Assembly: GCF_000330705.1 (NCBI RefSeq)
Contig: NZ_ANAM01000008.1
Span: 248,001-312,000, forward strand
Origin: Salinicoccus carnicancri Crm
GTDB taxonomy: Bacteria > Bacillota > Bacilli > Staphylococcales > Salinicoccaceae
Reading direction: 5' to 3'
Length of the DNA: 64,000 nt
This document shows positions 1 to 64,000 of the stretch, in pieces (position 1 is the first letter of the stretch; every line of letters starts with the position of its first letter). A program made the translations under genes and the position numbers. Below the pieces are notes generated by a model. The model was given only the letters and a program-made list of their open reading frames with translations, had not been told where the DNA came from and searched no databases.

Positions 1-2
1 AT

Positions 3-716
3 CATCCGAACACATACGACGGCATGTACAAACTGTTCCAGCCGGCGCAGGGATTCGCCCATATCGGACCTGCCTCTCGCGTAACGGGCAGGATGGACGG
101 CATGAATGAACACGGCCTCGTGATGGGCTATAATTTCATGAATCGGAAACAGCCTTTTGACGGTTTCACATGCTTCATCATCGGCAGATTCATACTTGAA
201 TTGTGCAGAAATGCTGATGATGCCAGACAACTTTTAAAAGAACTCCCCCACCGTGGCGGGTTCAGCTATGTCGTCCAGGACAAAGGCAACGACTCATTCA
301 TCGCGGAAACATCAGCCAGAGACATCGCATTCAGGCAATCCAACGTCTGTACGAATCATTATGAAATGCTCGAAATAGAAAATCGGAGGTATCTGACCGA
401 CTCTCTGGAACGCCTGACGATACTTGAGAGCACCGGCTCCCCTTCAGAATCCGAACTCATCGAGCTGTTCACAGACCGCAGATACGGTCTTTTTGTGGAT
501 AATTATAAAAGCTGGGCCGGAACGATACACACAAGCTTCTATGATAAGAACAATCTTGTCGCGGGCATCCGTCTCGGAGAGAACACTACATTGAATAAGT
601 TCAATTTCAAAAGCTGGCTGCAGGGTGGACAGGTCGGTCTTAAAGAGATAAAAGGGACACTGGATACAGACCTGAAATTCACAAACGCCGACTGGCGGAA
701 AATGAAAAACCTTTAA
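3..716 (+). CDS. C45-type N-terminal nucleophile amidohydrolase, 5' part outside window
   Basis: The reading frame is open from the window edge, so the N-terminus with the expected catalytic cysteine is missing. The visible part begins with HPNTYDGM just before the first in-frame ATG at 24. It continues through a stretch typical of linear amide C-N hydrolases and acyl-CoA:6-APA acyltransferase-like proteins: FAHIGPASRVTGRMDGMNEHG, then a GGFSYVVQDKG segment and conserved Asn residues. About 238 residues remain of a usual 330 or so. Family members cut amide bonds after self-cleavage at a Cys; the substrate cannot be told here. The stop codon lies inside a strong hairpin shared with the convergent ABC permease gene. 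Family assignment is from recognised pattern only. Confidence 0.6.
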   Translation, partial: HPNTYDGMYKLFQPAQGFAHIGPASRVTGRMDGMNEHGLVMGYNFMNRKQPFDGFTCFIIGRFILELCRNADDARQLLKELPHRGGFSYVVQDKGNDSFIAETSARDIAFRQSNVCTNHYEMLEIENRRYLTDSLERLTILESTGSPSESELIELFTDRRYGLFVDNYKSWAGTIHTSFYDKNNLVAGIRLGENTTLNKFNFKSWLQGGQVGLKEIKGTLDTDLKFTNADWRKMKNL

Positions 717-740
717 TGCAATAAGCATTAAAGGTTTTTC
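704..740. terminator. Bidirectional terminator between convergent genes
   Basis: A perfect 16-bp inverted repeat has arms at 704-719 and 725-740 around a 5-base loop. A-rich and T-rich ends on both sides let it act in both directions. It covers the stop codon of the C45-type gene and follows the stop of the convergent ABC permease. Confidence 0.85.
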
Positions 741-741
741 G

Positions 742-2682
742 CTACATACTCCTTCTGACCACTTTTCTGTAATTCAGGAGCGACAGGACACCGAACAGGG
801 AGTACAGAATGATGTATCCACCCATCACTGTGAGCATAGGTGTCCACATAGCTGTCCCGAACAGGAACCAGCCCGCCTTGACTGCAAAATATGTGTGGAG
901 CAGACCGATCAGCAGCGGTATGCCAAATGTGATGATCATCTTGATGGAGAGTCCTTTCATGATTTCCTTTTCGGAAAAGCCAAGCTTTCTCAGAATGCTG
1001 TAGCTCTCCTTCTCATCCTCACTTTCACCAATCTGCTTGAAATAGAGTATGCATCCTGATGTGAGAAGGAAAGCAAATCCGACGAATCCAATGATGAACA
1101 TCATCATGCCTGTCGTCTGCATCAGATTCGTATACTGGCTGATTTTTGACTCAAACCCAGGATGCTCCTCTATGTCCATCATGTTATAGATTTCCATGCT
1201 GTCCTCCCCTGTGATTTCAAGTCCATACATCGCTTCTGGTTTTGGGTATTCCTCATCAGGAGTGTAACGGGATTCCATCTCTTCATAGACTGCCTCATCC
1301 ACTATCACTGTCGGCATGCCGAAGGATATGAATGAGGGAAGAACCGCCCCGGACTCAATCTTCCCCAATTCAAGTGTGTGTTCATAATCCCCGCTGTGAA
1401 ACGTGAGCGGCTGTCCTGTTTCAAATGATACAACCGAGTCAAGGTACGACTGTACACCGGTGACCACCGTCTGGTTCTCACCCACATCAACTTCATCGAC
1501 GCTTTCATCACTGACCACATTCAACTTCATGTCCCGCTGACCGGTATGCCCCGCCTGATCACGGTCGATATCGACGGCTCCCTCATCTTTTACTTCATAC
1601 TCGATCAGAGGCCTTTCGACGATTTCGTATCCGACCCCCTCTTCCTGAAGCATCTCTTCGGAGTAGTGCAGCCCCTCCTCATCATAGAAAATATAATCCT
1701 CGGGTATTTGGGACTCCACAGTCTTATCCACTGAATAGTAGCTGATGTAGGACAGGGACATGAGACCCATACTGAGCGCACTTACCACACTGATCAATGT
1801 CAGCAGGAATGCATTGGATTTCATCTTGAACATGATGCTTGTCAGTGACAGTACGTCATTCACATTGACATGGCCGCCCTTTGACTTTCTGATCATATTG
1901 AAGATAAAGGCGACTGAAAATTTGAAGGTGATGTATGTCCCGATTATCGTCAGAAACAGGATGCCAAACAGAAGCGGCACGATGATCATGCCAAAATCAA
2001 AGATCTTAGCGGAAAGCCAGTAGCCGGATATGATCATCAGCAGTCCAATGATACCGAAGGCCATGGTTCCAACACCAAGTTTCTTGCGCCCCGACTCACT
2101 CGTACGATCCAAATTGAGCATCTTGATCAGTCTCGTCCTTTTCAGGAAGACGAAGTTCTGTATCATGAGGAGTGCGAAAATGACGATATACAGCACCGCC
2201 GTCTGAAGAACGGCATCGATTGAAAAGCTCAAACCGACCGGCAGATCTATCTGCATTGCCCGAAGCAGTATCATCAGCAGCATCCTTGATACAAGGAAAC
2301 CGAATCCTATGCCGAGTATCAGGCTGCCGAAGTAGATCATCGCATTTTCCAGCAGTAATATCCTGAAGACTCTATTTCCGCTCAGGCCGATCAGCTGGAA
2401 CAATGCGAGTTCCCTGTTGCGTCTTTTCAGGAAGATGGCGTTCGCAAACATGACAAAAGCGACGATGATGAATACCAAAAGGACCGAACCGACCAGGAAC
2501 CCCGTCGACATCATTGTTCCGGAGGAAATCTCTTTCTGTGCACTTTCATCCTTTGACATCAGCACGAACGAGAAGTACAGTGCGACACTGAACACGAGAG
2601 CAAAGATGTACAGTATATAGTTGCTCATATTCTTAAAAAAGTTTTTCAGAATGATGCTGTTAAGATTCAACGCCGACACCAC
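742..2682 (-). CDS. BceB/VraG-type ABC transporter permease
   Basis: This 646-residue permease has the layout of peptide-antibiotic transporters of the BceB family. There is a first membrane helix near residues 20-42, an FtsX-like group of three helices up to about 180, more helices around 205-315, and a large extracytoplasmic domain at about 320-520. Three further helices near 530-645 complete it. The big acidic outer domain is where family members bind the bacitracin- or lantibiotic-bound lipid target. The start is GTG at 2682, overlapping the ATPase gene by 23 bases. A TTG at 2670, preceded by GGGTGGTG, is an equally good start. Partners are the ATPase just upstream and the two-component system beyond it. 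Known homologues both sense and detoxify; the exact drug is unknown. Confidence 0.88.
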
Positions 2683-3418
2683 CCAGCACGCTCTGTGTAT
2701 TCATGATTTCCTTGTAGAAGTATTCCTGGGAACTTTCTCCGCGTCGGAGAGTCGAGTACACAAGACCGTCTTTCAGGAAAATCACCCGGCCGGAATAGCT
2801 TGCGGCTGTGGCATCATGCGTAACCATCATGATTGTGGAGTTGCTCAGTTCATTCAGAGTCTGCAGTTTCCCAAGCAGATTGCTCGCCGCCTTTGAATCC
2901 AGGGCGCCTGTCGGCTCATCTGCAAAAATGATCTTGGGTTGATGGATGAATGCCCGTGCAGCACTGGTACGCTGCATCTGTCCGCCTGAAATTGCATCCG
3001 GATATTTGTCCTGAATATCGAATATACCGAGTTCATTCGCGACAAGTTCAAACTGTTTTTCAACTTCCGGCTTTTTCATGTTCCTTATGGAAAGCGGAAG
3101 AAGTATGTTCTCTTTGACCGTCAGCGTATTGAGCAGATTATACTCCTGGAATATGAAGCCGAGGTCGTTCTTCCTGAAATTGGCGAGCTTCTTATCTTTC
3201 AGCCCGGTAATATCCTGATCTTCTATGATGATGTGACCGCTGGTCACCCGGTCGATGGAGCTGAGCACATTCAGCAGCGTGGTCTTTCCGGAGCCTGATG
3301 CCCCCATTATCGAGACAAACTCCCCTTTTTCTATGCTCATGTCGATCCCTTTTAATACCTCAGTCCTGTTGAGTCTGTTTCCATATGTTTTTTTAATATC
3401 TTTTGCTTCGAGAATCAT
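2660..3418 (-). CDS. BceA/VraF-type ABC transporter ATP-binding protein
   Basis: A 252-residue ABC ATPase of the MacB/LolD-like group that pairs with BceB permeases. Walker A reads GASGSGKTT near residue 40, the signature is SGGQMQR and Walker B is [13 protein letters not shown]. The signature is followed by TSAARAF, where most relatives have V-A-I-ARA, a mild departure. The gene starts at an ATG with GGAGGG upstream and its 3' end overlaps the permease start, so the two are translationally coupled. The ATPase powers the permease at the inner face of the membrane. Confidence 0.9.
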
Positions 3419-3507
3419 GACGATCCCTCCGTCTCTAATTTGTTTCTATGTTATATAATAGGACCCGGATCCAAAAGTTTCGTTTGATTCTCATTACATA
3501 AATACAA
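3419..3507 (-). promoter_or_regulatory. Probable promoter and operator region of the ABC transporter pair
   Basis: This 89-base gap lies between the kinase terminator and the ATPase start. On the minus strand it has an AT-rich TATTATATAAC stretch that could hold the -10 box, next to a near-palindrome GGATCCGGGTCC. In BceRS-type systems the response regulator activates exactly this position. I could not find a clear -35 box or a match to the known BceR repeat. Confidence 0.3.
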
Positions 3508-3537
3508 AACCATGTGACACTTTTGTCACATGGTTGA
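3505..3537 (-). terminator. Terminator at end of the histidine kinase gene
   Basis: A 12-bp perfect stem (3508-3519 and 3524-3535) with a 4-base loop spans the kinase stop codon. On the minus strand it is followed by TTTTGTATTT. It separates the regulator transcript from the ABC transporter genes, which would then need their own promoter in 3419-3507. Confidence 0.7.
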
Positions 3538-4527
3538 AACATGCTGGAACCTGTTCTTTTTAGGCAATGTCACAGTGACTGTAGTACCCACGCCGTAAGC
3601 AGATTCGACATGCAGTCTGATGTCCATCGCGCGCGCCGCTTCCCGGGCAAGATATAACCCCATCCCCGTGGCCTGGCTGTCTCCGTGATCGCTTGTGGAT
3701 GTGAATCCTGCGTCAAAGATCCTCGGCAGGTCCTGTCCACTTATACCCCTGCCCCTGTCTTTTATCACGAGCACCGGCCATTCTTCATCCATAAAGCTCT
3801 CAATATCGATATCACTGTTCTCCGAATACTTAACACTGTTCATAATGCATTGATCGATGATGAATGAAAACCATTTGAGGTCCGTCTCCATATGAGCTTG
3901 ACGAAGATCGAGATTGAAACCGATCCCTTTTTCCATGCACAGTGCCCGGAGTTTCCGCAGGGCGGCCGTTATGACCTGCTCCACCTCGACTTTTTCGATA
4001 TACAGATCATTGCTGATGTTTGACAGCCTCCTGTCGTAGAGCATTTCATTCAGCATTGAATCAAGGCGCAGCCATTCCTCTTCAAGCCCCTGCCTTTTGG
4101 AGTCTTTCAGATCGCCGATCATAAGCTTCATTGTGGTCATCGGCATTTTCATATCGTGGATCCACTTCGTCATCTCATCCAGGTTCTCACTCGTCTTCAT
4201 GGATTCCCTCTCAAGAAGTTCATTGTGGTTTTTCAGGAACTTTTTCATTTTACCATCGACCATCTTCTCGTACGGGGTCTCAGGTGGCGGGAGAGTGTCA
4301 ATGTCACTGATTCTCTCCAGGCTTTTGAATTCCTTCCTGTATTTTCTGCCTTTGTAATAATCGACGCCCAAAAAGATCAAAAAGATGACGAGGTTGACGA
4401 CAACAATATATATCAATGATATACCCGGTATTTCCGTATCCAGCAGACCGAGTATGAGAATCGACAGACTCAGGAGACAGAACACCAGTATCCACGGCAT
4501 TTTCTGTTTGATATAGATGAGAATCAC
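3526..4527 (-). CDS. Intramembrane-sensing histidine kinase (BceS/GraS type)
   Basis: The kinase has 333 residues with two membrane helices close together near residues 11-30 and 35-55 and almost no outer loop, the hallmark of intramembrane-sensing kinases that are switched on by their ABC transporter. The phospho-acceptor is H124 in WIHDMKMP, the BceS-type H-box. N, G1 and G2 boxes follow as NSVKYS, DRGRGIS and GMGLYL. It overlaps the response regulator gene by 4 bases. Known relatives (BceS, GraS, BraS) respond to bacitracin, nisin or cationic peptides through transport flux, not by direct ligand binding. Confidence 0.9.
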   Translation of the reverse strand: MILIYIKQKMPWILVFCLLSLSILILGLLDTEIPGISLIYIVVVNLVIFLIFLGVDYYKGRKYRKEFKSLERISDIDTLPPPETPYEKMVDGKMKKFLKNHNELLERESMKTSENLDEMTKWIHDMKMPMTTMKLMIGDLKDSKRQGLEEEWLRLDSMLNEMLYDRRLSNISNDLYIEKVEVEQVITAALRKLRALCMEKGIGFNLDLRQAHMETDLKWFSFIIDQCIMNSVKYSENSDIDIESFMDEEWPVLVIKDRGRGISGQDLPRIFDAGFTSTSDHGDSQATGMGLYLAREAARAMDIRLHVESAYGVGTTVTVTLPKKNRFQHVSTM

Positions 4528-5201
4528 TCCCTGATCATATAGCCCAGTCCAGTTTTGGTGATGATTGCATCCGCAAGCCCCATGTCTTCGAGTTTTTTCC
4601 GGATCCTGTTAACATTCACTGTAAGCGTATTGTCACTTATGAATTTAGAATCATCCCACAGCTGCTCAATGATGGACTCACGCGCCACGACCTGTCCCGG
4701 GCTCTTCATAAGTATGGAAAGGATGAAAGATTCGTTTTTGGTCAGGCTCACATGCTCATCTTCCTTTGAAATTGTCAATTTCCTGAAGTCGAACAGAGCA
4801 TCCCTGAATTTCACGACATCCATGTCTTGATTCTGATACTGATATACCCGTCTCAGCAGCGCCTGGACTTTCGCCACCAGCACATCAAAATTGAATGGCT
4901 TCTGTATATAGTCATCACTGCCCATCTGCATGCTCATGACCATATCTGTCGGATGATCCCTGGAAGACAGAAAGATTATGGGCAGGCTGGAAATGTCCCT
5001 GATCCGCCGGCACCAGTAGAAGCCGTCATATTTAGGGAGGGTGATGTCTATGATCACAAGATCCGGCTCCCCTTTGATGAAATCATTCATAACATTTGAG
5101 AAATCGGTGACGCCGAATACACTGTAATCCCACTCCGCAAGCCTCTTTTCCAGCTGCCTGAACAGGCTCTCATCATCTTCTATTATGAAAATTCCAGACA
5201 T
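4524..5201 (-). CDS. OmpR-family response regulator (BceR/GraR type)
   Basis: I place the start at 5201 (MSGIFIIEDDE), which has a GGTAGGGAT ribosome site and gives 225 residues; a longer frame to 5267 has no family match. The receiver domain has acidic residues EDD near position 9, phospho-acceptor D52 and conserved K101. A winged-helix DNA-binding domain with TLTVNVNRIRKKL fills the C-terminal half. It is the first gene of the pair with the kinase (4-base overlap). Expected target is the promoter of the downstream ABC transporter genes. Orthologues are BceR, GraR or BraR; which one is not decided by sequence alone. Confidence 0.9.
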   Translation of the reverse strand: MSGIFIIEDDESLFRQLEKRLAEWDYSVFGVTDFSNVMNDFIKGEPDLVIIDITLPKYDGFYWCRRIRDISSLPIIFLSSRDHPTDMVMSMQMGSDDYIQKPFNFDVLVAKVQALLRRVYQYQNQDMDVVKFRDALFDFRKLTISKEDEHVSLTKNESFILSILMKSPGQVVARESIIEQLWDDSKFISDNTLTVNVNRIRKKLEDMGLADAIITKTGLGYMIRE

Positions 5202-5246
5202 GTAATCCCTACCCATCCGACAATTAAAATAAAAATATCCAGTTCC

Positions 5247-5252
5247 ATTATA
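5247..5252 (-). promoter_or_regulatory. Candidate -10 box of the response regulator gene
   Basis: A perfect TATAAT on the minus strand lies 46 bases before the response regulator start, in the 86-base gap after the phenylalanine dehydrogenase gene. The hexamer 17 bases upstream (GATACA) matches the -35 consensus poorly, so this may be an activated or weak promoter. Confidence 0.4.
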
Positions 5253-5287
5253 TATGAAACCGGACATTTTGTATCGTGAAGCAATGT

Positions 5288-6436
5288 CTAATTGTCAAAA
5301 TCCCATTTTGGCCGCCCCTCTGCAGAAAACATGCTGTCCATCTTCCGTCTGAGTTCAAGTTTCTGTTCACACATCTCATCTGCCGCCCTGAAAGTACCGA
5401 TGTTTCTCTCTTTCGAAATGTCGAAAATCCGTTCAAGCGAGTGGCCGATGTTCCTGGTCTTGGTCATCACACGGTCCGGATTCGCCCCGTACAGTTCGTC
5501 CGCCACCTGGATTAGACCGCCACTGTTGACGATATAATCCGGCGCATACAATATACCGCGTTCATGGACCACCTCACCATGAGCATCAGATGCCAGAACG
5601 TTGTTTGCACTGCCGACGATGGCCTGCATCCTGAAGTCTTTGAGCGTTTCATCATTGATGACACCACCGATGGCACATGGGACGAATACATCAGCATCCA
5701 CCGTGTATATATCTTCCAGCGGAACGAATTCAACTTCACCGTCAAGAGCATCCGCACGGTCTGCAATTGCCTTCACTGAATCACCGCTGATATCCGCGGC
5801 AAATATCTTTGCTCCACGTGCGAGCAGGTGCTCTGCAACTTTGAAACCGACTTTTCCGAGCCCCTGGACGGCATAAGTTCTTGAAGCAATGTCACGGGTC
5901 CCATAGAGTTCTTTATTCGCCGCTTCAATGCCGTATATTACACCCAGTGCAGTCGGTTCGCTTGAGTCTCCGCCACCGTGGAATTCTGGGGGTTTTCCGG
6001 CAATCTGCCTGGTTTCTTTGAGTGCATGGGTGAAGTCTCCGATTTCTGTTCCCATATCCGTTCCGGTATAGAATCTTTTATGGAGGGAATCCACCATCTG
6101 CCCGTAGGCTCTGAACAGTTCCGGTTTCCTGTCTGTTTTCGGATTGCCGATGATCACCCCTTTGCCGCCGCCGAAGTCCACATCCGCACCGATGCACTTG
6201 TAGGTCATCCCCCTGGAAAGCTTCAGTGAATCGTCCAGTGCTTCATCAAATGAATTGTACATCTGCATGCGCGTGCCGCCGAGCGCCGGTCCAAAAGTCG
6301 TATCGTGGATGGAAATGATCGCCCTGAGTCCCACTTCAGGACGGTTACAGATCAGCACCTGCTCGTGACCTGCAATCCTCTCCATGATTTCAAAATCTCC
6401 CATTGTTTCCATTTTCTCAATATCTCTGATCCCCAT
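5288..6436 (-). CDS. Phenylalanine dehydrogenase (Glu/Leu/Phe/Val dehydrogenase family)
   Basis: NAD-dependent oxidative deamination of an amino acid to its 2-oxo acid. The 382-residue protein, counted from the ATG at 6436 with GAGGGG ahead, has substrate-binding K80 (MTYK), catalytic K92 (GGGK), catalytic D127 (TGTDMGT) and dinucleotide motif GLGKVG at 192-197. The residues that separate phenylalanine from leucine dehydrogenases favour phenylalanine: G125 in YTGTD and L308 in NSGGLIQ. These correspond to Gly124 and Leu307 of the Lysinibacillus sphaericus enzyme, where leucine dehydrogenase has Ala and Val. The C-terminal PKWDF also resembles bacterial phenylalanine dehydrogenases. It is the last gene of the E1alpha-E1beta-E2 operon, 5 bases after E2. 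Automatic pipelines would probably call it leucine dehydrogenase. Confidence 0.8.
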   Translation of the reverse strand: MGIRDIEKMETMGDFEIMERIAGHEQVLICNRPEVGLRAIISIHDTTFGPALGGTRMQMYNSFDEALDDSLKLSRGMTYKCIGADVDFGGGKGVIIGNPKTDRKPELFRAYGQMVDSLHKRFYTGTDMGTEIGDFTHALKETRQIAGKPPEFHGGGDSSEPTALGVIYGIEAANKELYGTRDIASRTYAVQGLGKVGFKVAEHLLARGAKIFAADISGDSVKAIADRADALDGEVEFVPLEDIYTVDADVFVPCAIGGVINDETLKDFRMQAIVGSANNVLASDAHGEVVHERGILYAPDYIVNSGGLIQVADELYGANPDRVMTKTRNIGHSLERIFDISKERNIGTFRAADEMCEQKLELRRKMDSMFSAEGRPKWDFDN

Positions 6437-6441
6437 TGTAG

Positions 6442-7692
6442 TCACCCCTCGAATAATATGGTTTCAGGATCTGCCAGAAACACCTTCAAATCTTCGATTA
6501 TTTGTGTGGCATGCGCGCCGTCAATGATCCTGTGATCAAATGTGAAGGACAGTTTCATCATCGGTCTCACTTCTATTTCTTTCTCCCCGTTCACAACCGC
6601 TTCATCCTGTATACGGCCAAGCCCGAGAATTGCAGCTTCCGGGTAATTGAGCAGAGGTGTCATATGGACACCCGATGAACTCATGGAGCCTGTGTTGGTC
6701 ACTGTGACGGAGCCGTATTCCATATCATATGAGGTCAGTTTCCTGTCCCGCGCCCTGTCAGCCATATCGGTAATTCCATCTGCGATTTCCAGCAGATTCA
6801 ACCGGTTTGCATGCTTGATATTAGGTACGATCAGACCCGAAGGTGCATCGATGGCAACGCCTATGTTGCAAAACTCCTTGATCCGCAGACTTCCGCCCCC
6901 GTCATCGATTTCGGAATTAAGCGCCGGGTGCCGCTTCAACAGGGAAGCCATCGCCAAAACTGCATAAGCCGTATATGTCAGCCTGATGCCCCGATCAGCA
7001 GCCTGCCCTTTGAAACGGTCCCTGTGCGCGATGAGACGCCGGGCATCGACGGCATCGAAAACAGTCACCTGTGGCGCCTTTGTTACGCTGTCGAGAAGAG
7101 CGTTCGAAATCGCTTTTCTCATCGGAGGAAGTAATTCATGCCTGTAGGAAAATTCTTCTCCGGACAAAGCTCCCTGTCTATCCGCATCAGTGTCGGAAGA
7201 ATCTATGTGGCGGTCGATATCCTCTTTGGTTATTCTCCCCTTCCTTCCCGTGCCTTCCACCTGTGTCAGGTCGGCCCCTTTTGTTTTCGCATATTTTCTG
7301 ACACTCGGCACTGCAAGCATCCTGATATCCACGCCGTCAACAATGAATTTCTTATTCACCAGAGGTGCGCCGCCTCTTTCCTCCCCGGACGGTCCAGTGC
7401 TGTTTTCAGCCATTTTTTCGGCTGATTCCTGCACCGGTTCCTCCCGGTTTTCTCCCGATCCGTCATCGATGGTCACAAGCACCTCCCCGACTTTGGCAAT
7501 ACCGCTTTTTATCTTTATATCTTCAACGATTCCAGTGACCGGTGATGTGATTTCCACAACCGATTTATCGTTCTGGATTTCAAGCAGCGGCTCATCTTCC
7601 TTCACATGGTCTCCCACTGATTTGAGCCAGCCTGTAATATCACTCTCAGTCAGCCCTTCCCCTATATCGGGCAGTCTGAATTCATACCCCAT
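6442..7692 (-). CDS. 2-oxo acid dehydrogenase E2, dihydrolipoyl acyltransferase
   Basis: The E2 core subunit moves an acyl group from E1 to CoA. From the start at 7692 (SD AGGAAGGGG, ATG at position 3 of the longer frame) it has 416 residues. There is one lipoyl domain with lipoylated K43 in [10 protein letters not shown], then a Glu/Ser/Pro-rich linker and a peripheral subunit-binding domain starting at VPSVRKYAK. The C-terminal catalytic domain ends with the active-site DHRIIDG. A single lipoyl domain is usual for Gram-positive complexes. No E3 gene follows; dihydrolipoamide dehydrogenase must come from elsewhere. Acyl specificity cannot be read from the sequence. Confidence 0.9.
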
Positions 7693-7706
7693 TTTCATAC
7701 CCCTTC

Positions 7707-8675
7707 CTAAAACTCCAGAGTTTCCCTGATTGTCTCTTCAATTTTCACGCTGTCCGGTATCCATATATTCTCGGCAGCCCCGAAAGCGAAAGTCGTATCC
7801 GGAGGTGTAACACGTTTTGGAGGTGACTCCAGATACATGAAGCAGTGCTCGGCAATCTCTCCTGACAGATTCCCCATCACACCGGATGACCGCTGCGCTT
7901 CCTGTACCACCACCACATTGCCGGTCTTTTTGACGGACTTTTCTATCGTATCCATGTCAATCGGTGAAATGGTGCGCAGATCGATAATCTCGACCGAAGC
8001 ATCACTTTTTTCTGCAGCCAAAACCGCCTCATGCACCATCTGGCCGTATGCCACGACAGTCACTTCATCGCCGGCACGAACGATATTCGCTTTATCGAGC
8101 GGCACAGTATATTTTTCTTTTGGGACCTCCTCTTTAACAGAACGGTAAAGCTTCAGATGCTCGAGGAATAGGACCGGGTCGTCAGATTCGATTGATGATA
8201 TCAAAAGACCTTTGGCATCATACGGAGAGCTTGGCACCACCACCCTTATCCCGGGTGCCTGTGTAACCATGCCCTCAAAACTGTCTGAATGCAGCTCTGG
8301 TGTGTGTACGCCGCCCCCGAACGGTGCCCGGATCGTAATCGGGAGATTCTTCGTACCGCCGGTGCGGTACCTGTATCTCGACATCTGTCCGGCAATCGAG
8401 TCCATCGCCTCCAGTACGAAGCCGAAAAACTGCAGTTCGGGGACCGGTCTGAACTTGTTTTCCGCAAGTCCGATGGACATGCCCAGAATCCCGCTTTCAG
8501 CAAGTGGTGTATCAAATACACGATTTTCACCAAATTTATCCTGCAGGCCGTCGGTCACTCTGAACACTCCGCCATTTTTACCGATATCCTCTCCAAAAAC
8601 CAGTGTGTCTCCATCTTCCTGGAGCTTTATGGCAAGAGCTTCATTCAGTGCCTGTACAATGGTTAGCTGTCTCAT
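7707..8675 (-). CDS. 2-oxo acid dehydrogenase E1 beta subunit
   Basis: A 322-residue transketolase-like subunit with the [12 protein letters not shown] motif near the N-terminus, the PDAKGLL-type region at about 150 and the conserved VVVQEAQR near 260. Its overall pattern is closer to pyruvate dehydrogenase E1 beta than to standard branched-chain subunits. It overlaps E1alpha by 4 bases (ATGA), so the two chains are made together. With E1alpha it decarboxylates a 2-oxo acid using thiamine diphosphate. Confidence 0.9.
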
Positions 8676-9769
8676 GAATGTTTCCTCCCCGCATATCCTT
8701 CCTGCTGCCTTTTGTAGAATCCGGGTTTCACACTATACATATTATCGATGAAGTCATCCACAGTCTGTCCGGGTGTCTTCCTGACTTTTTCAAGAGCTTC
8801 TTTAATTTCAAGGCGGACCTGTTCTTCTGTCTGCGACTCGATCCTGTCATCCCAGAGTCCCTTTTTCTGCAGGAATTTCCTCATCCGTATCAGCTGATCC
8901 TTCTTCTCCCAGGCCGTCAGTTCCTCATCATCACGGTAGCGGGTCGGATCATCACTCATGGTATGCGGTCCGTATCTGTATGTGAGGGTCTCGATCAATA
9001 CCGGCCCCCGCCCCTCTGTTGCATATTTCCTTGCAAATTTCACAGCGCTTAAGACCGCCAGCGGGTCCATGCCGTCCACCTGGATGCCGAATACTCCGGC
9101 GGCAGCCGCCTTCTGAACGAGGGTGGCCGCCCGCGTCTGCACTTCGCGCGGAGTGGATATTCCGAAACCGTTGTTCTGGACGATGAAAATGGCTTTTGCA
9201 TCAAAACTTCCCGCCATGTTCAATCCTTCGTAAAAGTCGCCCTGTGAAGAGCCCCCATCCCCTATATATGTAAGGACCACACGGTTTTCCTTTCTCAACT
9301 TGAAAGACAACCCAAGCCCCGCCGCCTGTACGATCTGGGCACCGATTATGACCTGGGGCGGCATGGCATTCAAGCCTTCGGGAAACAGATTGCCCTCCAC
9401 ATGCCCCTTATACCAGAGGAAAGCCTTATGAAGCGGCAGACCGTGCATCACGAGGGGTGGGATGTCCCGGTATGTCGGCAGCAGATAATCCTCCGGTTCA
9501 AGAGCAAACTGGCTCGCAAGCTGACTTGCCTCCTGTCCGCCGCTCGGAGCGTAATTTCCGAGTACTCCCTGCCTGTTCAGATTGGTCACCCGTGTATCAT
9601 ATATCCTGCCCCAGATCATCCGCTTCATAAGTTCGACAAGTTCGTCATCACTAATATCGGGGTACAGGGTGTCATCGATGATTTCCCCTTCCTCATCGAT
9701 GATGCGGAGAACCGGGTAAAGTTTTCCGATTCCTTCAAACTGCGCCTCTGCATCAAAAGGATTCAACAT
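8672..9769 (-). CDS. 2-oxo acid dehydrogenase E1 alpha subunit
   Basis: First gene of a four-gene operon. The 365-residue protein carries the thiamine diphosphate motif from GDG (170-172) to NN (199-200) and the YAPSGGQEASQ segment of E1 alpha chains. It looks like a paralogue of the housekeeping PdhA, whose genes usually come with pdhD; here no E3 gene is present and an amino acid dehydrogenase takes the last place. That context suggests the substrate is a 2-oxo acid from amino acid breakdown. A strong GGGGGAG ribosome site precedes the ATG, and a perfect cre lies 18 bases further upstream. Confidence 0.9.
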   Translation of the reverse strand: MLNPFDAEAQFEGIGKLYPVLRIIDEEGEIIDDTLYPDISDDELVELMKRMIWGRIYDTRVTNLNRQGVLGNYAPSGGQEASQLASQFALEPEDYLLPTYRDIPPLVMHGLPLHKAFLWYKGHVEGNLFPEGLNAMPPQVIIGAQIVQAAGLGLSFKLRKENRVVLTYIGDGGSSQGDFYEGLNMAGSFDAKAIFIVQNNGFGISTPREVQTRAATLVQKAAAAGVFGIQVDGMDPLAVLSAVKFARKYATEGRGPVLIETLTYRYGPHTMSDDPTRYRDDEELTAWEKKDQLIRMRKFLQKKGLWDDRIESQTEEQVRLEIKEALEKVRKTPGQTVDDFIDNMYSVKPGFYKRQQEGYAGRKHS

Positions 9770-9786
9770 ATTTCTCCCCCTATTCC

Positions 9787-9804
9787 TTTGTAAACGCTTA
9801 CAAA
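9787..9804. promoter_or_regulatory. CcpA operator (cre) of the 2-oxo acid/phenylalanine dehydrogenase operon
   Basis: TGTAAACGCTTACA at 9789-9802 fits the cre consensus without mismatch and is a perfect palindrome when TT and AA are added on each side. It lies just downstream of a TATAAT box and before the ribosome site, a position where bound CcpA would block transcription. CcpA itself is encoded at 40363-41352. Confidence 0.85.
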
Positions 9805-9807
9805 GTT

Positions 9808-9813
9808 ATTATA
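9808..9813 (-). promoter_or_regulatory. -10 box of the 2-oxo acid dehydrogenase operon
   Basis: A perfect TATAAT on the minus strand lies 39 bases upstream of the E1 alpha start. A weak TTTCAA sits 17 bases further upstream as the possible -35 box. The cre begins 4 bases after this box, so it overlaps the expected transcription start. Confidence 0.6.
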
Positions 9814-9883
9814 ACATCTTCCTGAAATATTTGAAATGTTTGTTATATTAACGATGAAAAAGACCTATCCGACCTATAATCTT

Positions 9884-10003
9884 TTAATTTATTCCAATTC
9901 CCTTTTGTTTTGAACCAACCATCGCCTGGCGGCTTTTTAGTTTATTCAGAGTTCCTTTTCCCGACAAATTTTCCAAGTGGAAATGAAACTCCCCTGTTTC
10001 GAT
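9884..10003 (-). pseudogene. Possible remnant of a GHKL-type histidine kinase C-terminus
   Basis: A short open frame after the DUF418 gene ends with GEFHFHLENLS and then GSKQKGIGIN, followed at once by a stop. This resembles the last part of the ATPase domain of LytS-like kinases, where a beta strand ending in EN is followed by a G2 box of the type KGIGINNVKRRL. Removing about one base after the stop restores KRL, as if five bases had been lost. Only about 40 residues match and the frame has no own start or ribosome site. This is recognition by eye and could be chance. Confidence 0.35.
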
Positions 10004-10013
10004 CACGGGAAAA

Positions 10014-11207
10014 TCATTTCCTGATCGGCATGACAGTGCCGTATGTGACAGTCCTCCAAACCCATTCAAGCGGGCCGAATCTGAAAAGCTTCATCCACAG
10101 ATGGCTCAGGACCATCTGTATCATGAAAACAGCCAATACAATGGGGATGAACCACACGGCATCCACTCTGTTGAACAGATTCAAACCATAGAACAGTCCC
10201 GTCATCAGCACGCTCTGCATGATATAGTTGGTCAGCGCCATCTGCCCCACCGGCTGCAGCAGTTCCGTCACTGTTTTGAACTTCTGTACAATGAGGATGA
10301 AGAGCGCGATATAACCGAGTGACATCAGCGGTCCACCCACTGTATAGGCGAGCAGCGTCAAAACAGCCCATGCCGGATCATCCATCATGTAGGTAAGACC
10401 GTAACCGACAAGAATCTTGACGGGTGTCCCTGCGCCCAGGCCCGCCGCTGCTGTCCATACCAACAGTTTTCTGTGGGCGGCCAGATTCTCGAATATACGC
10501 TTCTGCCCTGCATAAAGCCCGAGCAGGAACATTGCCAGCACAAGCGGGATCATCGTAATATTACTTGATGTCATGATGCTGAAAACAGATATGTTCACGT
10601 TAAGAATATCGATATATCCGCCCTGCTGAAAGGAAGAAACCATATTGAACCCCGGATCATAGTCCCCGTTCCCGCCGAAATCGCCACCGGCTGCAAAAAG
10701 CAGCAGTGACATGGCGGCTGTAAACACCGTGCCAAGAAGCAGTATGACAATGCTTACTGCCAGATTGACCGCCGGTTTCAGTTTATAGAAGATTAACAGA
10801 ATGATACCGGTCACAGCATAGACGGTCAGTATATCCCCATACCAGATGAAAATGGCATGAAACAGTCCGAATGCAAGAAGCATCATCATCCGCCTCAGGA
10901 AGAGCAGCGAAGCGGACCCCGGTTTCTTTTCCGCACGGGAAAGGAATATATAGAAACCCAGGCCGAAAAGGAATGAGAACATCGTATAGAAATTGGAGGT
11001 GACGAAAGTATTGATGAACATGATGACGGACGAATTCGCCCCCTCTGTATAAATATCACTCGACTCGCCGGTGAACTGTTCTTCGATCGCCGGCCCTGCA
11101 AAGGCCATGACGTTCATCATCAGAATGCCGAGAAGCGCAACCCCCCTCATCGAATCGATTTCATGTACCCTTTCCGACTGTCCGACCGGCAAATAATCCT
11201 GTCTCAT
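10014..11207 (-). CDS. DUF418 (YeiB-type) membrane protein
   Basis: About 397 residues with roughly ten membrane helices. The N-terminal signature RVHEIDSMRGVALLGIL is typical of the DUF418/YeiB family, and the C-terminal half holds the family's conserved WMKLFRFGPLEWVWR. Start chosen at 11207, 7 bases after GGAGGGG; a TTG at 11213 is the alternative. The biochemical role of the family is unknown; transport or lipid-linked acyl transfer has been suggested. It stands alone, with an AT-rich upstream gap. Confidence 0.85.
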   Translation of the reverse strand: MRQDYLPVGQSERVHEIDSMRGVALLGILMMNVMAFAGPAIEEQFTGESSDIYTEGANSSVIMFINTFVTSNFYTMFSFLFGLGFYIFLSRAEKKPGSASLLFLRRMMMLLAFGLFHAIFIWYGDILTVYAVTGIILLIFYKLKPAVNLAVSIVILLLGTVFTAAMSLLLFAAGGDFGGNGDYDPGFNMVSSFQQGGYIDILNVNISVFSIMTSSNITMIPLVLAMFLLGLYAGQKRIFENLAAHRKLLVWTAAAGLGAGTPVKILVGYGLTYMMDDPAWAVLTLLAYTVGGPLMSLGYIALFILIVQKFKTVTELLQPVGQMALTNYIMQSVLMTGLFYGLNLFNRVDAVWFIPIVLAVFMIQMVLSHLWMKLFRFGPLEWVWRTVTYGTVMPIRK

Positions 11208-11279
11208 TTCCAATCCCCTCCGGATATTTTCATTGATTAATATGATACACCAATACTTTCATAGAATTATAGAAAGGAC

Positions 11280-11579
11280 TCAAAATGATTGAGCCCTTTC
11301 TACCAGGGAACCGATATCGAACAATTCGACCGGACTCCCTGTCACATATGAATAGATATAATAGATGATCAGACCCACTATCGGCAGGAATATCACTACG
11401 AAGAGGAATACCTTCATGAACCTGGTGAACACGCTGTATAGCAGCCTGAGGACTATGATTGCAACGACAGTTGCAGCAACAGTTCTGATGTCGTATTCAA
11501 GCGAGGCAATGTCAAAGAAATTTATGGCGTAAATCACGAAAAATGAGAGTGCAATGGTAAGAATCAGTCTAATGAACAA
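11280..11579 (-). CDS. Small membrane protein of unknown function
   Basis: A 99-residue hydrophobic protein with about three membrane helices (near 3-22, 33-50 and 56-80) and a short soluble tail ending in an amphipathic stretch. I do not recognise a family. It is followed by an imperfect hairpin at 11271-11301, which overlaps its stop codon, and is preceded by the MFS gene on the same strand at a 38-base distance, so it may share that transcript. Confidence 0.6.
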   Translation of the reverse strand: MFIRLILTIALSFFVIYAINFFDIASLEYDIRTVAATVVAIIVLRLLYSVFTRFMKVFLFVVIFLPIVGLIIYYIYSYVTGSPVELFDIGSLVERAQSF

Positions 11580-11617
11580 AACGAATCACCCAGTCATTGT
11601 TATTGATACTTCATCTA

Positions 11618-12760
11618 CTATACTATTTCTTCATGTTCCCGTACAAATGATACGGACAGGAGACCGAGCCCAACGATGGCAACACTCAGCCACGGAGCGA
11701 AACTGATGTCGAAATTGCTGATGTAGATCCCCCCGATGACTGCCCCGATTCCTATGCCGAGATTTAGCCCTGACATATTCCAGCTGAATACCATTGCTGC
11801 AGAACCCTGGACGTTCTCGACCAGGCCGCTCTGAACCGACGGGCTCGTACTCCACTGGAAGACGCTCCACAGGAACAGGTTGATGTAGAAAAGCACTGGT
11901 GTACCATACAGCAATGGCAGTATCGCCATCGATATCATGAACAGTATAAGCATATAGATGATGGTCCGCTTGCTTCCGATCCTGTCCACGAGCAGACCTC
12001 CGATGTATGTCCCGGTCATGCCTCCCGCACCTGCAATGAGCAGTGCGACCGAGACACTTTCCAGCGTAAAACCATTGGATGTCATAAGCGGCGAAATATA
12101 GCCGATGACGATATAATTCCCTATCAGCACCGCCATGGTTACGCCGATGTAGAGGAAAACGTTCCTCTTATCAAGGACCTTATCCTGCACCGGCTCACCG
12201 AGCTCTTCCCCTTTCCTGTCAGGAACGAGCGACAGGATGCCGATGCCTACCAATAGTGCAATGATGATTACAAGCCAGAAAATGATGCGCCATCCGAACT
12301 GCTGACCGATCAGCGTCCCGATCGGGATTCCGAAGACATTGGCGGCACTGAATCCCATATAGACAAGTGCAATCATCTTCCCCCTGATCTCAGGACGTGA
12401 CAGCAGCACTGTCATATCCATTATCTTTACGATAAACACCGCAGCGGCCACTGCCGTGACGACACGTCCGAGTGAAAGCATGAGGAATGTATTTGATATC
12501 CCGAATATGAGATTACCGATTATGAAGACGACAAGCGAGGCAATTATGACTGGTTTCGGCCTGAATTTTTCCGTCATTTTTACCAGCAGCGGTCCGAAGA
12601 CAGCGAAACTGACTGCATATACAGTAATCAGCTGTCCTGTCATGGCGTGGGATATGCCAATGTCATCACTCATCAATTCAAGGATTCCTGATATGATGAG
12701 TTCCATCATACCGAGCAGGAATACACCCACAGTAAATGTAATTAACAGTTTTTTATTCAT
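11618..12760 (-). CDS. MFS transporter, AraJ/arabinose-efflux type
   Basis: About 380 residues with twelve predicted membrane helices and the MFS loop after helix 2. A glycine-rich segment follows at GMTGTYIGGLLVDRIGSK, which resembles the loop signature between helices 8 and 9. The best start is the ATG at 12760, 6 bases after GGAG. Relatives export sugars, nucleosides or drugs; the cargo cannot be predicted. It is divergent from the lipoprotein gene over a 100-base gap. Confidence 0.85.
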   Translation of the reverse strand: MNKKLLITFTVGVFLLGMMELIISGILELMSDDIGISHAMTGQLITVYAVSFAVFGPLLVKMTEKFRPKPVIIASLVVFIIGNLIFGISNTFLMLSLGRVVTAVAAAVFIVKIMDMTVLLSRPEIRGKMIALVYMGFSAANVFGIPIGTLIGQQFGWRIIFWLVIIIALLVGIGILSLVPDRKGEELGEPVQDKVLDKRNVFLYIGVTMAVLIGNYIVIGYISPLMTSNGFTLESVSVALLIAGAGGMTGTYIGGLLVDRIGSKRTIIYMLILFMISMAILPLLYGTPVLFYINLFLWSVFQWSTSPSVQSGLVENVQGSAAMVFSWNMSGLNLGIGIGAVIGGIYISNFDISFAPWLSVAIVGLGLLSVSFVREHEEIV

Positions 12761-12862
12761 CTTTGACTCCATTTCAAAAATAATGTAATATCCGGCTGAA
12801 CAGAGAGCCGGCCGGCTGGGCCGAAAGACACATACATGATAGAATATGCATGAGGTGGCAAA

Positions 12863-13348
12863 ATGAAAAGATTGATTCCCATACTTCTGGCAGGATTCCT
12901 GATAGCAGGATGTCAGGCCCAGGACCAGGAGGAACTAGGTGCGATGTACAATGCATTCGAGAGGAACCAGAGCGAAATTGAGGCTGATTTCCAGGACTAT
13001 TACAAAGAAATCGAAGCATCTGATGACCGTGAAACACAGCTCAAAATCATCTATGAAGAAATGATCCCTGCAATAGAGGATTTTGAAACTACAATACAGA
13101 ATTACGAAGTCAGTTCTGATGAACACAAAGCACTCAAGGAAGATATGCTCACGTATATCGGCTCACTGCATGAATTGACCGCAAATATCGGCAAATTCAA
13201 CAGGACATTCATAGCAGGAAACCCTTTCGATGATGAATTTACAAAAGAGGCTGATGAAATGCTCGAAACAGTCAGATCCCAGGAGGAAAAGGTACAGAAA
13301 GATTATGACAGAGTGCTTGACGAATACAAGGGACTGAACGCGGAATAG
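12863..13348 (+). CDS. Secreted lipoprotein of unknown function
   Basis: The first 17 residues form a lipoprotein signal peptide ending in the lipobox LIAGC, so Cys17 would be lipid-anchored to the outer face of the membrane. The remaining 144 residues are acidic, helical and coiled-coil-like, with many Glu and Gln, loosely like YkyA-type cell-wall lipoproteins. A ribosome site GAGGTGG lies 6 bases before the ATG. A 17-bp terminator begins within the stop codon. Confidence 0.75.
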   Translation: MKRLIPILLAGFLIAGCQAQDQEELGAMYNAFERNQSEIEADFQDYYKEIEASDDRETQLKIIYEEMIPAIEDFETTIQNYEVSSDEHKALKEDMLTYIGSLHELTANIGKFNRTFIAGNPFDDEFTKEADEMLETVRSQEEKVQKDYDRVLDEYKGLNAE

Positions 13349-13385
13349 AAGAAGCTCAGGGCGCCAAGCGCCCTGAGCTTCTTCT
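13347..13385 (+). terminator. Strong terminator of the lipoprotein gene
   Basis: A 17-bp perfect GC-rich stem (13347-13363 and 13369-13385) with a 5-base loop starts at the TAG stop codon. The T content after it is low, but the stem also ends with TTCTTCT inside the arm. Confidence 0.8.
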
Positions 13386-13496
13386 ATCGGCAATCCATTT
13401 ATATAGATCTGTAAAATCATAAGTCCGTATTTGCTTATATAATGATACATCATCAGTGACGATAAGTCCAGTCATTTTACACTGATTATTCACGGA

Positions 13497-14969
13497 TCAC
13501 TTCTCCAGATTCTCTGCGTTCACCGCTGCCGGACGGCCAACACTGCCCGGCTTTACATTTTGTTCTTTGCGTTCAAATAATATGTCTTCAGGATCAATGT
13601 CATTGACTTCATTCTTAAGGTAATACCTGCCCTTGGTCAATACTGCCAGCAGAACGGTCAGTATCGCAGCCAGCGCTGACGCAAAGAATGCAGCAGTACT
13701 TTCAAGGAATGTCCCCATGTAGCCGAGTGCCGCCACTGTGCCGAGGCCGCTGGCTATAATTAGTGAGACCACCCCCACCGGATTCCATTTGTACAGATTT
13801 TCCTGGCGTGCCTCATAGAAGGCAGGGCCTATCTTAAGCAACATCTTGACGACGAGCGCATCCGTAATCAGTACGGCACCCCACGCAAGCAGGAAGACAC
13901 CCTGGAATGTCAGAGCAGTATCCAGATGATCAACGATGCCGCCGAGCATCAGAATCATTGCCGTGAGCCCCGCGACTACTATCCAGAATCTGCGGCCGGG
14001 TGTAAACCGGCAGACATTTTCAAAAAAATTGGAAAGTGACAGTGAGCTGCTGTAAATGTTGGTGACATTGATGCGGACCTGGGTCAGCATCGTAAACAAT
14101 GCACCGCCGATACCAAGCAGCTGGACGATGTATACGCCCGGGTTCGGCTCCGCAAGACGGACGCCAAACCAGATACCGAGACCGCCCATGACTCCGTAAC
14201 AGAAAATCTGCGGAATGAATCCGATGGCAACCGAGCCGAATCTGATATGCCCGGGCTTAAGGAAGCGGGCATAGTCACTTGCAAGAAGCGCAGTCAGTCC
14301 CATGATGCCGTGCTGCATGCCGATGCATAGCAGGAGTGCCGTACCGCCGACCTGCACCCCTTCAGGCATGTAAGTCCAGAATCGTCCTTCATAAAGAGAA
14401 GTCGTAAAAACCGCCACTGTAATTGCGGCAATCAGAAATGCAAAAAATATCGGCAGTGACCATTTCTGCAGCTTATCCAGTTGTTTTATGCCAAACCAGT
14501 TCAATGGAATTACAAGTGAACCAAAGATGACTATGAGCAGCCATACCGGAATTATCGGAAAAAATTCATGTACTGCATAGACCAGTATCATACCTTCGAA
14601 AGCACAGTACATGATGAAATTGGAAGCATAGATAAGCGATGTCAGAGAGGCGCCTATGTATCCAAATCCCCCTCCGCGCGACATTAAATTGACATTCATT
14701 CCGCTTCTTGCGGACAGATAAGAGATGATGGTGCCCATGATTCCTGCGACTATGATGGCATAGCCGGCTGATATCAGTGCATTGACGGCACCGAACTGAA
14801 GCGCCATGACACTTCCCAGCTGAAAATAAAAAATCGCTGTTGCGATTCCGAAAGTTATGTTGGTTATGCTGAACCAACCCATTTTGCGTTCCCCGTAAGG
14901 AACCTTGTCCAATGAGTAATCATCTTCGTGTGATTCGTTCCCACGATCTGCCACATTCACAGACCCCAT
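13497..14969 (-). CDS. NCS1-family permease (cytosine/purine/allantoin type)
   Basis: A 490-residue membrane protein with about twelve helices of the nucleobase:cation symporter 1 family, with the conserved FGIATAIFYFQLGS and MSRGGGFGYIGAS segments in helices 1 and 3. The ATG at 14969 follows GGAGTGG at a good distance; the TTG at 14984 lies before that site and is unlikely. Substrate within the family is open (cytosine, purines, hydantoins, allantoin or thiamine). A good promoter lies 50-77 bases upstream. Confidence 0.85.
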   Translation of the reverse strand: MGSVNVADRGNESHEDDYSLDKVPYGERKMGWFSITNITFGIATAIFYFQLGSVMALQFGAVNALISAGYAIIVAGIMGTIISYLSARSGMNVNLMSRGGGFGYIGASLTSLIYASNFIMYCAFEGMILVYAVHEFFPIIPVWLLIVIFGSLVIPLNWFGIKQLDKLQKWSLPIFFAFLIAAITVAVFTTSLYEGRFWTYMPEGVQVGGTALLLCIGMQHGIMGLTALLASDYARFLKPGHIRFGSVAIGFIPQIFCYGVMGGLGIWFGVRLAEPNPGVYIVQLLGIGGALFTMLTQVRINVTNIYSSSLSLSNFFENVCRFTPGRRFWIVVAGLTAMILMLGGIVDHLDTALTFQGVFLLAWGAVLITDALVVKMLLKIGPAFYEARQENLYKWNPVGVVSLIIASGLGTVAALGYMGTFLESTAAFFASALAAILTVLLAVLTKGRYYLKNEVNDIDPEDILFERKEQNVKPGSVGRPAAVNAENLEK

Positions 14970-15017
14970 AAATATCCACTCCAAACTTTTGAAATTTTAT
15001 ATTTAAGCGACTTTTAC

Positions 15018-15046
15018 ACTATAAACCACTTGCACAATTAAATCAA
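15018..15046 (-). promoter_or_regulatory. Promoter of the NCS1 permease gene
   Basis: On the minus strand TTGATT (15041-15046) and TATAGT (15018-15023) are separated by exactly 17 bases, 49 bases before the chosen start codon. It reads toward the permease gene and is separated from the dipeptidase gene by that gene's terminator. Confidence 0.65.
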
Positions 15047-15157
15047 CAGGCATATCAGTGTTAAACCAACTTCATGTGAATAAGTACACATCAGTTTATA
15101 TTATTCACCCTATTAATAATGAAACAAAAAACATAATTTATGAGAAATTATGTTTCT

Positions 15158-15193
15158 AAAAAAATAAGACACCTTCTGACAGAAGGTGTCTTA
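15158..15193 (-). terminator. Terminator of the dipeptidase gene
   Basis: A 13-bp perfect stem (15165-15177 and 15181-15193) with a 3-base loop is followed on the minus strand by TTTTTTT. It lies 8 bases after the dipeptidase stop. Confidence 0.9.
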
Positions 15194-15200
15194 AAAGCAT

Positions 15201-16142
15201 TCAGCAGTATGAATTGATGAAATTTTCATGTGTGATTTTTGCGGTAAAAACACTGCCGTATCTTTGATCGATTGCATCTGAAAGATTCGGGAAATCGCCT
15301 GCATCCCGGAGTCGATCTACATAAGAAGCTATACCGTCGAAGTCAGAACCAATACCAATATTGTCACGTCCGCCAAGTTCTAAAATCCTGTCTATGTGGG
15401 GATACAGATCTTCAATCGAGACATCCCCCTCTTTTATGAAGGGCGGGTTGAATACTATGTTGATCATCCCCCCCTTTTTTATGATCTGTCTGATCTGGCT
15501 GTCATACAGGTTTCTTGGGTGATCGAACACATTCCTTGCATTGGAATGGGAAGCGAAGATACGGTCTGCCTTATCAATAACGTCAGTGAAGCCGGCAGTA
15601 TTCAGGTGGCTGACATCTATCAGCACGTCATGTGCATTGCAGCACTCAATGACCTTGTAGCCAAAATTCGTCAGTCCTGCCATGCGGTTCTCGCCTACGC
15701 CATCTGCGACAAGGTTCGCATTGTTCCATACAAGGCCGAGTGACATGACTCCAAGGCGGATCAGGGTTCTCAATTTCACCAGGTCGTTGCCGAAAGCATC
15801 CGAACCTTCTAATGTAAGTACCGCTCCAACCTGGTCCGGCTTCAATTCATTTATTTCAGTGAAGTTCCTGATATGGACAAAGCCCTCCTGAGCTATCACT
15901 TCATTGTAGAAGCAGTCCACCTGCTCAAGGGCGTGCTGCCATTTTTCATTATCGGGGATGCCGGGAGCGATGAATATCGCGAAGAATTGGACTTTTACAT
16001 CTCCTTTCCTTAATCGTCCCGCATTTGTATCAAGCTTATCTGCATTTCTGTAATCCAGCACTCTTTCTCCTGTACGAAAACTGTCCCGGTAGTCACCCTG
16101 CAGCTTCAGCAGGGCATCACAGTGCGTATCGATGACCTTCAT
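15201..16142 (-). CDS. M19 (renal dipeptidase-type) membrane dipeptidase family protein
   Basis: A 313-residue zinc peptidase of the M19 family. The metal-binding motif DTHCDALLKL is at the N-terminus. A glutamate in LTLEGSDA, His residues in IDVSHLN and FASHSNAR, and the C-terminal GIGSDFDGI complete the site. Members cleave dipeptides, including D-amino acid dipeptides, and need no signal peptide in this lineage; none is seen. It is divergent from the YjiH-type gene and tail-to-head with the NCS1 permease, from which a terminator separates it. Confidence 0.88.
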   Translation of the reverse strand: MKVIDTHCDALLKLQGDYRDSFRTGERVLDYRNADKLDTNAGRLRKGDVKVQFFAIFIAPGIPDNEKWQHALEQVDCFYNEVIAQEGFVHIRNFTEINELKPDQVGAVLTLEGSDAFGNDLVKLRTLIRLGVMSLGLVWNNANLVADGVGENRMAGLTNFGYKVIECCNAHDVLIDVSHLNTAGFTDVIDKADRIFASHSNARNVFDHPRNLYDSQIRQIIKKGGMINIVFNPPFIKEGDVSIEDLYPHIDRILELGGRDNIGIGSDFDGIASYVDRLRDAGDFPNLSDAIDQRYGSVFTAKITHENFINSYC

Positions 16143-16269
16143 TCTATCCTCTCCTTTACAGATTCAATGATAGCAATATAGTCCGACTATTCAAAACAGA
16201 TTAAATCTTTATACATTTGAAATTAATATTTGCATTAATATACCGTTGCGTATAAACTGATTATGGGTA

Positions 16270-16283
16270 TGAAAACGTTTTCT
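16270..16283. promoter_or_regulatory. CcpA operator (cre) upstream of the YjiH-type gene
   Basis: TGAAAACGTTTTCT fits the cre consensus with no mismatch and is nearly palindromic. It is 62 bases before the YjiH-type start. A possible promoter further downstream (TTTACT at 16296-16301 and TATAAT at 16318-16323, spacer 16) would place the cre upstream of the -35 box, compatible with activation. If transcription instead starts upstream, it would be a repressing site. Confidence 0.7.
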
Positions 16284-16345
16284 ATATTTTGTGTATTTAC
16301 TTGTCGTCCGCTGCATGTATAATTATAACAAAGGGAGGAAGTTTT

Positions 16346-17674
16346 ATGCGTAATAATGCAACTTTATTAAAATTCATAATACCGTCACTGATCGGTATCC
16401 TTATGTTTCTATATCCATTGAACATCGATGGGGAAACGACCATTCCGGTAGCTTTCCTTGCCAACTTACTTAATGAATCCCTTGGATATGACACGATCGT
16501 CCTGATTGTTGTCATCATCATCAACATATCCGCACTGCTCACCCTGATCTTCAGCTGGATATACAGGCCCAAAAATGCATTTCTCGCCAACCTGTTCACT
16601 GTAAATCCAATGTGGGTCATTCTCAGAACCGTCGGTGCGGTATTCTCAGTCATGGCAATCATGACAGTCGGTCCAGAAGCCATCAATTCCGATGTTACTG
16701 GCGGCATGCTGCTCAACGACCTGCTTCCTACATTATTTGCAGTGTTCTTGTTCGCAGGGCTGCTGCTCCCACTGCTTTTGAACTACGGGCTTCTGGAGTT
16801 TGTAGGCTCGATTTTCGCAAAAGTCATGAGGCCGCTGTTCACACTGCCCGGCCGTTCAACAGTGGACAACCTCGCTTCATGGGTAGGGGACGGCACCATA
16901 GGGGTTCTCCTGACAAGCAAGCAGTATGAGGAAGGGTTTTATTCCGAACGTGAGGCGGCTGTAATTGCAACAACATTCTCTGTTGTTTCGATAACATTCA
17001 GCATTGTAATACTGGACCTCATCGGACTGATGAATTATTTTGCCGCCTTCTACATTACTATAATTGTTTCCGGGCTTGTTGCTGCATTCATAATGCCAAG
17101 GATTCCGCCCTTGTCCCTGATCAAAGACAATTACTATACTGATGGTCAGGACGTCGATGAAACCATTCCAAAGGGTTACAATCCATTCACATGGGGATAC
17201 AAAAAAGCAATGGACAGAGCTGAGACAGCCGATGGTTTTACGGATTACCTGAAAGATGGCACGAAAACTGTCGGAGATATGTGGTTTTCCGTACTCCCTA
17301 TTGTCATGGCAATAGGAACACTCGGTACTATGATTGCAGAGTACACGCCTCTCTTCACATGGCTTGGTGCACCATTTGTGCCTGTTCTTGAACTCATGGG
17401 AATTCCCGAAGCTGTCGCGGCGTCTGAATCATTATTCATCGGTTTCACAGATATGTTCCTGCCTGCAATTCTGATTGAAGGGGTTTCTTCAGACATCACG
17501 CGGTTCATCATCGGAGCTCTGAGTATCACACAGCTCATCTACCTTTCCGAAGTCGGCGGGGTCATACTGGGTTCCAAAGTCCCTGTTGGCCTGGGGAAAC
17601 TGCTCATCATCTTCCTTCTCAGAACTGTCATTACACTGCCCATCATCACTGTCATTGCACATATCATTTTCTAG
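16346..17674 (+). CDS. YjiH-type membrane protein with nucleoside-recognition (Gate) domain
   Basis: A 442-residue protein with ten or more membrane helices. The N-terminal segments FLYPLNIDG and NPMWVILRTVGAV and the central DNLASWVGDGTIGVLLTSKQYEEGFYS region mark the YjiH family, which contains the Gate domain of nucleoside transport proteins. The start at 16346 has AAGGGAGGA 5-6 bases upstream; the longer frame from 16289 crosses that ribosome site and is rejected. Function is not established for the family. Control by CcpA is suggested by the cre upstream. Confidence 0.85.
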   Translation: MRNNATLLKFIIPSLIGILMFLYPLNIDGETTIPVAFLANLLNESLGYDTIVLIVVIIINISALLTLIFSWIYRPKNAFLANLFTVNPMWVILRTVGAVFSVMAIMTVGPEAINSDVTGGMLLNDLLPTLFAVFLFAGLLLPLLLNYGLLEFVGSIFAKVMRPLFTLPGRSTVDNLASWVGDGTIGVLLTSKQYEEGFYSEREAAVIATTFSVVSITFSIVILDLIGLMNYFAAFYITIIVSGLVAAFIMPRIPPLSLIKDNYYTDGQDVDETIPKGYNPFTWGYKKAMDRAETADGFTDYLKDGTKTVGDMWFSVLPIVMAIGTLGTMIAEYTPLFTWLGAPFVPVLELMGIPEAVAASESLFIGFTDMFLPAILIEGVSSDITRFIIGALSITQLIYLSEVGGVILGSKVPVGLGKLLIIFLLRTVITLPIITVIAHIIF

Positions 17675-17686
17675 TTTCATCCCCGG

Positions 17687-17713
17687 TCCCGGCCCTTGGC
17701 CGGGATTTTTTTT
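17687..17713 (+). terminator. Terminator of the YjiH-type gene
   Basis: An 8-bp GC-rich stem (17687-17694 and 17698-17705) with a CTT loop is followed by TTTTTTTT, a textbook intrinsic terminator. Confidence 0.92.
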
Positions 17714-17789
17714 GTCCGGTTCGATTATTTCAACACTGGTTCCAGGGAGTATATAATGGAACCAAGGATTGATTAAAGGAGTTAATTTT

Positions 17790-18554
17790 ATGTGCCTGAT
17801 AAATTTTCATTTGAATGATCACGAAAAATACAAACTGGTTCTGGCAGCCAACCGGGACGAGGAGTACCACCGGCCGACCGAGCCTGCAAAGTTCTGGGAA
17901 GACGACCGGAACATCCTTGCAGGGAGGGATTTGCGCGGTACAGGAACATGGCTCGGCATTACAATGGACGGGCGTATCGCAGCACTTACAAATATCCGAA
18001 ACAGCGACGAACTCCTGAATACTAACCTTAAAACACGCGGTTTGCTGGTCAGCGGATTTTTACAGTCGAAAGACACAGCCGAAAAATACCTTTCCTCCCT
18101 GAAAGCCGAATCCGGGGAATACTCCGGATTCAACCTGATTGCCGGGTTCCCCGATGAACTGTATTATCTGAACAATTATGATAATGAAGTACAGAAGATC
18201 GGAGACGGCATCCACGGATTGAGCAACCACCACCTCGATACGCCCTGGCCCAAAGTGGTCAAAGGGAAGCACATGCTTTCAGAAATCACTTCCGGAAAAG
18301 ATATTGATGTGGAGGCTTTGTTCAGGCTGCTGAAGGACAGTGACACGGCTCCTGTGGAAGACCTGCCGGACACCGGACTTTCAAATGAACTGGAAACACA
18401 GCTCTCGCCGATGTTCATCGACACTGAAAATTACGGGACACGCTGCTCCACCGTACTTGTTGTCGATAAGGATGATAATGTGGAATTCATCGAGCGGACG
18501 TATGAACACGGCAGGATGACCGATGAAAAAAGATATGCTTTCACAATCCGATAA
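17790..18554 (+). CDS. NRDE family (TANGO2-like) protein
   Basis: A 254-residue protein starting at the ATG at 17790, 9 bases after AAAGGAG, which exposes a Cys at position 2 (MCLINFHL), the expected N-terminal nucleophile. The family name motif appears as AANRDEEY near residue 27. Conserved GTWLGIT and CSTVLVV follow. The biochemical role is unknown in bacteria; eukaryotic TANGO2 is tied to lipid and heme handling. It stands alone between two terminators. Confidence 0.88.
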   Translation: MCLINFHLNDHEKYKLVLAANRDEEYHRPTEPAKFWEDDRNILAGRDLRGTGTWLGITMDGRIAALTNIRNSDELLNTNLKTRGLLVSGFLQSKDTAEKYLSSLKAESGEYSGFNLIAGFPDELYYLNNYDNEVQKIGDGIHGLSNHHLDTPWPKVVKGKHMLSEITSGKDIDVEALFRLLKDSDTAPVEDLPDTGLSNELETQLSPMFIDTENYGTRCSTVLVVDKDDNVEFIERTYEHGRMTDEKRYAFTIR

Positions 18555-18557
18555 AGC

Positions 18558-18591
18558 TAAAGAAGCTATGAAAATTTTCATAGCTTCTTTA
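18558..18591. terminator. Bidirectional terminator, 34-base perfect palindrome
   Basis: Arms 18558-18574 and 18575-18591 are perfect complements without a spacer, so the tip would open into a short loop of about four bases. A-runs and T-runs allow action on both strands. It ends the NRDE gene and reaches into the last codons of the convergent nitronate-monooxygenase-like gene. Confidence 0.85.
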
Positions 18592-19522
18592 CATTGGAGA
18601 GGCTGTCATTAAATTCCGCCCTGAATGCACTGAACAGTTCCGCAACACCGGGCAACTCATCAATCAGGCCGGAAATCTGCCCGCCGTTAATGAACCCGTT
18701 TTGCATATCCCCTTCCATTGCACCGAGCAGATGCTTTTCCTCATCTGTATTTTCTTTGTATGTTTCAAGCGTAATGCCGCGCTCTTCTTCTTTCCGGAGA
18801 CTCTCGGAATACCCGTTTCTGATCAGCCTTCTGCATCTGCCGACCGATCTCCCGTATATTTTTGTCGACGATTCATCCGCTTCGATTATCTTTGCCTTAT
18901 AGTGATCGTGGGCAGGATGTTCCCTGGTAGCAATCAGCCGGGTGCCGAGCTGCACCAGATCTGCCCCCAGCGCCATTGCGGCAAGCATTCCCCTCCCATC
19001 CCCGATGCCGCCGGCAGCAATAAGCGGCTTGTCGATGACCTTTTTCACCTGTGGTATGAGCGTCATCGTCGTGGCTTCGGTGGAAGCATTTATCCCTGCC
19101 GCTTCGTACCCCTCGCATGTGATGATGTCCACGTCCATGCCCGCCACTTTATTCGCCTGGGAAACGGTGCCGACAATAACATTGACTTTCATGCCAAGCG
19201 CCCTGATCTCTGGTATGTAGGGGGCCGGATTTCCTGCCGAAAGAGTGATGACATCCATATTATACCGGGCGGCCAGCCTGATCATATCCGCCGGGGCGGC
19301 ATTGACAGAGATGGGAATATTGACTGCGAGGGCGCGGTCAGTCAGTCTTCTCGCTTCTTTCAACTGCTTTTTTGCTTCATCGGGGGCGAGCGTTCCGCAG
19401 CTGACTGTTCCAAGCCCGCCCTGTTCTGAAATGAGCGCAGCAAAACACCCTGTCGGTATATTCCCCATGCCGCCCTGCACAAGGGGAATACTGAGTCCGA
19501 GCGCATCCATGATTTTCATCAT
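18578..19522 (-). CDS. Nitronate monooxygenase-like FMN protein (NPD family), end of paa cluster
   Basis: A TIM-barrel FMN flavoprotein of the 2-nitropropane dioxygenase/FabK family, 314 residues from 19522, where GGAGGA precedes the ATG. FMN-binding segments QGGMG near residue 18, AAGGIGDGRG and GADLVQLGTR are present. In true nitronate monooxygenases and FabK the motif is EAGGH; here it reads EAAGINAST, so the catalytic His is replaced and the protein belongs to another subgroup. It overlaps the paaX stop region and is probably co-transcribed with it. Its role in phenylacetate or enoyl-CoA metabolism is a guess from position. Confidence 0.75.
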   Translation of the reverse strand: MMKIMDALGLSIPLVQGGMGNIPTGCFAALISEQGGLGTVSCGTLAPDEAKKQLKEARRLTDRALAVNIPISVNAAPADMIRLAARYNMDVITLSAGNPAPYIPEIRALGMKVNVIVGTVSQANKVAGMDVDIITCEGYEAAGINASTEATTMTLIPQVKKVIDKPLIAAGGIGDGRGMLAAMALGADLVQLGTRLIATREHPAHDHYKAKIIEADESSTKIYGRSVGRCRRLIRNGYSESLRKEEERGITLETYKENTDEEKHLLGAMEGDMQNGFINGGQISGLIDELPGVAELFSAFRAEFNDSLSNVKKL

Positions 19523-19524
19523 AC

Positions 19525-20406
19525 TCATTCCTCCGCTTCAAGATATGAATCCGTCGGTACACCGGCATCCGGTAACAAGGGGTCATATGCATTATCCGCT
19601 TTGAACACACCCTCGAAAAATTCAATGGCGCCTCTGCCGAGGAGCTGGTAATAGTCGCTGAACAGCTGTCCGGCATGATGTCCAAGCCATCTGCCGGGAA
19701 GCAGTTCCGCTGGGAAGCCGGGATCAATGAATAAAAATTTTCTGTATTCATGTGTCAGCATGACCCTTTTTATGAAACATTCGGCGTCAGTCAGCCTTCC
19801 TTGTGCAATCAGCTGTCTGTCCAGCACGTAATCCCTGCTGTACTTTTCAAAGAAGCTTTCATACTTTTCATTTATTTCTTCAATATTCCAGCCCCTCTGA
19901 ATCAGACGGGAATTTTCGCCCACTGTATATTCAGCAGAAAAGACATCAATCTTATCCCCCAGGTCATATTTTACAGTCAGCCTCTCCATGGTTTCATGAA
20001 GAGGGTTCGGTGTGATATAGACATTCGTGGAAAGTTGTCCGAAACCATGCCATTCCAGTTCCCTGATGAATGCCTGCCTGTGCTTCGCATCATCGAACCT
20101 GTTCTGGAGCACCACCATCAGCCAGTGGCCGTCCCAACTCTCCTTGCGGATGTTGAAAATTCTTCCTGCAGCAGTGTTCAGACGGCTTTTCCCGGCTTCG
20201 GTCAATGTATAGAAACTCTTTTTGCCCTCTTTGTCAATCGACAGCCATCCCTGCTTTGACATACGGGAGAGGCTCATTCTCACCGACTGGGGATTGTGTT
20301 CGAATGCCCCGAGCAGCCTGATCAGGCTGCCCACCCATATCCGGTTGTTGTAATGGCGTATATAATCGCCGTATATAGTAAAAATCAAAGATTGCGTCTT
20401 TGCCAT
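19525..20406 (-). CDS. paaX: PaaX family transcriptional repressor
   Basis: A 293-residue regulator with the N-terminal winged helix of PaaX (SLIFTIYGDYIRHY and the recognition region QSVRMSLSRMSKQGWL) and the long C-terminal PaaX domain. In Escherichia coli PaaX binds phenylacetyl-CoA and then releases the paa promoters. The start at 20406 is preceded by AGAGGTAGG. It follows a hydratase gene by 20 bases, so the repressor is made from the operon it should control. Operator candidates are listed separately. Confidence 0.85.
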   Translation of the reverse strand: MAKTQSLIFTIYGDYIRHYNNRIWVGSLIRLLGAFEHNPQSVRMSLSRMSKQGWLSIDKEGKKSFYTLTEAGKSRLNTAAGRIFNIRKESWDGHWLMVVLQNRFDDAKHRQAFIRELEWHGFGQLSTNVYITPNPLHETMERLTVKYDLGDKIDVFSAEYTVGENSRLIQRGWNIEEINEKYESFFEKYSRDYVLDRQLIAQGRLTDAECFIKRVMLTHEYRKFLFIDPGFPAELLPGRWLGHHAGQLFSDYYQLLGRGAIEFFEGVFKADNAYDPLLPDAGVPTDSYLEAEE

Positions 20407-20426
20407 GATCCTACCTCTTATCCTTT

Positions 20427-21203
20427 TCATTCATCCCTGAAGACTGGTTTCCTCTTTTCACTGAAACTGTTCAACGCTTCCATTCTGTCGTATGTTTTGA
20501 GTGTTTTCAAATAATGCAGGCGCTCAACCTCCACGCCTTCCGAAACACTGTGTTCCATACTGTCGTTGATGGCGCGTTTTGCTGCATGAAGCGCCACTTT
20601 GGGTTGTGCCAGCAGAATGTCCACCAGATTCTCGACGGCTGCATCCAAATCGTCCGCCTTTACCATTCTATAGATGATACCATATTTTTCAGCTTCGGCT
20701 GCAGAGATTTTTTCAGACAGCAGTATCATCTCCCTGGCTTTATTCACACCGGCGAGCGCGGCAAGCCTTTGAGTTCCGCCTCCACCCGGTATGATACCCC
20801 ATCCTACTTCTGTAAGACCGAGTTCCGCACTTTCAGCGGCAATTGCAAAATCACAGGCCAGGATCAGCTCCATTCCGCCGCCAAAAGCGAGACCGTCAAC
20901 TTTGCAGATTGTGACAGGGTCAAGCCGGCCGATCTTATCAAAAACGGAACTGATGAGCTTGACATTCCTCATTGTTCTATTCTCATCGAGTCCAAGTCGT
21001 TCTTTCAGATCCGCTCCACTGGAGAATGCCTTTTTTCCTGCAGCCGTAAAAAGAACAACTTTCACACCATCGCTATTCATTATTTCCTCAATAATCTGCT
21101 CAAGTTCCCTGAGCATTCCATAATTGAATGCATTGAAGTATCTCTCCCTGTTGAAATGGATGCGGTATACATCCCCCTCCTGTCGGCTATCGATGTATTC
21201 CAT
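20427..21203 (-). CDS. Enoyl-CoA hydratase (PaaF-like)
   Basis: A crotonase-fold enzyme of about 258 residues. Both catalytic glutamates of classical hydratases are present: one in GGGMELILACD, one in LTEVGWGIIPGGGG. In the phenylacetate route such an enzyme hydrates 2,3-dehydroadipyl-CoA (PaaF role). A longer form starting at 21239 would overlap the preceding gene by 20 bases; the ATG at 21203 has AAGGGGGG 10 bases upstream. It might instead do the ring-opening hydrolysis, since two hydratases are present and no fused PaaZ. Confidence 0.8.
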   Translation of the reverse strand: MEYIDSRQEGDVYRIHFNRERYFNAFNYGMLRELEQIIEEIMNSDGVKVVLFTAAGKKAFSSGADLKERLGLDENRTMRNVKLISSVFDKIGRLDPVTICKVDGLAFGGGMELILACDFAIAAESAELGLTEVGWGIIPGGGGTQRLAALAGVNKAREMILLSEKISAAEAEKYGIIYRMVKADDLDAAVENLVDILLAQPKVALHAAKRAINDSMEHSVSEGVEVERLHYLKTLKTYDRMEALNSFSEKRKPVFRDE

Positions 21204-21219
21204 CCGTCTCAGGCCCCCC

Positions 21220-22077
21220 TTAACATTCACTGTAATCATATACTCCTCTTCCGGATTTTTTACCCAGCCGCCCCGCGTTCACATATTTTTCAAGAAGCGG
21301 AGCCGGCCGGAACCTTTCTCCGAGTTTACTGTGAAGTTCTTTCATATTATTCAGCCGGGCATCCAGTCCGACAAGATCCACCAGTTCAAACGGGCCCATG
21401 GGATGGTTCAGCCCGAAGCGGACCGCTTTGTCAATATCCGCAGGCGTACCCAGTCCCTCCTGGAGCATATGGAAGGCTTCATTCCCTATGAGGCAGCTCA
21501 TACGTGAAGTCACAAAACCGGGGAATTCATTGATCACTACTGTCTCCTTCCCCATTTTTTTGGCAACTGCCTCCACTTCGGTTACAGTGGCGTCCGACGT
21601 CTCAAGCCCTCTCACTATTTCTACCAGCGGCATCCTGTGCACCGGATTGAAGAAATGCATTGCTATCGAATTTTCAGGTCTGTTGCCGTAGGAGGCAATT
21701 TCCGTCGGACTCATCGTACTTGTGTTTGAAGCGAAAATCGTGTGGCTCATTGCCTTTTCTGAAACAGCTTCATGAACCGCGCGCTTGATTACGGCGACTT
21801 CCGGAACCGCTTCGATGACAAGATCGCACTCCTTGATTGCTTCTTCATAGGAAACAGAAACCTCCAGTCTGCCGAGTGCATTTTCTCTGTCGGTCATACT
21901 TATTTTGTGCCGGCCAACGCCCTTATCAAAAAGTTCTTTTATATCCCTGTAACTTTTATCCACCATCTTTTCATCAACATCCATAATGACTGTATCAAAA
22001 CCGGCAAGAGAAGAAGCATATGCGATCCCTTTACCCATCACGCCGGCGCCGATGACTGTTATTTTATTGGTCTGCAA
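21220..22077 (-). CDS. 3-hydroxyacyl-CoA dehydrogenase (PaaH/Hbd type)
   Basis: A 285-residue NAD-dependent enzyme with GAGVMGKGIA at the N-terminus and the catalytic His region MHFFNPVHRMPLVEIV around 140. The C-terminal dimer domain ends with GKKSGRGVYDY. In the paa route it would oxidise 3-hydroxyadipyl-CoA to 3-oxoadipyl-CoA. The start is TTG at 22077, 8 bases after CCGGAGGTG. The next step, the thiolase PaaJ, is not encoded in the window. Confidence 0.85.
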   Translation of the reverse strand: MQTNKITVIGAGVMGKGIAYASSLAGFDTVIMDVDEKMVDKSYRDIKELFDKGVGRHKISMTDRENALGRLEVSVSYEEAIKECDLVIEAVPEVAVIKRAVHEAVSEKAMSHTIFASNTSTMSPTEIASYGNRPENSIAMHFFNPVHRMPLVEIVRGLETSDATVTEVEAVAKKMGKETVVINEFPGFVTSRMSCLIGNEAFHMLQEGLGTPADIDKAVRFGLNHPMGPFELVDLVGLDARLNNMKELHSKLGERFRPAPLLEKYVNAGRLGKKSGRGVYDYSEC

Positions 22078-22135
22078 GATTACACCTCCGGTTATAAAGA
22101 GAAAGGATGGAATCAGCCCCCATTCCTTCTATGGT

Positions 22136-23641
22136 CTACAGCATGAAAGGATTGATTGGTTTCCTGCCGAAATACGACATGATGCTTTTAGTTTCACTGT
22201 ACAGATCAAGAGTCTCTGCAGAAAGTTCCCTGCCGAATCCGGATTGTTTGTATCCTCCGAACGGAGTTCCGGGGAATGCGGAAAATGGACAGTTGATCAT
22301 GACGATGCCAGCTCTGATCTTATCGGCCACACGTTTTGCCTTCCTGGTGTCTTCTGTATATATGCTTGATGCCAGGCCATAGATTGTATTGTTTGCCAGA
22401 CTGACGGCCTCTTTTTCATCACTGAAGCGTGAGATGACGACCACCGGACCGAATATCTCATCCCGGACCACTGTCATGTCTTCTGTAACATCAGTGATGA
22501 TTGTCGGTTCGAGCCAAAACCCGCCTTCATAACCTTCAATGCTCAGACGGTTGCCGCCGTATGCGATAGTTGCCCCTTCCTGCCTCGCGGTTTCTATATA
22601 TGCTTCAACCGATTCCAGCTGACTTTTATCAATCAGGCTGCCCATGTGCGTTTCTTTACTCATGGGATCACCCATCTTCATCTGCTTCGTCTTTTCAACG
22701 AATTGTTCGACGAACTTATCATAAATCCTGTCTTCCACATATATTCGGCTTCTCGCATCACATGACTGGCCCGTGTTGTTATATATGCCGTAAACGGACG
22801 AAGCCACTGCATTCTCAAGCTCTGCATCACCGAAAATGAGCGCCGGAGATTTTCCGCCGAGCTCCAGTGTCAGACGCTTCAGTGTCCGGCTTGCTTTAGA
22901 CATGATGTCTTTGCCTGTATCCGTCGATCCGGTAAAGGCCACTTTATCTACCTCGGGATGCTCGACGAGATAGTCACCAACCCTGCTGCCGCTTCCCGGC
23001 AGTATATTTATCACACCGTCCGGGACACCTGCCTCCTGACAGATTTCCCCCAGAATCAATGCAGTCAGCGGTGTCAATGATGCAGGTTTTAAAACAACAG
23101 TGCATCCTGCAGCGAGTGCAGGTGCAACTTTCCATGCAGCCATCATCAGCGGGTAGTTCCATGGTACAATCTGTGCACAAACACCGACCGGTTCTTTTTC
23201 GGTATAGTTATGAAACTGGCCGGGCACATCATTCGTTTGACCACCGTGATTACAGACGGCACCCGCATAATATTCGAAATCCTCAACAGCCTGGTTGATC
23301 TGTCCGGTGGCAGCATTGATTGATTTGCCCGAGTTCAAGACTTCGAGCTCGACAAGTTCTTTGAACCTTTCCCGCATGATTGAAGCAATCCTGTTCAGGA
23401 TCTTTGCCCGTTTGGATGCCGGGTAGATTTTCCATTTGCTGTTCTCAAAAGCATCCCTCGCCGCCATCACAGCACGTTCTGCATCCTCCCCTGTCGCCAT
23501 GGCGACTTTGGCTATGACTTCACCCGTTGCCGGATTGATGATATCATTCGTGCCGCCATCGCTGCTCTCCACCTTTTCACCATTGATGAAAAGTTCATAG
23601 AATTCTCTCCTGATGCCGTTTTGCACCTTCACTTCCGTCAT
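22136..23641 (-). CDS. Aldehyde dehydrogenase, stand-alone counterpart of the PaaZ dehydrogenase domain
   Basis: A 501-residue NAD(P)-dependent aldehyde dehydrogenase with PWNYP near 165, FTGSTDTGK around 240, LELGGKSPA around 265 and catalytic Cys in NNTGQSCDARSR around 300. It lacks the C-terminal MaoC hydratase domain of PaaZ. In bacteria without PaaZ, a separate dehydrogenase oxidises the ring-cleavage product 3-oxo-5,6-dehydrosuberyl-CoA semialdehyde, and position in the operon supports that role. Phenylacetaldehyde or betaine aldehyde as substrate cannot be excluded by motifs. A GGAGG ribosome site precedes the ATG. Confidence 0.78.
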   Translation of the reverse strand: MTEVKVQNGIRREFYELFINGEKVESSDGGTNDIINPATGEVIAKVAMATGEDAERAVMAARDAFENSKWKIYPASKRAKILNRIASIMRERFKELVELEVLNSGKSINAATGQINQAVEDFEYYAGAVCNHGGQTNDVPGQFHNYTEKEPVGVCAQIVPWNYPLMMAAWKVAPALAAGCTVVLKPASLTPLTALILGEICQEAGVPDGVINILPGSGSRVGDYLVEHPEVDKVAFTGSTDTGKDIMSKASRTLKRLTLELGGKSPALIFGDAELENAVASSVYGIYNNTGQSCDARSRIYVEDRIYDKFVEQFVEKTKQMKMGDPMSKETHMGSLIDKSQLESVEAYIETARQEGATIAYGGNRLSIEGYEGGFWLEPTIITDVTEDMTVVRDEIFGPVVVISRFSDEKEAVSLANNTIYGLASSIYTEDTRKAKRVADKIRAGIVMINCPFSAFPGTPFGGYKQSGFGRELSAETLDLYSETKSIMSYFGRKPINPFML

Positions 23642-23653
23642 TTAAGTATCCTC

Positions 23654-24427
23654 CTATTTCCCTTTGAATTCCGCTTTTCTTTTTTCCCTGAACGCCATCA
23701 TGCCCTCACGATGATCTTCAGTCAGACCGCTTACTCTCTGGTATTCACTTTCAATATCCATGAATTCCGGAAGCGTCGAATCCGCTGCCCGTTTTGTCAG
23801 CTGTTTGATCAGTCCGATTGCAATGGATGGCTTTCCAAGGAGGCGGCCGATTCTCTTCCGGGTTTCTGTATCAAAAATGTCCTTTGCAAAAACATCATCG
23901 ACCAGCCCGAGGTCCAGTGATTCACCGGCGCCCATCCTGGGTGAGAACATGGAAATTTCCAGGGCTTTCTGCTGTCCGGCCAATTTTGTGAGATAAAAGA
24001 TATGTCCGCTGTCCGGAACCAGACCGACGTTGATGAACGCACTTGTCATCATTGCATCATCGCTCATCCATCTCATATCGCACGCCAGTGCAATGCTCAT
24101 ACCCGCACCTGCTGCTATTCCATTAACTTTGGCCACGATCAGCTTCTCAGATGTATCTATTGCCTGCACCAGCGGTGCATAGAACAATCTGATCACTTCT
24201 CCATGATTCATGCTGTCATCCACCCCGGCAAGGTCCTGCCCCGTTGAAAACGCCTTCCCTGTCCCTTCGAGGGTAATGACCCTGACATCCTCATCTTTCT
24301 CAAGCATTTCCAGAGCCTGCCTGGTTTCTTCCAGCATTTCATTATTGAAGGCATTATATTTATCCGGACGATTGAAAATAATCTGCCCCATGCCTGCTTC
24401 CTTATTTACAATGATGGTTTCATACAT
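23654..24427 (-). CDS. paaG: PaaG-type 1,2-epoxyphenylacetyl-CoA isomerase
   Basis: A crotonase-fold protein of 257 residues that lacks both hydratase glutamates. At the first site it reads AAGAGMSIALACD, and at the second INVGLVPDSG, with the Asp in PDSG matching the catalytic Asp of PaaG. PaaG turns the ring epoxide into oxepin-CoA and also shifts double bonds later in the pathway. It follows the upstream hydratase after 2 bases, with AGGGGGCGG ahead of the ATG. Confidence 0.82.
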   Translation of the reverse strand: MYETIIVNKEAGMGQIIFNRPDKYNAFNNEMLEETRQALEMLEKDEDVRVITLEGTGKAFSTGQDLAGVDDSMNHGEVIRLFYAPLVQAIDTSEKLIVAKVNGIAAGAGMSIALACDMRWMSDDAMMTSAFINVGLVPDSGHIFYLTKLAGQQKALEISMFSPRMGAGESLDLGLVDDVFAKDIFDTETRKRIGRLLGKPSIAIGLIKQLTKRAADSTLPEFMDIESEYQRVSGLTEDHREGMMAFREKRKAEFKGK

Positions 24428-24429
24428 TG

Positions 24430-25206
24430 CTACCGCCCCCTGAATTCAGGTGGTTTCTTATCCAAAAACGCCTGCATCCCGATTTTCTGATCTTCTGTGG
24501 AAAACAGCAGATAGAAATTTTTCCTTTCAATCTGCATCCCCGCATACAATGAATTATCCTGAGCGGCATTTACGGATTCCTTGATCAGTTTCAAGGCAAT
24601 CTGTGGCTGTTTTGCAAGTTTTTCCGCCAGTTTGAATACGGTCTCCCCAAGGAGCCTTCCATCTGCAAGGTGGTTGATGACACCGTGGTCGTGCAGTGTT
24701 TTGGCAGAAATGGTTTCGCCGAGCATTATCCACTCCATCGCCCGCTTCGTACCGACAAGTCTTGTCAGACGCTGGGTGCCGCCTGCTCCCGGCATAGCCC
24801 CGATGACCACTTCCGGAAACCCGAATCCTGCATCTTTGTCCGCAACAATCATGTCCGAGAGGAGCGCCAGTTCAAATCCACCTCCAAATGCATATTTATG
24901 AACGCCGGAGATAACAGGTTTCGCTATTTCAGACATCCTGTCCCATATTCTGAACTGATCCCGCACCATCATATCCCGCGCATCGGAATCTTTCATTTCA
25001 CTGATATCCGCCCCGCTTGAAAATATTCCGCCCCTTCCCATGACAGTCATGACTTTTACATCTTGTTCTTCGTCAAAGCATTCCATGGCATGGAGTATCT
25101 CCTCTGTCATCTCAATGGAAATCGCATTGTTCACTTCAGGCCGGTCAAGCCAGATCATTCCTATACCATTCTTCAGTTCGATACTGATGTTTTCATAATT
25201 AGCCAT
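24430..25206 (-). CDS. Enoyl-CoA hydratase, possibly oxepin-CoA hydrolase
   Basis: A crotonase-fold enzyme of 258 residues with both catalytic glutamates (GGGFELALLSD and FPEVVIGAMPGAGG). With no MaoC domain in the cluster, one of the two hydratases here should open the oxepin ring. This one lies next to paaG, which makes it the better candidate by position only. The start is placed at 25206, after GGTGAAG; the frame also has ATGs at 25212 and 25218. Its 5' end overlaps the EthD-like gene. Confidence 0.75.
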   Translation of the reverse strand: MANYENISIELKNGIGMIWLDRPEVNNAISIEMTEEILHAMECFDEEQDVKVMTVMGRGGIFSSGADISEMKDSDARDMMVRDQFRIWDRMSEIAKPVISGVHKYAFGGGFELALLSDMIVADKDAGFGFPEVVIGAMPGAGGTQRLTRLVGTKRAMEWIMLGETISAKTLHDHGVINHLADGRLLGETVFKLAEKLAKQPQIALKLIKESVNAAQDNSLYAGMQIERKNFYLLFSTEDQKIGMQAFLDKKPPEFRGR

Positions 25207-25507
25207 CAGCATCTTCACCGACCATGAAGGTCACCGATTTTCCGGCAAGTGACATCGCATCTCTTGCAGATGCTCTGCCCTCATCAGATGAAAGGCCTTT
25301 CTCCAACTCATCCATATTGTCATAATACATTTCACAGATGATATAATATCTACTTGGATTCCCCATCGGATCCCTGTCATATTTGCTCACTCTGACTTCT
25401 TTCAGACCGGGTATTTTCTCAGTCAGCGGTATATGCTTTTCAAAGTAATGGGTATCGAACGCCTGCTTATCCTCCGGGTGTCCATACATAGCTACAACCT
25501 TCACCAT
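25199..25507 (-). CDS. EthD family small protein
   Basis: A 102-residue protein of the dimeric alpha/beta-barrel EthD family, with the N-terminal VVAMYGHPEDKQAF and HIPLTEKIPGL and a mid-section YYIICEMYYDN. EthD-like proteins help oxygenase systems or act on small cyclic compounds such as muconolactone analogues. It is set between paaD and a hydratase gene, 14 bases after paaD, and overlaps the next gene by a few bases, so it is a regular operon member. Function in phenylacetate degradation is not known. Confidence 0.8.
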   Translation of the reverse strand: MVKVVAMYGHPEDKQAFDTHYFEKHIPLTEKIPGLKEVRVSKYDRDPMGNPSRYYIICEMYYDNMDELEKGLSSDEGRASARDAMSLAGKSVTFMVGEDADG

Positions 25508-25521
25508 TTCTCTGTCCCCTT

Positions 25522-26025
25522 TTAATGCATATTTGATGATACGAGTTTCATCGCTTCAAACGGATTCCGGCAATTTCTGCAATACAGTATGCTGCGGCAT
25601 GCCGTCGGCCCGAATATATTCTCCACCGTCACAAACGTCGATCCGCAATACGGACAGTCGACATGCCAGCTTCCGTCCGATTCAATGAATTCCGGCGGCG
25701 GTGCGATCCCGAATTCCTTCAGTCCTCTGATGCCGGCTTCAGTCACCCTGTCGCTCGTCCACGGCACTGAAAATGTGAATTCGACTTCGGCTGAATCCGC
25801 CCCGTCAAGTTCCAGCAGCGCCTCCGCACAGTTCTTTTCAATGATTGGAAGCGCAGGGCACCCGCTGAATGTGGGCAGCAGCGTCACTTTTATACTTGTA
25901 TCCACTGCTGCCACTCTATACACCATCCCAAGATCGACGATGGAAACCGTATCGATTTCCGGATCCTTAACTTCTGCCAGTTTCGAAAGTATCAATTCTT
26001 CATCCAGTATTTTTTCAGCCTTCAT
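25522..26025 (-). CDS. paaD: PaaD, phenylacetyl-CoA epoxidase maturation subunit
   Basis: A 167-residue protein with an N-terminal MIP18/DUF59 domain (KDPEIDTVSIVDLGMVY) and a C-terminal zinc ribbon with cysteines in CPYCGS, FGPTAC and CRNC. PaaD is thought to help iron-sulfur or diiron assembly for the epoxidase. The ATG at 26025 has GGTAGGTG 8 bases upstream. It follows paaC by about 10 bases. Confidence 0.9.
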   Translation of the reverse strand: MKAEKILDEELILSKLAEVKDPEIDTVSIVDLGMVYRVAAVDTSIKVTLLPTFSGCPALPIIEKNCAEALLELDGADSAEVEFTFSVPWTSDRVTEAGIRGLKEFGIAPPPEFIESDGSWHVDCPYCGSTFVTVENIFGPTACRSILYCRNCRNPFEAMKLVSSNMH

Positions 26026-26035
26026 ATTCATTCAC

Positions 26036-26857
26036 CTACCATTTTGCATATGGCACTGAGCCATATACTTCGCTCATCAACTCCAATGCATGTTCCAGGT
26101 CCTCCGTGTGCCGGCCGAGTCTGCCGTTCTCTTTCTGATCATCCGGAAATGAAAACACGCTGTCCGTCTGATCGAACACCTTTTCCATTTCCTTTCGGAA
26201 GCTGTCCTTCATTTCAGATGCCGGTGCAATATACCCTTTTCTGGTGATGTCTTCAGAGTACTTTCCAAGATGGAACAGATCCGCGCATTCGCCGTTCACT
26301 TTTTCAAGCGCAGCAGCCATCCTCGCTTTTGCATCATCACTTGAATTCATCAGCTGTATGAACCATGTCCGCCAGTGCAGCTCATGATAATAAAGTTCCA
26401 TTGCCGCTTTTGCAGCAACGTCCCTGAGCGGAGTAGATGAAGATTGCTTCAACGCAACAAGCTTCACTTTTTTATGCATGTTATAGTAGAGGTTCCTGAC
26501 AACATGATAGGCCCAGTCATACTTCGGCACATCAAGATACTCCCCTTCCCCATTCCTCTTTTCTGTAAGGATGCTGTTCCTTCTGTCCGCCGGTCCCCTG
26601 AAATGGGCGAGGTCATCGGCATCCCTTCCGTATATGTCCCCAAGCAGCCCATAATACATTGCAGCGTGTCCCATCATATCCTGTGAAATCGAAGCCGACG
26701 CCACATCCTCTTCGATATGCGGTGCCAGCCCGAGCCATTCCGATGACCTGAATGACAACAAATAATCATCATCTGCAAGCTGCTTCAGCAAATCGGCAAG
26801 ATATGCCTGATCCGTCTCCGTCAGTCCTTCAAACTTTCCGCTTTCCGTCTTTTCCAT
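26036..26857 (-). CDS. paaC: PaaC, phenylacetyl-CoA epoxidase structural subunit
   Basis: A 273-residue ferritin-like helical protein. It has SISQDMMGHAAMYYGLL and ELYYHELHWRTW, the regions of the non-catalytic PaaC partner of PaaA. It forms the PaaAC core that introduces the 1,2-epoxide on the CoA-bound ring. An AAGGAGTGA ribosome site precedes the ATG, and it follows paaB after 4 bases. Confidence 0.92.
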   Translation of the reverse strand: MEKTESGKFEGLTETDQAYLADLLKQLADDDYLLSFRSSEWLGLAPHIEEDVASASISQDMMGHAAMYYGLLGDIYGRDADDLAHFRGPADRRNSILTEKRNGEGEYLDVPKYDWAYHVVRNLYYNMHKKVKLVALKQSSSTPLRDVAAKAAMELYYHELHWRTWFIQLMNSSDDAKARMAAALEKVNGECADLFHLGKYSEDITRKGYIAPASEMKDSFRKEMEKVFDQTDSVFSFPDDQKENGRLGRHTEDLEHALELMSEVYGSVPYAKW

Positions 26858-26861
26858 GACT

Positions 26862-27197
26862 TCACTCCTTCGCCCATCCCATTATTTCCTTTTCATCCAG
26901 CAGGTTCTGTTCGTACATTCTCCATTTTTTCCTCAGATACCCGTAGCCCTTCGTATTTCTGTAATCTTTATTGTCCAGTCGCTGCAGGGTTTGCTTCTCC
27001 CCATCCGATAAAGTAAGTATGTTCTCCCGTCTAACCACCCAGAGGTCAGAGACGGGCTCCCGCCTAAGGAAGTTCTCCTGGGCCATCACTTTCGCTATTT
27101 CATCATTCGGTGCCGTCAGACTGAAATGATGGATGAAGCCCTTATCGGGTGCCCTTTTGGAAAACACTTCATATTCATTGTAAAAAGTGCCGCTCAT
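26862..27197 (-). CDS. paaB: PaaB, phenylacetyl-CoA epoxidase small subunit
   Basis: A 111-residue protein with the PaaB signature EVFSKRAPDKGFIHHFSL and FLRREPVSDLWVVRR. The start at 27197 has AAGGAGG at the right distance; a longer frame from 27230 would run into paaA and is rejected. Its 5' end lies 14 bases after the paaA stop. PaaB bridges PaaAC heterodimers. Confidence 0.9.
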   Translation of the reverse strand: MSGTFYNEYEVFSKRAPDKGFIHHFSLTAPNDEIAKVMAQENFLRREPVSDLWVVRRENILTLSDGEKQTLQRLDNKDYRNTKGYGYLRKKWRMYEQNLLDEKEIMGWAKE

Positions 27198-27210
27198 GTA
27201 TTTATCCTCC

Positions 27211-28155
27211 TTATGCTTCCAGTGCCTCACGGACCCAGGCGTTATTTTTATAGGCCGCCCTCCTCAGGTTGAGACGGTCCTGGCTTTTCGGCCCTTCATT
27301 GCCGATGATCTGTTTGAACTTTTTCCAATCCGGCTGCCGGTACTCCCATATTTTTGTTTCTTGATCAAATCGGAGTGTGTCATCAGGGATTGTCAGCCCG
27401 AGCGAGTGTATCCTCGGTACGTATTTGCTGAGGAAGCTCTGCCTCAGTTCTTCGTTCGTCTTGGTACGAATCTGGTATTTTATCGTTGCATCCTGTTTTG
27501 AACTGCCTGTCGTATCTTTCGATTCAGGGCCGAAGAACATGAGAAGCGACGGCCACCAGCGGTCGATTGCATCCTGGAGCATTTCCCTTTGCTCTGTACA
27601 GCCTTCCGCCAGAGCCATGATAATGGATTCACCATGCTGAGCATGGAAAACCTCCTCTGCACATATACGTTTCAGGGCGCGTGCGTAAGGACCGTATGAT
27701 GCTCCGAGCATATTCGTCTGCGTGATGATCGCTGCACCGTCGACCAGCCAGCCGATCAGCCCGGCATCCGCCCATGTATGTGTTCTCATATGGAAAACAT
27801 TGTGGAATTTCAGCCGCTCTTCAAAAAGATCATCCATAATATCCGCACGATTCCTGCCCAGGGGTTTCATCAGATCCTCGGTCACTCTGAGCAGCAGCTG
27901 TCCATGCCCCATCTCGTCCTGGACTTTCGCCATGATGCCGAGTTTGCGTCCAAGCCCCGGTGCTTTCGGCACCCATTCCTTCTCAGGCAGCGCCCCCATG
28001 ATTTCACTGATGCCGTGCATTGAGATCAATTTGATCAACACTGTCCTGTATTCGTCAGGCATCCAGTCATCCATTTCAATTTTGTCACCATCTTCAATCC
28101 GTTTCATGAATGATTCGTACTTCTCGCTTTCTGTCATCCCTGTAACCGCTTTCAT
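27211..28155 (-). CDS. paaA: PaaA, catalytic subunit of phenylacetyl-CoA 1,2-epoxidase
   Basis: A 314-residue diiron oxygenase subunit. The two EXXH iron-ligand motifs appear as DEMGH near residue 80 and EEVFH near 160, in the order expected for PaaA. It epoxidises phenylacetyl-CoA using O2 and electrons from a reductase. The usual reductase gene paaE does not follow paaD here. A TAAGGAGG ribosome site lies inside the 3' end of a decayed ferredoxin gene. This is the first full gene of the paa operon unless transcription begins at the ferredoxin reductase gene upstream. Confidence 0.93.
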   Translation of the reverse strand: MKAVTGMTESEKYESFMKRIEDGDKIEMDDWMPDEYRTVLIKLISMHGISEIMGALPEKEWVPKAPGLGRKLGIMAKVQDEMGHGQLLLRVTEDLMKPLGRNRADIMDDLFEERLKFHNVFHMRTHTWADAGLIGWLVDGAAIITQTNMLGASYGPYARALKRICAEEVFHAQHGESIIMALAEGCTEQREMLQDAIDRWWPSLLMFFGPESKDTTGSSKQDATIKYQIRTKTNEELRQSFLSKYVPRIHSLGLTIPDDTLRFDQETKIWEYRQPDWKKFKQIIGNEGPKSQDRLNLRRAAYKNNAWVREALEA

Positions 28156-28156
28156 T

Positions 28157-28316
28157 TTACTGCCTCCTTAATTTTTCGGCGTCCGCCATTAATATGGGCT
28201 CAACGCCGGTCTTTATCGAATACGTCGGACACCCGTCCAGGGCATCCTCAAGATCGAAATTGTCCGGCGCAAGCCCTGCATGAACCGCTGGATATGCAGG
28301 TTTCCTGATTAATCAC
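28157..28316 (-). pseudogene. Frameshifted and shortened ferredoxin gene
   Basis: The gap between the ferredoxin reductase gene and paaA holds two overlapping frames on the minus strand. The first, from a GTG at 28316, reads INQETCISSGSCRAC and soon stops. The second reads APDNFDLEDALDGCPTYSIKTG and ends with TAA two bases before the paaA ATG. Joined, they make a single ferredoxin with the CxxxxxC motif of 3Fe-4S-type proteins and the distal GCP cysteine, but about 20-25 residues between these parts are missing. A one- or two-base shift lies near GCTTGCGCCGG. I read it as a pseudogene; a sequencing error alone would not explain the missing middle. Confidence 0.55.
28306..28315. promoter_or_regulatory. 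Ten-base palindrome TGATTAATCA upstream of paaA
   Basis: A perfect palindrome sits at the 5' end of the ferredoxin remnant, 151 bases before paaA. The half TGATT...AATCA resembles the half-sites reported for E. coli PaaX, but those are much farther apart. Ten bases of palindrome are easily due to chance. Confidence 0.2.
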
Positions 28317-28334
28317 CGTATACAGTATTCCCCG

Positions 28335-29354
28335 CTATACTCCCCCCTGGTTTTCATCAATTATGGATGTGGAATGCTGCGGCTGATGTTTTGCTGCCGG
28401 ATTGATATGGACTTTTGCACTGGATACTGCAATCGGTGCTTCCCCGAAGCCCGTTGCGATCAGTTTCACTTTGCCATCATAGCTGTTGATATCACCCACA
28501 GCATAGATTCCTTCAATATTGGTTTCCATTTTGGAATTGACGGTGATATCATTCTTTCTGATATCAAGACCCCAGTCTTTCATAGGACCGAGTGTCGAGG
28601 AAAAGCCGAAATTGCAGATGAATTCATCTCCATCCACTTCTATTTCCATCTCCTCCTTCGCATGCTTCAGGGTGATTGAGAAGAGCTTCTCCGAAGCTTC
28701 GAACGCAGCCGGCTGAAACGGTGTCAGAAGATTCACCGAGGAATCCTTCAGCTCCTGGACGCTGGACTCATGTGCACGGAAACGATCCCGCCGGTGGACC
28801 AGTGTCACCGATTTTGCTGTATCATTGAGCATCAGGCTCCAGTCCACAGCAGAGTCACCACCTCCGAATATTACAACGTCCTTATCACGGAAATGCTCAA
28901 CATCTTTCACAAAATAATGAAGGTTTATCCCTTCATATTCCTCTATATTCGGCAGCTTCATACGCTTAGGCTCAAAAGAACCATTGCCGCCGGCAATGAT
29001 GATCGTCCTGGTATGGAAAACCTCATCATTTTCCGATTCTATTATGAAAGTGTCCTCCACCGTTCTGTTGATGCTGATAATGTTCGTCTCCAGCGATATA
29101 TCTACATCAAAGCGGTTCATCTGCTCTTCAAGGTTCAAAACGATATCCTTAGCCTTCTCTCCCGGGAAACCCGGAATATCATATATATACTTTTCTGGGT
29201 AAAGCGTCGCCAGCTGTCCGCCCATCTCAGGGAGACTGTCCACCAGGTGCACTTTCATCGATCTGAGACCGGCATAGAAAGCGGTAAACATGCCGACAGG
29301 GCCGGCTCCGATAATCGTCGTATCATAAATCTCCATTTCATCTGTCACATTCAC
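28335..29354 (-). CDS. Thioredoxin-reductase-type ferredoxin-NADP+ reductase (YumC-like)
   Basis: A 339-residue flavoprotein with FAD motif GAGPVGMFTAF at the N-terminus, an NADPH-binding GGGDSAVD near 165, a following HRRDRFRAHE, and the C-terminal AVGDIN near 290 with a short HSTS tail. It has no CxxC redox pair, which sets it apart from thioredoxin reductases. Relatives reduce ferredoxin or flavodoxin with NADPH. It lies next to paaA, with a ferredoxin remnant between. Supply of electrons to PaaABC is a hypothesis from position. The start is the ATG at 29354, after GGGGGG. Confidence 0.88.
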   Translation of the reverse strand: MNVTDEMEIYDTTIIGAGPVGMFTAFYAGLRSMKVHLVDSLPEMGGQLATLYPEKYIYDIPGFPGEKAKDIVLNLEEQMNRFDVDISLETNIISINRTVEDTFIIESENDEVFHTRTIIIAGGNGSFEPKRMKLPNIEEYEGINLHYFVKDVEHFRDKDVVIFGGGDSAVDWSLMLNDTAKSVTLVHRRDRFRAHESSVQELKDSSVNLLTPFQPAAFEASEKLFSITLKHAKEEMEIEVDGDEFICNFGFSSTLGPMKDWGLDIRKNDITVNSKMETNIEGIYAVGDINSYDGKVKLIATGFGEAPIAVSSAKVHINPAAKHQPQHSTSIIDENQGGV

Positions 29355-29387
29355 GCCCCCCTTATATAACTAATTTGATACTTAAAA

Positions 29388-29415
29388 TTTATACTCGTTA
29401 TAAACAAATAGTAAA
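29388..29415 (-). promoter_or_regulatory. Candidate promoter of the ferredoxin reductase gene
   Basis: On the minus strand TTTACT (29410-29415) and TATAAA (29388-29393) are 16 bases apart, 34 bases before the start codon. The 16-bp palindrome at 29418-29433 begins 2 bases upstream of the -35 box. Confidence 0.5.
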
Positions 29416-29417
29416 AA

Positions 29418-29433
29418 ACTTCACCGGTGAAGT
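29418..29433. promoter_or_regulatory. Perfect 16-bp palindrome, candidate operator
   Basis: ACTTCACCGGTGAAGT is a perfect inverted repeat in the divergent region between the ferredoxin reductase gene and paaI. It is next to the -35 box of the reductase promoter and 22 bases before the paaI -35 box, so one bound dimer could control both. The factor is unknown; PaaX or a TetR-type regulator are possible. Confidence 0.5.
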
Positions 29434-29454
29434 CAAGGGATTACATGTTAATAA

Positions 29455-29482
29455 TTGAATAATCACATTTTTTATATATAAT
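29455..29482 (+). promoter_or_regulatory. Promoter of the paaI-type thioesterase gene
   Basis: TTGAAT (29455-29460) and a perfect TATAAT (29477-29482) are 16 bases apart, 66 bases before the TTG start codon of the thioesterase gene. Confidence 0.65.
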
Positions 29483-29548
29483 GGAATTTATATAACTATA
29501 TGAGGAAACTTTTTATCAAATCAGTTATCTATCAAGGAGGGAATAGTT

Positions 29549-29950
29549 TTGGACCTGGGGGACGTTGTAAAAAAAGAGACACCTGCACCGCCATGCGATC
29601 ACTACCTGAACGTCAGTGTGAAAGAAGCATCAGAAGGAAAAAGCAGAGGAATATGGACAGTGACTGATGCAATGATCAATGGCAATGGTGTGGCCATGGG
29701 AGGCTTTTCAGGTGCAGCTGCCGACATCATGTTTGCCTATGCAATAGATTCACAGCTTGAAATGGGTGAAGGATTTGCGAGCATCAATCTGAACACCACA
29801 TTTCTCAAGCCGGTTATCAGAGGAGATGTCGAAATTCTGTGCCGGATACACAAAAAAGGGCGGACTGCAGCATACGGCAGCGCCATGCTCATGCAGAATG
29901 GAAAAACAGTGGCGGAAGCCACATCCTCGATCATGATCATAAAAAAATGA
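29549..29950 (+). CDS. paaI: PaaI-type hotdog-fold acyl-CoA thioesterase
   Basis: A 133-residue hotdog thioesterase with the helix segment GNGVAMGGFSGAAADIMFAYAI, where the Gly-Gly turn and Asp are usual in PaaI-like enzymes, and the strand FASINLNTTFLKPV. PaaI cleaves ring-hydroxylated phenylacetyl-CoA side products and rescues CoA. The start is TTG at 29549 with AAGGAGGG 8 bases upstream. It is divergent from the reductase-paa genes. Confidence 0.78.
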   Translation: MDLGDVVKKETPAPPCDHYLNVSVKEASEGKSRGIWTVTDAMINGNGVAMGGFSGAAADIMFAYAIDSQLEMGEGFASINLNTTFLKPVIRGDVEILCRIHKKGRTAAYGSAMLMQNGKTVAEATSSIMIIKK

Positions 29951-29974
29951 GCACAGATACGCTGATCTGTGCCC
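29940..29974 (-). terminator. Terminator of tyrS
   Basis: An 8-bp stem (29951-29958 and 29965-29972) with a 6-base loop is followed on the minus strand by TTTTTTT. It begins a few bases after the tyrS stop; the T-run lies in the last codons of paaI. Confidence 0.8.
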
Positions 29975-29981
29975 AAATCGA

Positions 29982-31268
<1,287 letters not shown>

Positions 31269-31286
31269 TTATATCATCGCAATAAA

Positions 31287-31493
31287 AAAAGCCCCTTACA
31301 ACAAAGTAAGGGTGCTTTCATACACGGTACCACCATACGTTTAACTCTTTTTGGGACAGAACGTTGTCCCGGACGCCCGGACATGGATGATTGCAGTGTA
31401 TTCGCAGGGAGTACGCACCGGTTTTCACCAACCACCGGCTCTCTAAATTGCACAAAACCCGCTACTTCTCTGCAGTCCAGTAAATATCAATTT
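31287..31493 (-). ncRNA. T-box leader of tyrS, specifier codon TAC
   Basis: The minus strand has stem I with the AGAGAG bulge and the GGTTGGTGAAAACC region. A specifier loop GAATAC with Tyr codon TAC lies at 31398-31400. The conserved T-box sequence TGGTGGTACCG follows at about 31325-31337. A terminator stem around CCCTTAC and GTAAGGG with a T-run is at 31287-31316. Uncharged tRNA-Tyr would pair with TAC and with the T-box bulge to prevent termination. Confidence 0.93.
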
Positions 31494-31499
31494 AGCAAT

Positions 31500-31528
31500 A
31501 TCATACAATTTAGTTCTTGTGAAGTCAA
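31500..31528 (-). promoter_or_regulatory. Promoter of the tyrS T-box transcript
   Basis: On the minus strand TTGACT (31523-31528) and TATGAT (31500-31505) are exactly 17 bases apart, directly upstream of T-box stem I. The rest of 31529-31638 shows no gene. Confidence 0.8.
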
Positions 31529-31636
31529 CCGCGGAAAGAAGTGAACTGCTAAATTCTTTTCATGTATATCTGCCATATGATAACATGAGGAATCGCATAA
31601 AAGCGGTGTTTATTCGTTAACTCCCCTACTTATTTC

Positions 31637-31647
31637 TATGTTATAAT
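31637..31647 (+). promoter_or_regulatory. Extended -10 promoter of the class A PBP gene
   Basis: TATAAT at 31642-31647 is preceded by TG one base apart, an extended -10 element. No good -35 box is found at 17 bases. The transcript would have a leader of under 20 bases before the ATG at 31669, which follows ACAGGAGGT. Confidence 0.6.
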
Positions 31648-31668
31648 GACCGGTGACAGGAGGTAGTC

Positions 31669-34239
31669 ATGAAGAAGAACGACTTTTTAAATGATATTAA
31701 AAAAATGTTTTCCGTCGGTGATGGCGGTTCAGAGAAAGATAGGCTGAAGGGATCATCATTCAAAGAAAAACTAAATAATGCAACTGACCGTTTCAAACGG
31801 GCCGGTTCGCCGGCAAGAATAACATTCTTCACTGCTTATAATACTATATGGAATATTGTACTCTTCCTCCTCCTCTCCTTTACGCTGATCGGCATACTTG
31901 TCTTCAGCATTGGCCTCGGGTACTTCGCTGCCCTTGTCAATGATGAAGAGGTCGAACCCGCTGACGAAGTGAAAACAGCATTGACGGAGATGACAGAAAG
32001 TACAACGGTCGCCTTCGGTTCCGGTGAATCCCTCGGCACACTGAGAGCGGACCTGATACGTGAACGTGTGGAATATGATAATATCTCACCTTATGTCACT
32101 GATGCACTCATCGCTACAGAAGATGAGTACTTCTATGATCATAACGGCATCGTACCGAAAGCATTCCTCAGGGCGACACTTCAGCAGGTCGGCGGTTCCG
32201 AGTCGGGGACGGGAGGCAGTACGCTTACCCAGCAGCTGGTCAAAAATCAGCTGCTCACAAACGAAACCACATTCGACCGCAAGGCCACGGAACTGCTTCT
32301 CGCGTTCAGGGTCGAAAAACTACTTAGCAAGGAAGAAATTCTTGAAGCATACTTAAACGCTGTTTCCTTCGGACGTAATGCCAACGGCCAGAACATAGCG
32401 GGGATCCAGGCTGCGGCCGATGGGGTATTCGGCAAAGATGCAGCAGATCTCAACCTGGCGGAAAGTGCGTTCCTGGCAGGCATGCCGCAGAATCCTTATG
32501 CATATACACCATTTATCCAGGGTGGCGATGTTAAAAGCGAGGAGGCACTGCAGTCCGGTAAAAATCGTCAGTTGTTTGTACTGGAGCGGATGCTCACAGA
32601 AGGTTCAATCACCCAGGAGGAATATGACGAAGCAGTCGATTATGACATCTACAACAACCTGGCGGAAAATGTAAGAGTACCAAACCAGGATTATCCGTTC
32701 CTTACCGAAGAAGTGGAAAGACGCGGCATAGACATAATCAAATATCATATTGCCGAAGAAGAAGGTGTTTCAAGAGAAGACGTGGATTCAACGCCGCTCC
32801 TCAATCAGGAGTATACTCAAAAGGCGAATACGGCACTCCGCAATCAGGGGTACCATATTGAAACGACAATTGATAAAACCATCTATGATACGATGCAGAA
32901 TGTAAAGAATAACTCCAACTATTATTACGGCAATAGAAGCATCCAGGAAGCCGAAGACGCTACGGAGGAAGAACAGCAGGAAAGCAACCAGGAGTTCGAA
33001 CATGAAATCGGAGCTGTCCTGAAAGACAATGCATCAGGCAAGATATTAGGCTTTGTCGGTGGCAGAAATCATGAAAACTCTTCCGTGAACCATGCCACCC
33101 AGACTTCAAGAATGGCCGGTTCTACCATGAAACCGCTGATCACATACGGTCCCGCATTGGATAAAGGCATCATTGCACCGGACACTGTTCTTCTGGACAA
33201 ATTCTTTACGATCCCATCAATCAATTACAGTCCGAGAAACTACGATGTGGATGAGGAATTCGGTCTTGTTTCAGCAAAACATGCACTGAGCAATTCCTAT
33301 AACCTGAGCACCCTCAGGTTATGGTCGGATGTAAGTGGACATAACCCTCAGGAGTACTTCGACAAAATGGGTATGCCGCTTGCAGACACACTGTATGCGA
33401 GTGAGAATACCCTCATTCCTTCATTGCCACTCGGTGTCAACAACATGTCCGTTGAAGAGAACGTCAATGCATTCTCGACATTCGGCAATGATGGTAAAAT
33501 GACCGACAGCTATATGATCGAATCCATCACAAGTCCCGAGGGTGAAGTCATCTATGAGCACGAGGGAAGCACTGAACAGGTTTTCAAGGAATCAACAGCC
33601 TATCTGATGTCAGATATGCTCCAGGAATCTTTCCAGACCGGATCTGCCTATCATATCGAGGATTTCTACAACAGATATGATGACCAATTCGACTGGGCTG
33701 CCAAAACCGGAACTTCCAATTCGTTCATCGACTCCTGGTTCATGGGCTACAACCCGAAAGTGACACTGGGACTCTGGATGGGATATGACAGGAACATTCC
33801 GCAGGTTGCCAATCAGGATGCCGAACAGTACATGCACATCTATAACTGGAGGGACATGGCAACGGCACTCAGTGAAGCTGCACCGGAAGAAATGGGCGCC
33901 AGCCAGAGCTTCAACCGCCCCAATTCCGTCCGTGAAGTGGAATATTGTGCACTGACGATGGAACAGGAGGACGACTGCAGCAGCAGCATGGATAAACCGA
34001 TCGAAGGACTCATCGCAGAAGATACCAGACTTTCCAACAAGAGCAGCCTGAGTGATTCTGAAATCCAGCAGAGAATGGGCGCTGCCTTCGATTCCGGGCT
34101 GAGCAATTCAGATCTTAGGGGCACTGTTACAAACACCTACGACAACAGATACACTGTCGGCCGCTCTTCTGACGATGATGACGATGATGATGATGATGAC
34201 GACGACGATGACAATGACGACAATGATGACGACAACTAG
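31669..34239 (+). CDS. Class A penicillin-binding protein with polyaspartate tail
   Basis: A bifunctional peptidoglycan synthase of 856 residues. A cytoplasmic N-terminus and one membrane helix (about 60-85) come before the glycosyltransferase 51 domain. Catalytic E151 is in ATEDEYFYDHNG, and GGSTLTQQL and RKATELLLAFRVEK follow. The transpeptidase domain has active-site S485 in STMK, SYN around 543 and K679 in KTG. The protein ends in 22 residues that are only Asp or Asn (34171-34236), after a Ser-rich linker. Divergence from tyrS is a conserved arrangement. The acidic tail should lie outside the cell, in the wall. Confidence 0.93.
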   Translation: MKKNDFLNDIKKMFSVGDGGSEKDRLKGSSFKEKLNNATDRFKRAGSPARITFFTAYNTIWNIVLFLLLSFTLIGILVFSIGLGYFAALVNDEEVEPADEVKTALTEMTESTTVAFGSGESLGTLRADLIRERVEYDNISPYVTDALIATEDEYFYDHNGIVPKAFLRATLQQVGGSESGTGGSTLTQQLVKNQLLTNETTFDRKATELLLAFRVEKLLSKEEILEAYLNAVSFGRNANGQNIAGIQAAADGVFGKDAADLNLAESAFLAGMPQNPYAYTPFIQGGDVKSEEALQSGKNRQLFVLERMLTEGSITQEEYDEAVDYDIYNNLAENVRVPNQDYPFLTEEVERRGIDIIKYHIAEEEGVSREDVDSTPLLNQEYTQKANTALRNQGYHIETTIDKTIYDTMQNVKNNSNYYYGNRSIQEAEDATEEEQQESNQEFEHEIGAVLKDNASGKILGFVGGRNHENSSVNHATQTSRMAGSTMKPLITYGPALDKGIIAPDTVLLDKFFTIPSINYSPRNYDVDEEFGLVSAKHALSNSYNLSTLRLWSDVSGHNPQEYFDKMGMPLADTLYASENTLIPSLPLGVNNMSVEENVNAFSTFGNDGKMTDSYMIESITSPEGEVIYEHEGSTEQVFKESTAYLMSDMLQESFQTGSAYHIEDFYNRYDDQFDWAAKTGTSNSFIDSWFMGYNPKVTLGLWMGYDRNIPQVANQDAEQYMHIYNWRDMATALSEAAPEEMGASQSFNRPNSVREVEYCALTMEQEDDCSSSMDKPIEGLIAEDTRLSNKSSLSDSEIQQRMGAAFDSGLSNSDLRGTVTNTYDNRYTVGRSSDDDDDDDDDDDDDDNDDNDDDN
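34171..34236 (+). repeat. GAY-codon repeat encoding an Asp/Asn tail
   Basis: Twenty-two codons in a row are GAT, GAC or AAC/AAT, ending just before the TAG stop of the PBP gene. The mix of GAT and GAC means the DNA repeat is imperfect, so slippage alone has not kept it; the protein composition appears to be selected. Confidence 0.85.
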
Positions 34240-34243
34240 AAAT

Positions 34244-34283
34244 ATAAAAAGGTTAGCCGGAAAAATTCCGGCTAACCTTTTTT
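34244..34283. terminator. Bidirectional terminator between PBP and fhs genes
   Basis: A 17-bp perfect stem (34246-34262 and 34266-34282) with A-rich and T-rich ends separates the two convergent genes. Confidence 0.9.
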
Positions 34284-34294
34284 AATGACTTCTC

Positions 34295-35962
34295 TTAGAA
34301 TAATCCTTTGGAATTACCATCCGCATCCACATCCATATGGACTGCAGAAGGTACTTTTGGAAGCCCCGGCATGGTCATGATATCCCCCGTCAGTGCCAGA
34401 ACGAATCCTGCTCCATTTTTGGCGACGAGTTCCCTCACGGTAACCTTGAAGCCCGAAGGCCTGCCGAGCAGTGATGGATCGTCACTCAATGAATACTGTG
34501 TCTTTGCCATGCATACCGGAACGTTGGACCAGCCGTGGCTTTCGATTTCTGCAAGCTGTTTTTTGGCTTTATCCGTGAAAATGACTCCGTCTCCGCCGTA
34601 TACTTCCGTTACGATCTTTTCAATTTTCTGATCGATCGGCAGGTCATTTTCATAAAGGTGTTTGAAATTCTGTTCCTGTCCAAGCACTTCCAGCACCTGT
34701 TCCGCAAGGTCGGTACCGCCGGCGCCGCCGTGTTCCCATACTTTGGTCAGAGAAACACGCACCCCCTGCTCTTTGCACCATCCAAGGACGAAATTCCTTT
34801 CTTCATCCGTGTCTGTAACGAAATCATTGAGAGCAACAACCGGCTCGACTCCGAATTTGCGTGCATTTTCCACATGCTTTTCAAGGTTTGCGATACCCGC
34901 TTTCAGAGCATTTACGTTGGGCTCACCAAGGTCGCTCTTAGCTACGCCGCCATTCATTTTAAGGGCACGGATTGTGGCCACAAGGACGATGGCGTCAGGT
35001 GCAAAGTTACCTTTTCTCGCTTTGATGTCCATGAATTTTTCTCCACCGAGGTCGGAGCCGAAGCCACATTCAGTAACAACGATATCTGCCAGTTTTCTGG
35101 CGGTGTTCGTTGCGATCAGCGAATTGCACCCATGGGCGATGTTAGCGAATGGACCTCCATGGATCAATGCCGGAGTCCCTTCCATTGTCTGCACAAGGTT
35201 CGGTTTTATCGCTTCTTTGAGAAGGAGTGCAAGCGCGCCTTCAACTTCAAGCTGGCCGACTGTCACCGGTTCTTTATCATATGTGTAGCCGATTATGATG
35301 TTAGCAATCTTTTTCTTGAGATCGATGAGGTCAGTTGCAAGACAGAGTACAGCCATGATCTCACTGGCCACTGTAATGTCGAACCCGTCTTCCCTCGGCA
35401 CACCGCGTGTTACACCGCCGAGGCCGACGTTTATCTGACGCAACGCGCGGTCGTTCATATCCATGACACGTTTCCAGGATACACGACGCGGATCGATATT
35501 CAATTTGTTGCCGTGATGCAGATGATTGTCGATGAATGCGGCCAGTGCATTGTTGGCAGTCGTGATTGCATGTAGGTCACCGTTGAAATGGAGGTTGATT
35601 TCCTCCATAGGCAGAACCTGTGCGTGACCTCCTCCGGTAGCACCTCCTTTTATGCCCATGACCGGACCGAGTGCCGGTTCACGGAGTGCGACCATGACGT
35701 TCTTTTCAAGCTTATTGAATGCATCTGCCAACCCCACAGTACATGTTGATTTCCCCTCCCCTGCAGGTGTTGGGTTCATAGCGGAAACCAATACCACTTT
35801 GGATTTCGACTCATCGCCTTCCACCTTATGTATATCGACTTTCGCCTTATACTTGCCATACATTTCAAGTGCATCCTGTGGGATGCCCGCTTTATCAGCA
35901 ATATCCTGAATCGGTCTGATTTCGGCTTTTGCTGCGATTTCCTGATCTGTCAGATGTGCCAT
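34295..35962 (-). CDS. fhs: Formate-tetrahydrofolate ligase
   Basis: A 555-residue enzyme that makes 10-formyl-tetrahydrofolate from formate, ATP and tetrahydrofolate. The ATP site [14 protein letters not shown] is near residue 65, and [21 protein letters not shown] and the C-terminal region with [10 protein letters not shown] are typical. The start at 35962 (MAHLTDQE) has AGGAGAT upstream; a longer frame to 36013 lacks a match. It sits between the convergent PBP gene and acsA, with its own upstream gap of 114 bases. Confidence 0.96.
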
Positions 35963-36038
35963 AATTTCATCTCCTGTATATATAGATTGCCCGGCCAAGC
36001 GGACCCTTACCATCTATTATGCCATACTATTCAAAATA

Positions 36039-36063
36039 TTGCCCCCGGTAAATTACCGGAGGC
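36039..36063 (-). terminator. Probable terminator of acsA
   Basis: An inverted repeat TGCCcCCGGTAA / TTACCGGaGGCA with one mismatch lies 14 bases after the acsA stop. On the minus strand it is followed by ATATTTTG, a modest T-run. Confidence 0.55.
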
Positions 36064-36076
36064 AGAAGTTTGGTTT

Positions 36077-37789
36077 TTATTCATCGTCCATGGAGGATAG
36101 ATCTCCGGCCGGCAGTTCGAGCTCCCAGGCTTTCAATACACGTCTCATGATTTTACCGCTTCTCGTCTTAGGCAGTTTATCTTTGAATTCAATTTCCCTT
36201 GGAGCAGCATGGGCCGCAAGACCCTCTTTTACGAACACCCTGATCTCTTCTTTGAGTTCATCGGTCTGGTCGAATCCTTCACGTATTGCTATGAATGCTT
36301 TGACAATCTCGCCGCGTACTGGGTCCGGCTTACCGATGACACCAGCTTCCTGCACCGCCGGATGTTCAACCAGCTTGGACTCGATTTCAAATGGACCGAC
36401 TCTCTCGCCCGCAGTCATGATGACGTCATCGACACGGCCCTGGAACCAGAAATAACCCTCCTCATCCATGTATGCAGAATCCCCTGACACATACCAGTCA
36501 CCGATGAAATAGGATTCGTATTTGGCATCATTCTTCCAAATTTTACGCATCATCGCCGGCCATCCCTTTTTAAGGGCCAGGTTGCCCATGCGGTTGGGAG
36601 GCAGCTCATTACCTTCATCATCAATGATGGCGGCTTCCGTTCCCGGTAACGGTTTTCCCATCGAGCCTCCCTTGATGTCCATGGAAGGGAAATTGACAAT
36701 CATATGGGCACCCGTTTCAGTCATCCACCAAGTATCATGTATTCTCAGATTGAAGACTTTCATGCCCCATTTGACAACTTCAGGATTCAAGGGCTCCCCT
36801 ACTGAAAGTACATGCCTCAGGCTGGACAGGTCGTAATCTTTCACGATTTCATCCCCTGCCCCCATCAGCATACGGAATGCTGTCGGTGCACTGTACCAGA
36901 TTGTGATATTAAGATCCTGGATTGCCCCGTACCATGCTTCCGGAGAAAATCTGCCACCAACGACAACATTCGTTGCTCCGTTCAGCCACGGGGCAAATAT
37001 ACCATAGGATGTACCTGTCACCCAGCCTGGATCGGCTGTGCACCAGTATACATCGTCCTCTTTCAGGTCCAGCACATATTTGCCGGAAATATAATGCTGC
37101 ACCATCGCCTGCTGTACATGCAGCACACCTTTTGGCTGACCGGTTGAACCGCTCGTATAGTGAAGAATCATGCCGTCCTCTCTATCCAGCCATTCGATGT
37201 CGAATTCGTCTGAAGCGTTTTCAAAACTTTTGTCAAAGTCGAGATAGTCACCTTCCACACCATCACCGACAACTACCACTTTTTCAAGATTTGGAAGATC
37301 ATCCATCGGAATACGCGGCAACAGCTCAGGTGTCGTAATAATGACTTTCGCATCACTGTTTTCAAGGCGGTCCCTTACAGCTTTTTCCATGAAGGCCTCA
37401 AACAGCGGACCGACGATGGCACCGACTTTCAAGGCACCAAGCAACGAAAAATAAAGCTCCGGGCTCCGGGCCATGAAGATGAATACTCTGTCGCCTTTCA
37501 CAACCCCCGCTTCATCCTTCAGTACATTCGCCGCTTTATTGGATGCTTTCTTCAGTTCATCAAAAGTATAGGAGGAGTGTCTTTCTCCATTCTTGTAATG
37601 GAGCGCGACTTTATCAGCCAGTCCATTTTCAACATGCTTATCAATTGCTTCATAAGCCATGTTGTACTTACCTGTTTCATACCATGAAAAGTTTTTTTCA
37701 ACTTCATTCCAGTCAAAATTTTTGACTGCTTCATCATAATCTTTCAGATTAGGATTTTGATCCGTCGCTTCATAAAGTTCTACTTTCAT
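36077..37789 (-). CDS. acsA: Acetyl-CoA synthetase
   Basis: A 570-residue AMP-forming enzyme for acetate activation. The P-loop-like TSGSTGQPKGV is near 220, the WWMTETG motif near 350, and YVSGDSAY near 430. The C-terminal KTRSGKIMRR has the lysine that AcuA acetylates to switch the enzyme off. It is divergent from acuA over 104 bases, the same layout as in Bacillus and Staphylococcus. An AAAGGGGAG site lies before the ATG. No good cre is seen in the divergent region. Confidence 0.95.
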   Translation of the reverse strand: MKVELYEATDQNPNLKDYDEAVKNFDWNEVEKNFSWYETGKYNMAYEAIDKHVENGLADKVALHYKNGERHSSYTFDELKKASNKAANVLKDEAGVVKGDRVFIFMARSPELYFSLLGALKVGAIVGPLFEAFMEKAVRDRLENSDAKVIITTPELLPRIPMDDLPNLEKVVVVGDGVEGDYLDFDKSFENASDEFDIEWLDREDGMILHYTSGSTGQPKGVLHVQQAMVQHYISGKYVLDLKEDDVYWCTADPGWVTGTSYGIFAPWLNGATNVVVGGRFSPEAWYGAIQDLNITIWYSAPTAFRMLMGAGDEIVKDYDLSSLRHVLSVGEPLNPEVVKWGMKVFNLRIHDTWWMTETGAHMIVNFPSMDIKGGSMGKPLPGTEAAIIDDEGNELPPNRMGNLALKKGWPAMMRKIWKNDAKYESYFIGDWYVSGDSAYMDEEGYFWFQGRVDDVIMTAGERVGPFEIESKLVEHPAVQEAGVIGKPDPVRGEIVKAFIAIREGFDQTDELKEEIRVFVKEGLAAHAAPREIEFKDKLPKTRSGKIMRRVLKAWELELPAGDLSSMDDE

Positions 37790-37893
37790 AAATATAACTC
37801 CCCTTTTGTATTTTTCTTTTACAATTATTATTATATAATACTGGTGACGGATTTTTCAAAATTTTTAAAACGGAAACTTCAGGAGGGCTTCTT

Positions 37894-38526
37894 TTGCGCC
37901 ATATAAAGACGTATTATAAAGAAGATTACAAGGCACTGGATCAGTCGTTTGTCATCGAAGGTCCCGTCTCCCGACAATCTCTGGAAAATTATTCCTATGA
38001 CGATGGACTTTATGCATTCCGACCGCCCAAAGAGCAGTTTGAAGCTATCAGGGAAATCTCAGACCTTGAGGAAGGCAGGATAATCATCGCCCGTGAAGGC
38101 AGCCATATTATCGGCTACGTTACATTCCTGCATCCCGACCCTATGGAAAGATGGTCTGACGGCAGACTGCCCTATATCATGGAACTCGGCGCTGTGGAAG
38201 TGAGTTTCGGCTATAGGGGATTCGGGCTCGGAAAGCGCATGCTGCAGCTTGCGATGCTTGATGACTATATGGAGAACTATATAACCATCACTACTGAATA
38301 TTACTGGCATTGGGATTTGAAAAACAGCGGTCTTGATGTTTATGAATATAAAGATCTGATGATCAGACTGATGGCAGCGAGCGGCTTTGAAGTATTTCAG
38401 ACAAATGATCCTGAAATTACGGGCCATCCTGCAAACACCCTCATGGCACGCAGAGGAAAGAACATCACAGACGATCAGATGATGGAATTCGATAAGATAA
38501 GATTCAAAAACAGATTTTTCTTTTAG
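37894..38526 (+). CDS. acuA: Acetyl-CoA synthetase acetyltransferase AcuA
   Basis: A 210-residue GNAT acetyltransferase. The acetyl-CoA binding region is GYRGFGLGKRML near residue 110, and the C-terminal part has the AcuA-typical EYYWHWDLKNSGLDVYEYKDLM. It acetylates AcsA and so inactivates it. The start is TTG at 37894 with AGGAGGG 6-7 bases upstream. First gene of the acuABC operon, 12 bases before the next. Confidence 0.9.
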   Translation: MRHIKTYYKEDYKALDQSFVIEGPVSRQSLENYSYDDGLYAFRPPKEQFEAIREISDLEEGRIIIAREGSHIIGYVTFLHPDPMERWSDGRLPYIMELGAVEVSFGYRGFGLGKRMLQLAMLDDYMENYITITTEYYWHWDLKNSGLDVYEYKDLMIRLMAASGFEVFQTNDPEITGHPANTLMARRGKNITDDQMMEFDKIRFKNRFFF

Positions 38527-38538
38527 GAGGATGTAAAA

Positions 38539-39180
38539 ATGCTTGTTGAAAGGATAATGACTTCCCCGGTGTTTACTCTTACACCGGAGAACACCATCGA
38601 AGATGCGATGGATATGATGAGCCGGCATTCATTCCGGCACATCCCCATCGTTAATGAAGACGAAAAGCTGACGGGTATCATTTCTGATCGTGATATCAAA
38701 CTCACCCTTCCATCGGTCCTTTCGGACGATGATCCTGAATTCAGTCTGAAAGTACCGGTATCACGTATAATGAGAAAACGGGTCACCTACTGTCATCCGC
38801 TCGATTTTGTCGAAGAAATAGCATTGGATTTCTATCATTATTCGATAGGTGCCATGCCCGTCATTTCCAGCAGCAGGATCGTGGGTATCGTCACTCAGAA
38901 GGACATGCTCAATACATTTTTGGAGATTACAGGCATTACGGAACCCGGTTCCATCATTGAAGTGAATGTAGAGGACAGGACGGGTGTCATATATGATATC
39001 GGCAAAGTCTTCAAAGAGCTCAATATCAGAATCATCAATGTATCGGTATACAGAAACAGGGAAATGAAGGGGTATAAGACGGTGGTACTCAGAATACAGG
39101 CAATGAATCCGGTCAAGGCAATAGAGAAACTGGAAGAGAAAGGATTCACAGTTGTGGATCCGATGCATTCGAACCAATGA
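38539..39180 (+). CDS. acuB: AcuB-type CBS-CBS-ACT protein
   Basis: A 213-residue protein with two CBS domains (about 1-60 and 75-135) and an ACT domain (about 138-210). This is the architecture of Bacillus AcuB, whose role in acetoin or acetate use is unclear; binding of an adenosine nucleotide and an amino acid or metabolite is likely. It overlaps acuC by 4 bases. A TTAGGAGG site is upstream. Confidence 0.85.
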   Translation: MLVERIMTSPVFTLTPENTIEDAMDMMSRHSFRHIPIVNEDEKLTGIISDRDIKLTLPSVLSDDDPEFSLKVPVSRIMRKRVTYCHPLDFVEEIALDFYHYSIGAMPVISSSRIVGIVTQKDMLNTFLEITGITEPGSIIEVNVEDRTGVIYDIGKVFKELNIRIINVSVYRNREMKGYKTVVLRIQAMNPVKAIEKLEEKGFTVVDPMHSNQ

Positions 39181-40325
39181 AAAAACCTTTGTATGTATAC
39201 GATGATTCATTGCTGAAATACCGTTTCAACTCCACTCACCCCTTTAATCAGATGAGACTAAAAATGACCACAGACCTGCTGCAGGCTGCAGGTTTTTTAT
39301 CAGAAGAGCATATCATAAAACCGCGCGAAGCCACAGATGAAGAGCTTCTGCTCGTGCACAAAAAGGATTTCCTGGAAGCTGTCAGAGCAGCGGGGGACGG
39401 GGCTTTACCCGAAGAAAAAATGGAAAGCTATGGATTGAACACTGATGATACCCCCAGTTTCCAAGGGATGCATGAAAAGAGCAGAATGCTTGTCGGAGCG
39501 ACGCTGACGGCAGTTGACGCTGTCATGGAAGGAAAGGCTGACAAGGCAGCCAGCCTTTCTGGAGGGCTGCATCATGGTTTCAGCGGCAGAGCAAGCGGTT
39601 TTTGCGTCTATAATGATTCCGCTGTCGCCATAGAGTATATGCGCAGAAACTATGGAAAACGTGTAATGTATGTCGATACAGACGCCCATCACGGAGACGG
39701 TGTCCAATGGATATTCTATGACTCCAGGGAAGTCATGACTTATTCCATCCATGAAACCGGCCGCTACCTCTTTCCGGGCACCGGCAGTCTAACTGAGCGC
39801 GGAGCTGGTGACGGCTTCGGGTTCTGTGTAAATCTTCCGGTGGATGCATTTACCGAGGATCAGTCATTCATGAGCATTTTCAAGGAAAGCCTGGAGGCGG
39901 CAATCATAAAATTCAAACCGGATGTCATTCTCAGCCAGAACGGTGTTGATGCACATTACAGGGATCCGATGACCCACCTCTCATTGACTTCCGCCTCTTT
40001 TGAAGAGATACCGAGGTTCGTCTGTGAAATGGCGGATAAGTATACTGAAGGCAAATGGATAGCTGTCGGAGGTGGCGGTTATAATATATGGCAGGTCGTG
40101 CCACGTATGTGGGCGCAGGTATGGCTGGCAATGACAGGAAAGGAACCGCCGCGCGGAAGGCTGCCACAAAAATACATGGATAAATACACCCCCAAATGTC
40201 CGGTTGATTTTCCATCAGAGTGGGCAGATGATACACATGACTACCAGGAGATTCCCAGACGCCGGGATATCACTGAAAAAAATGAAAGTTCACTAAACCG
40301 CGTGATACTTCACATAGAAAGTTAA
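39177..40325 (+). CDS. acuC: AcuC, histone-deacetylase-family deacetylase
   Basis: A 382-residue zinc deacetylase. The active-site region has GGLHHGFSG and DTDAHHGDGVQ around 140-170, and a C-terminal VGGGGYN. It removes acetyl groups from acetylated AcsA and works together with AcuA. The ATG overlaps the acuB stop (ATGA) and has no clear ribosome site, so translation is coupled. Confidence 0.93.
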   Translation: MKKPLYVYDDSLLKYRFNSTHPFNQMRLKMTTDLLQAAGFLSEEHIIKPREATDEELLLVHKKDFLEAVRAAGDGALPEEKMESYGLNTDDTPSFQGMHEKSRMLVGATLTAVDAVMEGKADKAASLSGGLHHGFSGRASGFCVYNDSAVAIEYMRRNYGKRVMYVDTDAHHGDGVQWIFYDSREVMTYSIHETGRYLFPGTGSLTERGAGDGFGFCVNLPVDAFTEDQSFMSIFKESLEAAIIKFKPDVILSQNGVDAHYRDPMTHLSLTSASFEEIPRFVCEMADKYTEGKWIAVGGGGYNIWQVVPRMWAQVWLAMTGKEPPRGRLPQKYMDKYTPKCPVDFPSEWADDTHDYQEIPRRRDITEKNESSLNRVILHIES

Positions 40326-40357
40326 AAGCAGCCGAATCCATCTGATCTGGCTGCTTT
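40325..40357. terminator. Terminator between convergent acuC and ccpA
   Basis: A 9-bp stem (40325-40333 and 40349-40357) with a 15-base loop lies between the two stops. The AAA and TTT ends allow function in both directions, though the T-run is short. Confidence 0.6.
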
Positions 40358-40362
40358 CGATA

Positions 40363-41352
40363 CTATTTTGTTGTGGCACGGTATTCTATCTTGTAAGGCA
40401 GGATGACGTTCGCCTCATCCACCGTCTCTTCATTCATGTATTTGGTCAATAGTCTCATGCCAACGGCACCGATATCGTAGAGTGGAAGCGCTATGCTTGA
40501 AAGCGGTGGTCTCACCATATTTACGAGCCTTGTATTACTGCAGCTCAGCACCTGTATATCCTCCGGAATTCCAAGATCATGGTCCATGGCGCTGTGAAGT
40601 ACGCCTATGGCTGTTTCATCACTCATGGTGATGACCACATCCGCCTTATGGGCGTTTATTTCTTCGAAAATATCCTTGCCGGACTGGTAATCGGAACCGG
40701 CATTAAGCATCAGACTGTCTTCCGCTGACTTGCCCGCATCCCGGTAGGCTGATTTGATCCCTTCCTCGATATGGTTTTCGAGCTGATCTGAATAGGATGC
40801 TTTCAGGAAGGCTATCCGCTCAGCACCTGTGTCCAGGAATTTTGTTGCTGCTTCTTTGATCGCTTCGAAGTAATCAATATTTACAGATGGGAGGTTCTTA
40901 TCTTTTTCACTTGTACCGCAAATGACAACCGGCACATGGGAGTCTTTGATATCCGACAGAGTTTCTTCATTAAGCGCACCGCCAAGGAAGACCACTCCAT
41001 CCACCTGTTTGCTGACCAGGCTCAGGAATGAATCCCTTTCCTTCTCCGGGTCGTTCTCCGTATTTGTGATGATCGTCTGATAATTATACATCTCGGCAAT
41101 ATCATCCAGACCTCTTGCAAGTGCCGCATAATAAAGGTTGGAGATGTCAGGGATGATTACACCCACCGTCGTGGTCTTCTTACTCGCCAGTCCGCGCGCA
41201 ACCGCGTTGGGCCTGTAATTCAGACGTTCAATAACATCCTTCACTTTTTTACGGGTTTCTGGCTTGACATTCGGATTGCCGTTTAGAACCCTCGATACTG
41301 TCGCCATCGAGACTTTTGCTTCCCTGGCAACATCATAAATTGTAACAGTCAT
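40363..41352 (-). CDS. ccpA: Catabolite control protein A
   Basis: A LacI/GalR-family regulator of 329 residues. The helix-turn-helix TIYDVAREAKVSMATVSRVLNG is at the N-terminus, followed by the hinge helix PNAVARGLASKKT and the sugar-binding-like core that binds HPr-Ser46-P. The start at 41352 has GGAGGTG upstream; the longer frame to 41427 has no family match. It follows aroA by 75 bases, as in other Staphylococcaceae. Perfect operators for it are found at 9787 and 16270, and an imperfect one before its own start. Confidence 0.96.
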   Translation of the reverse strand: MTVTIYDVAREAKVSMATVSRVLNGNPNVKPETRKKVKDVIERLNYRPNAVARGLASKKTTTVGVIIPDISNLYYAALARGLDDIAEMYNYQTIITNTENDPEKERDSFLSLVSKQVDGVVFLGGALNEETLSDIKDSHVPVVICGTSEKDKNLPSVNIDYFEAIKEAATKFLDTGAERIAFLKASYSDQLENHIEEGIKSAYRDAGKSAEDSLMLNAGSDYQSGKDIFEEINAHKADVVITMSDETAIGVLHSAMDHDLGIPEDIQVLSCSNTRLVNMVRPPLSSIALPLYDIGAVGMRLLTKYMNEETVDEANVILPYKIEYRATTK

Positions 41353-41376
41353 ATTGCACCTCCGTGCTTTCACTCT

Positions 41377-41390
41377 TGAAAACGCTTTTT
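41377..41390. promoter_or_regulatory. cre-like site upstream of ccpA
   Basis: TGAAAACGCTTTTT matches the cre consensus with one mismatch (T for the second-last C). It is 24 bases before the ccpA start, in the gap after aroA, and may serve autoregulation, as known for some relatives. Confidence 0.5.
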
Positions 41391-41427
41391 GTATAATGAT
41401 AACATGAACGGTCGGATTTCGACACAA

Positions 41428-42438
41428 TTATGGTAAATTTGTATAAAAATCATCAAACTCGGCAAAGGACATCTGCTGTTTACTGTCACTCAGGGCCACG
41501 TCGGGGTCAGGATGCACTTCAGCCATGATACCATCCGCTCCTGATGCAAGCGCGGCTTTTGCACATTCCGCCATAATTTCCTTACGCCCGGTGGAATGTG
41601 TGACATCCACCATGACGGGAAGATGGGTTGCCTGTTTCAAAAGAGGGACTGCAGAGATATCCAGAGTATTCCTGGTACTTTTTTCATACGTCCGAATCCC
41701 TCGTTCGCAAAGGATTACCCGGGGATTCCCTTCAGCAAGTATATATTCGGCAGCGTATAGAAATTCTTCCACTGTTGCACTCAACCCCCGTTTCAGAAGA
41801 ACCGGTGTCTGAGATCTGCCGACAGCTTTCAGCAATTCGAAGTTGTGCATGTTCCTCGCACCTATCTGGAATATATCCAGATGCGGGCGGGCCAGTTCCA
41901 CATGCACGGGGGCTGTAATCTCACTGATTACCGCAAGCCCGTATTCTTTCCTGATACGGGAGAGTATCCCAAGGCCTTCCTCACCGAGCCCCTGAAAATC
42001 ATAGGGGGAAGTTCTGGGTTTGTATGCGCCTCCCCTGATGATGCCGAATCCCTTTTCCTTCAGCATGGCCGCAACTTCTGCAGTCAGTCTGTACGATTCC
42101 ACCGCACATGGACCAAATATGTTTACCGTTTCCGCTCCCCCTATTTCACGACCGTTTACTTCTACAATAGTGTCTGACCTTTTAGACTCCCGTGAATAGA
42201 GCATCCGCCGTTCAGTATCATGTTCCCTCTCCTTCCCCGCTTCATTGAACAGCAACTGGGCCAGTTTTGCAACAAACTCTTCGGTTATCGCACCATCGTA
42301 ATATGATGTGAGTTTTTTTATATAAGCCGCTTCGTCCACATCATCACGGGCAACTGCACCTTTTTGGATGCGGTCATCCAGAAGTTTCAACAACTCCAGG
42401 TCAATCTCAAACAGTTCATCTTCCCTGTTACCAGCCAT
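41428..42438 (-). CDS. aroA: DAHP synthase (AroA/AroG type) with shortened chorismate mutase domain
   Basis: A 336-residue protein, about 20 shorter than its bifunctional relatives. The C-terminal part (about 85-336) is a good class Ibeta DAHP synthase: GPCAVES, IRGGAYKPRTSPYDFQG, IGARNMHNFELL, LLKRGLSATVEEF and the metal-site VDVTHSTGRKE. The N-terminal chorismate mutase-like segment (1-80) keeps LELLKLLDDR, but the loop and helix that bring the catalytic Lys and second Arg are largely absent. So it likely makes DAHP for aromatic synthesis, with the N-terminus at most a regulatory domain. GAGGTG precedes the ATG. Confidence 0.88.
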   Translation of the reverse strand: MAGNREDELFEIDLELLKLLDDRIQKGAVARDDVDEAAYIKKLTSYYDGAITEEFVAKLAQLLFNEAGKEREHDTERRMLYSRESKRSDTIVEVNGREIGGAETVNIFGPCAVESYRLTAEVAAMLKEKGFGIIRGGAYKPRTSPYDFQGLGEEGLGILSRIRKEYGLAVISEITAPVHVELARPHLDIFQIGARNMHNFELLKAVGRSQTPVLLKRGLSATVEEFLYAAEYILAEGNPRVILCERGIRTYEKSTRNTLDISAVPLLKQATHLPVMVDVTHSTGRKEIMAECAKAALASGADGIMAEVHPDPDVALSDSKQQMSFAEFDDFYTNLP

Positions 42439-42452
42439 ACAAACACCTCATA

Positions 42453-42486
42453 AAAAATCTAACCACATGCGGACACATGTGGTTAG
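42453..42486 (-). terminator. Terminator of the ytxG-ytxH genes
   Basis: An 11-bp perfect stem (42459-42469 and 42476-42486) with a 6-base loop is followed on the minus strand by ATTTTTT. Confidence 0.9.
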
Positions 42487-42506
42487 TAATATTCCTACCA
42501 TCCTGT

Positions 42507-42968
42507 TTACTCATTTTTCTCTTCATACTTAGACATGTCGACTGTTCTCGCATCTTTAGTATAATTCTCGCTGACTTCTTCCTGGATGGCTTCTTTCTGG
42601 GCTCTCATATCGGATTCATCAATCGATTTCACACGGTTTTTCTCGTCCATTTCGCTCTTTTTGACGACAGCCTCATCCTTTTTGTCTTTGAGTTTGTCAC
42701 GGAGTTCATTGGTCTTCTGCTCCGCCTTCTCTTTAAGTGAACTGTCAGACTCATCAGTGCCGAAATTCTTGGAGAGTTTGTTCGCCTGGTCTGTGATATC
42801 GTCCCTTAAGGCATCACCGGATTTTGGAGCAAGCAGAAGTCCTCCGATCGTTCCGACCACGAGCCCCAGGATCAGGCCGATTGAAAAGTCCCGCCCTGTG
42901 GACTGGTGCACCTGCTGCTCATATTCCTCTACTCCGTGAAGATGCCGATCTCTGTTATAAGTTTCCAT
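42507..42968 (-). CDS. ytxH: YtxH-type general stress protein
   Basis: A 153-residue protein from the ATG at 42968, preceded by GGGAGGT. One membrane helix (about 28-45, IGLILGLVVGTIGGLLLAP) carries the YtxH GLLLAP motif. The rest is a highly charged coiled-coil region rich in Lys, Asp and Glu. Relatives are small stress-response membrane proteins of unknown mechanism. It follows the DUF948 gene on the same transcript and precedes the terminator. Confidence 0.85.
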   Translation of the reverse strand: METYNRDRHLHGVEEYEQQVHQSTGRDFSIGLILGLVVGTIGGLLLAPKSGDALRDDITDQANKLSKNFGTDESDSSLKEKAEQKTNELRDKLKDKKDEAVVKKSEMDEKNRVKSIDESDMRAQKEAIQEEVSENYTKDARTVDMSKYEEKNE

Positions 42969-42982
42969 TTTAAGACCTCCCA

Positions 42983-43543
42983 TTACTTACGGTCATCAAG
43001 TCCTGCGTTCACACGATCCTCATCAAGGTTGTCACTGTCCGTAGAAGTTTCATTCACTGCCACAGGCAGTTTATCCGGATCCGTTTCTGAAGTCGTCGAG
43101 TACCTGGTGGAATAGGCACTGTTGCGCTTCTGCCTCATCTGCCACTTGTCCGCCACTTCCATTGCAACGTTGGACCATTGTACAACCTGTGAAATTTTAT
43201 CTTCATTTTGTGAAATGTTGTGAGTGATGGAATTCGTCACCCTGTCCACAGAGGAATTCAGATTCGTCATTGAATTTCCGATTCCCTGTACTGCATCAAC
43301 GACAGAATTCAGTTTTGCAGATTTTCCCTGTACATCTTCTGCAAGACGGTTCGTCTTATGCAGCAGGTCTGTTGATTCTCTTGTAATGCCCTGGATCTGT
43401 CCTTCCACACCATCGAGTGTTTTGGCTACATGATCCAGATTCTTTTTCACCGAAAACAATACTACTGCCAGCGCAATACATAAAATCAGAAATGCCACTG
43501 CAGCAATACCGGCGGCAATATATAAAACTATTTGCCAATCCAT
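42983..43543 (-). CDS. ytxG: DUF948 membrane protein (YtxG-like)
   Basis: A 186-residue protein with one N-terminal membrane helix (about 5-30), then a long coiled coil with the DUF948 pattern VKKNLDHVAKTLDGVEGQ. The tail is Ser/Thr/Asp-rich and flexible. It pairs with YtxH as in Bacillus. In Bacillus the two belong to the general stress regulon; no such promoter could be verified here. GGAGGCG precedes the ATG. Confidence 0.85.
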   Translation of the reverse strand: MDWQIVLYIAAGIAAVAFLILCIALAVVLFSVKKNLDHVAKTLDGVEGQIQGITRESTDLLHKTNRLAEDVQGKSAKLNSVVDAVQGIGNSMTNLNSSVDRVTNSITHNISQNEDKISQVVQWSNVAMEVADKWQMRQKRNSAYSTRYSTTSETDPDKLPVAVNETSTDSDNLDEDRVNAGLDDRK

Positions 43544-43630
43544 TGTAACGCCTCCATCTTCTTTCTTTATTTGTTATTCATTTTATAAAATAACCCGAAA
43601 CACTGCTTTGTAAACATGTTTACAGTCAAA

Positions 43631-44929
43631 TCATGAAAGCAGCTCGGTGAAACGTTTTTCATACTTTTGGATGTCACCGGCCCCCATGAATATGATGACA
43701 GCTTCCGCATGGATGTTCAGTCGCTCCAGGTCCATGTCGTCCAGAAGTTCTGCATCGGGTATCAGATTCACAAGGTCTCTGCTCGACAGTCTGCCTGACT
43801 CTTCTCTCGCAGAACCGAATATATCCACTATATATGATTTGTCAGATTCCGAGAGTGCCTCGGCGAAATCTGCAAGAAACGTTTCAGTTCTGGAAAAAGT
43901 GTGTGGCTGGAACACCGTCACTATTTCCCTGCCGCCGTATTTTTTACGGGCTGTCTCAAGTGTTGCACTAATTTCCCTCGGATGATGGGCGTAATCATCA
44001 ACTATCACCATACCGTTCAGAAATGTCTCACTGAATCTGCGCTTGACCCCGCCGAAAGTCATGAATGCATCTTTGATATTCTCCATGTCAAGCCCCTCCA
44101 GATGACATACCGTAATGACGGCGAGCGAATTCAGTATGTGATGGTCACCGTGCATCGGTATGCTGAATCTGTCCAGTTTTTCCTGCCCGATGTAAACATC
44201 AAAATGTGTACCTTTGGAATTAGTTTCGATGTTCTCCGCTCTGACATCATTGTTCCCGCTGATGCCATAGAACCAGACCGGCACATCCAAATCCATATCC
44301 CGGACGTATTCGTCCCCGCCGTATGCTATGACACCTTTATTCGCCTGCTTGGCCATATCTGTGAAGGCATCCACGACGTCATCTATACTCCTGAAATAAT
44401 CAGGATGATCAAAGTCTATATTAGTAATTATTGCGTAATCGGGATGGTAGCTTAGAAAATGACGCTTGTATTCACAGGATTCGAAAGCAAAGTAATCGCT
44501 GTTTTCAAGGCCGAATCCCGTACCATCACCGATCAGGAAAGTCGTCTCCACATCACCGTTCATGACATGGCTGAGAAGACCCGTTGTAGAAGTTTTTCCA
44601 TGGGAGCCTGTTACGGCAATGGATGTATACCTGCTCATGAAATCGGCCAGGAAAATATGATATCTGATGACAGGATAGCCCGACTCAAATGCCTTTTTTA
44701 TCTCCGGATGGTCGTCCTTGAAGGCATTGCCTGCGATATAGGTAAAACCGTCCACTACATTATTCTCGTCAAAATCCATTATTTCTATGCCTTTGTCCCT
44801 CAGCTGGTGTTCAGTAAAGACTTCACTCCCAATATCAGAACCCCTGACTTCATGTCCGAGATCATGAAGCACCTGGGCAAGTGCACTCATCCCTGCACCC
44901 TTTATCCCTATAAAATGATATTTTTCCAC
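43631..44929 (-). CDS. murC: UDP-N-acetylmuramate-L-alanine ligase
   Basis: A 432-residue Mur ligase that adds L-alanine to UDP-MurNAc. The N-terminal [19 protein letters not shown] binds the nucleotide substrate, [11 protein letters not shown] near 107 is the ATP site, and DDYAHHP near 316 is a MurC hallmark. The start is GTG at 44929 with GGTGA close upstream. Gene order with the FtsK-family gene upstream and ytxG downstream is conserved from Bacillus. Confidence 0.96.
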
Positions 44930-44957
44930 GAGTTCACCAATCTTTCTTAAAATGAGC

Positions 44958-46832
44958 TCATCCTCCGATATGCTTCAGATGGGAGAAGACTCTTTGTTTT
45001 GAATCATGAGGCAGCACGGCACCATTCACACGGAGTGCTTTGTTCGATGTAGGAATCTGGATCAGCATATCATTGCCGTCCGTCAGCGTCTCACTGCCCT
45101 CAATGATATTGGACTTTTCATCTCTGAATGAAATCCGGGTCTGCATCATCTGCAGCCATTCAAAACGGATATTGACGTCCGTTCTGGTGTGTTTCATGAT
45201 CAGATGAATACCCAGCGGTTTACCTTTTTTCAGAACCTGTACAATTGTCTTGACAGCATCCGGATTGTTGCTTTCAAAGAGTTCTGAAAGATCATCGATG
45301 ACAACTGCAATCACACTTTTACGCGCTTCATAGCTGACCCTTTGATTAAAGCTGTTCAGATTCCTGACATGAGCCCTTCTGAACTGATTATGCCTGTCAT
45401 TAAGTTCCTTGAGCAGGCCGCTCAGTACATCCGGGTCCATTACCGATTTTTGAGGCTGGAACAGATGTGGCACATTTTTATAATCTTCATAATGCGGTTT
45501 GTCTGATGCAATCAGAATTCTGAATTCATTCGGGTTATGGTTCATCATCAGTGAAATGAGTATATTATCGATCGCATTCGAAGAATCAATTTCGTTATTT
45601 CCATAAACCAGTGTATGGCCCGCTTTTTGAAGTTCATAGCTGAAAATCTTATCATCAACAGTCTTTCCGACTACAAATTTGAAATCATTCTTGCGCAGTT
45701 TGAGGCTGCTCGAGGAAAACACTTTGCTGAAAGGGATATGAATCGGGTCCTTCAGCGGGAATTCAATTCCTATATTACTCGTGCCTATGATTGGAGCAAT
45801 GACTCTGAAGCTGTCAAATGGCAGATTCGGCCCTAGATGTTCCCTGAGCCGGGCGATATTGCTCAGTCTGAATGTACGGTCCAGCTTGATTCCGAAACGG
45901 CCAATTATGCCATTTGTCTTATAGTCAAATATTTCCGCCGGAATGCCGATGGCTTCGAATGCTCCGACCACCTGCCCGGCAAGCGCTCCATCCGCTTCAC
46001 CGTAATCATCCGTCTGATCACTGCCGAGCATATGTATCGAAGGCATCGTGTACTTCGGCCCCTGCCGCTTAGTTTCAATCTTACGGTTATTCAGCCGTTT
46101 TTTCTTATCATATGGTGTCATTATGACATTGTAAGGAGAAGCCGTTCCCAGGTTTGCTTTCTTCTCAGAAGTTTCTTGTACAGGCAGAGCCTCTTCATTT
46201 TCAGCCGATTCCTGCTCATGCCCGATCGGCGCAGGCTGTTTCCCCTTCAGATTATATGGGTCATCATAGCGTGCCTTTTCGCGCGCTTCACGCTGTCTGC
46301 GTTCCTCAAGGCGTTTCTTTTCCTTCTTGGCTCTCAGCAGCCTTTCACGCTTCAGCCCCTCTATGATTGGAGATGTATACCCCTGTTGCCTGACACCTCC
46401 GTCCTCTTTATCGGCTTCAATATAGGAAAGTTCCTTTTTGGAAAGCTCCTCCTTTTTTGTGCCGTGGATTGCCGAAATCAGAGGTGAGGCGCCGGGCAGC
46501 GGTTTCTGTCTGATGGGACCACTGGCGCCGTTTTCATCAGGTTCTTCATGTTTCTTTGTACCATGGACTGCTGAGGGAATGTCCCTTGCTTTTGTAATTC
46601 TGAAACTGGAATCCTTCTTCTCCTGCTTTTTCGTCTCCTCAAAGAGAGTCCTTCTCTGTTCCTTTCTGATGAATGAATCTGAACCATTGCCATCATTCAT
46701 AGTTTCACTCTGATGTGATTCCCCATCTTTCTTTTCATCATCAAGTTCCAAAGGGAACCGGAAACGCTCTCTGTAGCTTTTTTCATCTTCGGCTTCTCTG
46801 TTGAACTGCCTTCTCCTTCTCGATCTATCCAT
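44958..46832 (-). CDS. FtsK/SftA-family protein with degenerate P-loop
   Basis: This gene occupies the place of sftA/ftsK next to murC. The 624-residue product, from the ATG at 46832 with AAAGGTGG ahead, has a 250-residue charged N-terminus without membrane helices and an FtsK-like alpha/beta region from about 285 on. In the motor part the P-loop, normally GATGSGKS, reads GNNEIDSS at residues 411-418 (45576-45602). The Walker B region reads VVIDDLSEL, with Asp where Glu is expected. Later parts still align ([26 protein letters not shown]). There is no C-terminal gamma domain. It is unlikely to pump DNA by ATP hydrolysis; a structural or regulatory role at the septum is a guess. Confidence 0.8.
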
Positions 46833-46843
46833 ATGAACCACCT

Positions 46844-47434
46844 TTACTTAACTTCAAACGGCTGAGCCACTTCATAACTGTCGTCCAGGATATAGATTCC
46901 CTTTACGCCGTCATCTTCAAGATTCAATTCTTTTCTTGAACAAATCATGCCTGTTGATTCCACACCGCGCAGTGTGGAAGGTTTTATATACAGACCGTCC
47001 GGCATTACTGCACCCACCTTGGCCACTACGACACGCTGTCCTGCATCAACATTCGGGGCACCGCATACAATCTGGAGCACTTCATCCCCGACGTCCACTT
47101 TTGTCACGTTCAGCTTGTCGGCATCCGGATGCTCAGTCTTCTCCAGCACTTTCCCCACTACAAATTTCGGTGATGTATCAAAGTCCATCCTATCCAAGCC
47201 GTATTCTTCAAGAACTTTGTTGATCTCTCCGGCAATATGCTCTGTGGGTTCAATATTAACCCCTTCATGCATGCTGATTTTCTTAGAAGCTTTGAAGATA
47301 TTCAGGCCGATGGTCTCCATACCCTCCTTTATGACAGTCAGGTCTTCATGAAATTCATAGGAAGGTGATTCCGCTTTTCTGATTGTCACAAGCAGTACAT
47401 CCCCCACATGTTCATTATTGTATGTCAGTTTCAT
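46844..47434 (-). CDS. ytpR: YtpR family tRNA-binding domain protein
   Basis: A 196-residue protein with an N-terminal DUF4479 region ([16 protein letters not shown]) and a C-terminal tRNA-binding OB fold of the EMAP/PheT type ([25 protein letters not shown]). The start is the third of three ATGs in a row, at 47434, 7 bases after AGAGGT; a long frame upstream to 47548 is not real. It overlaps ytpQ by 20 bases. Its role is unknown, possibly tRNA handling. Confidence 0.88.
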
Positions 47435-48245
47435 CATCATTACCTCTTTTATTATAATTCCTCTGTTTTCCCAGTATGAACACTGGTTCGAGCTTTTTCT
47501 CCCGATAGGAGAAAGACAGGGAGGTGATCGGTGTAAGCCCTTCGGCAAAGTACTGCATCATCATCTGTGCCATGATATCGTAACCGACATTATTTTTGAC
47601 GTCTGCAATGATCAGTACATCCTGGTGGGGTAATCCCACCATCATTTCGCCCTCACATTTTTCATGCATTTCATCAAGGAACTCTCCGTTCAGGATACGG
47701 GATGCATCGTAACCGTCGTTATGGTTGACGAAATAAAAATCATTCTCCTGCAGCGTATCCCTGCTCATTTCGATTTTCAGCTTCCTCAGGTTGTTATCTG
47801 CAAGTGTACGTATATCCTCCTGCCTCATGCCGAGGGATGAGGCAAGCTCTTCATCGATCAGCCGATAGCTTTTCCTGAAATCTATGGCGTAGTATATATC
47901 GGTTTCATTCGTGTGACTGTCTTTTATGAAATCCACACCGTTCTTCGTCTTATCGGGAAAACTCGTTGAACGGACCACAGGGTAGATCACTGCCTGTTCG
48001 GGATCGATTTTCTCTTCCTTCATACGTTCAAGCGTTTCATCTATATAGTATACAATTTCATCAGCAAAATTGCTGTCTTTCTTAAATTTATCCATCGCTT
48101 TGGATAACGAAACATCGATTCCCTTTTTATTATCTTTACGCTCGACTCTGAGCATCTCTTTTTCCCGGTCGAATGAGGTATTGAAATCACTGCGTTTCTC
48201 AGCCAGTTTTTCAATCACTTTATCTTTCAGCTGGAAAATATTCAT
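47415..48245 (-). CDS. ytpQ: DUF1444 family protein (YtpQ)
   Basis: A 276-residue soluble protein of the YtpQ family, with conserved [22 protein letters not shown] at the start and [20 protein letters not shown] near the end. Function is unknown. Its 3' end overlaps ytpR, the same coupling as in related genomes. GGAGGCAATTC precedes the ATG. Confidence 0.88.
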
Positions 48246-48261
48246 TGAATTGCCTCCACTT

Positions 48262-49257
48262 CTAATCTTTGGCAGACAGCCTCAGTACCTGGTCGCCATC
48301 TTTGATAAGTCCCGTCCTTCTCAGCAGAATATAGAATACCAAAGTCAGCACTGCCGGTAAAACGATATGGAATACAAGTATGGATATCCATACTTCAGCT
48401 GTCGCCCCCATCGTTTCCACCGCCATGATCTGCCCAACGAATCCGCTCGTTCCCATGCCTGCACCTGCCGCATTGTTTTCCATAGGAAAAAATACTGTCA
48501 TGATCGGCGCAATGATTGCACTCGACAGAACGGGAGGCAGTATGATGAAGGGGTTCAGCAGTATATTCGGAATCTGGAGCATTGAAGTTCCCACACCGAT
48601 GGAAATGAGACCTGAGACTCCATTATCTTTATATCCTGTAACAGCCAGCCCGACCATATGGCAGCAGCAGCCGATCACAGCTGCTCCAGCTGCCAGACCG
48701 CTGATATCGAGCATTATGGCAAGAGCGGCACTTGATAATGGAGCTGTAAGCGCCACGCCGAATACCACTGCCACCAATATACCCATTATAAACGGTCTCT
48801 GCTCTGTGGCAAACCCTATGAATTCGCCGATTCCTATCATGAAGTCTCCGATTGCGGGTCCAACGAACCTGGCGATGAAATATCCCATGACAATTGTCAG
48901 AAACGGGGTTACTATAATGTCAATCTTTGTCCTCCCCGCATAAAGCCGGGCGATTTCTATGGCTGCGATGCTTGTAATATAACTTCCGGCCACACCGCCC
49001 ATATCATACGCTGCGTAGCTTACAACCAGTGTGGAGAATATGACAAGCGGTCCTGCTTTCAGTCCATAGGCGATGGCAGCGCCGATCGCAGCACCGGTCA
49101 GAGCCATTGCCACCTCCCCAATCTCCCTGAGCCCCTCCAGATAAGGAATATATGTGCCGGCCGTGTCAATGATGAGGCCGATGATCAGCGAAGAAAACAA
49201 TCCCAGGGCCATAAAAGCCATGCCATCTATGAACCATCTGCGAAGCAAGCGTCTCAT
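48262..49257 (-). CDS. PTS EIIC-like membrane protein (PTS_EIIC_2 family)
   Basis: A 331-residue membrane protein with about nine helices and glycine-rich loops. The segments AALTGAAIGAAIAYGLKAGP and LVAVVFGVALTAPLSSAALAI are typical of this PTS_EIIC_2-like family. No EIIA or EIIB gene is near, so sugar phosphorylation by itself is doubtful. It lies 6 bases before the M42 peptidase gene's stop, in an apparent operon with ytpQ. The transported compound is unknown. Confidence 0.78.
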   Translation of the reverse strand: MRRLLRRWFIDGMAFMALGLFSSLIIGLIIDTAGTYIPYLEGLREIGEVAMALTGAAIGAAIAYGLKAGPLVIFSTLVVSYAAYDMGGVAGSYITSIAAIEIARLYAGRTKIDIIVTPFLTIVMGYFIARFVGPAIGDFMIGIGEFIGFATEQRPFIMGILVAVVFGVALTAPLSSAALAIMLDISGLAAGAAVIGCCCHMVGLAVTGYKDNGVSGLISIGVGTSMLQIPNILLNPFIILPPVLSSAIIAPIMTVFFPMENNAAGAGMGTSGFVGQIMAVETMGATAEVWISILVFHIVLPAVLTLVFYILLRRTGLIKDGDQVLRLSAKD

Positions 49258-49263
49258 GTGTAC

Positions 49264-50343
49264 CTACCGCCCTCTCAATGCTTCCACTTTTTCAGAATCG
49301 ATACCCCTGATCAATTCTGTCAGCATCTTTTTGGCATGCAGATAATCATTGTAATTGATGATGGAGTGGCTGGTGTGGATATAACGGGCACAGATGCCGA
49401 CTACAGCGCTTATGACACCTTCTCCTGAAATGTGGATGCTGCCTGCATCCGTACCGCCCGGGGACTGGTAATATTGATGTTTGATATCATTCCTTTCTGC
49501 AGTTTCAAGCAGATAGTCGCGCATCGGTTTAGAGAGGATCATCGTTCTGTCCATGATCCGGATCAGCGTTCCTTCACCTATTTTACCAATGTCATCATCT
49601 TTTCCGGCCATGTCATTCGCAGGAGAGCAGTCAACAACAAACGCAACGTCGGGCTTCACCATATTCGCGCTTGCTTTCGCCCCTCTCAGGCCGACTTCCT
49701 CCTGGACATTTGCTCCTATATACAGGTCACAATCCAGCTCGGCGTCCTTAAGCGCCTCAAGTGCTTCAATCGCTATCAGGCAGCCGTAGCGGTTGTCCCA
49801 TGCTTTGGCAAGCAGCTTATCAGTCCCTTCAAGCACCTGGAAATCCACGTCCGGTACAACAGAATCGCCAGGCCGTATCCCCATCGCCTCCAATTCTTCC
49901 ATGGAGTCTGCACCGACATCAAGCAGCATATCCTTGATTTGTGTTTTGCCGTCTTTCTCCCCTTTCCTGAAGTGGACAGGCACACTGCCGATGACCCCCG
50001 TAATCTCCTTTTCATCTGACGTCCGGACCTTGAATTTATGGCTGAGCATGACATCAGTCGACCACCCGCCGAGCGGTGTGAATTTAATCATTCCATTTTT
50101 GGTGAGCTGGGTGACCATGAAACCGACCTCATCCATATGTGCCGCCACCATCACCTTCGGAGCATTTTCCCTGCCGGATCTCTTTACGGCGAAAATACCT
50201 CCCAATCCGTCAGTGATGATTTCATCGGCAAATTTACCGAGTTCAGACCGCATGTATGCCTGGACTTTGTCTTCAAATCCCGGAGCACCGTGAAGTTCGG
50301 TCAATGTTTTCATTCTTTTTAAAGTGTTGTCGCCAAATTTCAT
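49264..50343 (-). CDS. M42 family glutamyl aminopeptidase-type metallopeptidase (YtoP-like)
   Basis: A 359-residue metalloaminopeptidase. The metal site appears as AHMDEVGFMV near 70, the catalytic EEVGLRGA near 215 and VDCSPAN near 238. The C-terminal SPGGTDAGSIH completes the binding site. Members form large tetrahedral complexes that trim peptides in the cytoplasm. AAAGGGG precedes the ATG. It is the first gene of the run down to ytpR or beyond. Confidence 0.9.
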   Translation of the reverse strand: MKFGDNTLKRMKTLTELHGAPGFEDKVQAYMRSELGKFADEIITDGLGGIFAVKRSGRENAPKVMVAAHMDEVGFMVTQLTKNGMIKFTPLGGWSTDVMLSHKFKVRTSDEKEITGVIGSVPVHFRKGEKDGKTQIKDMLLDVGADSMEELEAMGIRPGDSVVPDVDFQVLEGTDKLLAKAWDNRYGCLIAIEALEALKDAELDCDLYIGANVQEEVGLRGAKASANMVKPDVAFVVDCSPANDMAGKDDDIGKIGEGTLIRIMDRTMILSKPMRDYLLETAERNDIKHQYYQSPGGTDAGSIHISGEGVISAVVGICARYIHTSHSIINYNDYLHAKKMLTELIRGIDSEKVEALRGR

Positions 50344-50415
50344 TGTAATTCCCCTTTAAAAATTCTATTTTTGCCACTCCCTGTGTTAAACTGACTCTGA
50401 TGGGAGGATTCGTAC

Positions 50416-50712
50416 ATGCCAAAATACATTAAGATTCTAACTACGCTTTTCATCCTTACTGTACCGGTGCTCATATGGTTCAGAAAGCATCAGCCGATAC
50501 ATCCCCAGAAAATCATCAGACAGCTGCACATACAGTTTGAGGACATCTCATTCATCTCAATAGACTACACAACCAGCACGAGGAAGCTTCTCGGGATGAA
50601 CTGTGAAGTCTATACAGGCGTGCTGCATGTCAGGAAGGATGATACTACAGAAAGGTACCAGTTCATCGCTGACGCTTTCACCGGAGAGATCATGGAGATT
50701 ACTTCTTTGTAA
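50416..50712 (+). CDS. Small membrane-anchored PepSY-like protein (YtzB-like)
   Basis: A 98-residue protein with an N-terminal membrane anchor (about 5-23) and a C-terminal domain that resembles a single PepSY repeat: a helix, then strands with YTGVLHVRKDDTTERYQFIADAFTGEI. The small PepSY protein next to an M42 peptidase gene is a conserved neighbour pair. Outer-face location is expected. It overlaps the convergent aminotransferase gene by 14 bases. Confidence 0.75.
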   Translation: MPKYIKILTTLFILTVPVLIWFRKHQPIHPQKIIRQLHIQFEDISFISIDYTTSTRKLLGMNCEVYTGVLHVRKDDTTERYQFIADAFTGEIMEITSL

Positions 50713-51901
50713 CCCCCATGATCTCTTCAAACGTTTCACGGATGCGGTCGAGACCCATGAGTACGCGCTCTCTGCTGGTAGCCACATTGAAACGGAAATG
50801 CCCGTTCTTTTTCACATCATATATTTTTCCCGGTGACACAGCAATTCCCCCGATTTCAACAAGTGCTTTGTGCACTGCATCATCATCCAATCCGGATTTT
50901 TCAAAACTGATCCAGGCAAGATATGTCGCATCCGGCTTTTTGAAAGTCAGCCATCCGGACATATGCTCCTCTATATAGTCCTCGATCACCCGGAAGTTCT
51001 CCTCCAGATGACTGTTCAGAGCATCCACCCATTCGCCGCATTCGTTATATGCGGCTTCAATTGCCGTCAGAGCAAGTGAGTTCGCAGCGCCCATACCATA
51101 TTTGGATCCAATGGCCTGATTCAGCTTTTTGCGGAAAGCCGCATCTCTCGAAATAAAGTAGGAATGCGGGATACTTGCCAGGTTGAACGTTTTACCCAGA
51201 CCTGTTGTCACGAGGATTCTGTCCCCTTCCTCCATCAGCTCGACCATCGACACAAATGTACCCTTGGGGCTGACGAAATCCATATGGATTTCGTCACTGA
51301 TCAGGAAAACATTGTTGGACATGCATATTTCACGGATTTTACGCAGTTCATCCTCAGTCCATACTTTCCCGGTCGGATTATGCGGGTTGCAATGGATATA
51401 GACTTTTACATCATCCTTTTTGCACAATGTTTCAAAATGATCGAAGTCAAACGTATAGCCATTTTCATCCTCTATGAACGGGCAGTCCACAATTTTCCGC
51501 TCATTGCCCTCCAGTTGGCCAATGAAGGCATTGTAACTCGGTGTCGTAAGGATTACCCCATCCCCTTTTTCGGAATGCTGTCTGACGACTTCTCCGACCG
51601 TGAATAGCACGGATGGTGCATAAGAAATTTCCTCATCCCGAAGTTCGATATCAAAACGGGAATTCCACCAGTGTTTAACCGCCCCGTAAAAGCCGGGATT
51701 CTGCCATATGGTATAGCCGAAGATGCGGTTGTCTATCCTTCGTTTCATCGCATCGGCAATCGGCTCGGCAATTTCAATATCCATGTCTGCAATCCAGAAA
51801 GGTTCCAGCCCGCGTCTTCCAAACAGCGCATCCGTCCCCTCGTACTGAACGCTGTATGTACCCTCTCTTGAGATATTTTTATTAAAATTGAACTTATCCA
51901 A
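50699..51901 (-). CDS. PatB/MalY-type PLP-dependent aminotransferase or C-S lyase
   Basis: A 400-residue fold-type I PLP enzyme. FWIADMDIEIAEPIADAM near the N-terminus, NPHNPTGKVW around 170 and the PLP lysine in TGLGKTFNLASIPHS around 235 mark the MalY/PatB branch, which includes cystathionine beta-lyases. The start is TTG at 51901, 5 bases after GGAGGAG; ATGs upstream (51919, 51976) lie before this site. The enzyme may serve in methionine or sulfur metabolism; its substrate is not set by motifs. Confidence 0.85.
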   Translation of the reverse strand: MDKFNFNKNISREGTYSVQYEGTDALFGRRGLEPFWIADMDIEIAEPIADAMKRRIDNRIFGYTIWQNPGFYGAVKHWWNSRFDIELRDEEISYAPSVLFTVGEVVRQHSEKGDGVILTTPSYNAFIGQLEGNERKIVDCPFIEDENGYTFDFDHFETLCKKDDVKVYIHCNPHNPTGKVWTEDELRKIREICMSNNVFLISDEIHMDFVSPKGTFVSMVELMEEGDRILVTTGLGKTFNLASIPHSYFISRDAAFRKKLNQAIGSKYGMGAANSLALTAIEAAYNECGEWVDALNSHLEENFRVIEDYIEEHMSGWLTFKKPDATYLAWISFEKSGLDDDAVHKALVEIGGIAVSPGKIYDVKKNGHFRFNVATSRERVLMGLDRIRETFEEIMGVTKK

Positions 51902-51982
51902 AAAATCTCCTCCAAACATACTGAATGCTGCATAACATTTCTCTATCATTTTATCATTCATTACTGAATAATACACGGCATT

Positions 51983-52007
51983 AAAAAAAGCACCTTCAGA
52001 AAGATGC
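51983..52007 (-). terminator. Terminator of trmB
   Basis: A 7-bp stem (51990-51996 and 52001-52007, one G-U pair) with a 4-base loop is followed by TTTTTTT on the minus strand. It overlaps the last codons of trmB. Confidence 0.75.
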
Positions 52008-52628
52008 CTTTATCCTGTATATTAAATTTCCTTTTGCCGAAAATTTCTCTTCATATTCCGTTCTGATGTTATCCTCCGGCTCCGCCGCATGGAGGTCCAG
52101 GATCACTTCATGGAAATCCATTCCGAACCGGTTCAGGCTGACAAGGCTGTACTCGAACAACGCGCGGTTATCAGTCTTGAAATGGAGTTCACCCCCGGGG
52201 GTCACAATCTGTCTGTACTGGTCCAGGAAGGAGCTGAAGGTCAGCCTCCGCTTCTCATGGCGTTTCTTTGGCCATGGATCAGAAAAGTTAAGGTATATAC
52301 GGTCCACTTCACCTTCGCTGAAATACTCTTTGATCGCATTTGCATCCAGAAGCACAAGCCGCACATTGGCAAGCTCCAGCTTCCGCACCTTTTCGAGTAC
52401 GCGGATCATCACATTCTTATCCAGCTCGATTCCTGCATAATTTATATGCGGATTACGCCTTGCAAGTTCGGTAATGAATGTCCCCATCCCTGTCCCGACT
52501 TCAATATGGAGCGGCTGCTTTGTTTCAAAGAATTCATCTATTCTTCCTGCGTATCTCGATTCAACATCAACGATATCATCATTCGACGACAGAAAATCCA
52601 TCGCCCATGGTTTGTTGCGCATTCTCAT
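51996..52628 (-). CDS. trmB: tRNA (guanine-N7-)-methyltransferase
   Basis: A 210-residue SAM-dependent enzyme that makes m7G46 in tRNA. IEVGTGMGTF near 43 binds SAM, and SDPWPKKRHEKRRLT near 116 is the TrmB signature. The gene follows the phosphotransferase gene on the same strand by 37 bases, the same order as ytmP-trmB in Bacillus. AGGTGGGG precedes the start. Confidence 0.95.
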   Translation of the reverse strand: MRMRNKPWAMDFLSSNDDIVDVESRYAGRIDEFFETKQPLHIEVGTGMGTFITELARRNPHINYAGIELDKNVMIRVLEKVRKLELANVRLVLLDANAIKEYFSEGEVDRIYLNFSDPWPKKRHEKRRLTFSSFLDQYRQIVTPGGELHFKTDNRALFEYSLVSLNRFGMDFHEVILDLHAAEPEDNIRTEYEEKFSAKGNLIYRIKASF

Positions 52629-52665
52629 CGGCTATTCCCCACCTGAAAATAATTATTCATATGAT

Positions 52666-53457
52666 TTAAATAAAACGGTTCCTATTAATAATCCTGTTGA
52701 GGAATATGATCCAGTCGTTCATATCTTTAAAACGTTTGTGATCCTCATACCATTGGATCATCGTAATCGCCTGTACCAGGGTATACCACTTCATGCGTTT
52801 TAGCAGATCGCGGTCGAGCGGCTTTCCGTAGTCCGCGAGCCACTCTTCCCACTTCTCGCTGTCCACATAAGTATAAAGCAGCATGCCGAGGTCTATGGCA
52901 GGATCTGCAATCATTGCACCTTCCCAGTCCACCAGAAAAAGCTCATCCTGATCGGACAAGAGCCAGTTATTGTGGTTTACATCTCCATGACATACTGTGC
53001 AGAATTGTTCATCAATTTTCGGCATCTCATTTTCCAGATACTGGATGGCTGCACGGACAGTATGATGGGCATTCACTTTCGGTGACAGCGATGATTGGAT
53101 CTTGTTCAGTAGCAAGTCCGGCAGCATGGGCTTCATACCCAGTTTTTTGAGCATTGTCAGAAGAGGGCTTGATGTGTGGATTTTTTTCATCAATGATGCC
53201 ACTCTCTCCGAACACATCTCATCACGGTTCAGCTCCCGGCCATTTTTCCAATGTTGTGCTGTCACTACCTCACCGGTCTCTATTCTTTTCGTCCAGACCA
53301 GCTTAGGTACGATACCTTCAGCCGACAACGCCGCAAGGAAAGGGCTGGCATTACGTTTCAGGAACAGCTTCCTGCCATCCTGCTCCGCCTTGTAGGCTTC
53401 GCCGGATGCTCCACCAACGGGGTCGAGTGTCCAGCCGAGCTGATAGAAATGCTCCAA
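52666..53457 (-). CDS. APH-family phosphotransferase (YtmP-like)
   Basis: A 263-residue aminoglycoside phosphotransferase/choline kinase-fold protein. The catalytic loop is VCHGDVNHNNWLLS around 155 and the metal loop LVDWEGAMIADP around 175. YtmP orthologues lie in the same place before trmB in Bacillales. Substrate is unknown; small-molecule alcohols, such as thiamine or choline, are possible. A hairpin lies 34-63 bases upstream of the start. Confidence 0.82.
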   Translation of the reverse strand: MEHFYQLGWTLDPVGGASGEAYKAEQDGRKLFLKRNASPFLAALSAEGIVPKLVWTKRIETGEVVTAQHWKNGRELNRDEMCSERVASLMKKIHTSSPLLTMLKKLGMKPMLPDLLLNKIQSSLSPKVNAHHTVRAAIQYLENEMPKIDEQFCTVCHGDVNHNNWLLSDQDELFLVDWEGAMIADPAIDLGMLLYTYVDSEKWEEWLADYGKPLDRDLLKRMKWYTLVQAITMIQWYEDHKRFKDMNDWIIFLNRIINRNRFI

Positions 53458-53484
53458 GTTCTACACCTCTTTTCATCGTCAAAG

Positions 53485-53520
53485 AAAAAAGCGCTAAATA
53501 CTTAACGAATAAGATAGCGC
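53485..53520 (-). terminator. Hairpin with T-run, terminator of dat or attenuator
   Basis: GCGCTA (53491-53496) pairs with TAGCGC (53515-53520), with an inner CTTA/TAAG stem. On the minus strand the hairpin is followed by TTTTTTC. It lies 162 bases after the dat stop and 28 before the phosphotransferase start, so it may end the dat transcript or control the next gene. Confidence 0.55.
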
Positions 53521-53681
53521 CAGTTTCTGTTCGTGTTATAAATTTTATAGGGTTTCATGGTTTATTTCAAGGACTATTATCAAGTCCGGTTTTGACAACA
53601 CGATGTCACGGGCCGGCAAAACCATATGCTGTAAGCCTTTGACCCTCCTGAAAATTAAAAGGGTAATATTTCAGGTTAACA
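53521..53681 (-). other. Structured 160-base untranslated region after dat
   Basis: No gene is visible. Two possible stems are GGTTTTG/CAAAACC around 53592-53632 and ACCCT/AGGGT around 53642-53666. The stretch could be a long 3' region of dat, a leader of the phosphotransferase gene, or a small RNA. I recognise no known riboswitch motif. Confidence 0.3.
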
Positions 53682-54530
53682 TTATTTAACCAGGTTTAAT
53701 TTATGAATGTTTGCATCAAACACTCTCTGGATCCGTCTTGTCACCATTCCTCTCTGTCCGTTTCCGATAATCGTGTCATCCACCTTGACGACCGGTGTCA
53801 CTTCCTGGGTGGTGCTCGTGATGATCACTTCCTCCGCATCCATCATTTCTTCCACACTAAAACCAGCTTCCTCGACAGGGACATCCAGCTCTCCGGCAAT
53901 CCTCAGCACTTCCTGCCGTGTAATCCCGTTCAGGATGAGGTTATCTGCCGGATGTGTTTTCAATATGCCATTTCTCACGATAAAGACATTTGTCGATGAA
54001 CCTTCCGTCACCACACCATCCCTGTGCATCACTGTTTCATGGGCTCCGGCTTTTACAGCCCTCTCCTTCTCCATGACATTTGCCAGCAGGTTCAGACTCT
54101 TCACATGACACTTGAGCCATCTGTAGTCTTCATTTGTGATGACGTGCACACCGTGCTCAGATTGGCTGTGCGGGCGCCTGGCCTCATTGATGTAGGCCAG
54201 TACCACCGGCTTCACATCAACGGGATAGGCATGATTCCTGTTCTGGATACCTCTTGAAACCTGGATGTACAATGCACCGTTCTCAATGGTGTTCCTTTCT
54301 TTCAATTCCGTTACGATATCGAGCAGCTCAGTGCGCTCCACACCGTCGATTTCAATTTCGGACATACTGTTCATAAGACGGTCCAGATGACCCTTGAGCG
54401 TAAAGAACTCACCGTCATAATATCTGATGACTTCATAAACCCCGTCCCCGAAATAAAATGCACGATCCTGGTACATGACCCTCAGTTCTTCATCTTCCTT
54501 GAATTCACCATTATAAAAACTAATTTTCAT
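53682..54530 (-). CDS. dat: D-alanine aminotransferase
   Basis: A 282-residue class IV aminotransferase from the ATG at 54530, after AAGGGTGAG. PLP lysine lies in CHVKSLNLLANV around 145, and RYYDGEFFTLKGHLDRL near 37 is typical. It makes D-glutamate from D-alanine for cell-wall and poly-gamma-glutamate needs. It overlaps pepV by 11 bases, so the two are coupled; the pepV-dat order is conserved in Staphylococcus. Confidence 0.92.
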   Translation of the reverse strand: MKISFYNGEFKEDEELRVMYQDRAFYFGDGVYEVIRYYDGEFFTLKGHLDRLMNSMSEIEIDGVERTELLDIVTELKERNTIENGALYIQVSRGIQNRNHAYPVDVKPVVLAYINEARRPHSQSEHGVHVITNEDYRWLKCHVKSLNLLANVMEKERAVKAGAHETVMHRDGVVTEGSSTNVFIVRNGILKTHPADNLILNGITRQEVLRIAGELDVPVEEAGFSVEEMMDAEEVIITSTTQEVTPVVKVDDTIIGNGQRGMVTRRIQRVFDANIHKLNLVK

Positions 54531-55941
54531 CCATCTCACCCTTTATACAGATTCTGTGCAGCGCCTCAAGGTATATTTCGGTGGCAAGCAGCAGTTCATC
54601 CAATTTCATACGTTCATTCTTCTGATGCATCGTATCCGCAGTATTCTTGAACATTGCGCCGAAGGCAACACCTTTCTCCAGTGTTCTGGCGTATGTCCCG
54701 CCGCCGATCGTAAACGGTTCAGAATCATCATTAACATGGCTGCGATAGGAATCAAGCAGCACTTTTACCAAAGGATCCTGCTTATCTACATAATGAGGTT
54801 CCTGATGCGTTACATCTTCGATGATGAAACCATCTGGATAGATTGTTTTTTCAAGCGCTTCAACGCCCTTTCTGAAATCCAGTCCTTCAGGATATCTGAG
54901 GTTGATTCCGAAAATCCCGCCGTCGACCTCGGTGTAATTGATCATGCCGGTATTGACCGTTGTATCCCCCAGCTCATCATGGGAGTGGGCCATGCCGAAT
55001 TTCGCCCCGTCAGCATTATCCAGGATTCTTGATTCCGCAAAGTCCACAAAAGCAGTCGCATTACTGTCCAGATCAAGCCCACCCAGGAACCTGAGCAGGA
55101 TGAAACCGGCATTCACACCCGCCTCCGGGGTGGAACCGTGGGCACTCTGCCCTGATATCGAAAGTTTCAGAAAGCCATTGTCTATCTCATATTCCCCATC
55201 AATATCGTCGCGCCTCAAAAAGTCTTCGAAAGACTGTATCACTTCACTCATGTTCTGAAGCACTTTAAGTTTCGCCTCCGCAGCTTCAGGCACCATGTTG
55301 TATCTTTCACCCGAGATCAGTACTTTGAGCTCTATGTTGGGTTCTTCATCATCCAGGGACGTCTGCTTCTGTATGATATTGAATGTGGTGATCCCTTTCT
55401 CACCATGGATGAGAGGGAATGCCGCATCCGGTGCAAATCCCGCACCCGGCATTTCTTCTTTTTTGAAATAGGCATCAGTGCACTGCCAGTCCGACTCTTC
55501 GTCCGTGCCGACGATCAGGCGGGTGCGACATTTGAAATCCATTCCCTCGTCGGCCAGAATCTTCATTGCATAATAGGCGGCCATCGTAGGCCCCTTGTCA
55601 TCCTGCACACCCCTCGCTCTGATGATGCCATCTTCGAGAACGGGCTTGAACGGATCAGTATCCCAGCCGCTGCCCGGAGGCACAACATCGACGTGTCCGA
55701 GGATACCAAAAAGCTCATCGCCCCGCCCGAGTTCCAGATGCCCTGCCAGATCATCCACTTTCCTTACGGTCATGCCGTCACGCTCTCCAAGGGAAATCAT
55801 ATAATCCAGTGCCGCTTTCGGACCGTCGCCGACAGGGGCATTCCTGCCGGCTTCCCCCCGCACACTCTCAATTTCAAGCAGGCCGAATAAATCTTTGATC
55901 AGATCATCCTTATACCTGCTGACCAAACCTTTATAATCCAT
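54520..55941 (-). CDS. pepV: Dipeptidase PepV (M20 family)
   Basis: A 473-residue zinc peptidase with ILGHVDVVPPG near 82, the ARGVQDDKGPT metal loop around 115 and GTDEESDW near 150, where the catalytic Glu is found. The lid domain lies at about 190-370. It cleaves broad-range dipeptides in the cytoplasm. The start at 55941 has GGGGGAGAAATC upstream. It is first gene of a pepV-dat unit. Confidence 0.94.
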   Translation of the reverse strand: MDYKGLVSRYKDDLIKDLFGLLEIESVRGEAGRNAPVGDGPKAALDYMISLGERDGMTVRKVDDLAGHLELGRGDELFGILGHVDVVPPGSGWDTDPFKPVLEDGIIRARGVQDDKGPTMAAYYAMKILADEGMDFKCRTRLIVGTDEESDWQCTDAYFKKEEMPGAGFAPDAAFPLIHGEKGITTFNIIQKQTSLDDEEPNIELKVLISGERYNMVPEAAEAKLKVLQNMSEVIQSFEDFLRRDDIDGEYEIDNGFLKLSISGQSAHGSTPEAGVNAGFILLRFLGGLDLDSNATAFVDFAESRILDNADGAKFGMAHSHDELGDTTVNTGMINYTEVDGGIFGINLRYPEGLDFRKGVEALEKTIYPDGFIIEDVTHQEPHYVDKQDPLVKVLLDSYRSHVNDDSEPFTIGGGTYARTLEKGVAFGAMFKNTADTMHQKNERMKLDELLLATEIYLEALHRICIKGEMDEN

Positions 55942-56002
55942 GATTTCTCCCCCAGTGCTTATGTAGCGTAATCTTATTTTTCAATGATATATAAAATCAT
56001 GG

Positions 56003-56040
56003 ACAAAAACAAGGAAACAGCGAAATAAATCGCTGTTTCC
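56003..56040 (-). terminator. Terminator of the repeat-containing protein gene
   Basis: An 11-bp stem (56013-56023 and 56030-56040) with a 6-base loop is followed on the minus strand by TTGTTTTTG. It is 17 bases after the stop of the gene at 56057. Confidence 0.8.
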
Positions 56041-56056
56041 CCGTCTTTTACAAAAG

Positions 56057-56758
56057 TTATTTTTTCTTGTTCTGATCGCTGTCTTCATCTGTGACTACAT
56101 GGATATTATGGTTGGGATCCTTCTCCCCCTCATCCTGTATAACTTCAGCATTACCCGGATCCTCCTTGTTGAGGCCGCCATGAGATACTGCGTCCTGAAG
56201 CTCTTCATCGGGATGGATGCCGCCTTCTGAAACCCACTCCTCATTCATCTGTTCAGTTGTCAGCTGACCTTCTGAATCCATTCTGTCCGGCTTCGTGAAG
56301 TGGCCTTCACTCTCATCCACACTGCTCGCGCCCTGGACAGCGGATATTTTACTGTTATCATTGCCCTCTTCGGCATAATCATTCGCAGCTGCCCTGGAAT
56401 CCCCCTTTTCAGCATTCAGCTTTGATTTTGCCTTCTGCTGCGCTTCCTGGGCATAGGCTTTCGGATCCTGTTTGGCCTTTTCAACTTCACTTTTCGCTTT
56501 TTCCTGCACATTCTGTGCATAGCCTTTAGGGTCGTCCTTCACTTTCTCAAATTCCTGCTTTGCCTTTTCCTGGTACGGTGCAGTCTGTTCGTTGAATTTA
56601 TCCTGTACATTCTGCGCGTAGCCTTTAGGATCTTCTTTCACCTTGTTATATTCATTGACTACTGCGTCCCTGTTTTCTTTCTTTGATAATTGTTTTGCTG
56701 CAACCGCAAGACCAAGCATAGCTGCAACTTTCAATAAAGTTCCTGATTTTCTGGCCAT
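56057..56758 (-). CDS. Repeat-containing charged protein of unknown function
   Basis: A 233-residue protein from the ATG at 56758, 8 bases after GAGGTG. A short hydrophobic N-terminus (about 7-22) might be a membrane anchor. Residues about 39-115 hold three related units with the core DPKGYAQNVQ, DPKGYAQNVQ and DPKAYAQEAQ, each followed by a Lys/Glu/Ala-rich helix, and the DNA of the first two is nearly identical. The C-terminal half is acidic and likely disordered, ending in KKK. I do not recognise a named family; it resembles YtxH-like stress proteins in the helical part. Its place between pepV and rluB is known from staphylococci. Confidence 0.7.
   Translation of the reverse strand: MARKSGTLLKVAAMLGLAVAAKQLSKKENRDAVVNEYNKVKEDPKGYAQNVQDKFNEQTAPYQEKAKQEFEKVKDDPKGYAQNVQEKAKSEVEKAKQDPKAYAQEAQQKAKSKLNAEKGDSRAAANDYAEEGNDNSKISAVQGASSVDESEGHFTKPDRMDSEGQLTTEQMNEEWVSEGGIHPDEELQDAVSHGGLNKEDPGNAEVIQDEGEKDPNHNIHVVTDEDSDQNKKK
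56413..56644 (-). repeat. Three in-gene repeats coding for DPK-YAQ units
   Basis: Three units of variable spacing, at about 33 and 22 residues, share the core DPKxYAQxxQ. The first two share almost the same DNA, including GTTATAT-like runs reading AAAGGCTACGCGCAGA/AAAGGCTATGCACAGA. This points to local duplication. Confidence 0.7.
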
Positions 56759-56838
56759 GTTCAAAACACCTCTTAATATATTATTTATACTGTGACTAAT
56801 CTATGATAGATATTTACCCGTTCGATTATGCCTTAAAC

Positions 56839-57528
56839 TTATTTTTTCAGATCATCAATCTCTTTGTCCGTAAGCCTGCGCCATTTTCCTTCCCCGAGCT
56901 TCTCATCCAATGTGAGCGCTGCAAATCCGACACGCCTGAGACCGGTCACTCTGTTGTCCAGATAGCCGAACATCCTTTTGACCTGATGGAATTTGCCCTC
57001 GGTGATCATGAGCTTCACCCGCCTGTCGGATAATTTTTCCGCCTCAGCAGGCGCAGTCGTAAAATCCTTCAGCGGAACCCCTTTCCGGAGGATCATGAGA
57101 TCCCGTTCCGATACTTCCTTTTCAAGGTCTGCAATGTATGTCTTGCCAATCTTGTTTTTGGGGCTGAGCAGTTCGTGGGCAAGCTTCCCGTCATTTGTGA
57201 TGAACAGAAGGCCGGTGGTATCTTTGTCCAGCCTCCCCACCGGGAACAGATCCCTCTTCTGGGGATGCTCTATGATATCCATCACCGTTGCTGTCTGCCC
57301 GGCTTCAGTAGATGAAATGACGCCGCCGGGTTTGTTGAGCATGATATAGATTCCGCGCTCCAGCATTACCGGTACACCGTCCATAAGAATCTCCTCTTCC
57401 CCGGTGACTTCGGCTTTCGCATCCTTTATTATCTGTCCGCCGACCGTCACTCCCCCCTTTTTCAGTACTGACTTCACTTCCTTGCGGCTTCCGGCTCCGG
57501 CATTGGAAAGATATTTGTCCAGTCTCAT
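56839..57528 (-). CDS. RsuA/RluB-family rRNA pseudouridine synthase
   Basis: A 229-residue enzyme with an N-terminal S4 domain (MRLDKYLSNAGAGSRKEVK) and the catalytic Asp in GRLDKDTTGLLFIT near 97. The C-terminal EGKFHQVKRMF is the RsuA-family motif. It makes a pseudouridine in rRNA; whether 16S U516 or a 23S site is not certain. It follows murJ by one base on the same strand. Confidence 0.92.
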   Translation of the reverse strand: MRLDKYLSNAGAGSRKEVKSVLKKGGVTVGGQIIKDAKAEVTGEEEILMDGVPVMLERGIYIMLNKPGGVISSTEAGQTATVMDIIEHPQKRDLFPVGRLDKDTTGLLFITNDGKLAHELLSPKNKIGKTYIADLEKEVSERDLMILRKGVPLKDFTTAPAEAEKLSDRRVKLMITEGKFHQVKRMFGYLDNRVTGLRRVGFAALTLDEKLGEGKWRRLTDKEIDDLKK

Positions 57529-57529
57529 A

Positions 57530-59164
57530 TCAAAGCACCTTCAATTTCTTTCTGATCTTGTCGGCTCTCGCCCCGAGTATTTCATCCGCCAGCCCAGACC
57601 TGAATGAAATGAGCATATAGACGAGTGCACCGGCCGGTACCGCCACTGCGAGGACAATGACTGAATTCAGCTTCTGCCCGATATCAAGATTCAATATGAA
57701 GACATAATAGATGATTTCGACAACAAGCAGCATCACCAGACTGTAGAGTCCGATTTCTGCAAGCGGCCTGAGCAAAGGTCTGAAATGGAATTTACCGTAC
57801 TTCTTGATGGTGGCGAAGTTGATCAGCACTCCGATTGACAGCGCAATACCAGTTCCCATCACTGCACCGACTGTCTGAAATTGCATAATCAGCGGAATGT
57901 TGACGGCCGCTTTTATTGCCAGCATGGCCAGTACGACATAAAGGGTGAGATTCTGCCTGTCGATACCCTGCACAATGGAGCATGTGACAGAGAAGAGTGA
58001 AATGACTACGCTGACCGGTGCATAGAACAGCAGTATCTTTATCCCCATCTCATTATAGCTGTAGAATGATGTATAAAGTGGTGCCGACAGGATCATCATT
58101 CCGACTGCTGCCGGTACCGCGAAGAACAGCAGCATGAGGATCATCAGTCTGATCTGATGGTGCACATCATCCATCTTTCCTTTATGGAAGTTTTTCGTGA
58201 TGAAAGGCAGAATCGTGATTGCAAATGCGGATGCAAATGCCGTCGGAATCATGACGAGTTTATGCGTAGTCAGGTTCAGCATGCCGAACCATGCATCATG
58301 ATATTCTTCCGGCACACCGCCCATCGCAAGGCCGTTGTTATGCGTCAGCTGATCGATGAACATCGTAAGCGGAATGCTGATGCCCACGATGATGAACGGC
58401 ACACCGTAACGGACGATTTCAGAATACATCTCCCTGTATGAAAAATCATAGTCCGTTGTATCCGCATCGACCATCTTTTGGATATGCGGCTTCCTCTTTC
58501 TCCAGAAATACCACAGTGTCGCAAGGGAGCCGATTCCCCCGATGAAGGCTGCAAAGACAGCGATTTCGTTCGCCGTCTGTACGGTTCCGTCAACCATGTA
58601 GATGACGACAAACGAACCGCCGAGCAGGAAGAGTATGCGCAGTATCTGTTCGATTACAGAAGATGCACTCGTCGGGCCGAATGACTCGAAGCCCTGGAAT
58701 ATACCGCGCCATGTGGCCATGAACGGCACGATGATCACAGCTATGGCCACAACACGTATGATTCCGGTAATATCTCCTGTGCTCCATCTGTGTTCGCCTC
58801 CCCCTGAAGCGACCATCTGCATCTCAGCGATGAACGGCGCTGCAAAGTAAAGGGCGATGAAAGCGATGAAACCTGAGGATATCATCACTATGAGGCTTGA
58901 TCGGTACAGTTTCTGACTCGTGGCATATGCCCCGAGGGCATTGTATTTGGCCACATATTTTGAAACCGCCCCGGGCACACCAGCCGCCGCAACCGACAGC
59001 ATGATGGTGTAGGGCGTGTACGCATACCCGTACAGAGCGAGGTTTTCCTCGCCGCCCATGATACTGTAGAATGGTATGAGATAGAGCATACCAAGCACTT
59101 TAGTGATTACGGTGGCAATCGTCAGCAGGAACGTGCCCCTCACTAATTTATTTGAATCAGACAT
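57530..59164 (-). CDS. murJ: MurJ-type lipid II flippase (YtgP/SpoVB family)
   Basis: A 544-residue MOP-superfamily exporter with about 14 membrane helices. The N-terminal LVRGTFLLTIATVITKVLGM is typical of YtgP-like proteins, with a basic first half and GVPGAVSKYVAKYNALG as loop signature. The S. aureus orthologue at this locus is the lipid II flippase MurJ. It is divergent from the HI0933-type gene and leads the murJ-rluB pair. Confidence 0.88.
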   Translation of the reverse strand: MSDSNKLVRGTFLLTIATVITKVLGMLYLIPFYSIMGGEENLALYGYAYTPYTIMLSVAAAGVPGAVSKYVAKYNALGAYATSQKLYRSSLIVMISSGFIAFIALYFAAPFIAEMQMVASGGGEHRWSTGDITGIIRVVAIAVIIVPFMATWRGIFQGFESFGPTSASSVIEQILRILFLLGGSFVVIYMVDGTVQTANEIAVFAAFIGGIGSLATLWYFWRKRKPHIQKMVDADTTDYDFSYREMYSEIVRYGVPFIIVGISIPLTMFIDQLTHNNGLAMGGVPEEYHDAWFGMLNLTTHKLVMIPTAFASAFAITILPFITKNFHKGKMDDVHHQIRLMILMLLFFAVPAAVGMMILSAPLYTSFYSYNEMGIKILLFYAPVSVVISLFSVTCSIVQGIDRQNLTLYVVLAMLAIKAAVNIPLIMQFQTVGAVMGTGIALSIGVLINFATIKKYGKFHFRPLLRPLAEIGLYSLVMLLVVEIIYYVFILNLDIGQKLNSVIVLAVAVPAGALVYMLISFRSGLADEILGARADKIRKKLKVL

Positions 59165-59243
59165 TTAACATCCCTCTTACATTCAGAATAATATTCATTA
59201 TAATCGAAAGCATATAAGTTTCAAACCAAAAGGAGAGCTCCCA

Positions 59244-60503
59244 ATGTACCATACCATAGTAGTCGGCGCCGGTGTCAGCGGCCTGATGGCAGCAAACGCC
59301 GCTTCGCAGAATAATCGTAAAGTGCTGCTTATAGAGAAGAATAAAAACCCGGGGCGCAAACTGCTGATATCCGGCGGCGGAAGGTGCAATGTCACCAACA
59401 GACTTCCGTATGAGGAGATCATCAGACACATTCCCGGCAACGGCAAATTCCTATACGGACCCTTCTCCACCTTCGACAACGAAAGTATCATCAGCTTCAT
59501 CGAATCAGCCGGCGTACTGCTCAAGGAGGAAGATCACGGCAGGATGTTCCCGGTATCAGACAGAGCAAAAGATGTCCTCGATGTGTTCACGGACGCCCTC
59601 CACCATAACAATGTGGAAGTACGTTTCAATACTGAAGTCCGTGAACTGCTTGCCGAAGATGGCAGGGTCTCCGGTGTCAGACTTGCTGACGGGACAGAAC
59701 CTTCTGCGGAAAACGTGATCATCACAACCGGGGGCAGAAGCGTCCCCCACACCGGTTCCACCGGGGACGGCCACAGATTCGCAAGCTCCCTTGGACACAC
59801 GGTCACGGAGCTTTTCCCGACCGAAGTACCGATCCTGTCCGATGAACCGTTCATAAAGAATGGCAGTTTAAAAGGGCTCAGCGTGCATGATGTTGCACTG
59901 TCAGTACTCAAAAAGAATGGAAAACCGAAGATCACCCATCGGATGGATATGATATTCACACATTTCGGAATCAGCGGTCCGGCAGCCCTCAGATGCAGCC
60001 AGTTCATCTATAAGGAACAGAAATCACAGAAGAAAAGGGAAATAGGGATGTCGATAGATTTCTATCCTGACATGACTCCCGGGGAACTGAAGGACAGGAC
60101 TGCCCGGGAAATTGCCTGGAACAGAGACAAATCCCTCAAAAACATATTGAAAGGCCAGCTCCAGGAACGGCTTGTGGTGCTTATTCTCGAGAAACTGAAC
60201 ATTGACGGCGGCGTCAGCGGACACCATATAAGTACCCGTGACCTCGAAACGATCATCAACTTCCTCAAAAACTTCACTTTCACCGTAAACGGCACACAAT
60301 CCATAGAAAAGGCCTTCGTCACAGGCGGCGGCGTCAGCCTGAAGGAGATTACACCCCGGACGATGGAAAGCCGGCTGATCGGAGGGCTCTATTTCGCGGG
60401 GGAAGTTCTCGATATCCATGGCTACACCGGAGGATACAACATTACAAGCGCCCTGGTTACCGGCTATGTCGCCGGCAACAGCGCAAACGGCCGGATAACC
60501 TAG
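59244..60503 (+). CDS. HI0933-family flavoprotein (YtfP-like)
   Basis: A 419-residue FAD protein. VVGAGVSGLMAANAASQNN and the family signature GGGRCNVTN near 45 lie at the N-terminus, and GGVSLKEI and YFAGEVLDIHGYTGGYN at the C-terminus bind FAD. The function of this conserved family is unproven; an oxidoreductase in RNA or cofactor metabolism is suspected. AAAGGAGAG precedes the ATG. It is convergent with leuS. Confidence 0.9.
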   Translation: MYHTIVVGAGVSGLMAANAASQNNRKVLLIEKNKNPGRKLLISGGGRCNVTNRLPYEEIIRHIPGNGKFLYGPFSTFDNESIISFIESAGVLLKEEDHGRMFPVSDRAKDVLDVFTDALHHNNVEVRFNTEVRELLAEDGRVSGVRLADGTEPSAENVIITTGGRSVPHTGSTGDGHRFASSLGHTVTELFPTEVPILSDEPFIKNGSLKGLSVHDVALSVLKKNGKPKITHRMDMIFTHFGISGPAALRCSQFIYKEQKSQKKREIGMSIDFYPDMTPGELKDRTAREIAWNRDKSLKNILKGQLQERLVVLILEKLNIDGGVSGHHISTRDLETIINFLKNFTFTVNGTQSIEKAFVTGGGVSLKEITPRTMESRLIGGLYFAGEVLDIHGYTGGYNITSALVTGYVAGNSANGRIT

Positions 60504-60520
60504 TTATCCGGCCGTTTCTT
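60485..60520 (+). terminator. Terminator of the HI0933-type gene
   Basis: A 15-bp perfect stem (60485-60499 and 60503-60517) with a 3-base loop spans the TAG stop codon. The run TTTCTT that follows is short of Ts but the stem is very stable. Confidence 0.75.
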
Positions 60521-60534
60521 CATGTGCGCTATAA

Positions 60535-62946
60535 TTAATTCGCAACTATGTTTACGAGTTTGCCAGGTACCACGATGACCTTCCTGATCGTCTTGTCATG
60601 AATGACTTCCTGTACTTTGTCGGATTCGATTGCGATGCGCTCAAGATCCTCTTTCCCGGCATCAGTCGGCACATTCATCTTCTCCTTCACTTTGCCGTTG
60701 ACCTGTATGACGATTTCAACTTCCGCCTCCACGACTTTGGACTCGTCGAATACCGGCCATGCTTCATACGTAATCGTTTCGGAATTACCCAGCCTGTGCC
60801 AGAGCTCCTCTGCCAGATGGGGTGTTATCGGAGAGAGCATCTTTATGAAACCTTCTATATATCCCCGGCCCAGCCTGTCCTGCCTGTAGCATTCGTTGAT
60901 GAATACCATAAGCTGTGAAATTGCCGTGTTGAAACCAAGTGCCTCATAGTCGCCCGTGACCTTCCTGATCGTTTCATGGTATACCTTATCAAGTGCAGGC
61001 GTCTCCCCGTCCACGACAACCTCTCTCACGGAACCATCTTCATCGATGAGAAGGCGCCATACGCGATCCAGGAAACGGCGTGCACCGTCGAGACCGTTCT
61101 CACTCCAGGCAACAGAAGCATCAAGCGGCCCCATGAACATTTCATAGAGTCTCAGAGTATCCGCGCCATGTGAATAGACGATATCGTCCGGGTTGATGAC
61201 ATTCCCTTTCGATTTACTCATCTTTTCATTCCCTTCGCCGAGGATCATGCCCTGATTGTAGAGTTTCTGAAACGGCTCTTTCGTATGGACGGCACCAATA
61301 TCGTAAAGCACCTTGTGCCAGAATCTTGCATAGAGGAGATGCAGCACCGCATGCTCCGCACCGCCAATGTAGAGATCCACAGGCAGCCAGTGTTCCAGCT
61401 TCTCCCTGGAAGCCAACTCCTCAGTATTATGCGGATCGATGTACCTCAGATAGTACCAGCAGCTTCCCGCCCATTGAGGCATCGTATTCGTTTCCCTCCG
61501 GCCTTTCACACCATCCTCCCGCGTCACATTGACCCACTCTTCATTGTTCGCAAGCGGTGATTCACCGGTGCCGGAAGGTTTGATATGATCCATGACAGGC
61601 AGAGTCAGCGGCAGCTCACTCTCATCCACCGTGCTCATCGTACCGTCTTCCCAGTGGATGACAGGAATCGGCTCACCCCAGTAGCGCTGGCGTGAGAAGA
61701 GCCAGTCGCGGAGCTTATAGGTCGTCTCTTTCTTGCCTAATCCTTTTTCTTCCAGCAATTTGATTGCCCTGCTGATCGCCTCATCCTTTTCCAGCCCATT
61801 GAGTACACCGGAGTTGACATGCCTGCCCTCACCCGTATACGCCTCTTTCTCGATATCCCCGCCTTCGACAACTTCCACGATTGGCAGATCGAACGTTTTG
61901 GCGAATTCATAGTCCCGCTCATCATGTGCCGGAACCGCCATTATGGCTCCGGAGCCATATGATTGGAGCACATAGTCGGCAATCCATACAGGGATATTTT
62001 CACCGGTGAACGGATTGGTTGCGTAAGCACCTGTAAAAGTGCCTGTTTTGACCTTCGCAAGATCCGTACGCTCGAGGTCGCTCTTACGGGCAGCCCGTTC
62101 CTGATAGTCCTTCACACTGTCCCTGTGCTCATCGGTCGTAATCCTGTCGATCAGTTCGTGTTCAGGCGACAGCACGACATATGTCGCACCGTACACCGTA
62201 TCCGGCCGTGTTGTGAACACATTGAATGATTCATCAGACCCATCAATCTCAAACTTGATATTGGCCCCTTCGGATTTGCCAATCCAGTTGCGCTGCATAT
62301 CCTTGAGTGATTCCGGCCAGTCCAGGTCCTCAAGGTCTTCGAGCAGGCGGTCGGCATATTCAGTGATCCTGAGCATCCACTGGCGCATCGGTTTTCTCAC
62401 TACCGGATGACCGCCACGCTCAGACAGCCCGTCGATCACCTCTTCGTTCGCGAGCACAGTGCCAAGCGCCTCACACCAGTTGACAGGAACTTCATCAACA
62501 TAGGCAAGTCCTTTGTTGTACAACTGTATGAAAATCCACTGCGTCCATTTGTAGTACTGCGGATCCGTCGTATTTATCTCTCGACCCCAATCATAGCTGA
62601 AACCGAGTTCCTTGATCTGGCGGCGGAAGTTATTGATGTTCATCTGGTTGAATTCCGTAATGTCGTTGCCTGTATCAATCGCATACTGTTCTGCAGGCAG
62701 ACCGAATGCATCCCACCCCATCGGATGGAGTACATTATACCCCTGCATGCGTTTCATGCGAGAGATGATATCTGTTGCCGTATACCCTTCCGGATGGCCT
62801 ACATGGAGGCCGGCGCCCGACGGGTATGGGAACATGTCCAGCGCATAGAATTTCTTTTTGCCCAGTTCATCCTCCGTCCTGAAAGTCTTTTCTGTTTCCC
62901 AATGATGCTGCCATTTTTCCTCGATTTCCTTATGGTCAAACGTCAT
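60535..62946 (-). CDS. leuS: Leucyl-tRNA synthetase
   Basis: An 803-residue class Ia synthetase. HIGH appears as HVGHPEG near 47, the editing domain (about 220-400) has the threonine-rich [13 protein letters not shown], and [10 protein letters not shown] is near 578. The C-terminal domain binds tRNA. A leucine T-box leader precedes it. The start at 62946 follows GGGGAGG. Confidence 0.98.
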
Positions 62947-62963
62947 AAAAATTCCTCCCCGTA

Positions 62964-63165
62964 AATAAAAAATCCCATGCCTGTATAAGGCATGGGACGA
63001 TCGTATAATCTATACAACCGCGGTACCACCCGCATTCACTTTAAAGTGCAGCTTAATTTTTTATGAGATTAGGTTGACATCGGACGAGTTCACATACATC
63101 CACTGCCGGCTTCCACCATACGCGGCTCTCTTGTAATGGAATGTATACTACTACTTCCGACACTT
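62964..63165 (-). ncRNA. T-box leader of leuS, specifier codon CTC
   Basis: On the minus strand stem I carries the AGAGAGCC bulge and GGTGGAAGCC region. The specifier loop GAACTC has Leu codon CTC at 63086-63088, and the conserved T-box GCGGGTGGTACCGCGG is at about 63019-63034. A terminator stem (62973-62981 and 62989-62997) with a T-run ends it. Confidence 0.93.
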
Positions 63166-63168
63166 ATA

Positions 63169-63197
63169 AATATAGGATATATTCATAAAATTAGCAA
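63169..63197 (-). promoter_or_regulatory. Promoter of the leuS T-box transcript
   Basis: On the minus strand TTGCTA (63192-63197) and TATATT (63169-63174) are separated by 17 bases, directly upstream of T-box stem I. Confidence 0.7.
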
Positions 63198-63233
63198 GAT
63201 ATATATTTCGGGACATGAAATGATCCCGCCATG

Positions 63234-63692
63234 CTACCTTCTCTCCAGATCCAGCAGCGTCTCTTTCTTATCGAGCCCGCCTGTATAGCCGCCGAGTGAT
63301 CCATCATGGGCAATCACCCGGTGGCAGGGCACAATGATCGAAACCGGGTTTTTCCCGTTGGCATTCGCCACCGCCCGGGAATAGTTCGGCCCGCCGCAGT
63401 CCTCAGCCAGCGTCTTGTAGCTTATTGTTTCACCATATGGAATTTCATGAAGCCGTTTCCACACTTTCTGCTGAAACGGCGTCCCTCTGCGGGAAAGGTC
63501 GAGCGGGACATCAAAGCGCTGTCTGTCACCGGCGAAATACTCCCTGAGCTCCCTGACGCACTGGTCGAGGGTTTCATTGGAGGCATATCCTGCACGGTCT
63601 TTATCCGTATAATCCACACCGACTATCGAGCCTTTTTCTTCAGCAATCTTCAAACATCCAACGGGGGTATCCATAAAACATTCATTGATCAT
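63234..63692 (-). CDS. ogt: Methylated-DNA-protein-cysteine methyltransferase
   Basis: A 152-residue suicide DNA repair protein with the helix-turn-helix region GTPFQQKVWKRLHEIPYGET and active-site PCHRVI, where the Cys takes the alkyl group from O6-methylguanine. It is short, without the Ada regulatory part, so it is the Ogt type. Its 5' end is 5 bases from the preceding membrane protein gene. Confidence 0.93.
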   Translation of the reverse strand: MINECFMDTPVGCLKIAEEKGSIVGVDYTDKDRAGYASNETLDQCVRELREYFAGDRQRFDVPLDLSRRGTPFQQKVWKRLHEIPYGETISYKTLAEDCGGPNYSRAVANANGKNPVSIIVPCHRVIAHDGSLGGYTGGLDKKETLLDLERR

Positions 63693-63697
63693 CTAAA

Positions 63698-64000
63698 TCA
63701 GTCCTTGTATATGATATTGAATCCCTTTTCATACCGCTTCCTCACAGCACGGAGAAACAGCATGGAAACTCCGGTTGAAACAGCGAGTACTGATAGCACG
63801 ACAGCTATCAGTAAGTGGTTGAGTCCGCCGTCGCGTGCAAATAACACCGAAATCAAACCGGCAGCAATCAGCAGCACACCCATGATTATCGACAGTATGA
63901 CATTGGTCGCCGTATCCAGCCTTTTGGCAGGGTTCTTCCTGCTCACCACCGGCTGCATGCTTCCGGCAAACATGCCGGCCGGGATGACAGCAAGTGACAC
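63698..64000 (-). CDS. Membrane protein of unknown function, 5' part outside window
   Basis: The frame is open to the window edge; the first visible codon is GTG, but the protein probably begins further upstream. The 100 visible residues have two membrane helices (about 33-53 and 61-83) and a basic C-terminal end. I do not recognise a family. It is closely followed by ogt, so the two may be co-transcribed. Confidence 0.5.
   Translation of the reverse strand: MSLAVIPAGMFAGSMQPVVSRKNPAKRLDTATNVILSIIMGVLLIAAGLISVLFARDGGLNHLLIAVVLSVLAVSTGVSMLFLRAVRKRYEKGFNIIYKD

Follow-up and report, generated by a model that had tools for sequence, protein, structure and literature searches.

The window analysed here is a 64,000-nucleotide stretch of Salinicoccus carnicancri Crm (contig NZ_ANAM01000008.1, positions 248,001 to 312,000). 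On its minus strand lie four genes, for the E1α, E1β and E2 of a 2-oxo acid dehydrogenase and for an amino acid dehydrogenase, whose ends overlap or nearly touch those of their neighbours (Table 1). The first-pass annotation had described this tight packing on one strand, without a gene for E3. All four ORFs were found in place, and the two lipoamide dehydrogenases of the genome that score above the curated cut-off sit elsewhere, in the pyruvate dehydrogenase (PDH) and branched-chain clusters, either of which would be expected to supply the E3 of the operon's complex. The dehydrogenase starts at a GTG (5288–6445) or an ATG (5288–6436), and the residue numbering used below (Gly125, Leu308) fits the ATG.

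The four genes are flanked by a promoter-like site and a terminator-like hairpin, the latter of a kind that is not commoner in the region than in shuffles. Directly downstream of the TATAAT is a perfect cre-type box, TTGTAAGCGTTTACAA; it is the only place in the 64-kb window that fits the 16-base pattern with no mismatch, and may be a site of catabolite repression. Both the TATAAT and the box are present in S. sediminis, where the box is identical. The same four genes follow in the same order in that species, with protein identities of 96, 97, 89 and 97% (E1α, E1β, E2 and dehydrogenase). Since, in addition, E1–E2 genes accompany PheDH-type dehydrogenases at 66 of 80 named loci (see below), the arrangement is not due to chance.

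A plasmid link was checked: a DNA search of a plasmid collection gave seven records, with 60–80% identity over at most 14% of the query, and those with annotation carry PDH or α-keto acid dehydrogenase genes.

Table 1. Operon, paa cluster and associated signals, by position in the window
Feature	Position	Strand	Basis
Terminator-like hairpin, 17 pairs, T-rich tail	5232..5270	-	consensus match
PheDH-type amino acid dehydrogenase (Gly125, Ala146, Leu308)	5288..6436	-	ORF and alignment
E2 dihydrolipoyl acyltransferase: lipoyl, E1/E3-binding and catalytic domains; DHRxxDG	6442..7698	-	ORF; E2 families
E1β	7707..8675	-	ORF; best PDB match G. stearothermophilus PDH E1β, 3duf_B
E1α, PDH-derived; proposed phenylpyruvate-decarboxylating subunit	8672..9769	-	ORF; TIGR03181
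cre-type box, directly downstream of TATAAT	9788..9803	-	16-base pattern, 0 mismatches
Promoter-like site, TTCAAA - 16 - TATAAT, TG ahead of second hexamer	9808..9835	-	consensus match
FabK/nitronate-monooxygenase-like protein	18578..19528	-	profile match
PaaX-type regulator	19525..20430	-	262.6 bits against TIGR02277, narrowly below its cut-off of 264.55
Enoyl-CoA hydratase family	20427..21239	-	
3-Hydroxyacyl-CoA dehydrogenase; putative PaaH-like role	21220..22077	-	
Aldehyde dehydrogenase; possible semialdehyde dehydrogenase of ring-opening branch	22136..23641	-	role suggested by place; no displayed family over cut-off
Enoyl-CoA isomerase, PaaG-like	23654..24427	-	TIGR02280 as best family, 200.4 bits against a cut-off of 345.15
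Enoyl-CoA hydratase, PaaF-like	24430..25218	-	234.5 of 371 bits, below PaaF cut-off
EthD-family protein	25199..25507	-	TIGR02118
PaaD	25522..26031	-	TIGR02159, 158.6 bits, cut-off 108.15
PaaC	26036..26857	-	TIGR02158, 227 bits, cut-off 133.35
PaaB	26862..27230	-	TIGR02157, 91.9 bits, cut-off 85.45
PaaA, 1,2-phenylacetyl-CoA epoxidase subunit	27211..28155	-	TIGR02156, 449.5 bits, cut-off 280
Pyridine nucleotide-disulphide reductase adjoining paaA; possible epoxidase reductase partner	28335..29354	-	Pfam; putative role
4HBT thioesterase; possible PaaI-like role	29549..29950	+	PF03061; putative role

The Dehydrogenase

The last gene of the operon had been read as a phenylalanine dehydrogenase (PheDH) from Gly125 and Leu308. 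Alignment confirmed both residues, while LeuDHs (the genome's own and 25 others) carry Ala and Val in 26 of 26 cases. The specificity positions are G124/L307 in Lysinibacillus PheDH and A113/V291 in LeuDH. Among 87 PheDH-type rows, the first position is always Gly, a count partly imposed by one of the two scan patterns, which included that Gly, and the second is Leu in 79, Ile in 7 and Val in 1; Lys80, Lys92 and Asp127 are conserved in all 87. In a FastTree tree of 95 rows, the dehydrogenase stands apart from the LeuDHs (eight rows, split off with support 1.0) and groups with the PheDH-type rows, including Bacillus badius, whose type strain is the source of a characterised PheDH. Its identity is 56.8% to the locus of B. 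badius NBRC 15713, compared to 40.9% to the genome's own LeuDH. It is thus predicted to be a PheDH of the Lysinibacillus/B. badius type.

Residue 146 is Ala. The discriminating residue between Phe and Tyr in PheDH is N145, and the choice of Asn versus Val or Ala at position 146 tracks the presence of neighbouring hpa (Tyr) genes, which occur within the stretch in 12 of 14 Asn146 rows, compared to 2 of 72 Val/Ala146 rows. Ala146 would fit Phe as the substrate.

The E1–E2 Complex

The operon E1α reaches 426.1 bits against the pyruvate dehydrogenase profile TIGR03181 (cut-off 411.35), and a specificity for phenylpyruvate is therefore a prediction. E1β and E2 fall below their PDH profile cut-offs, and the E2 families that E2 matches are likewise below their curated cut-offs. 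Aligned with the genome's own PDH and BKD E2s, the operon E2 has the lipoyl-lysine motif (NDK) and DHRxxDG, and the E1 alignment shows equivalents of the catalytic Y102α and H128β. The three proteins have the features of 2-oxo acid dehydrogenase components: a ThDP-binding E1 pair with its catalytic residues, and an E2 with lipoyl, E1/E3-binding and catalytic domains.

PDH E1α proteins of Bacilli are 52–58% identical to the operon E1α among the matches listed, where only S. sediminis, in 398 Bacilli genomes, exceeds 58%. Among these listed matches there is thus no wider family of this E1α type; the Pontibacillus litoralis complex (L081) came from a different scan. Four conserved PDH residues, Phe74, Gly101, Gln107 and Ser122 (numbering of the genome's own PDH), are replaced by Asn72, Thr99, Pro105 and Tyr120. 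In 29 PDHs, which are the 28 loci closest to the target plus the own PDH and not a random sample, these columns hold Phe in 29, Gly in 28, Gln in 29 and Ser in 29. Phe66 of Thermus E1 is a residue of the substrate pocket. In the Phe74 column, the own BKD also has Phe, the operon and P. litoralis have Asn, and 65 of 66 complexes of the common type described below have Thr. However, another E1α of the same genome (C10) has Thr in both the Phe74 and Gly101 columns, so loss of this Phe is no proof of an aryl substrate. In all, the operon E1α and that of S. sediminis depart from the PDHs in 42 columns on which at least 92% of the 29 agree; several of these columns are in the cofactor region, and some of the changes are also found in P. 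litoralis.

Trees put both E1 and E2 on the side of the PDHs; given this and the profile score, the complex may use pyruvate as well. A maximum-likelihood tree of E1α plus E1β groups the operon with the complex that is linked to PheDH in P. litoralis (SH-aLRT 100, bootstrap 98), as do E1α alone (0.992) and E2 alone (0.937), with long branches a remaining risk. For E1β alone, FastTree does not make the P. litoralis complex the sister, but a later maximum-likelihood tree does (99.8/79).

The paa Cluster and the Rest of the Genome

About 9 kb from the operon, beyond seemingly unrelated genes, lies a cluster, at 18.6–28.2 kb of the window, that encodes PaaABCD of the phenylacetyl-CoA epoxidase together with accessory proteins; the first-pass annotation had overlooked it. 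No thiolase was recognised within it. The 4HBT thioesterase beside it may have a role like that of PaaI. At another locus (L063), an EthD protein (PF07110) likewise follows PaaD, and of 84 loci centred on PheDH-type genes, 54 have a family matching the same FabK model.

Profile searches for the PaaK ligase (TIGR02155) gave no match at E ≤ 0.001 in this genome, which is 99.98% complete, or in S. sediminis (G010). Phenylacetate might nevertheless be activated by an acyl-CoA ligase that does not belong to the PaaK family. Of the 12 Salinicoccus genomes compared, two have the operon, and the same two have PaaA; these two Salinicoccus genomes are closely related, so the co-occurrence may represent one event. 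In a survey of 76 genomes (28 of 121 G genomes and 48 of the 80 named loci), PaaK is retained in 32 of the 43 named genomes that have PaaA and a PheDH-type gene.

Elsewhere in the genome are a PDH with E3, a LeuDH/BKD cluster, a further E1–E2 and OGDH, so the housekeeping roles are already taken. An FlK thioesterase was rejected as a fifth operon part in this genome, since the sole match has 22.6 bits, under the cut-off of 27.

PheDH and E1–E2 in Other Bacillota

The search of other genomes for the same gene order, suggested in the first-pass annotation, was carried out. Besides S. sediminis with the same four genes, a PheDH-type gene has E1α, E1β and E2 genes nearby on the same strand at 66 of 80 named loci, which are the best 80 of 559 confirmed matches and favour close relatives. 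The 80 include S. sediminis again (L062), which was left outside the trees. Of these 66, 55 have paa or hpa genes; across the same best 80 of 559, a paa marker is present at 57 and an FlK-type thioesterase at 54. PheDH has been joined by two distinct E1–E2 lineages. One is common; the other derives from PDH and is found in this genome, S. sediminis and P. litoralis. Both lineages lack the Phe that is kept by 29 of 29 compared PDHs.

A broader model, somewhat more probable than its negation, is that aerobic Bacillota commonly degrade Phe and Tyr via PheDH and an NAD-linked, lipoyl-type arylpyruvate dehydrogenase. This enzyme would have arisen at least twice, in the common lineage and as a neofunctionalised PDH in Salinicoccus/Pontibacillus, and its product would go to paa (for Phe) or, through the action of an FlK-type thioesterase, to hpa (for Tyr), residue 146 of PheDH deciding between Phe and Tyr. 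This would be the native role of the PheDH enzymes that are employed in phenylketonuria tests, and could make PaaK dispensable.

Proposed Pathway and Alternatives

The operon is proposed, with a probability of roughly 0.8, to convert Phe to phenylacetyl-CoA in two steps. PheDH would turn Phe and NAD+ into phenylpyruvate and ammonium, and the PDH-derived E1–E2, with E3 shared from the PDH or branched-chain cluster, would oxidatively decarboxylate phenylpyruvate to phenylacetyl-CoA, yielding a second NADH. The nearby epoxidase cluster would then open the ring. Free phenylacetate and the ATP-using PaaK ligase would be bypassed, and in the presence of glucose CcpA would repress the operon by way of the cre box. 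The reading as a phenylpyruvate dehydrogenase draws on gene context and sequence; enzyme specificities, shared use of E3 and regulation are predicted. The ligase-free route put forward in the first-pass annotation gains support from the paa cluster in the window combined with no PaaK match, from the PaaA co-occurrence (2 of 12 genomes) and from the paa or hpa genes beside PheDH-type and E1–E2 genes at 55 of the best 80 of 559 loci.

It is unlikely that the complex handles Tyr too, or mainly, with 4-hydroxyphenylpyruvate going to 4-hydroxyphenylacetyl-CoA and then, via a thioesterase, to the hpa (homoprotocatechuate) pathway. The genome does have HpaB and an hpa cluster on another contig (HpaC being the name for the flavin reductase genes), whose 20-kb stretch holds no dehydrogenase or E1–E2 of the operon kind. 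Furthermore, the hpa clusters of three relatives (G002, G009 and G013) carry an amino acid dehydrogenase and E1–E2 together with an FlK-type thioesterase, and a 4HBT thioesterase adjoins the paa cluster. However, residue 146 is Ala rather than the Asn that goes with hpa genes, no FlK in the genome is above its cut-off, and the operon's neighbour, which co-occurs with it in the genus, is paa rather than hpa.

It appears improbable that the complex is a further pyruvate dehydrogenase, or a 2-oxo acid dehydrogenase of general type, placed next to PheDH by accident of gene order. The TIGR03181 score, the 55% (E1α) and 56% (E1β) identity to the own PDH and the PDH-like surroundings of E1β His128 speak for this reading, whereas the presence of a PDH with E3 elsewhere, the 42 substituted columns and the related PheDH arrangement in a second genus speak against it. 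Very improbable is a second branched-chain system, made up of a LeuDH-like enzyme and a branched-chain E1–E2, even though the layout resembles that of the own LeuDH/branched-chain cluster and the best PDB matches of the dehydrogenase are LeuDHs (354 bits, compared to about 168 for chains named PheDH). Gly125 and Leu308 replace Ala and Val, the dehydrogenase groups with PheDH-type rows, identity to the own BKD is only 32% for E1α, 45% for E1β and 30% for E2, and a LeuDH/BKD cluster is already present. Both the ordinary second PDH and the second branched-chain operon were rejected.

If the phenylpyruvate dehydrogenase proposal is correct, bacterial PheDH would gain a physiological role. The PaaK reaction costs ATP, which this route would save. 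It would also add a further, PDH-derived 2-oxo acid dehydrogenase specificity that shows how E1 pockets change, and the residue-146 rule, if true, would allow simple prediction of Phe or Tyr catabolism from sequence.

Comparison with Known Systems

The closest precedent is PglB/PglC, from antibiotic biosynthesis. The routes listed in the first-pass annotation, through ferredoxin-dependent enzymes or a decarboxylase, omitted this system. PglB/PglC of Streptomyces pristinaespiralis are described as a PDH-like E1α/β pair proposed to convert phenylpyruvate to phenylacetyl-CoA for phenylglycine biosynthesis, in an operon with a thioesterase (PMC7089894; PMC10685826). By that description, theirs is an antibiotic precursor pathway with an aminotransferase in place of PheDH, and the operon genes that are named do not include an E2; the operon here would be catabolic, combining PheDH with an E2 and lying close to genes for ring degradation. 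Ferredoxin-dependent oxidoreductases, HpdDEFG of Clostridium scatologenes and VOR of C. sporogenes, are described as converting arylpyruvates to arylacetyl-CoA (PMC13285125; PMC13290082); they differ in being ferredoxin-linked enzymes of anaerobes, with no lipoyl E2 or NAD-linked E3.

The LeuDH/branched-chain cluster likewise combines an amino acid dehydrogenase with an E1–E2 that makes acyl-CoA, but has LeuDH residues, its own E3, phosphate acyltransferase and acyl kinase genes, and a BKD-type E1. With the classical paa catabolon the window shares PaaABCD, a PaaX-type regulator and β-oxidation genes; that catabolon includes PaaK, for which there is no match here, and phenylacetyl-CoA is instead proposed to come straight from phenylpyruvate.

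Operon Structure and Putative Control Signals

The E1-E2 complex is supported as a putative phenylpyruvate dehydrogenase in an operon that would lead from phenylalanine to phenylacetyl-CoA. The route proposed in the first-pass annotation, from phenylalanine via phenylpyruvate to phenylacetyl-CoA with no need for PaaK, is supported by its context and gains strength from the paa cluster, the absence of PaaK and the wide distribution. The tight packing of the four genes that was seen initially is confirmed: they occupy positions 9769 to 5288, read on the minus strand, and their ends overlap or almost abut.

The promoter-like site lies directly 5′ of a cre-type box, TTGTAAGCGTTTACAA, the only place in the 64-kb window that fits the 16-base cre pattern with no mismatch; with one mismatch, 15 matches were observed against 6.6 expected. 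When both upstream regions are compared, the box and the TATAAT are identical in S. sediminis, and the DNA farther upstream has diverged. Judged by its sequence, the box suggests CcpA control of the operon, and a catabolic role would follow from such control. Directly downstream, beyond the terminator-like hairpin, lie genes for an FtsX-type permease, an ABC ATPase, a histidine kinase and a response regulator, which resemble a peptide-antibiotic sensing module.

Features of the operon and its surroundings (window coordinates)
Feature	Position	Strand	Remark
E1α	8672-9769	minus
E1β	7707-8675	minus
E2	6442-7698	minus
PheDH-type dehydrogenase	5288-6436	minus
Promoter-like site	9835-9808	minus	directly 5′ of cre-type box
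cre-type box	9803-9788	minus	immediately 3′ of promoter-like site
Terminator-like hairpin	5270-5232	minus	17 pairs, T-rich tail; 3′ of operon
Permease, ATPase, kinase and regulator genes	742-5267
paa cluster	18.6-28.2 kb on the strand shown (whole region 18578-29950)	minus
FabK-model match	18578-19528		in paa cluster
cre-like site	28155-28140		one mismatch; overlaps paaA start

The Amino Acid Dehydrogenase

The dehydrogenase has Gly125 and Leu308, which had been read as marks of a preference for phenylalanine over leucine. This reading holds, as the alignment has Ala and Val there in 26 of 26 leucine dehydrogenases (LeuDHs), including that of the same genome. The enzyme groups with PheDH-type sequences in trees and is 56.8% identical to the Bacillus badius protein versus 40.9% to the LeuDH of its own genome. 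A PDB search with it places LeuDHs on top at 354 bits, and chains named phenylalanine dehydrogenase score about 168 bits.

Column 146 holds Val in 59, Asn in 14 and Ala in 14 of the 87 PheDH-type sequences, the target being among the last. The equivalent Asn145 of the Lysinibacillus enzyme allows tyrosine as a substrate. At least one hpa (4-hydroxyphenylacetate) gene is present in the stretch around 12 of the 14 Asn146 sequences, versus 2 of the 72 with Val or Ala (the window's own excluded), and each of the latter two comes first in a tandem pair in which the gene that follows encodes Asn146. This association has a Fisher p of 5e-11, but amounts to two events, since the Asn146 sequences form only two clades. 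For six of them, the stretch contains paa genes as well. Ala146 in the target would fit phenylalanine as the substrate as well as the paa neighbour. Three loci (L105, L127 and L085) carry tandem PheDH-type genes, one with Val146 and one with Asn146, possibly a natural Phe/Tyr pair.

The E1-E2 Complex and Its Origin

The E1α is called as a pyruvate dehydrogenase (PDH) by its profile (426 bits, cut-off 411), E1β and E2 score below their PDH cut-offs, and the best-matching structures are Geobacillus PDH. The genome also encodes a PDH and, together with LeuDH, a branched-chain complex (BKD), each with an E3, as well as OGDH and another E1-E2 pair. At locus L056 (8162-11433), outside the window, an E1α-E1β-E2 set other than that of the operon, without adjacent E3, adjoins sorbitol PTS genes.

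Set against 29 PDH E1α sequences (that of the same genome and the 28 closest loci), the target and its S. sediminis twin have substitutions in 42 columns common to at least 92% of the 29, several of them near the cofactor, and one column deleted. Phe74, found in 29/29 PDHs and retained in the BKD of the same genome, is Asn in the target and in Pontibacillus litoralis, and Thr in 65 of the 66 complexes of the common type, which lies beside the PheDH-type gene in most of the loci compared. It corresponds to Phe66 of Thermus E1, a substrate-pocket residue. The residue preceding the ThDP-contacting Tyr102, Gly in 28/29 PDHs, is Thr in the target and P. litoralis and Thr or Ser in 66/66 common-type complexes; Ser122 (29/29 PDHs) is Tyr in the target and P. 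litoralis and Trp in the common type. The target retains Tyr102 and His128β, contacts of which are described in PMC2663715. Another E1α of the genome (C10) likewise has Thr in the Phe74 and Gly101 columns, so this change alone is no demonstration of aryl specificity.

The target does not belong to the common type: it is 55% (E1α), 56% (E1β) and 39% (E2) identical to the PDH of its own genome, and 36-38%, 49-50% and 31-33% identical to the common type in three family loci. A tree of E1α plus E1β with 28 PDH loci included unites it with the PheDH-adjacent complex of P. litoralis (SH-aLRT 100, bootstrap 98), as do a smaller earlier tree (100/94) and E1β alone (99.8/79); with FastTree, E1α and E2 each agree with this grouping, whereas E1β disagrees. 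Among the matches listed from 398 Bacilli genomes, no E1α exceeds 58% identity except that of S. sediminis. Most simply read, these results point to a PDH duplicate that took on the function served by the common complex. In P. litoralis (L081, 4852-14186), genes for E3, PheDH, a membrane protein of the PTS EIIC type, a phosphate acyltransferase and a member of the acetate kinase family come after the PDH-like E1-E2, an arrangement suggesting that ATP is gained from an aryl-CoA.

The paa Cluster and the Absence of PaaK

The first-pass annotation had drawn no link between the operon and the paa cluster on the same strand. In a profile search, PaaA, PaaB, PaaC and PaaD score over curated cut-offs, a PaaX-type regulator falls two bits short, and PaaG- and PaaF-like proteins are below their respective cut-offs; a 3-hydroxyacyl-CoA dehydrogenase, an aldehyde dehydrogenase and a FabK-like protein are also encoded. 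The FabK model matched in the cluster also matches a FabK/nitronate-monooxygenase-like family that recurs near PheDH-type genes, at 54 of 84 loci (e.g., L074, 4462-5430).

PaaK is the ligase that normally produces the epoxidase substrate. Neither this genome (99.98% complete) nor that of S. sediminis yielded a match to it at E ≤ 0.001. These two alone among the 12 genus genomes carry the operon, and the same two have PaaA above cut-off, the match in G005, another genome, being only a 25-bit scrap. The co-occurrence (Fisher p = 0.015 for the 12 genus genomes, 0.0026 for 28 genomes of the order) may be one joint gain, since the two are close relatives. PaaA is over cut-off in 43 of 48 named genomes searched, 32 with a full-length PaaK match (E < 1e-160) and 11 without one; with this genome and that of S. 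sediminis included, PaaK is absent from 13 of 45 PaaA-bearing genomes and kept in 32.

Distribution

A scan of the genomes of 84,980 species gave at least 559 confirmed relatives, of which the best 80 were used. Among these best 80 loci, E1α, E1β and E2 share a strand and are no more than about 6 kb away from the PheDH-type gene in 66, E3 is present in 49, an FlK-like gene (named by one profile test, PF22636, and similarity) lies at most 1.5 kb upstream in 54, and 57 have a relative of PaaX, PaaA, PaaC or PaaD in the stretch. In the stretch examined, 55 of the 66 full-set loci have paa or hpa genes and 11 have neither; 12 have an HPPD relative. The full set is missing from 14 of the 80, 7 of which adjoin HPPD genes. 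At five Paenibacillus loci (L107, L114, L123, L134 and L137), PheDH-type genes with Ile308 and Ala146 lie beside HPPD-family genes, with fumarylacetoacetase in at least one, and E1-E2 was not found in the examined stretch.

In three family genomes, a dehydrogenase like that of the window (54-56% identity) is accompanied by an E1-E2 of another kind, by an FlK-type thioesterase and by hpa genes. The genome of the window has an hpa cluster elsewhere (L176, 5192-11623), with HpaB, E, D, I and G and a LysR gene; the PheDH-E1-E2-FlK set that accompanies hpa in the relatives was not found around it.

Comparison with Known Systems

No report of such an operon was recognised in the PheDH and phenylpyruvate literature, which is weak evidence, as most subscription journals lie outside the coverage. 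The nearest precedent is PglB/PglC, presented in PMC7089894 and PMC10685826 as a proposed PDH-like phenylpyruvate dehydrogenase of phenylglycine biosynthesis. In anaerobes, ferredoxin-dependent enzymes catalyse the same kind of reaction, according to PMC13285125 and PMC13290082. The 2-oxo acid dehydrogenase complex is known as a kind; what is probably new is the assembly, together with the likely substrate.
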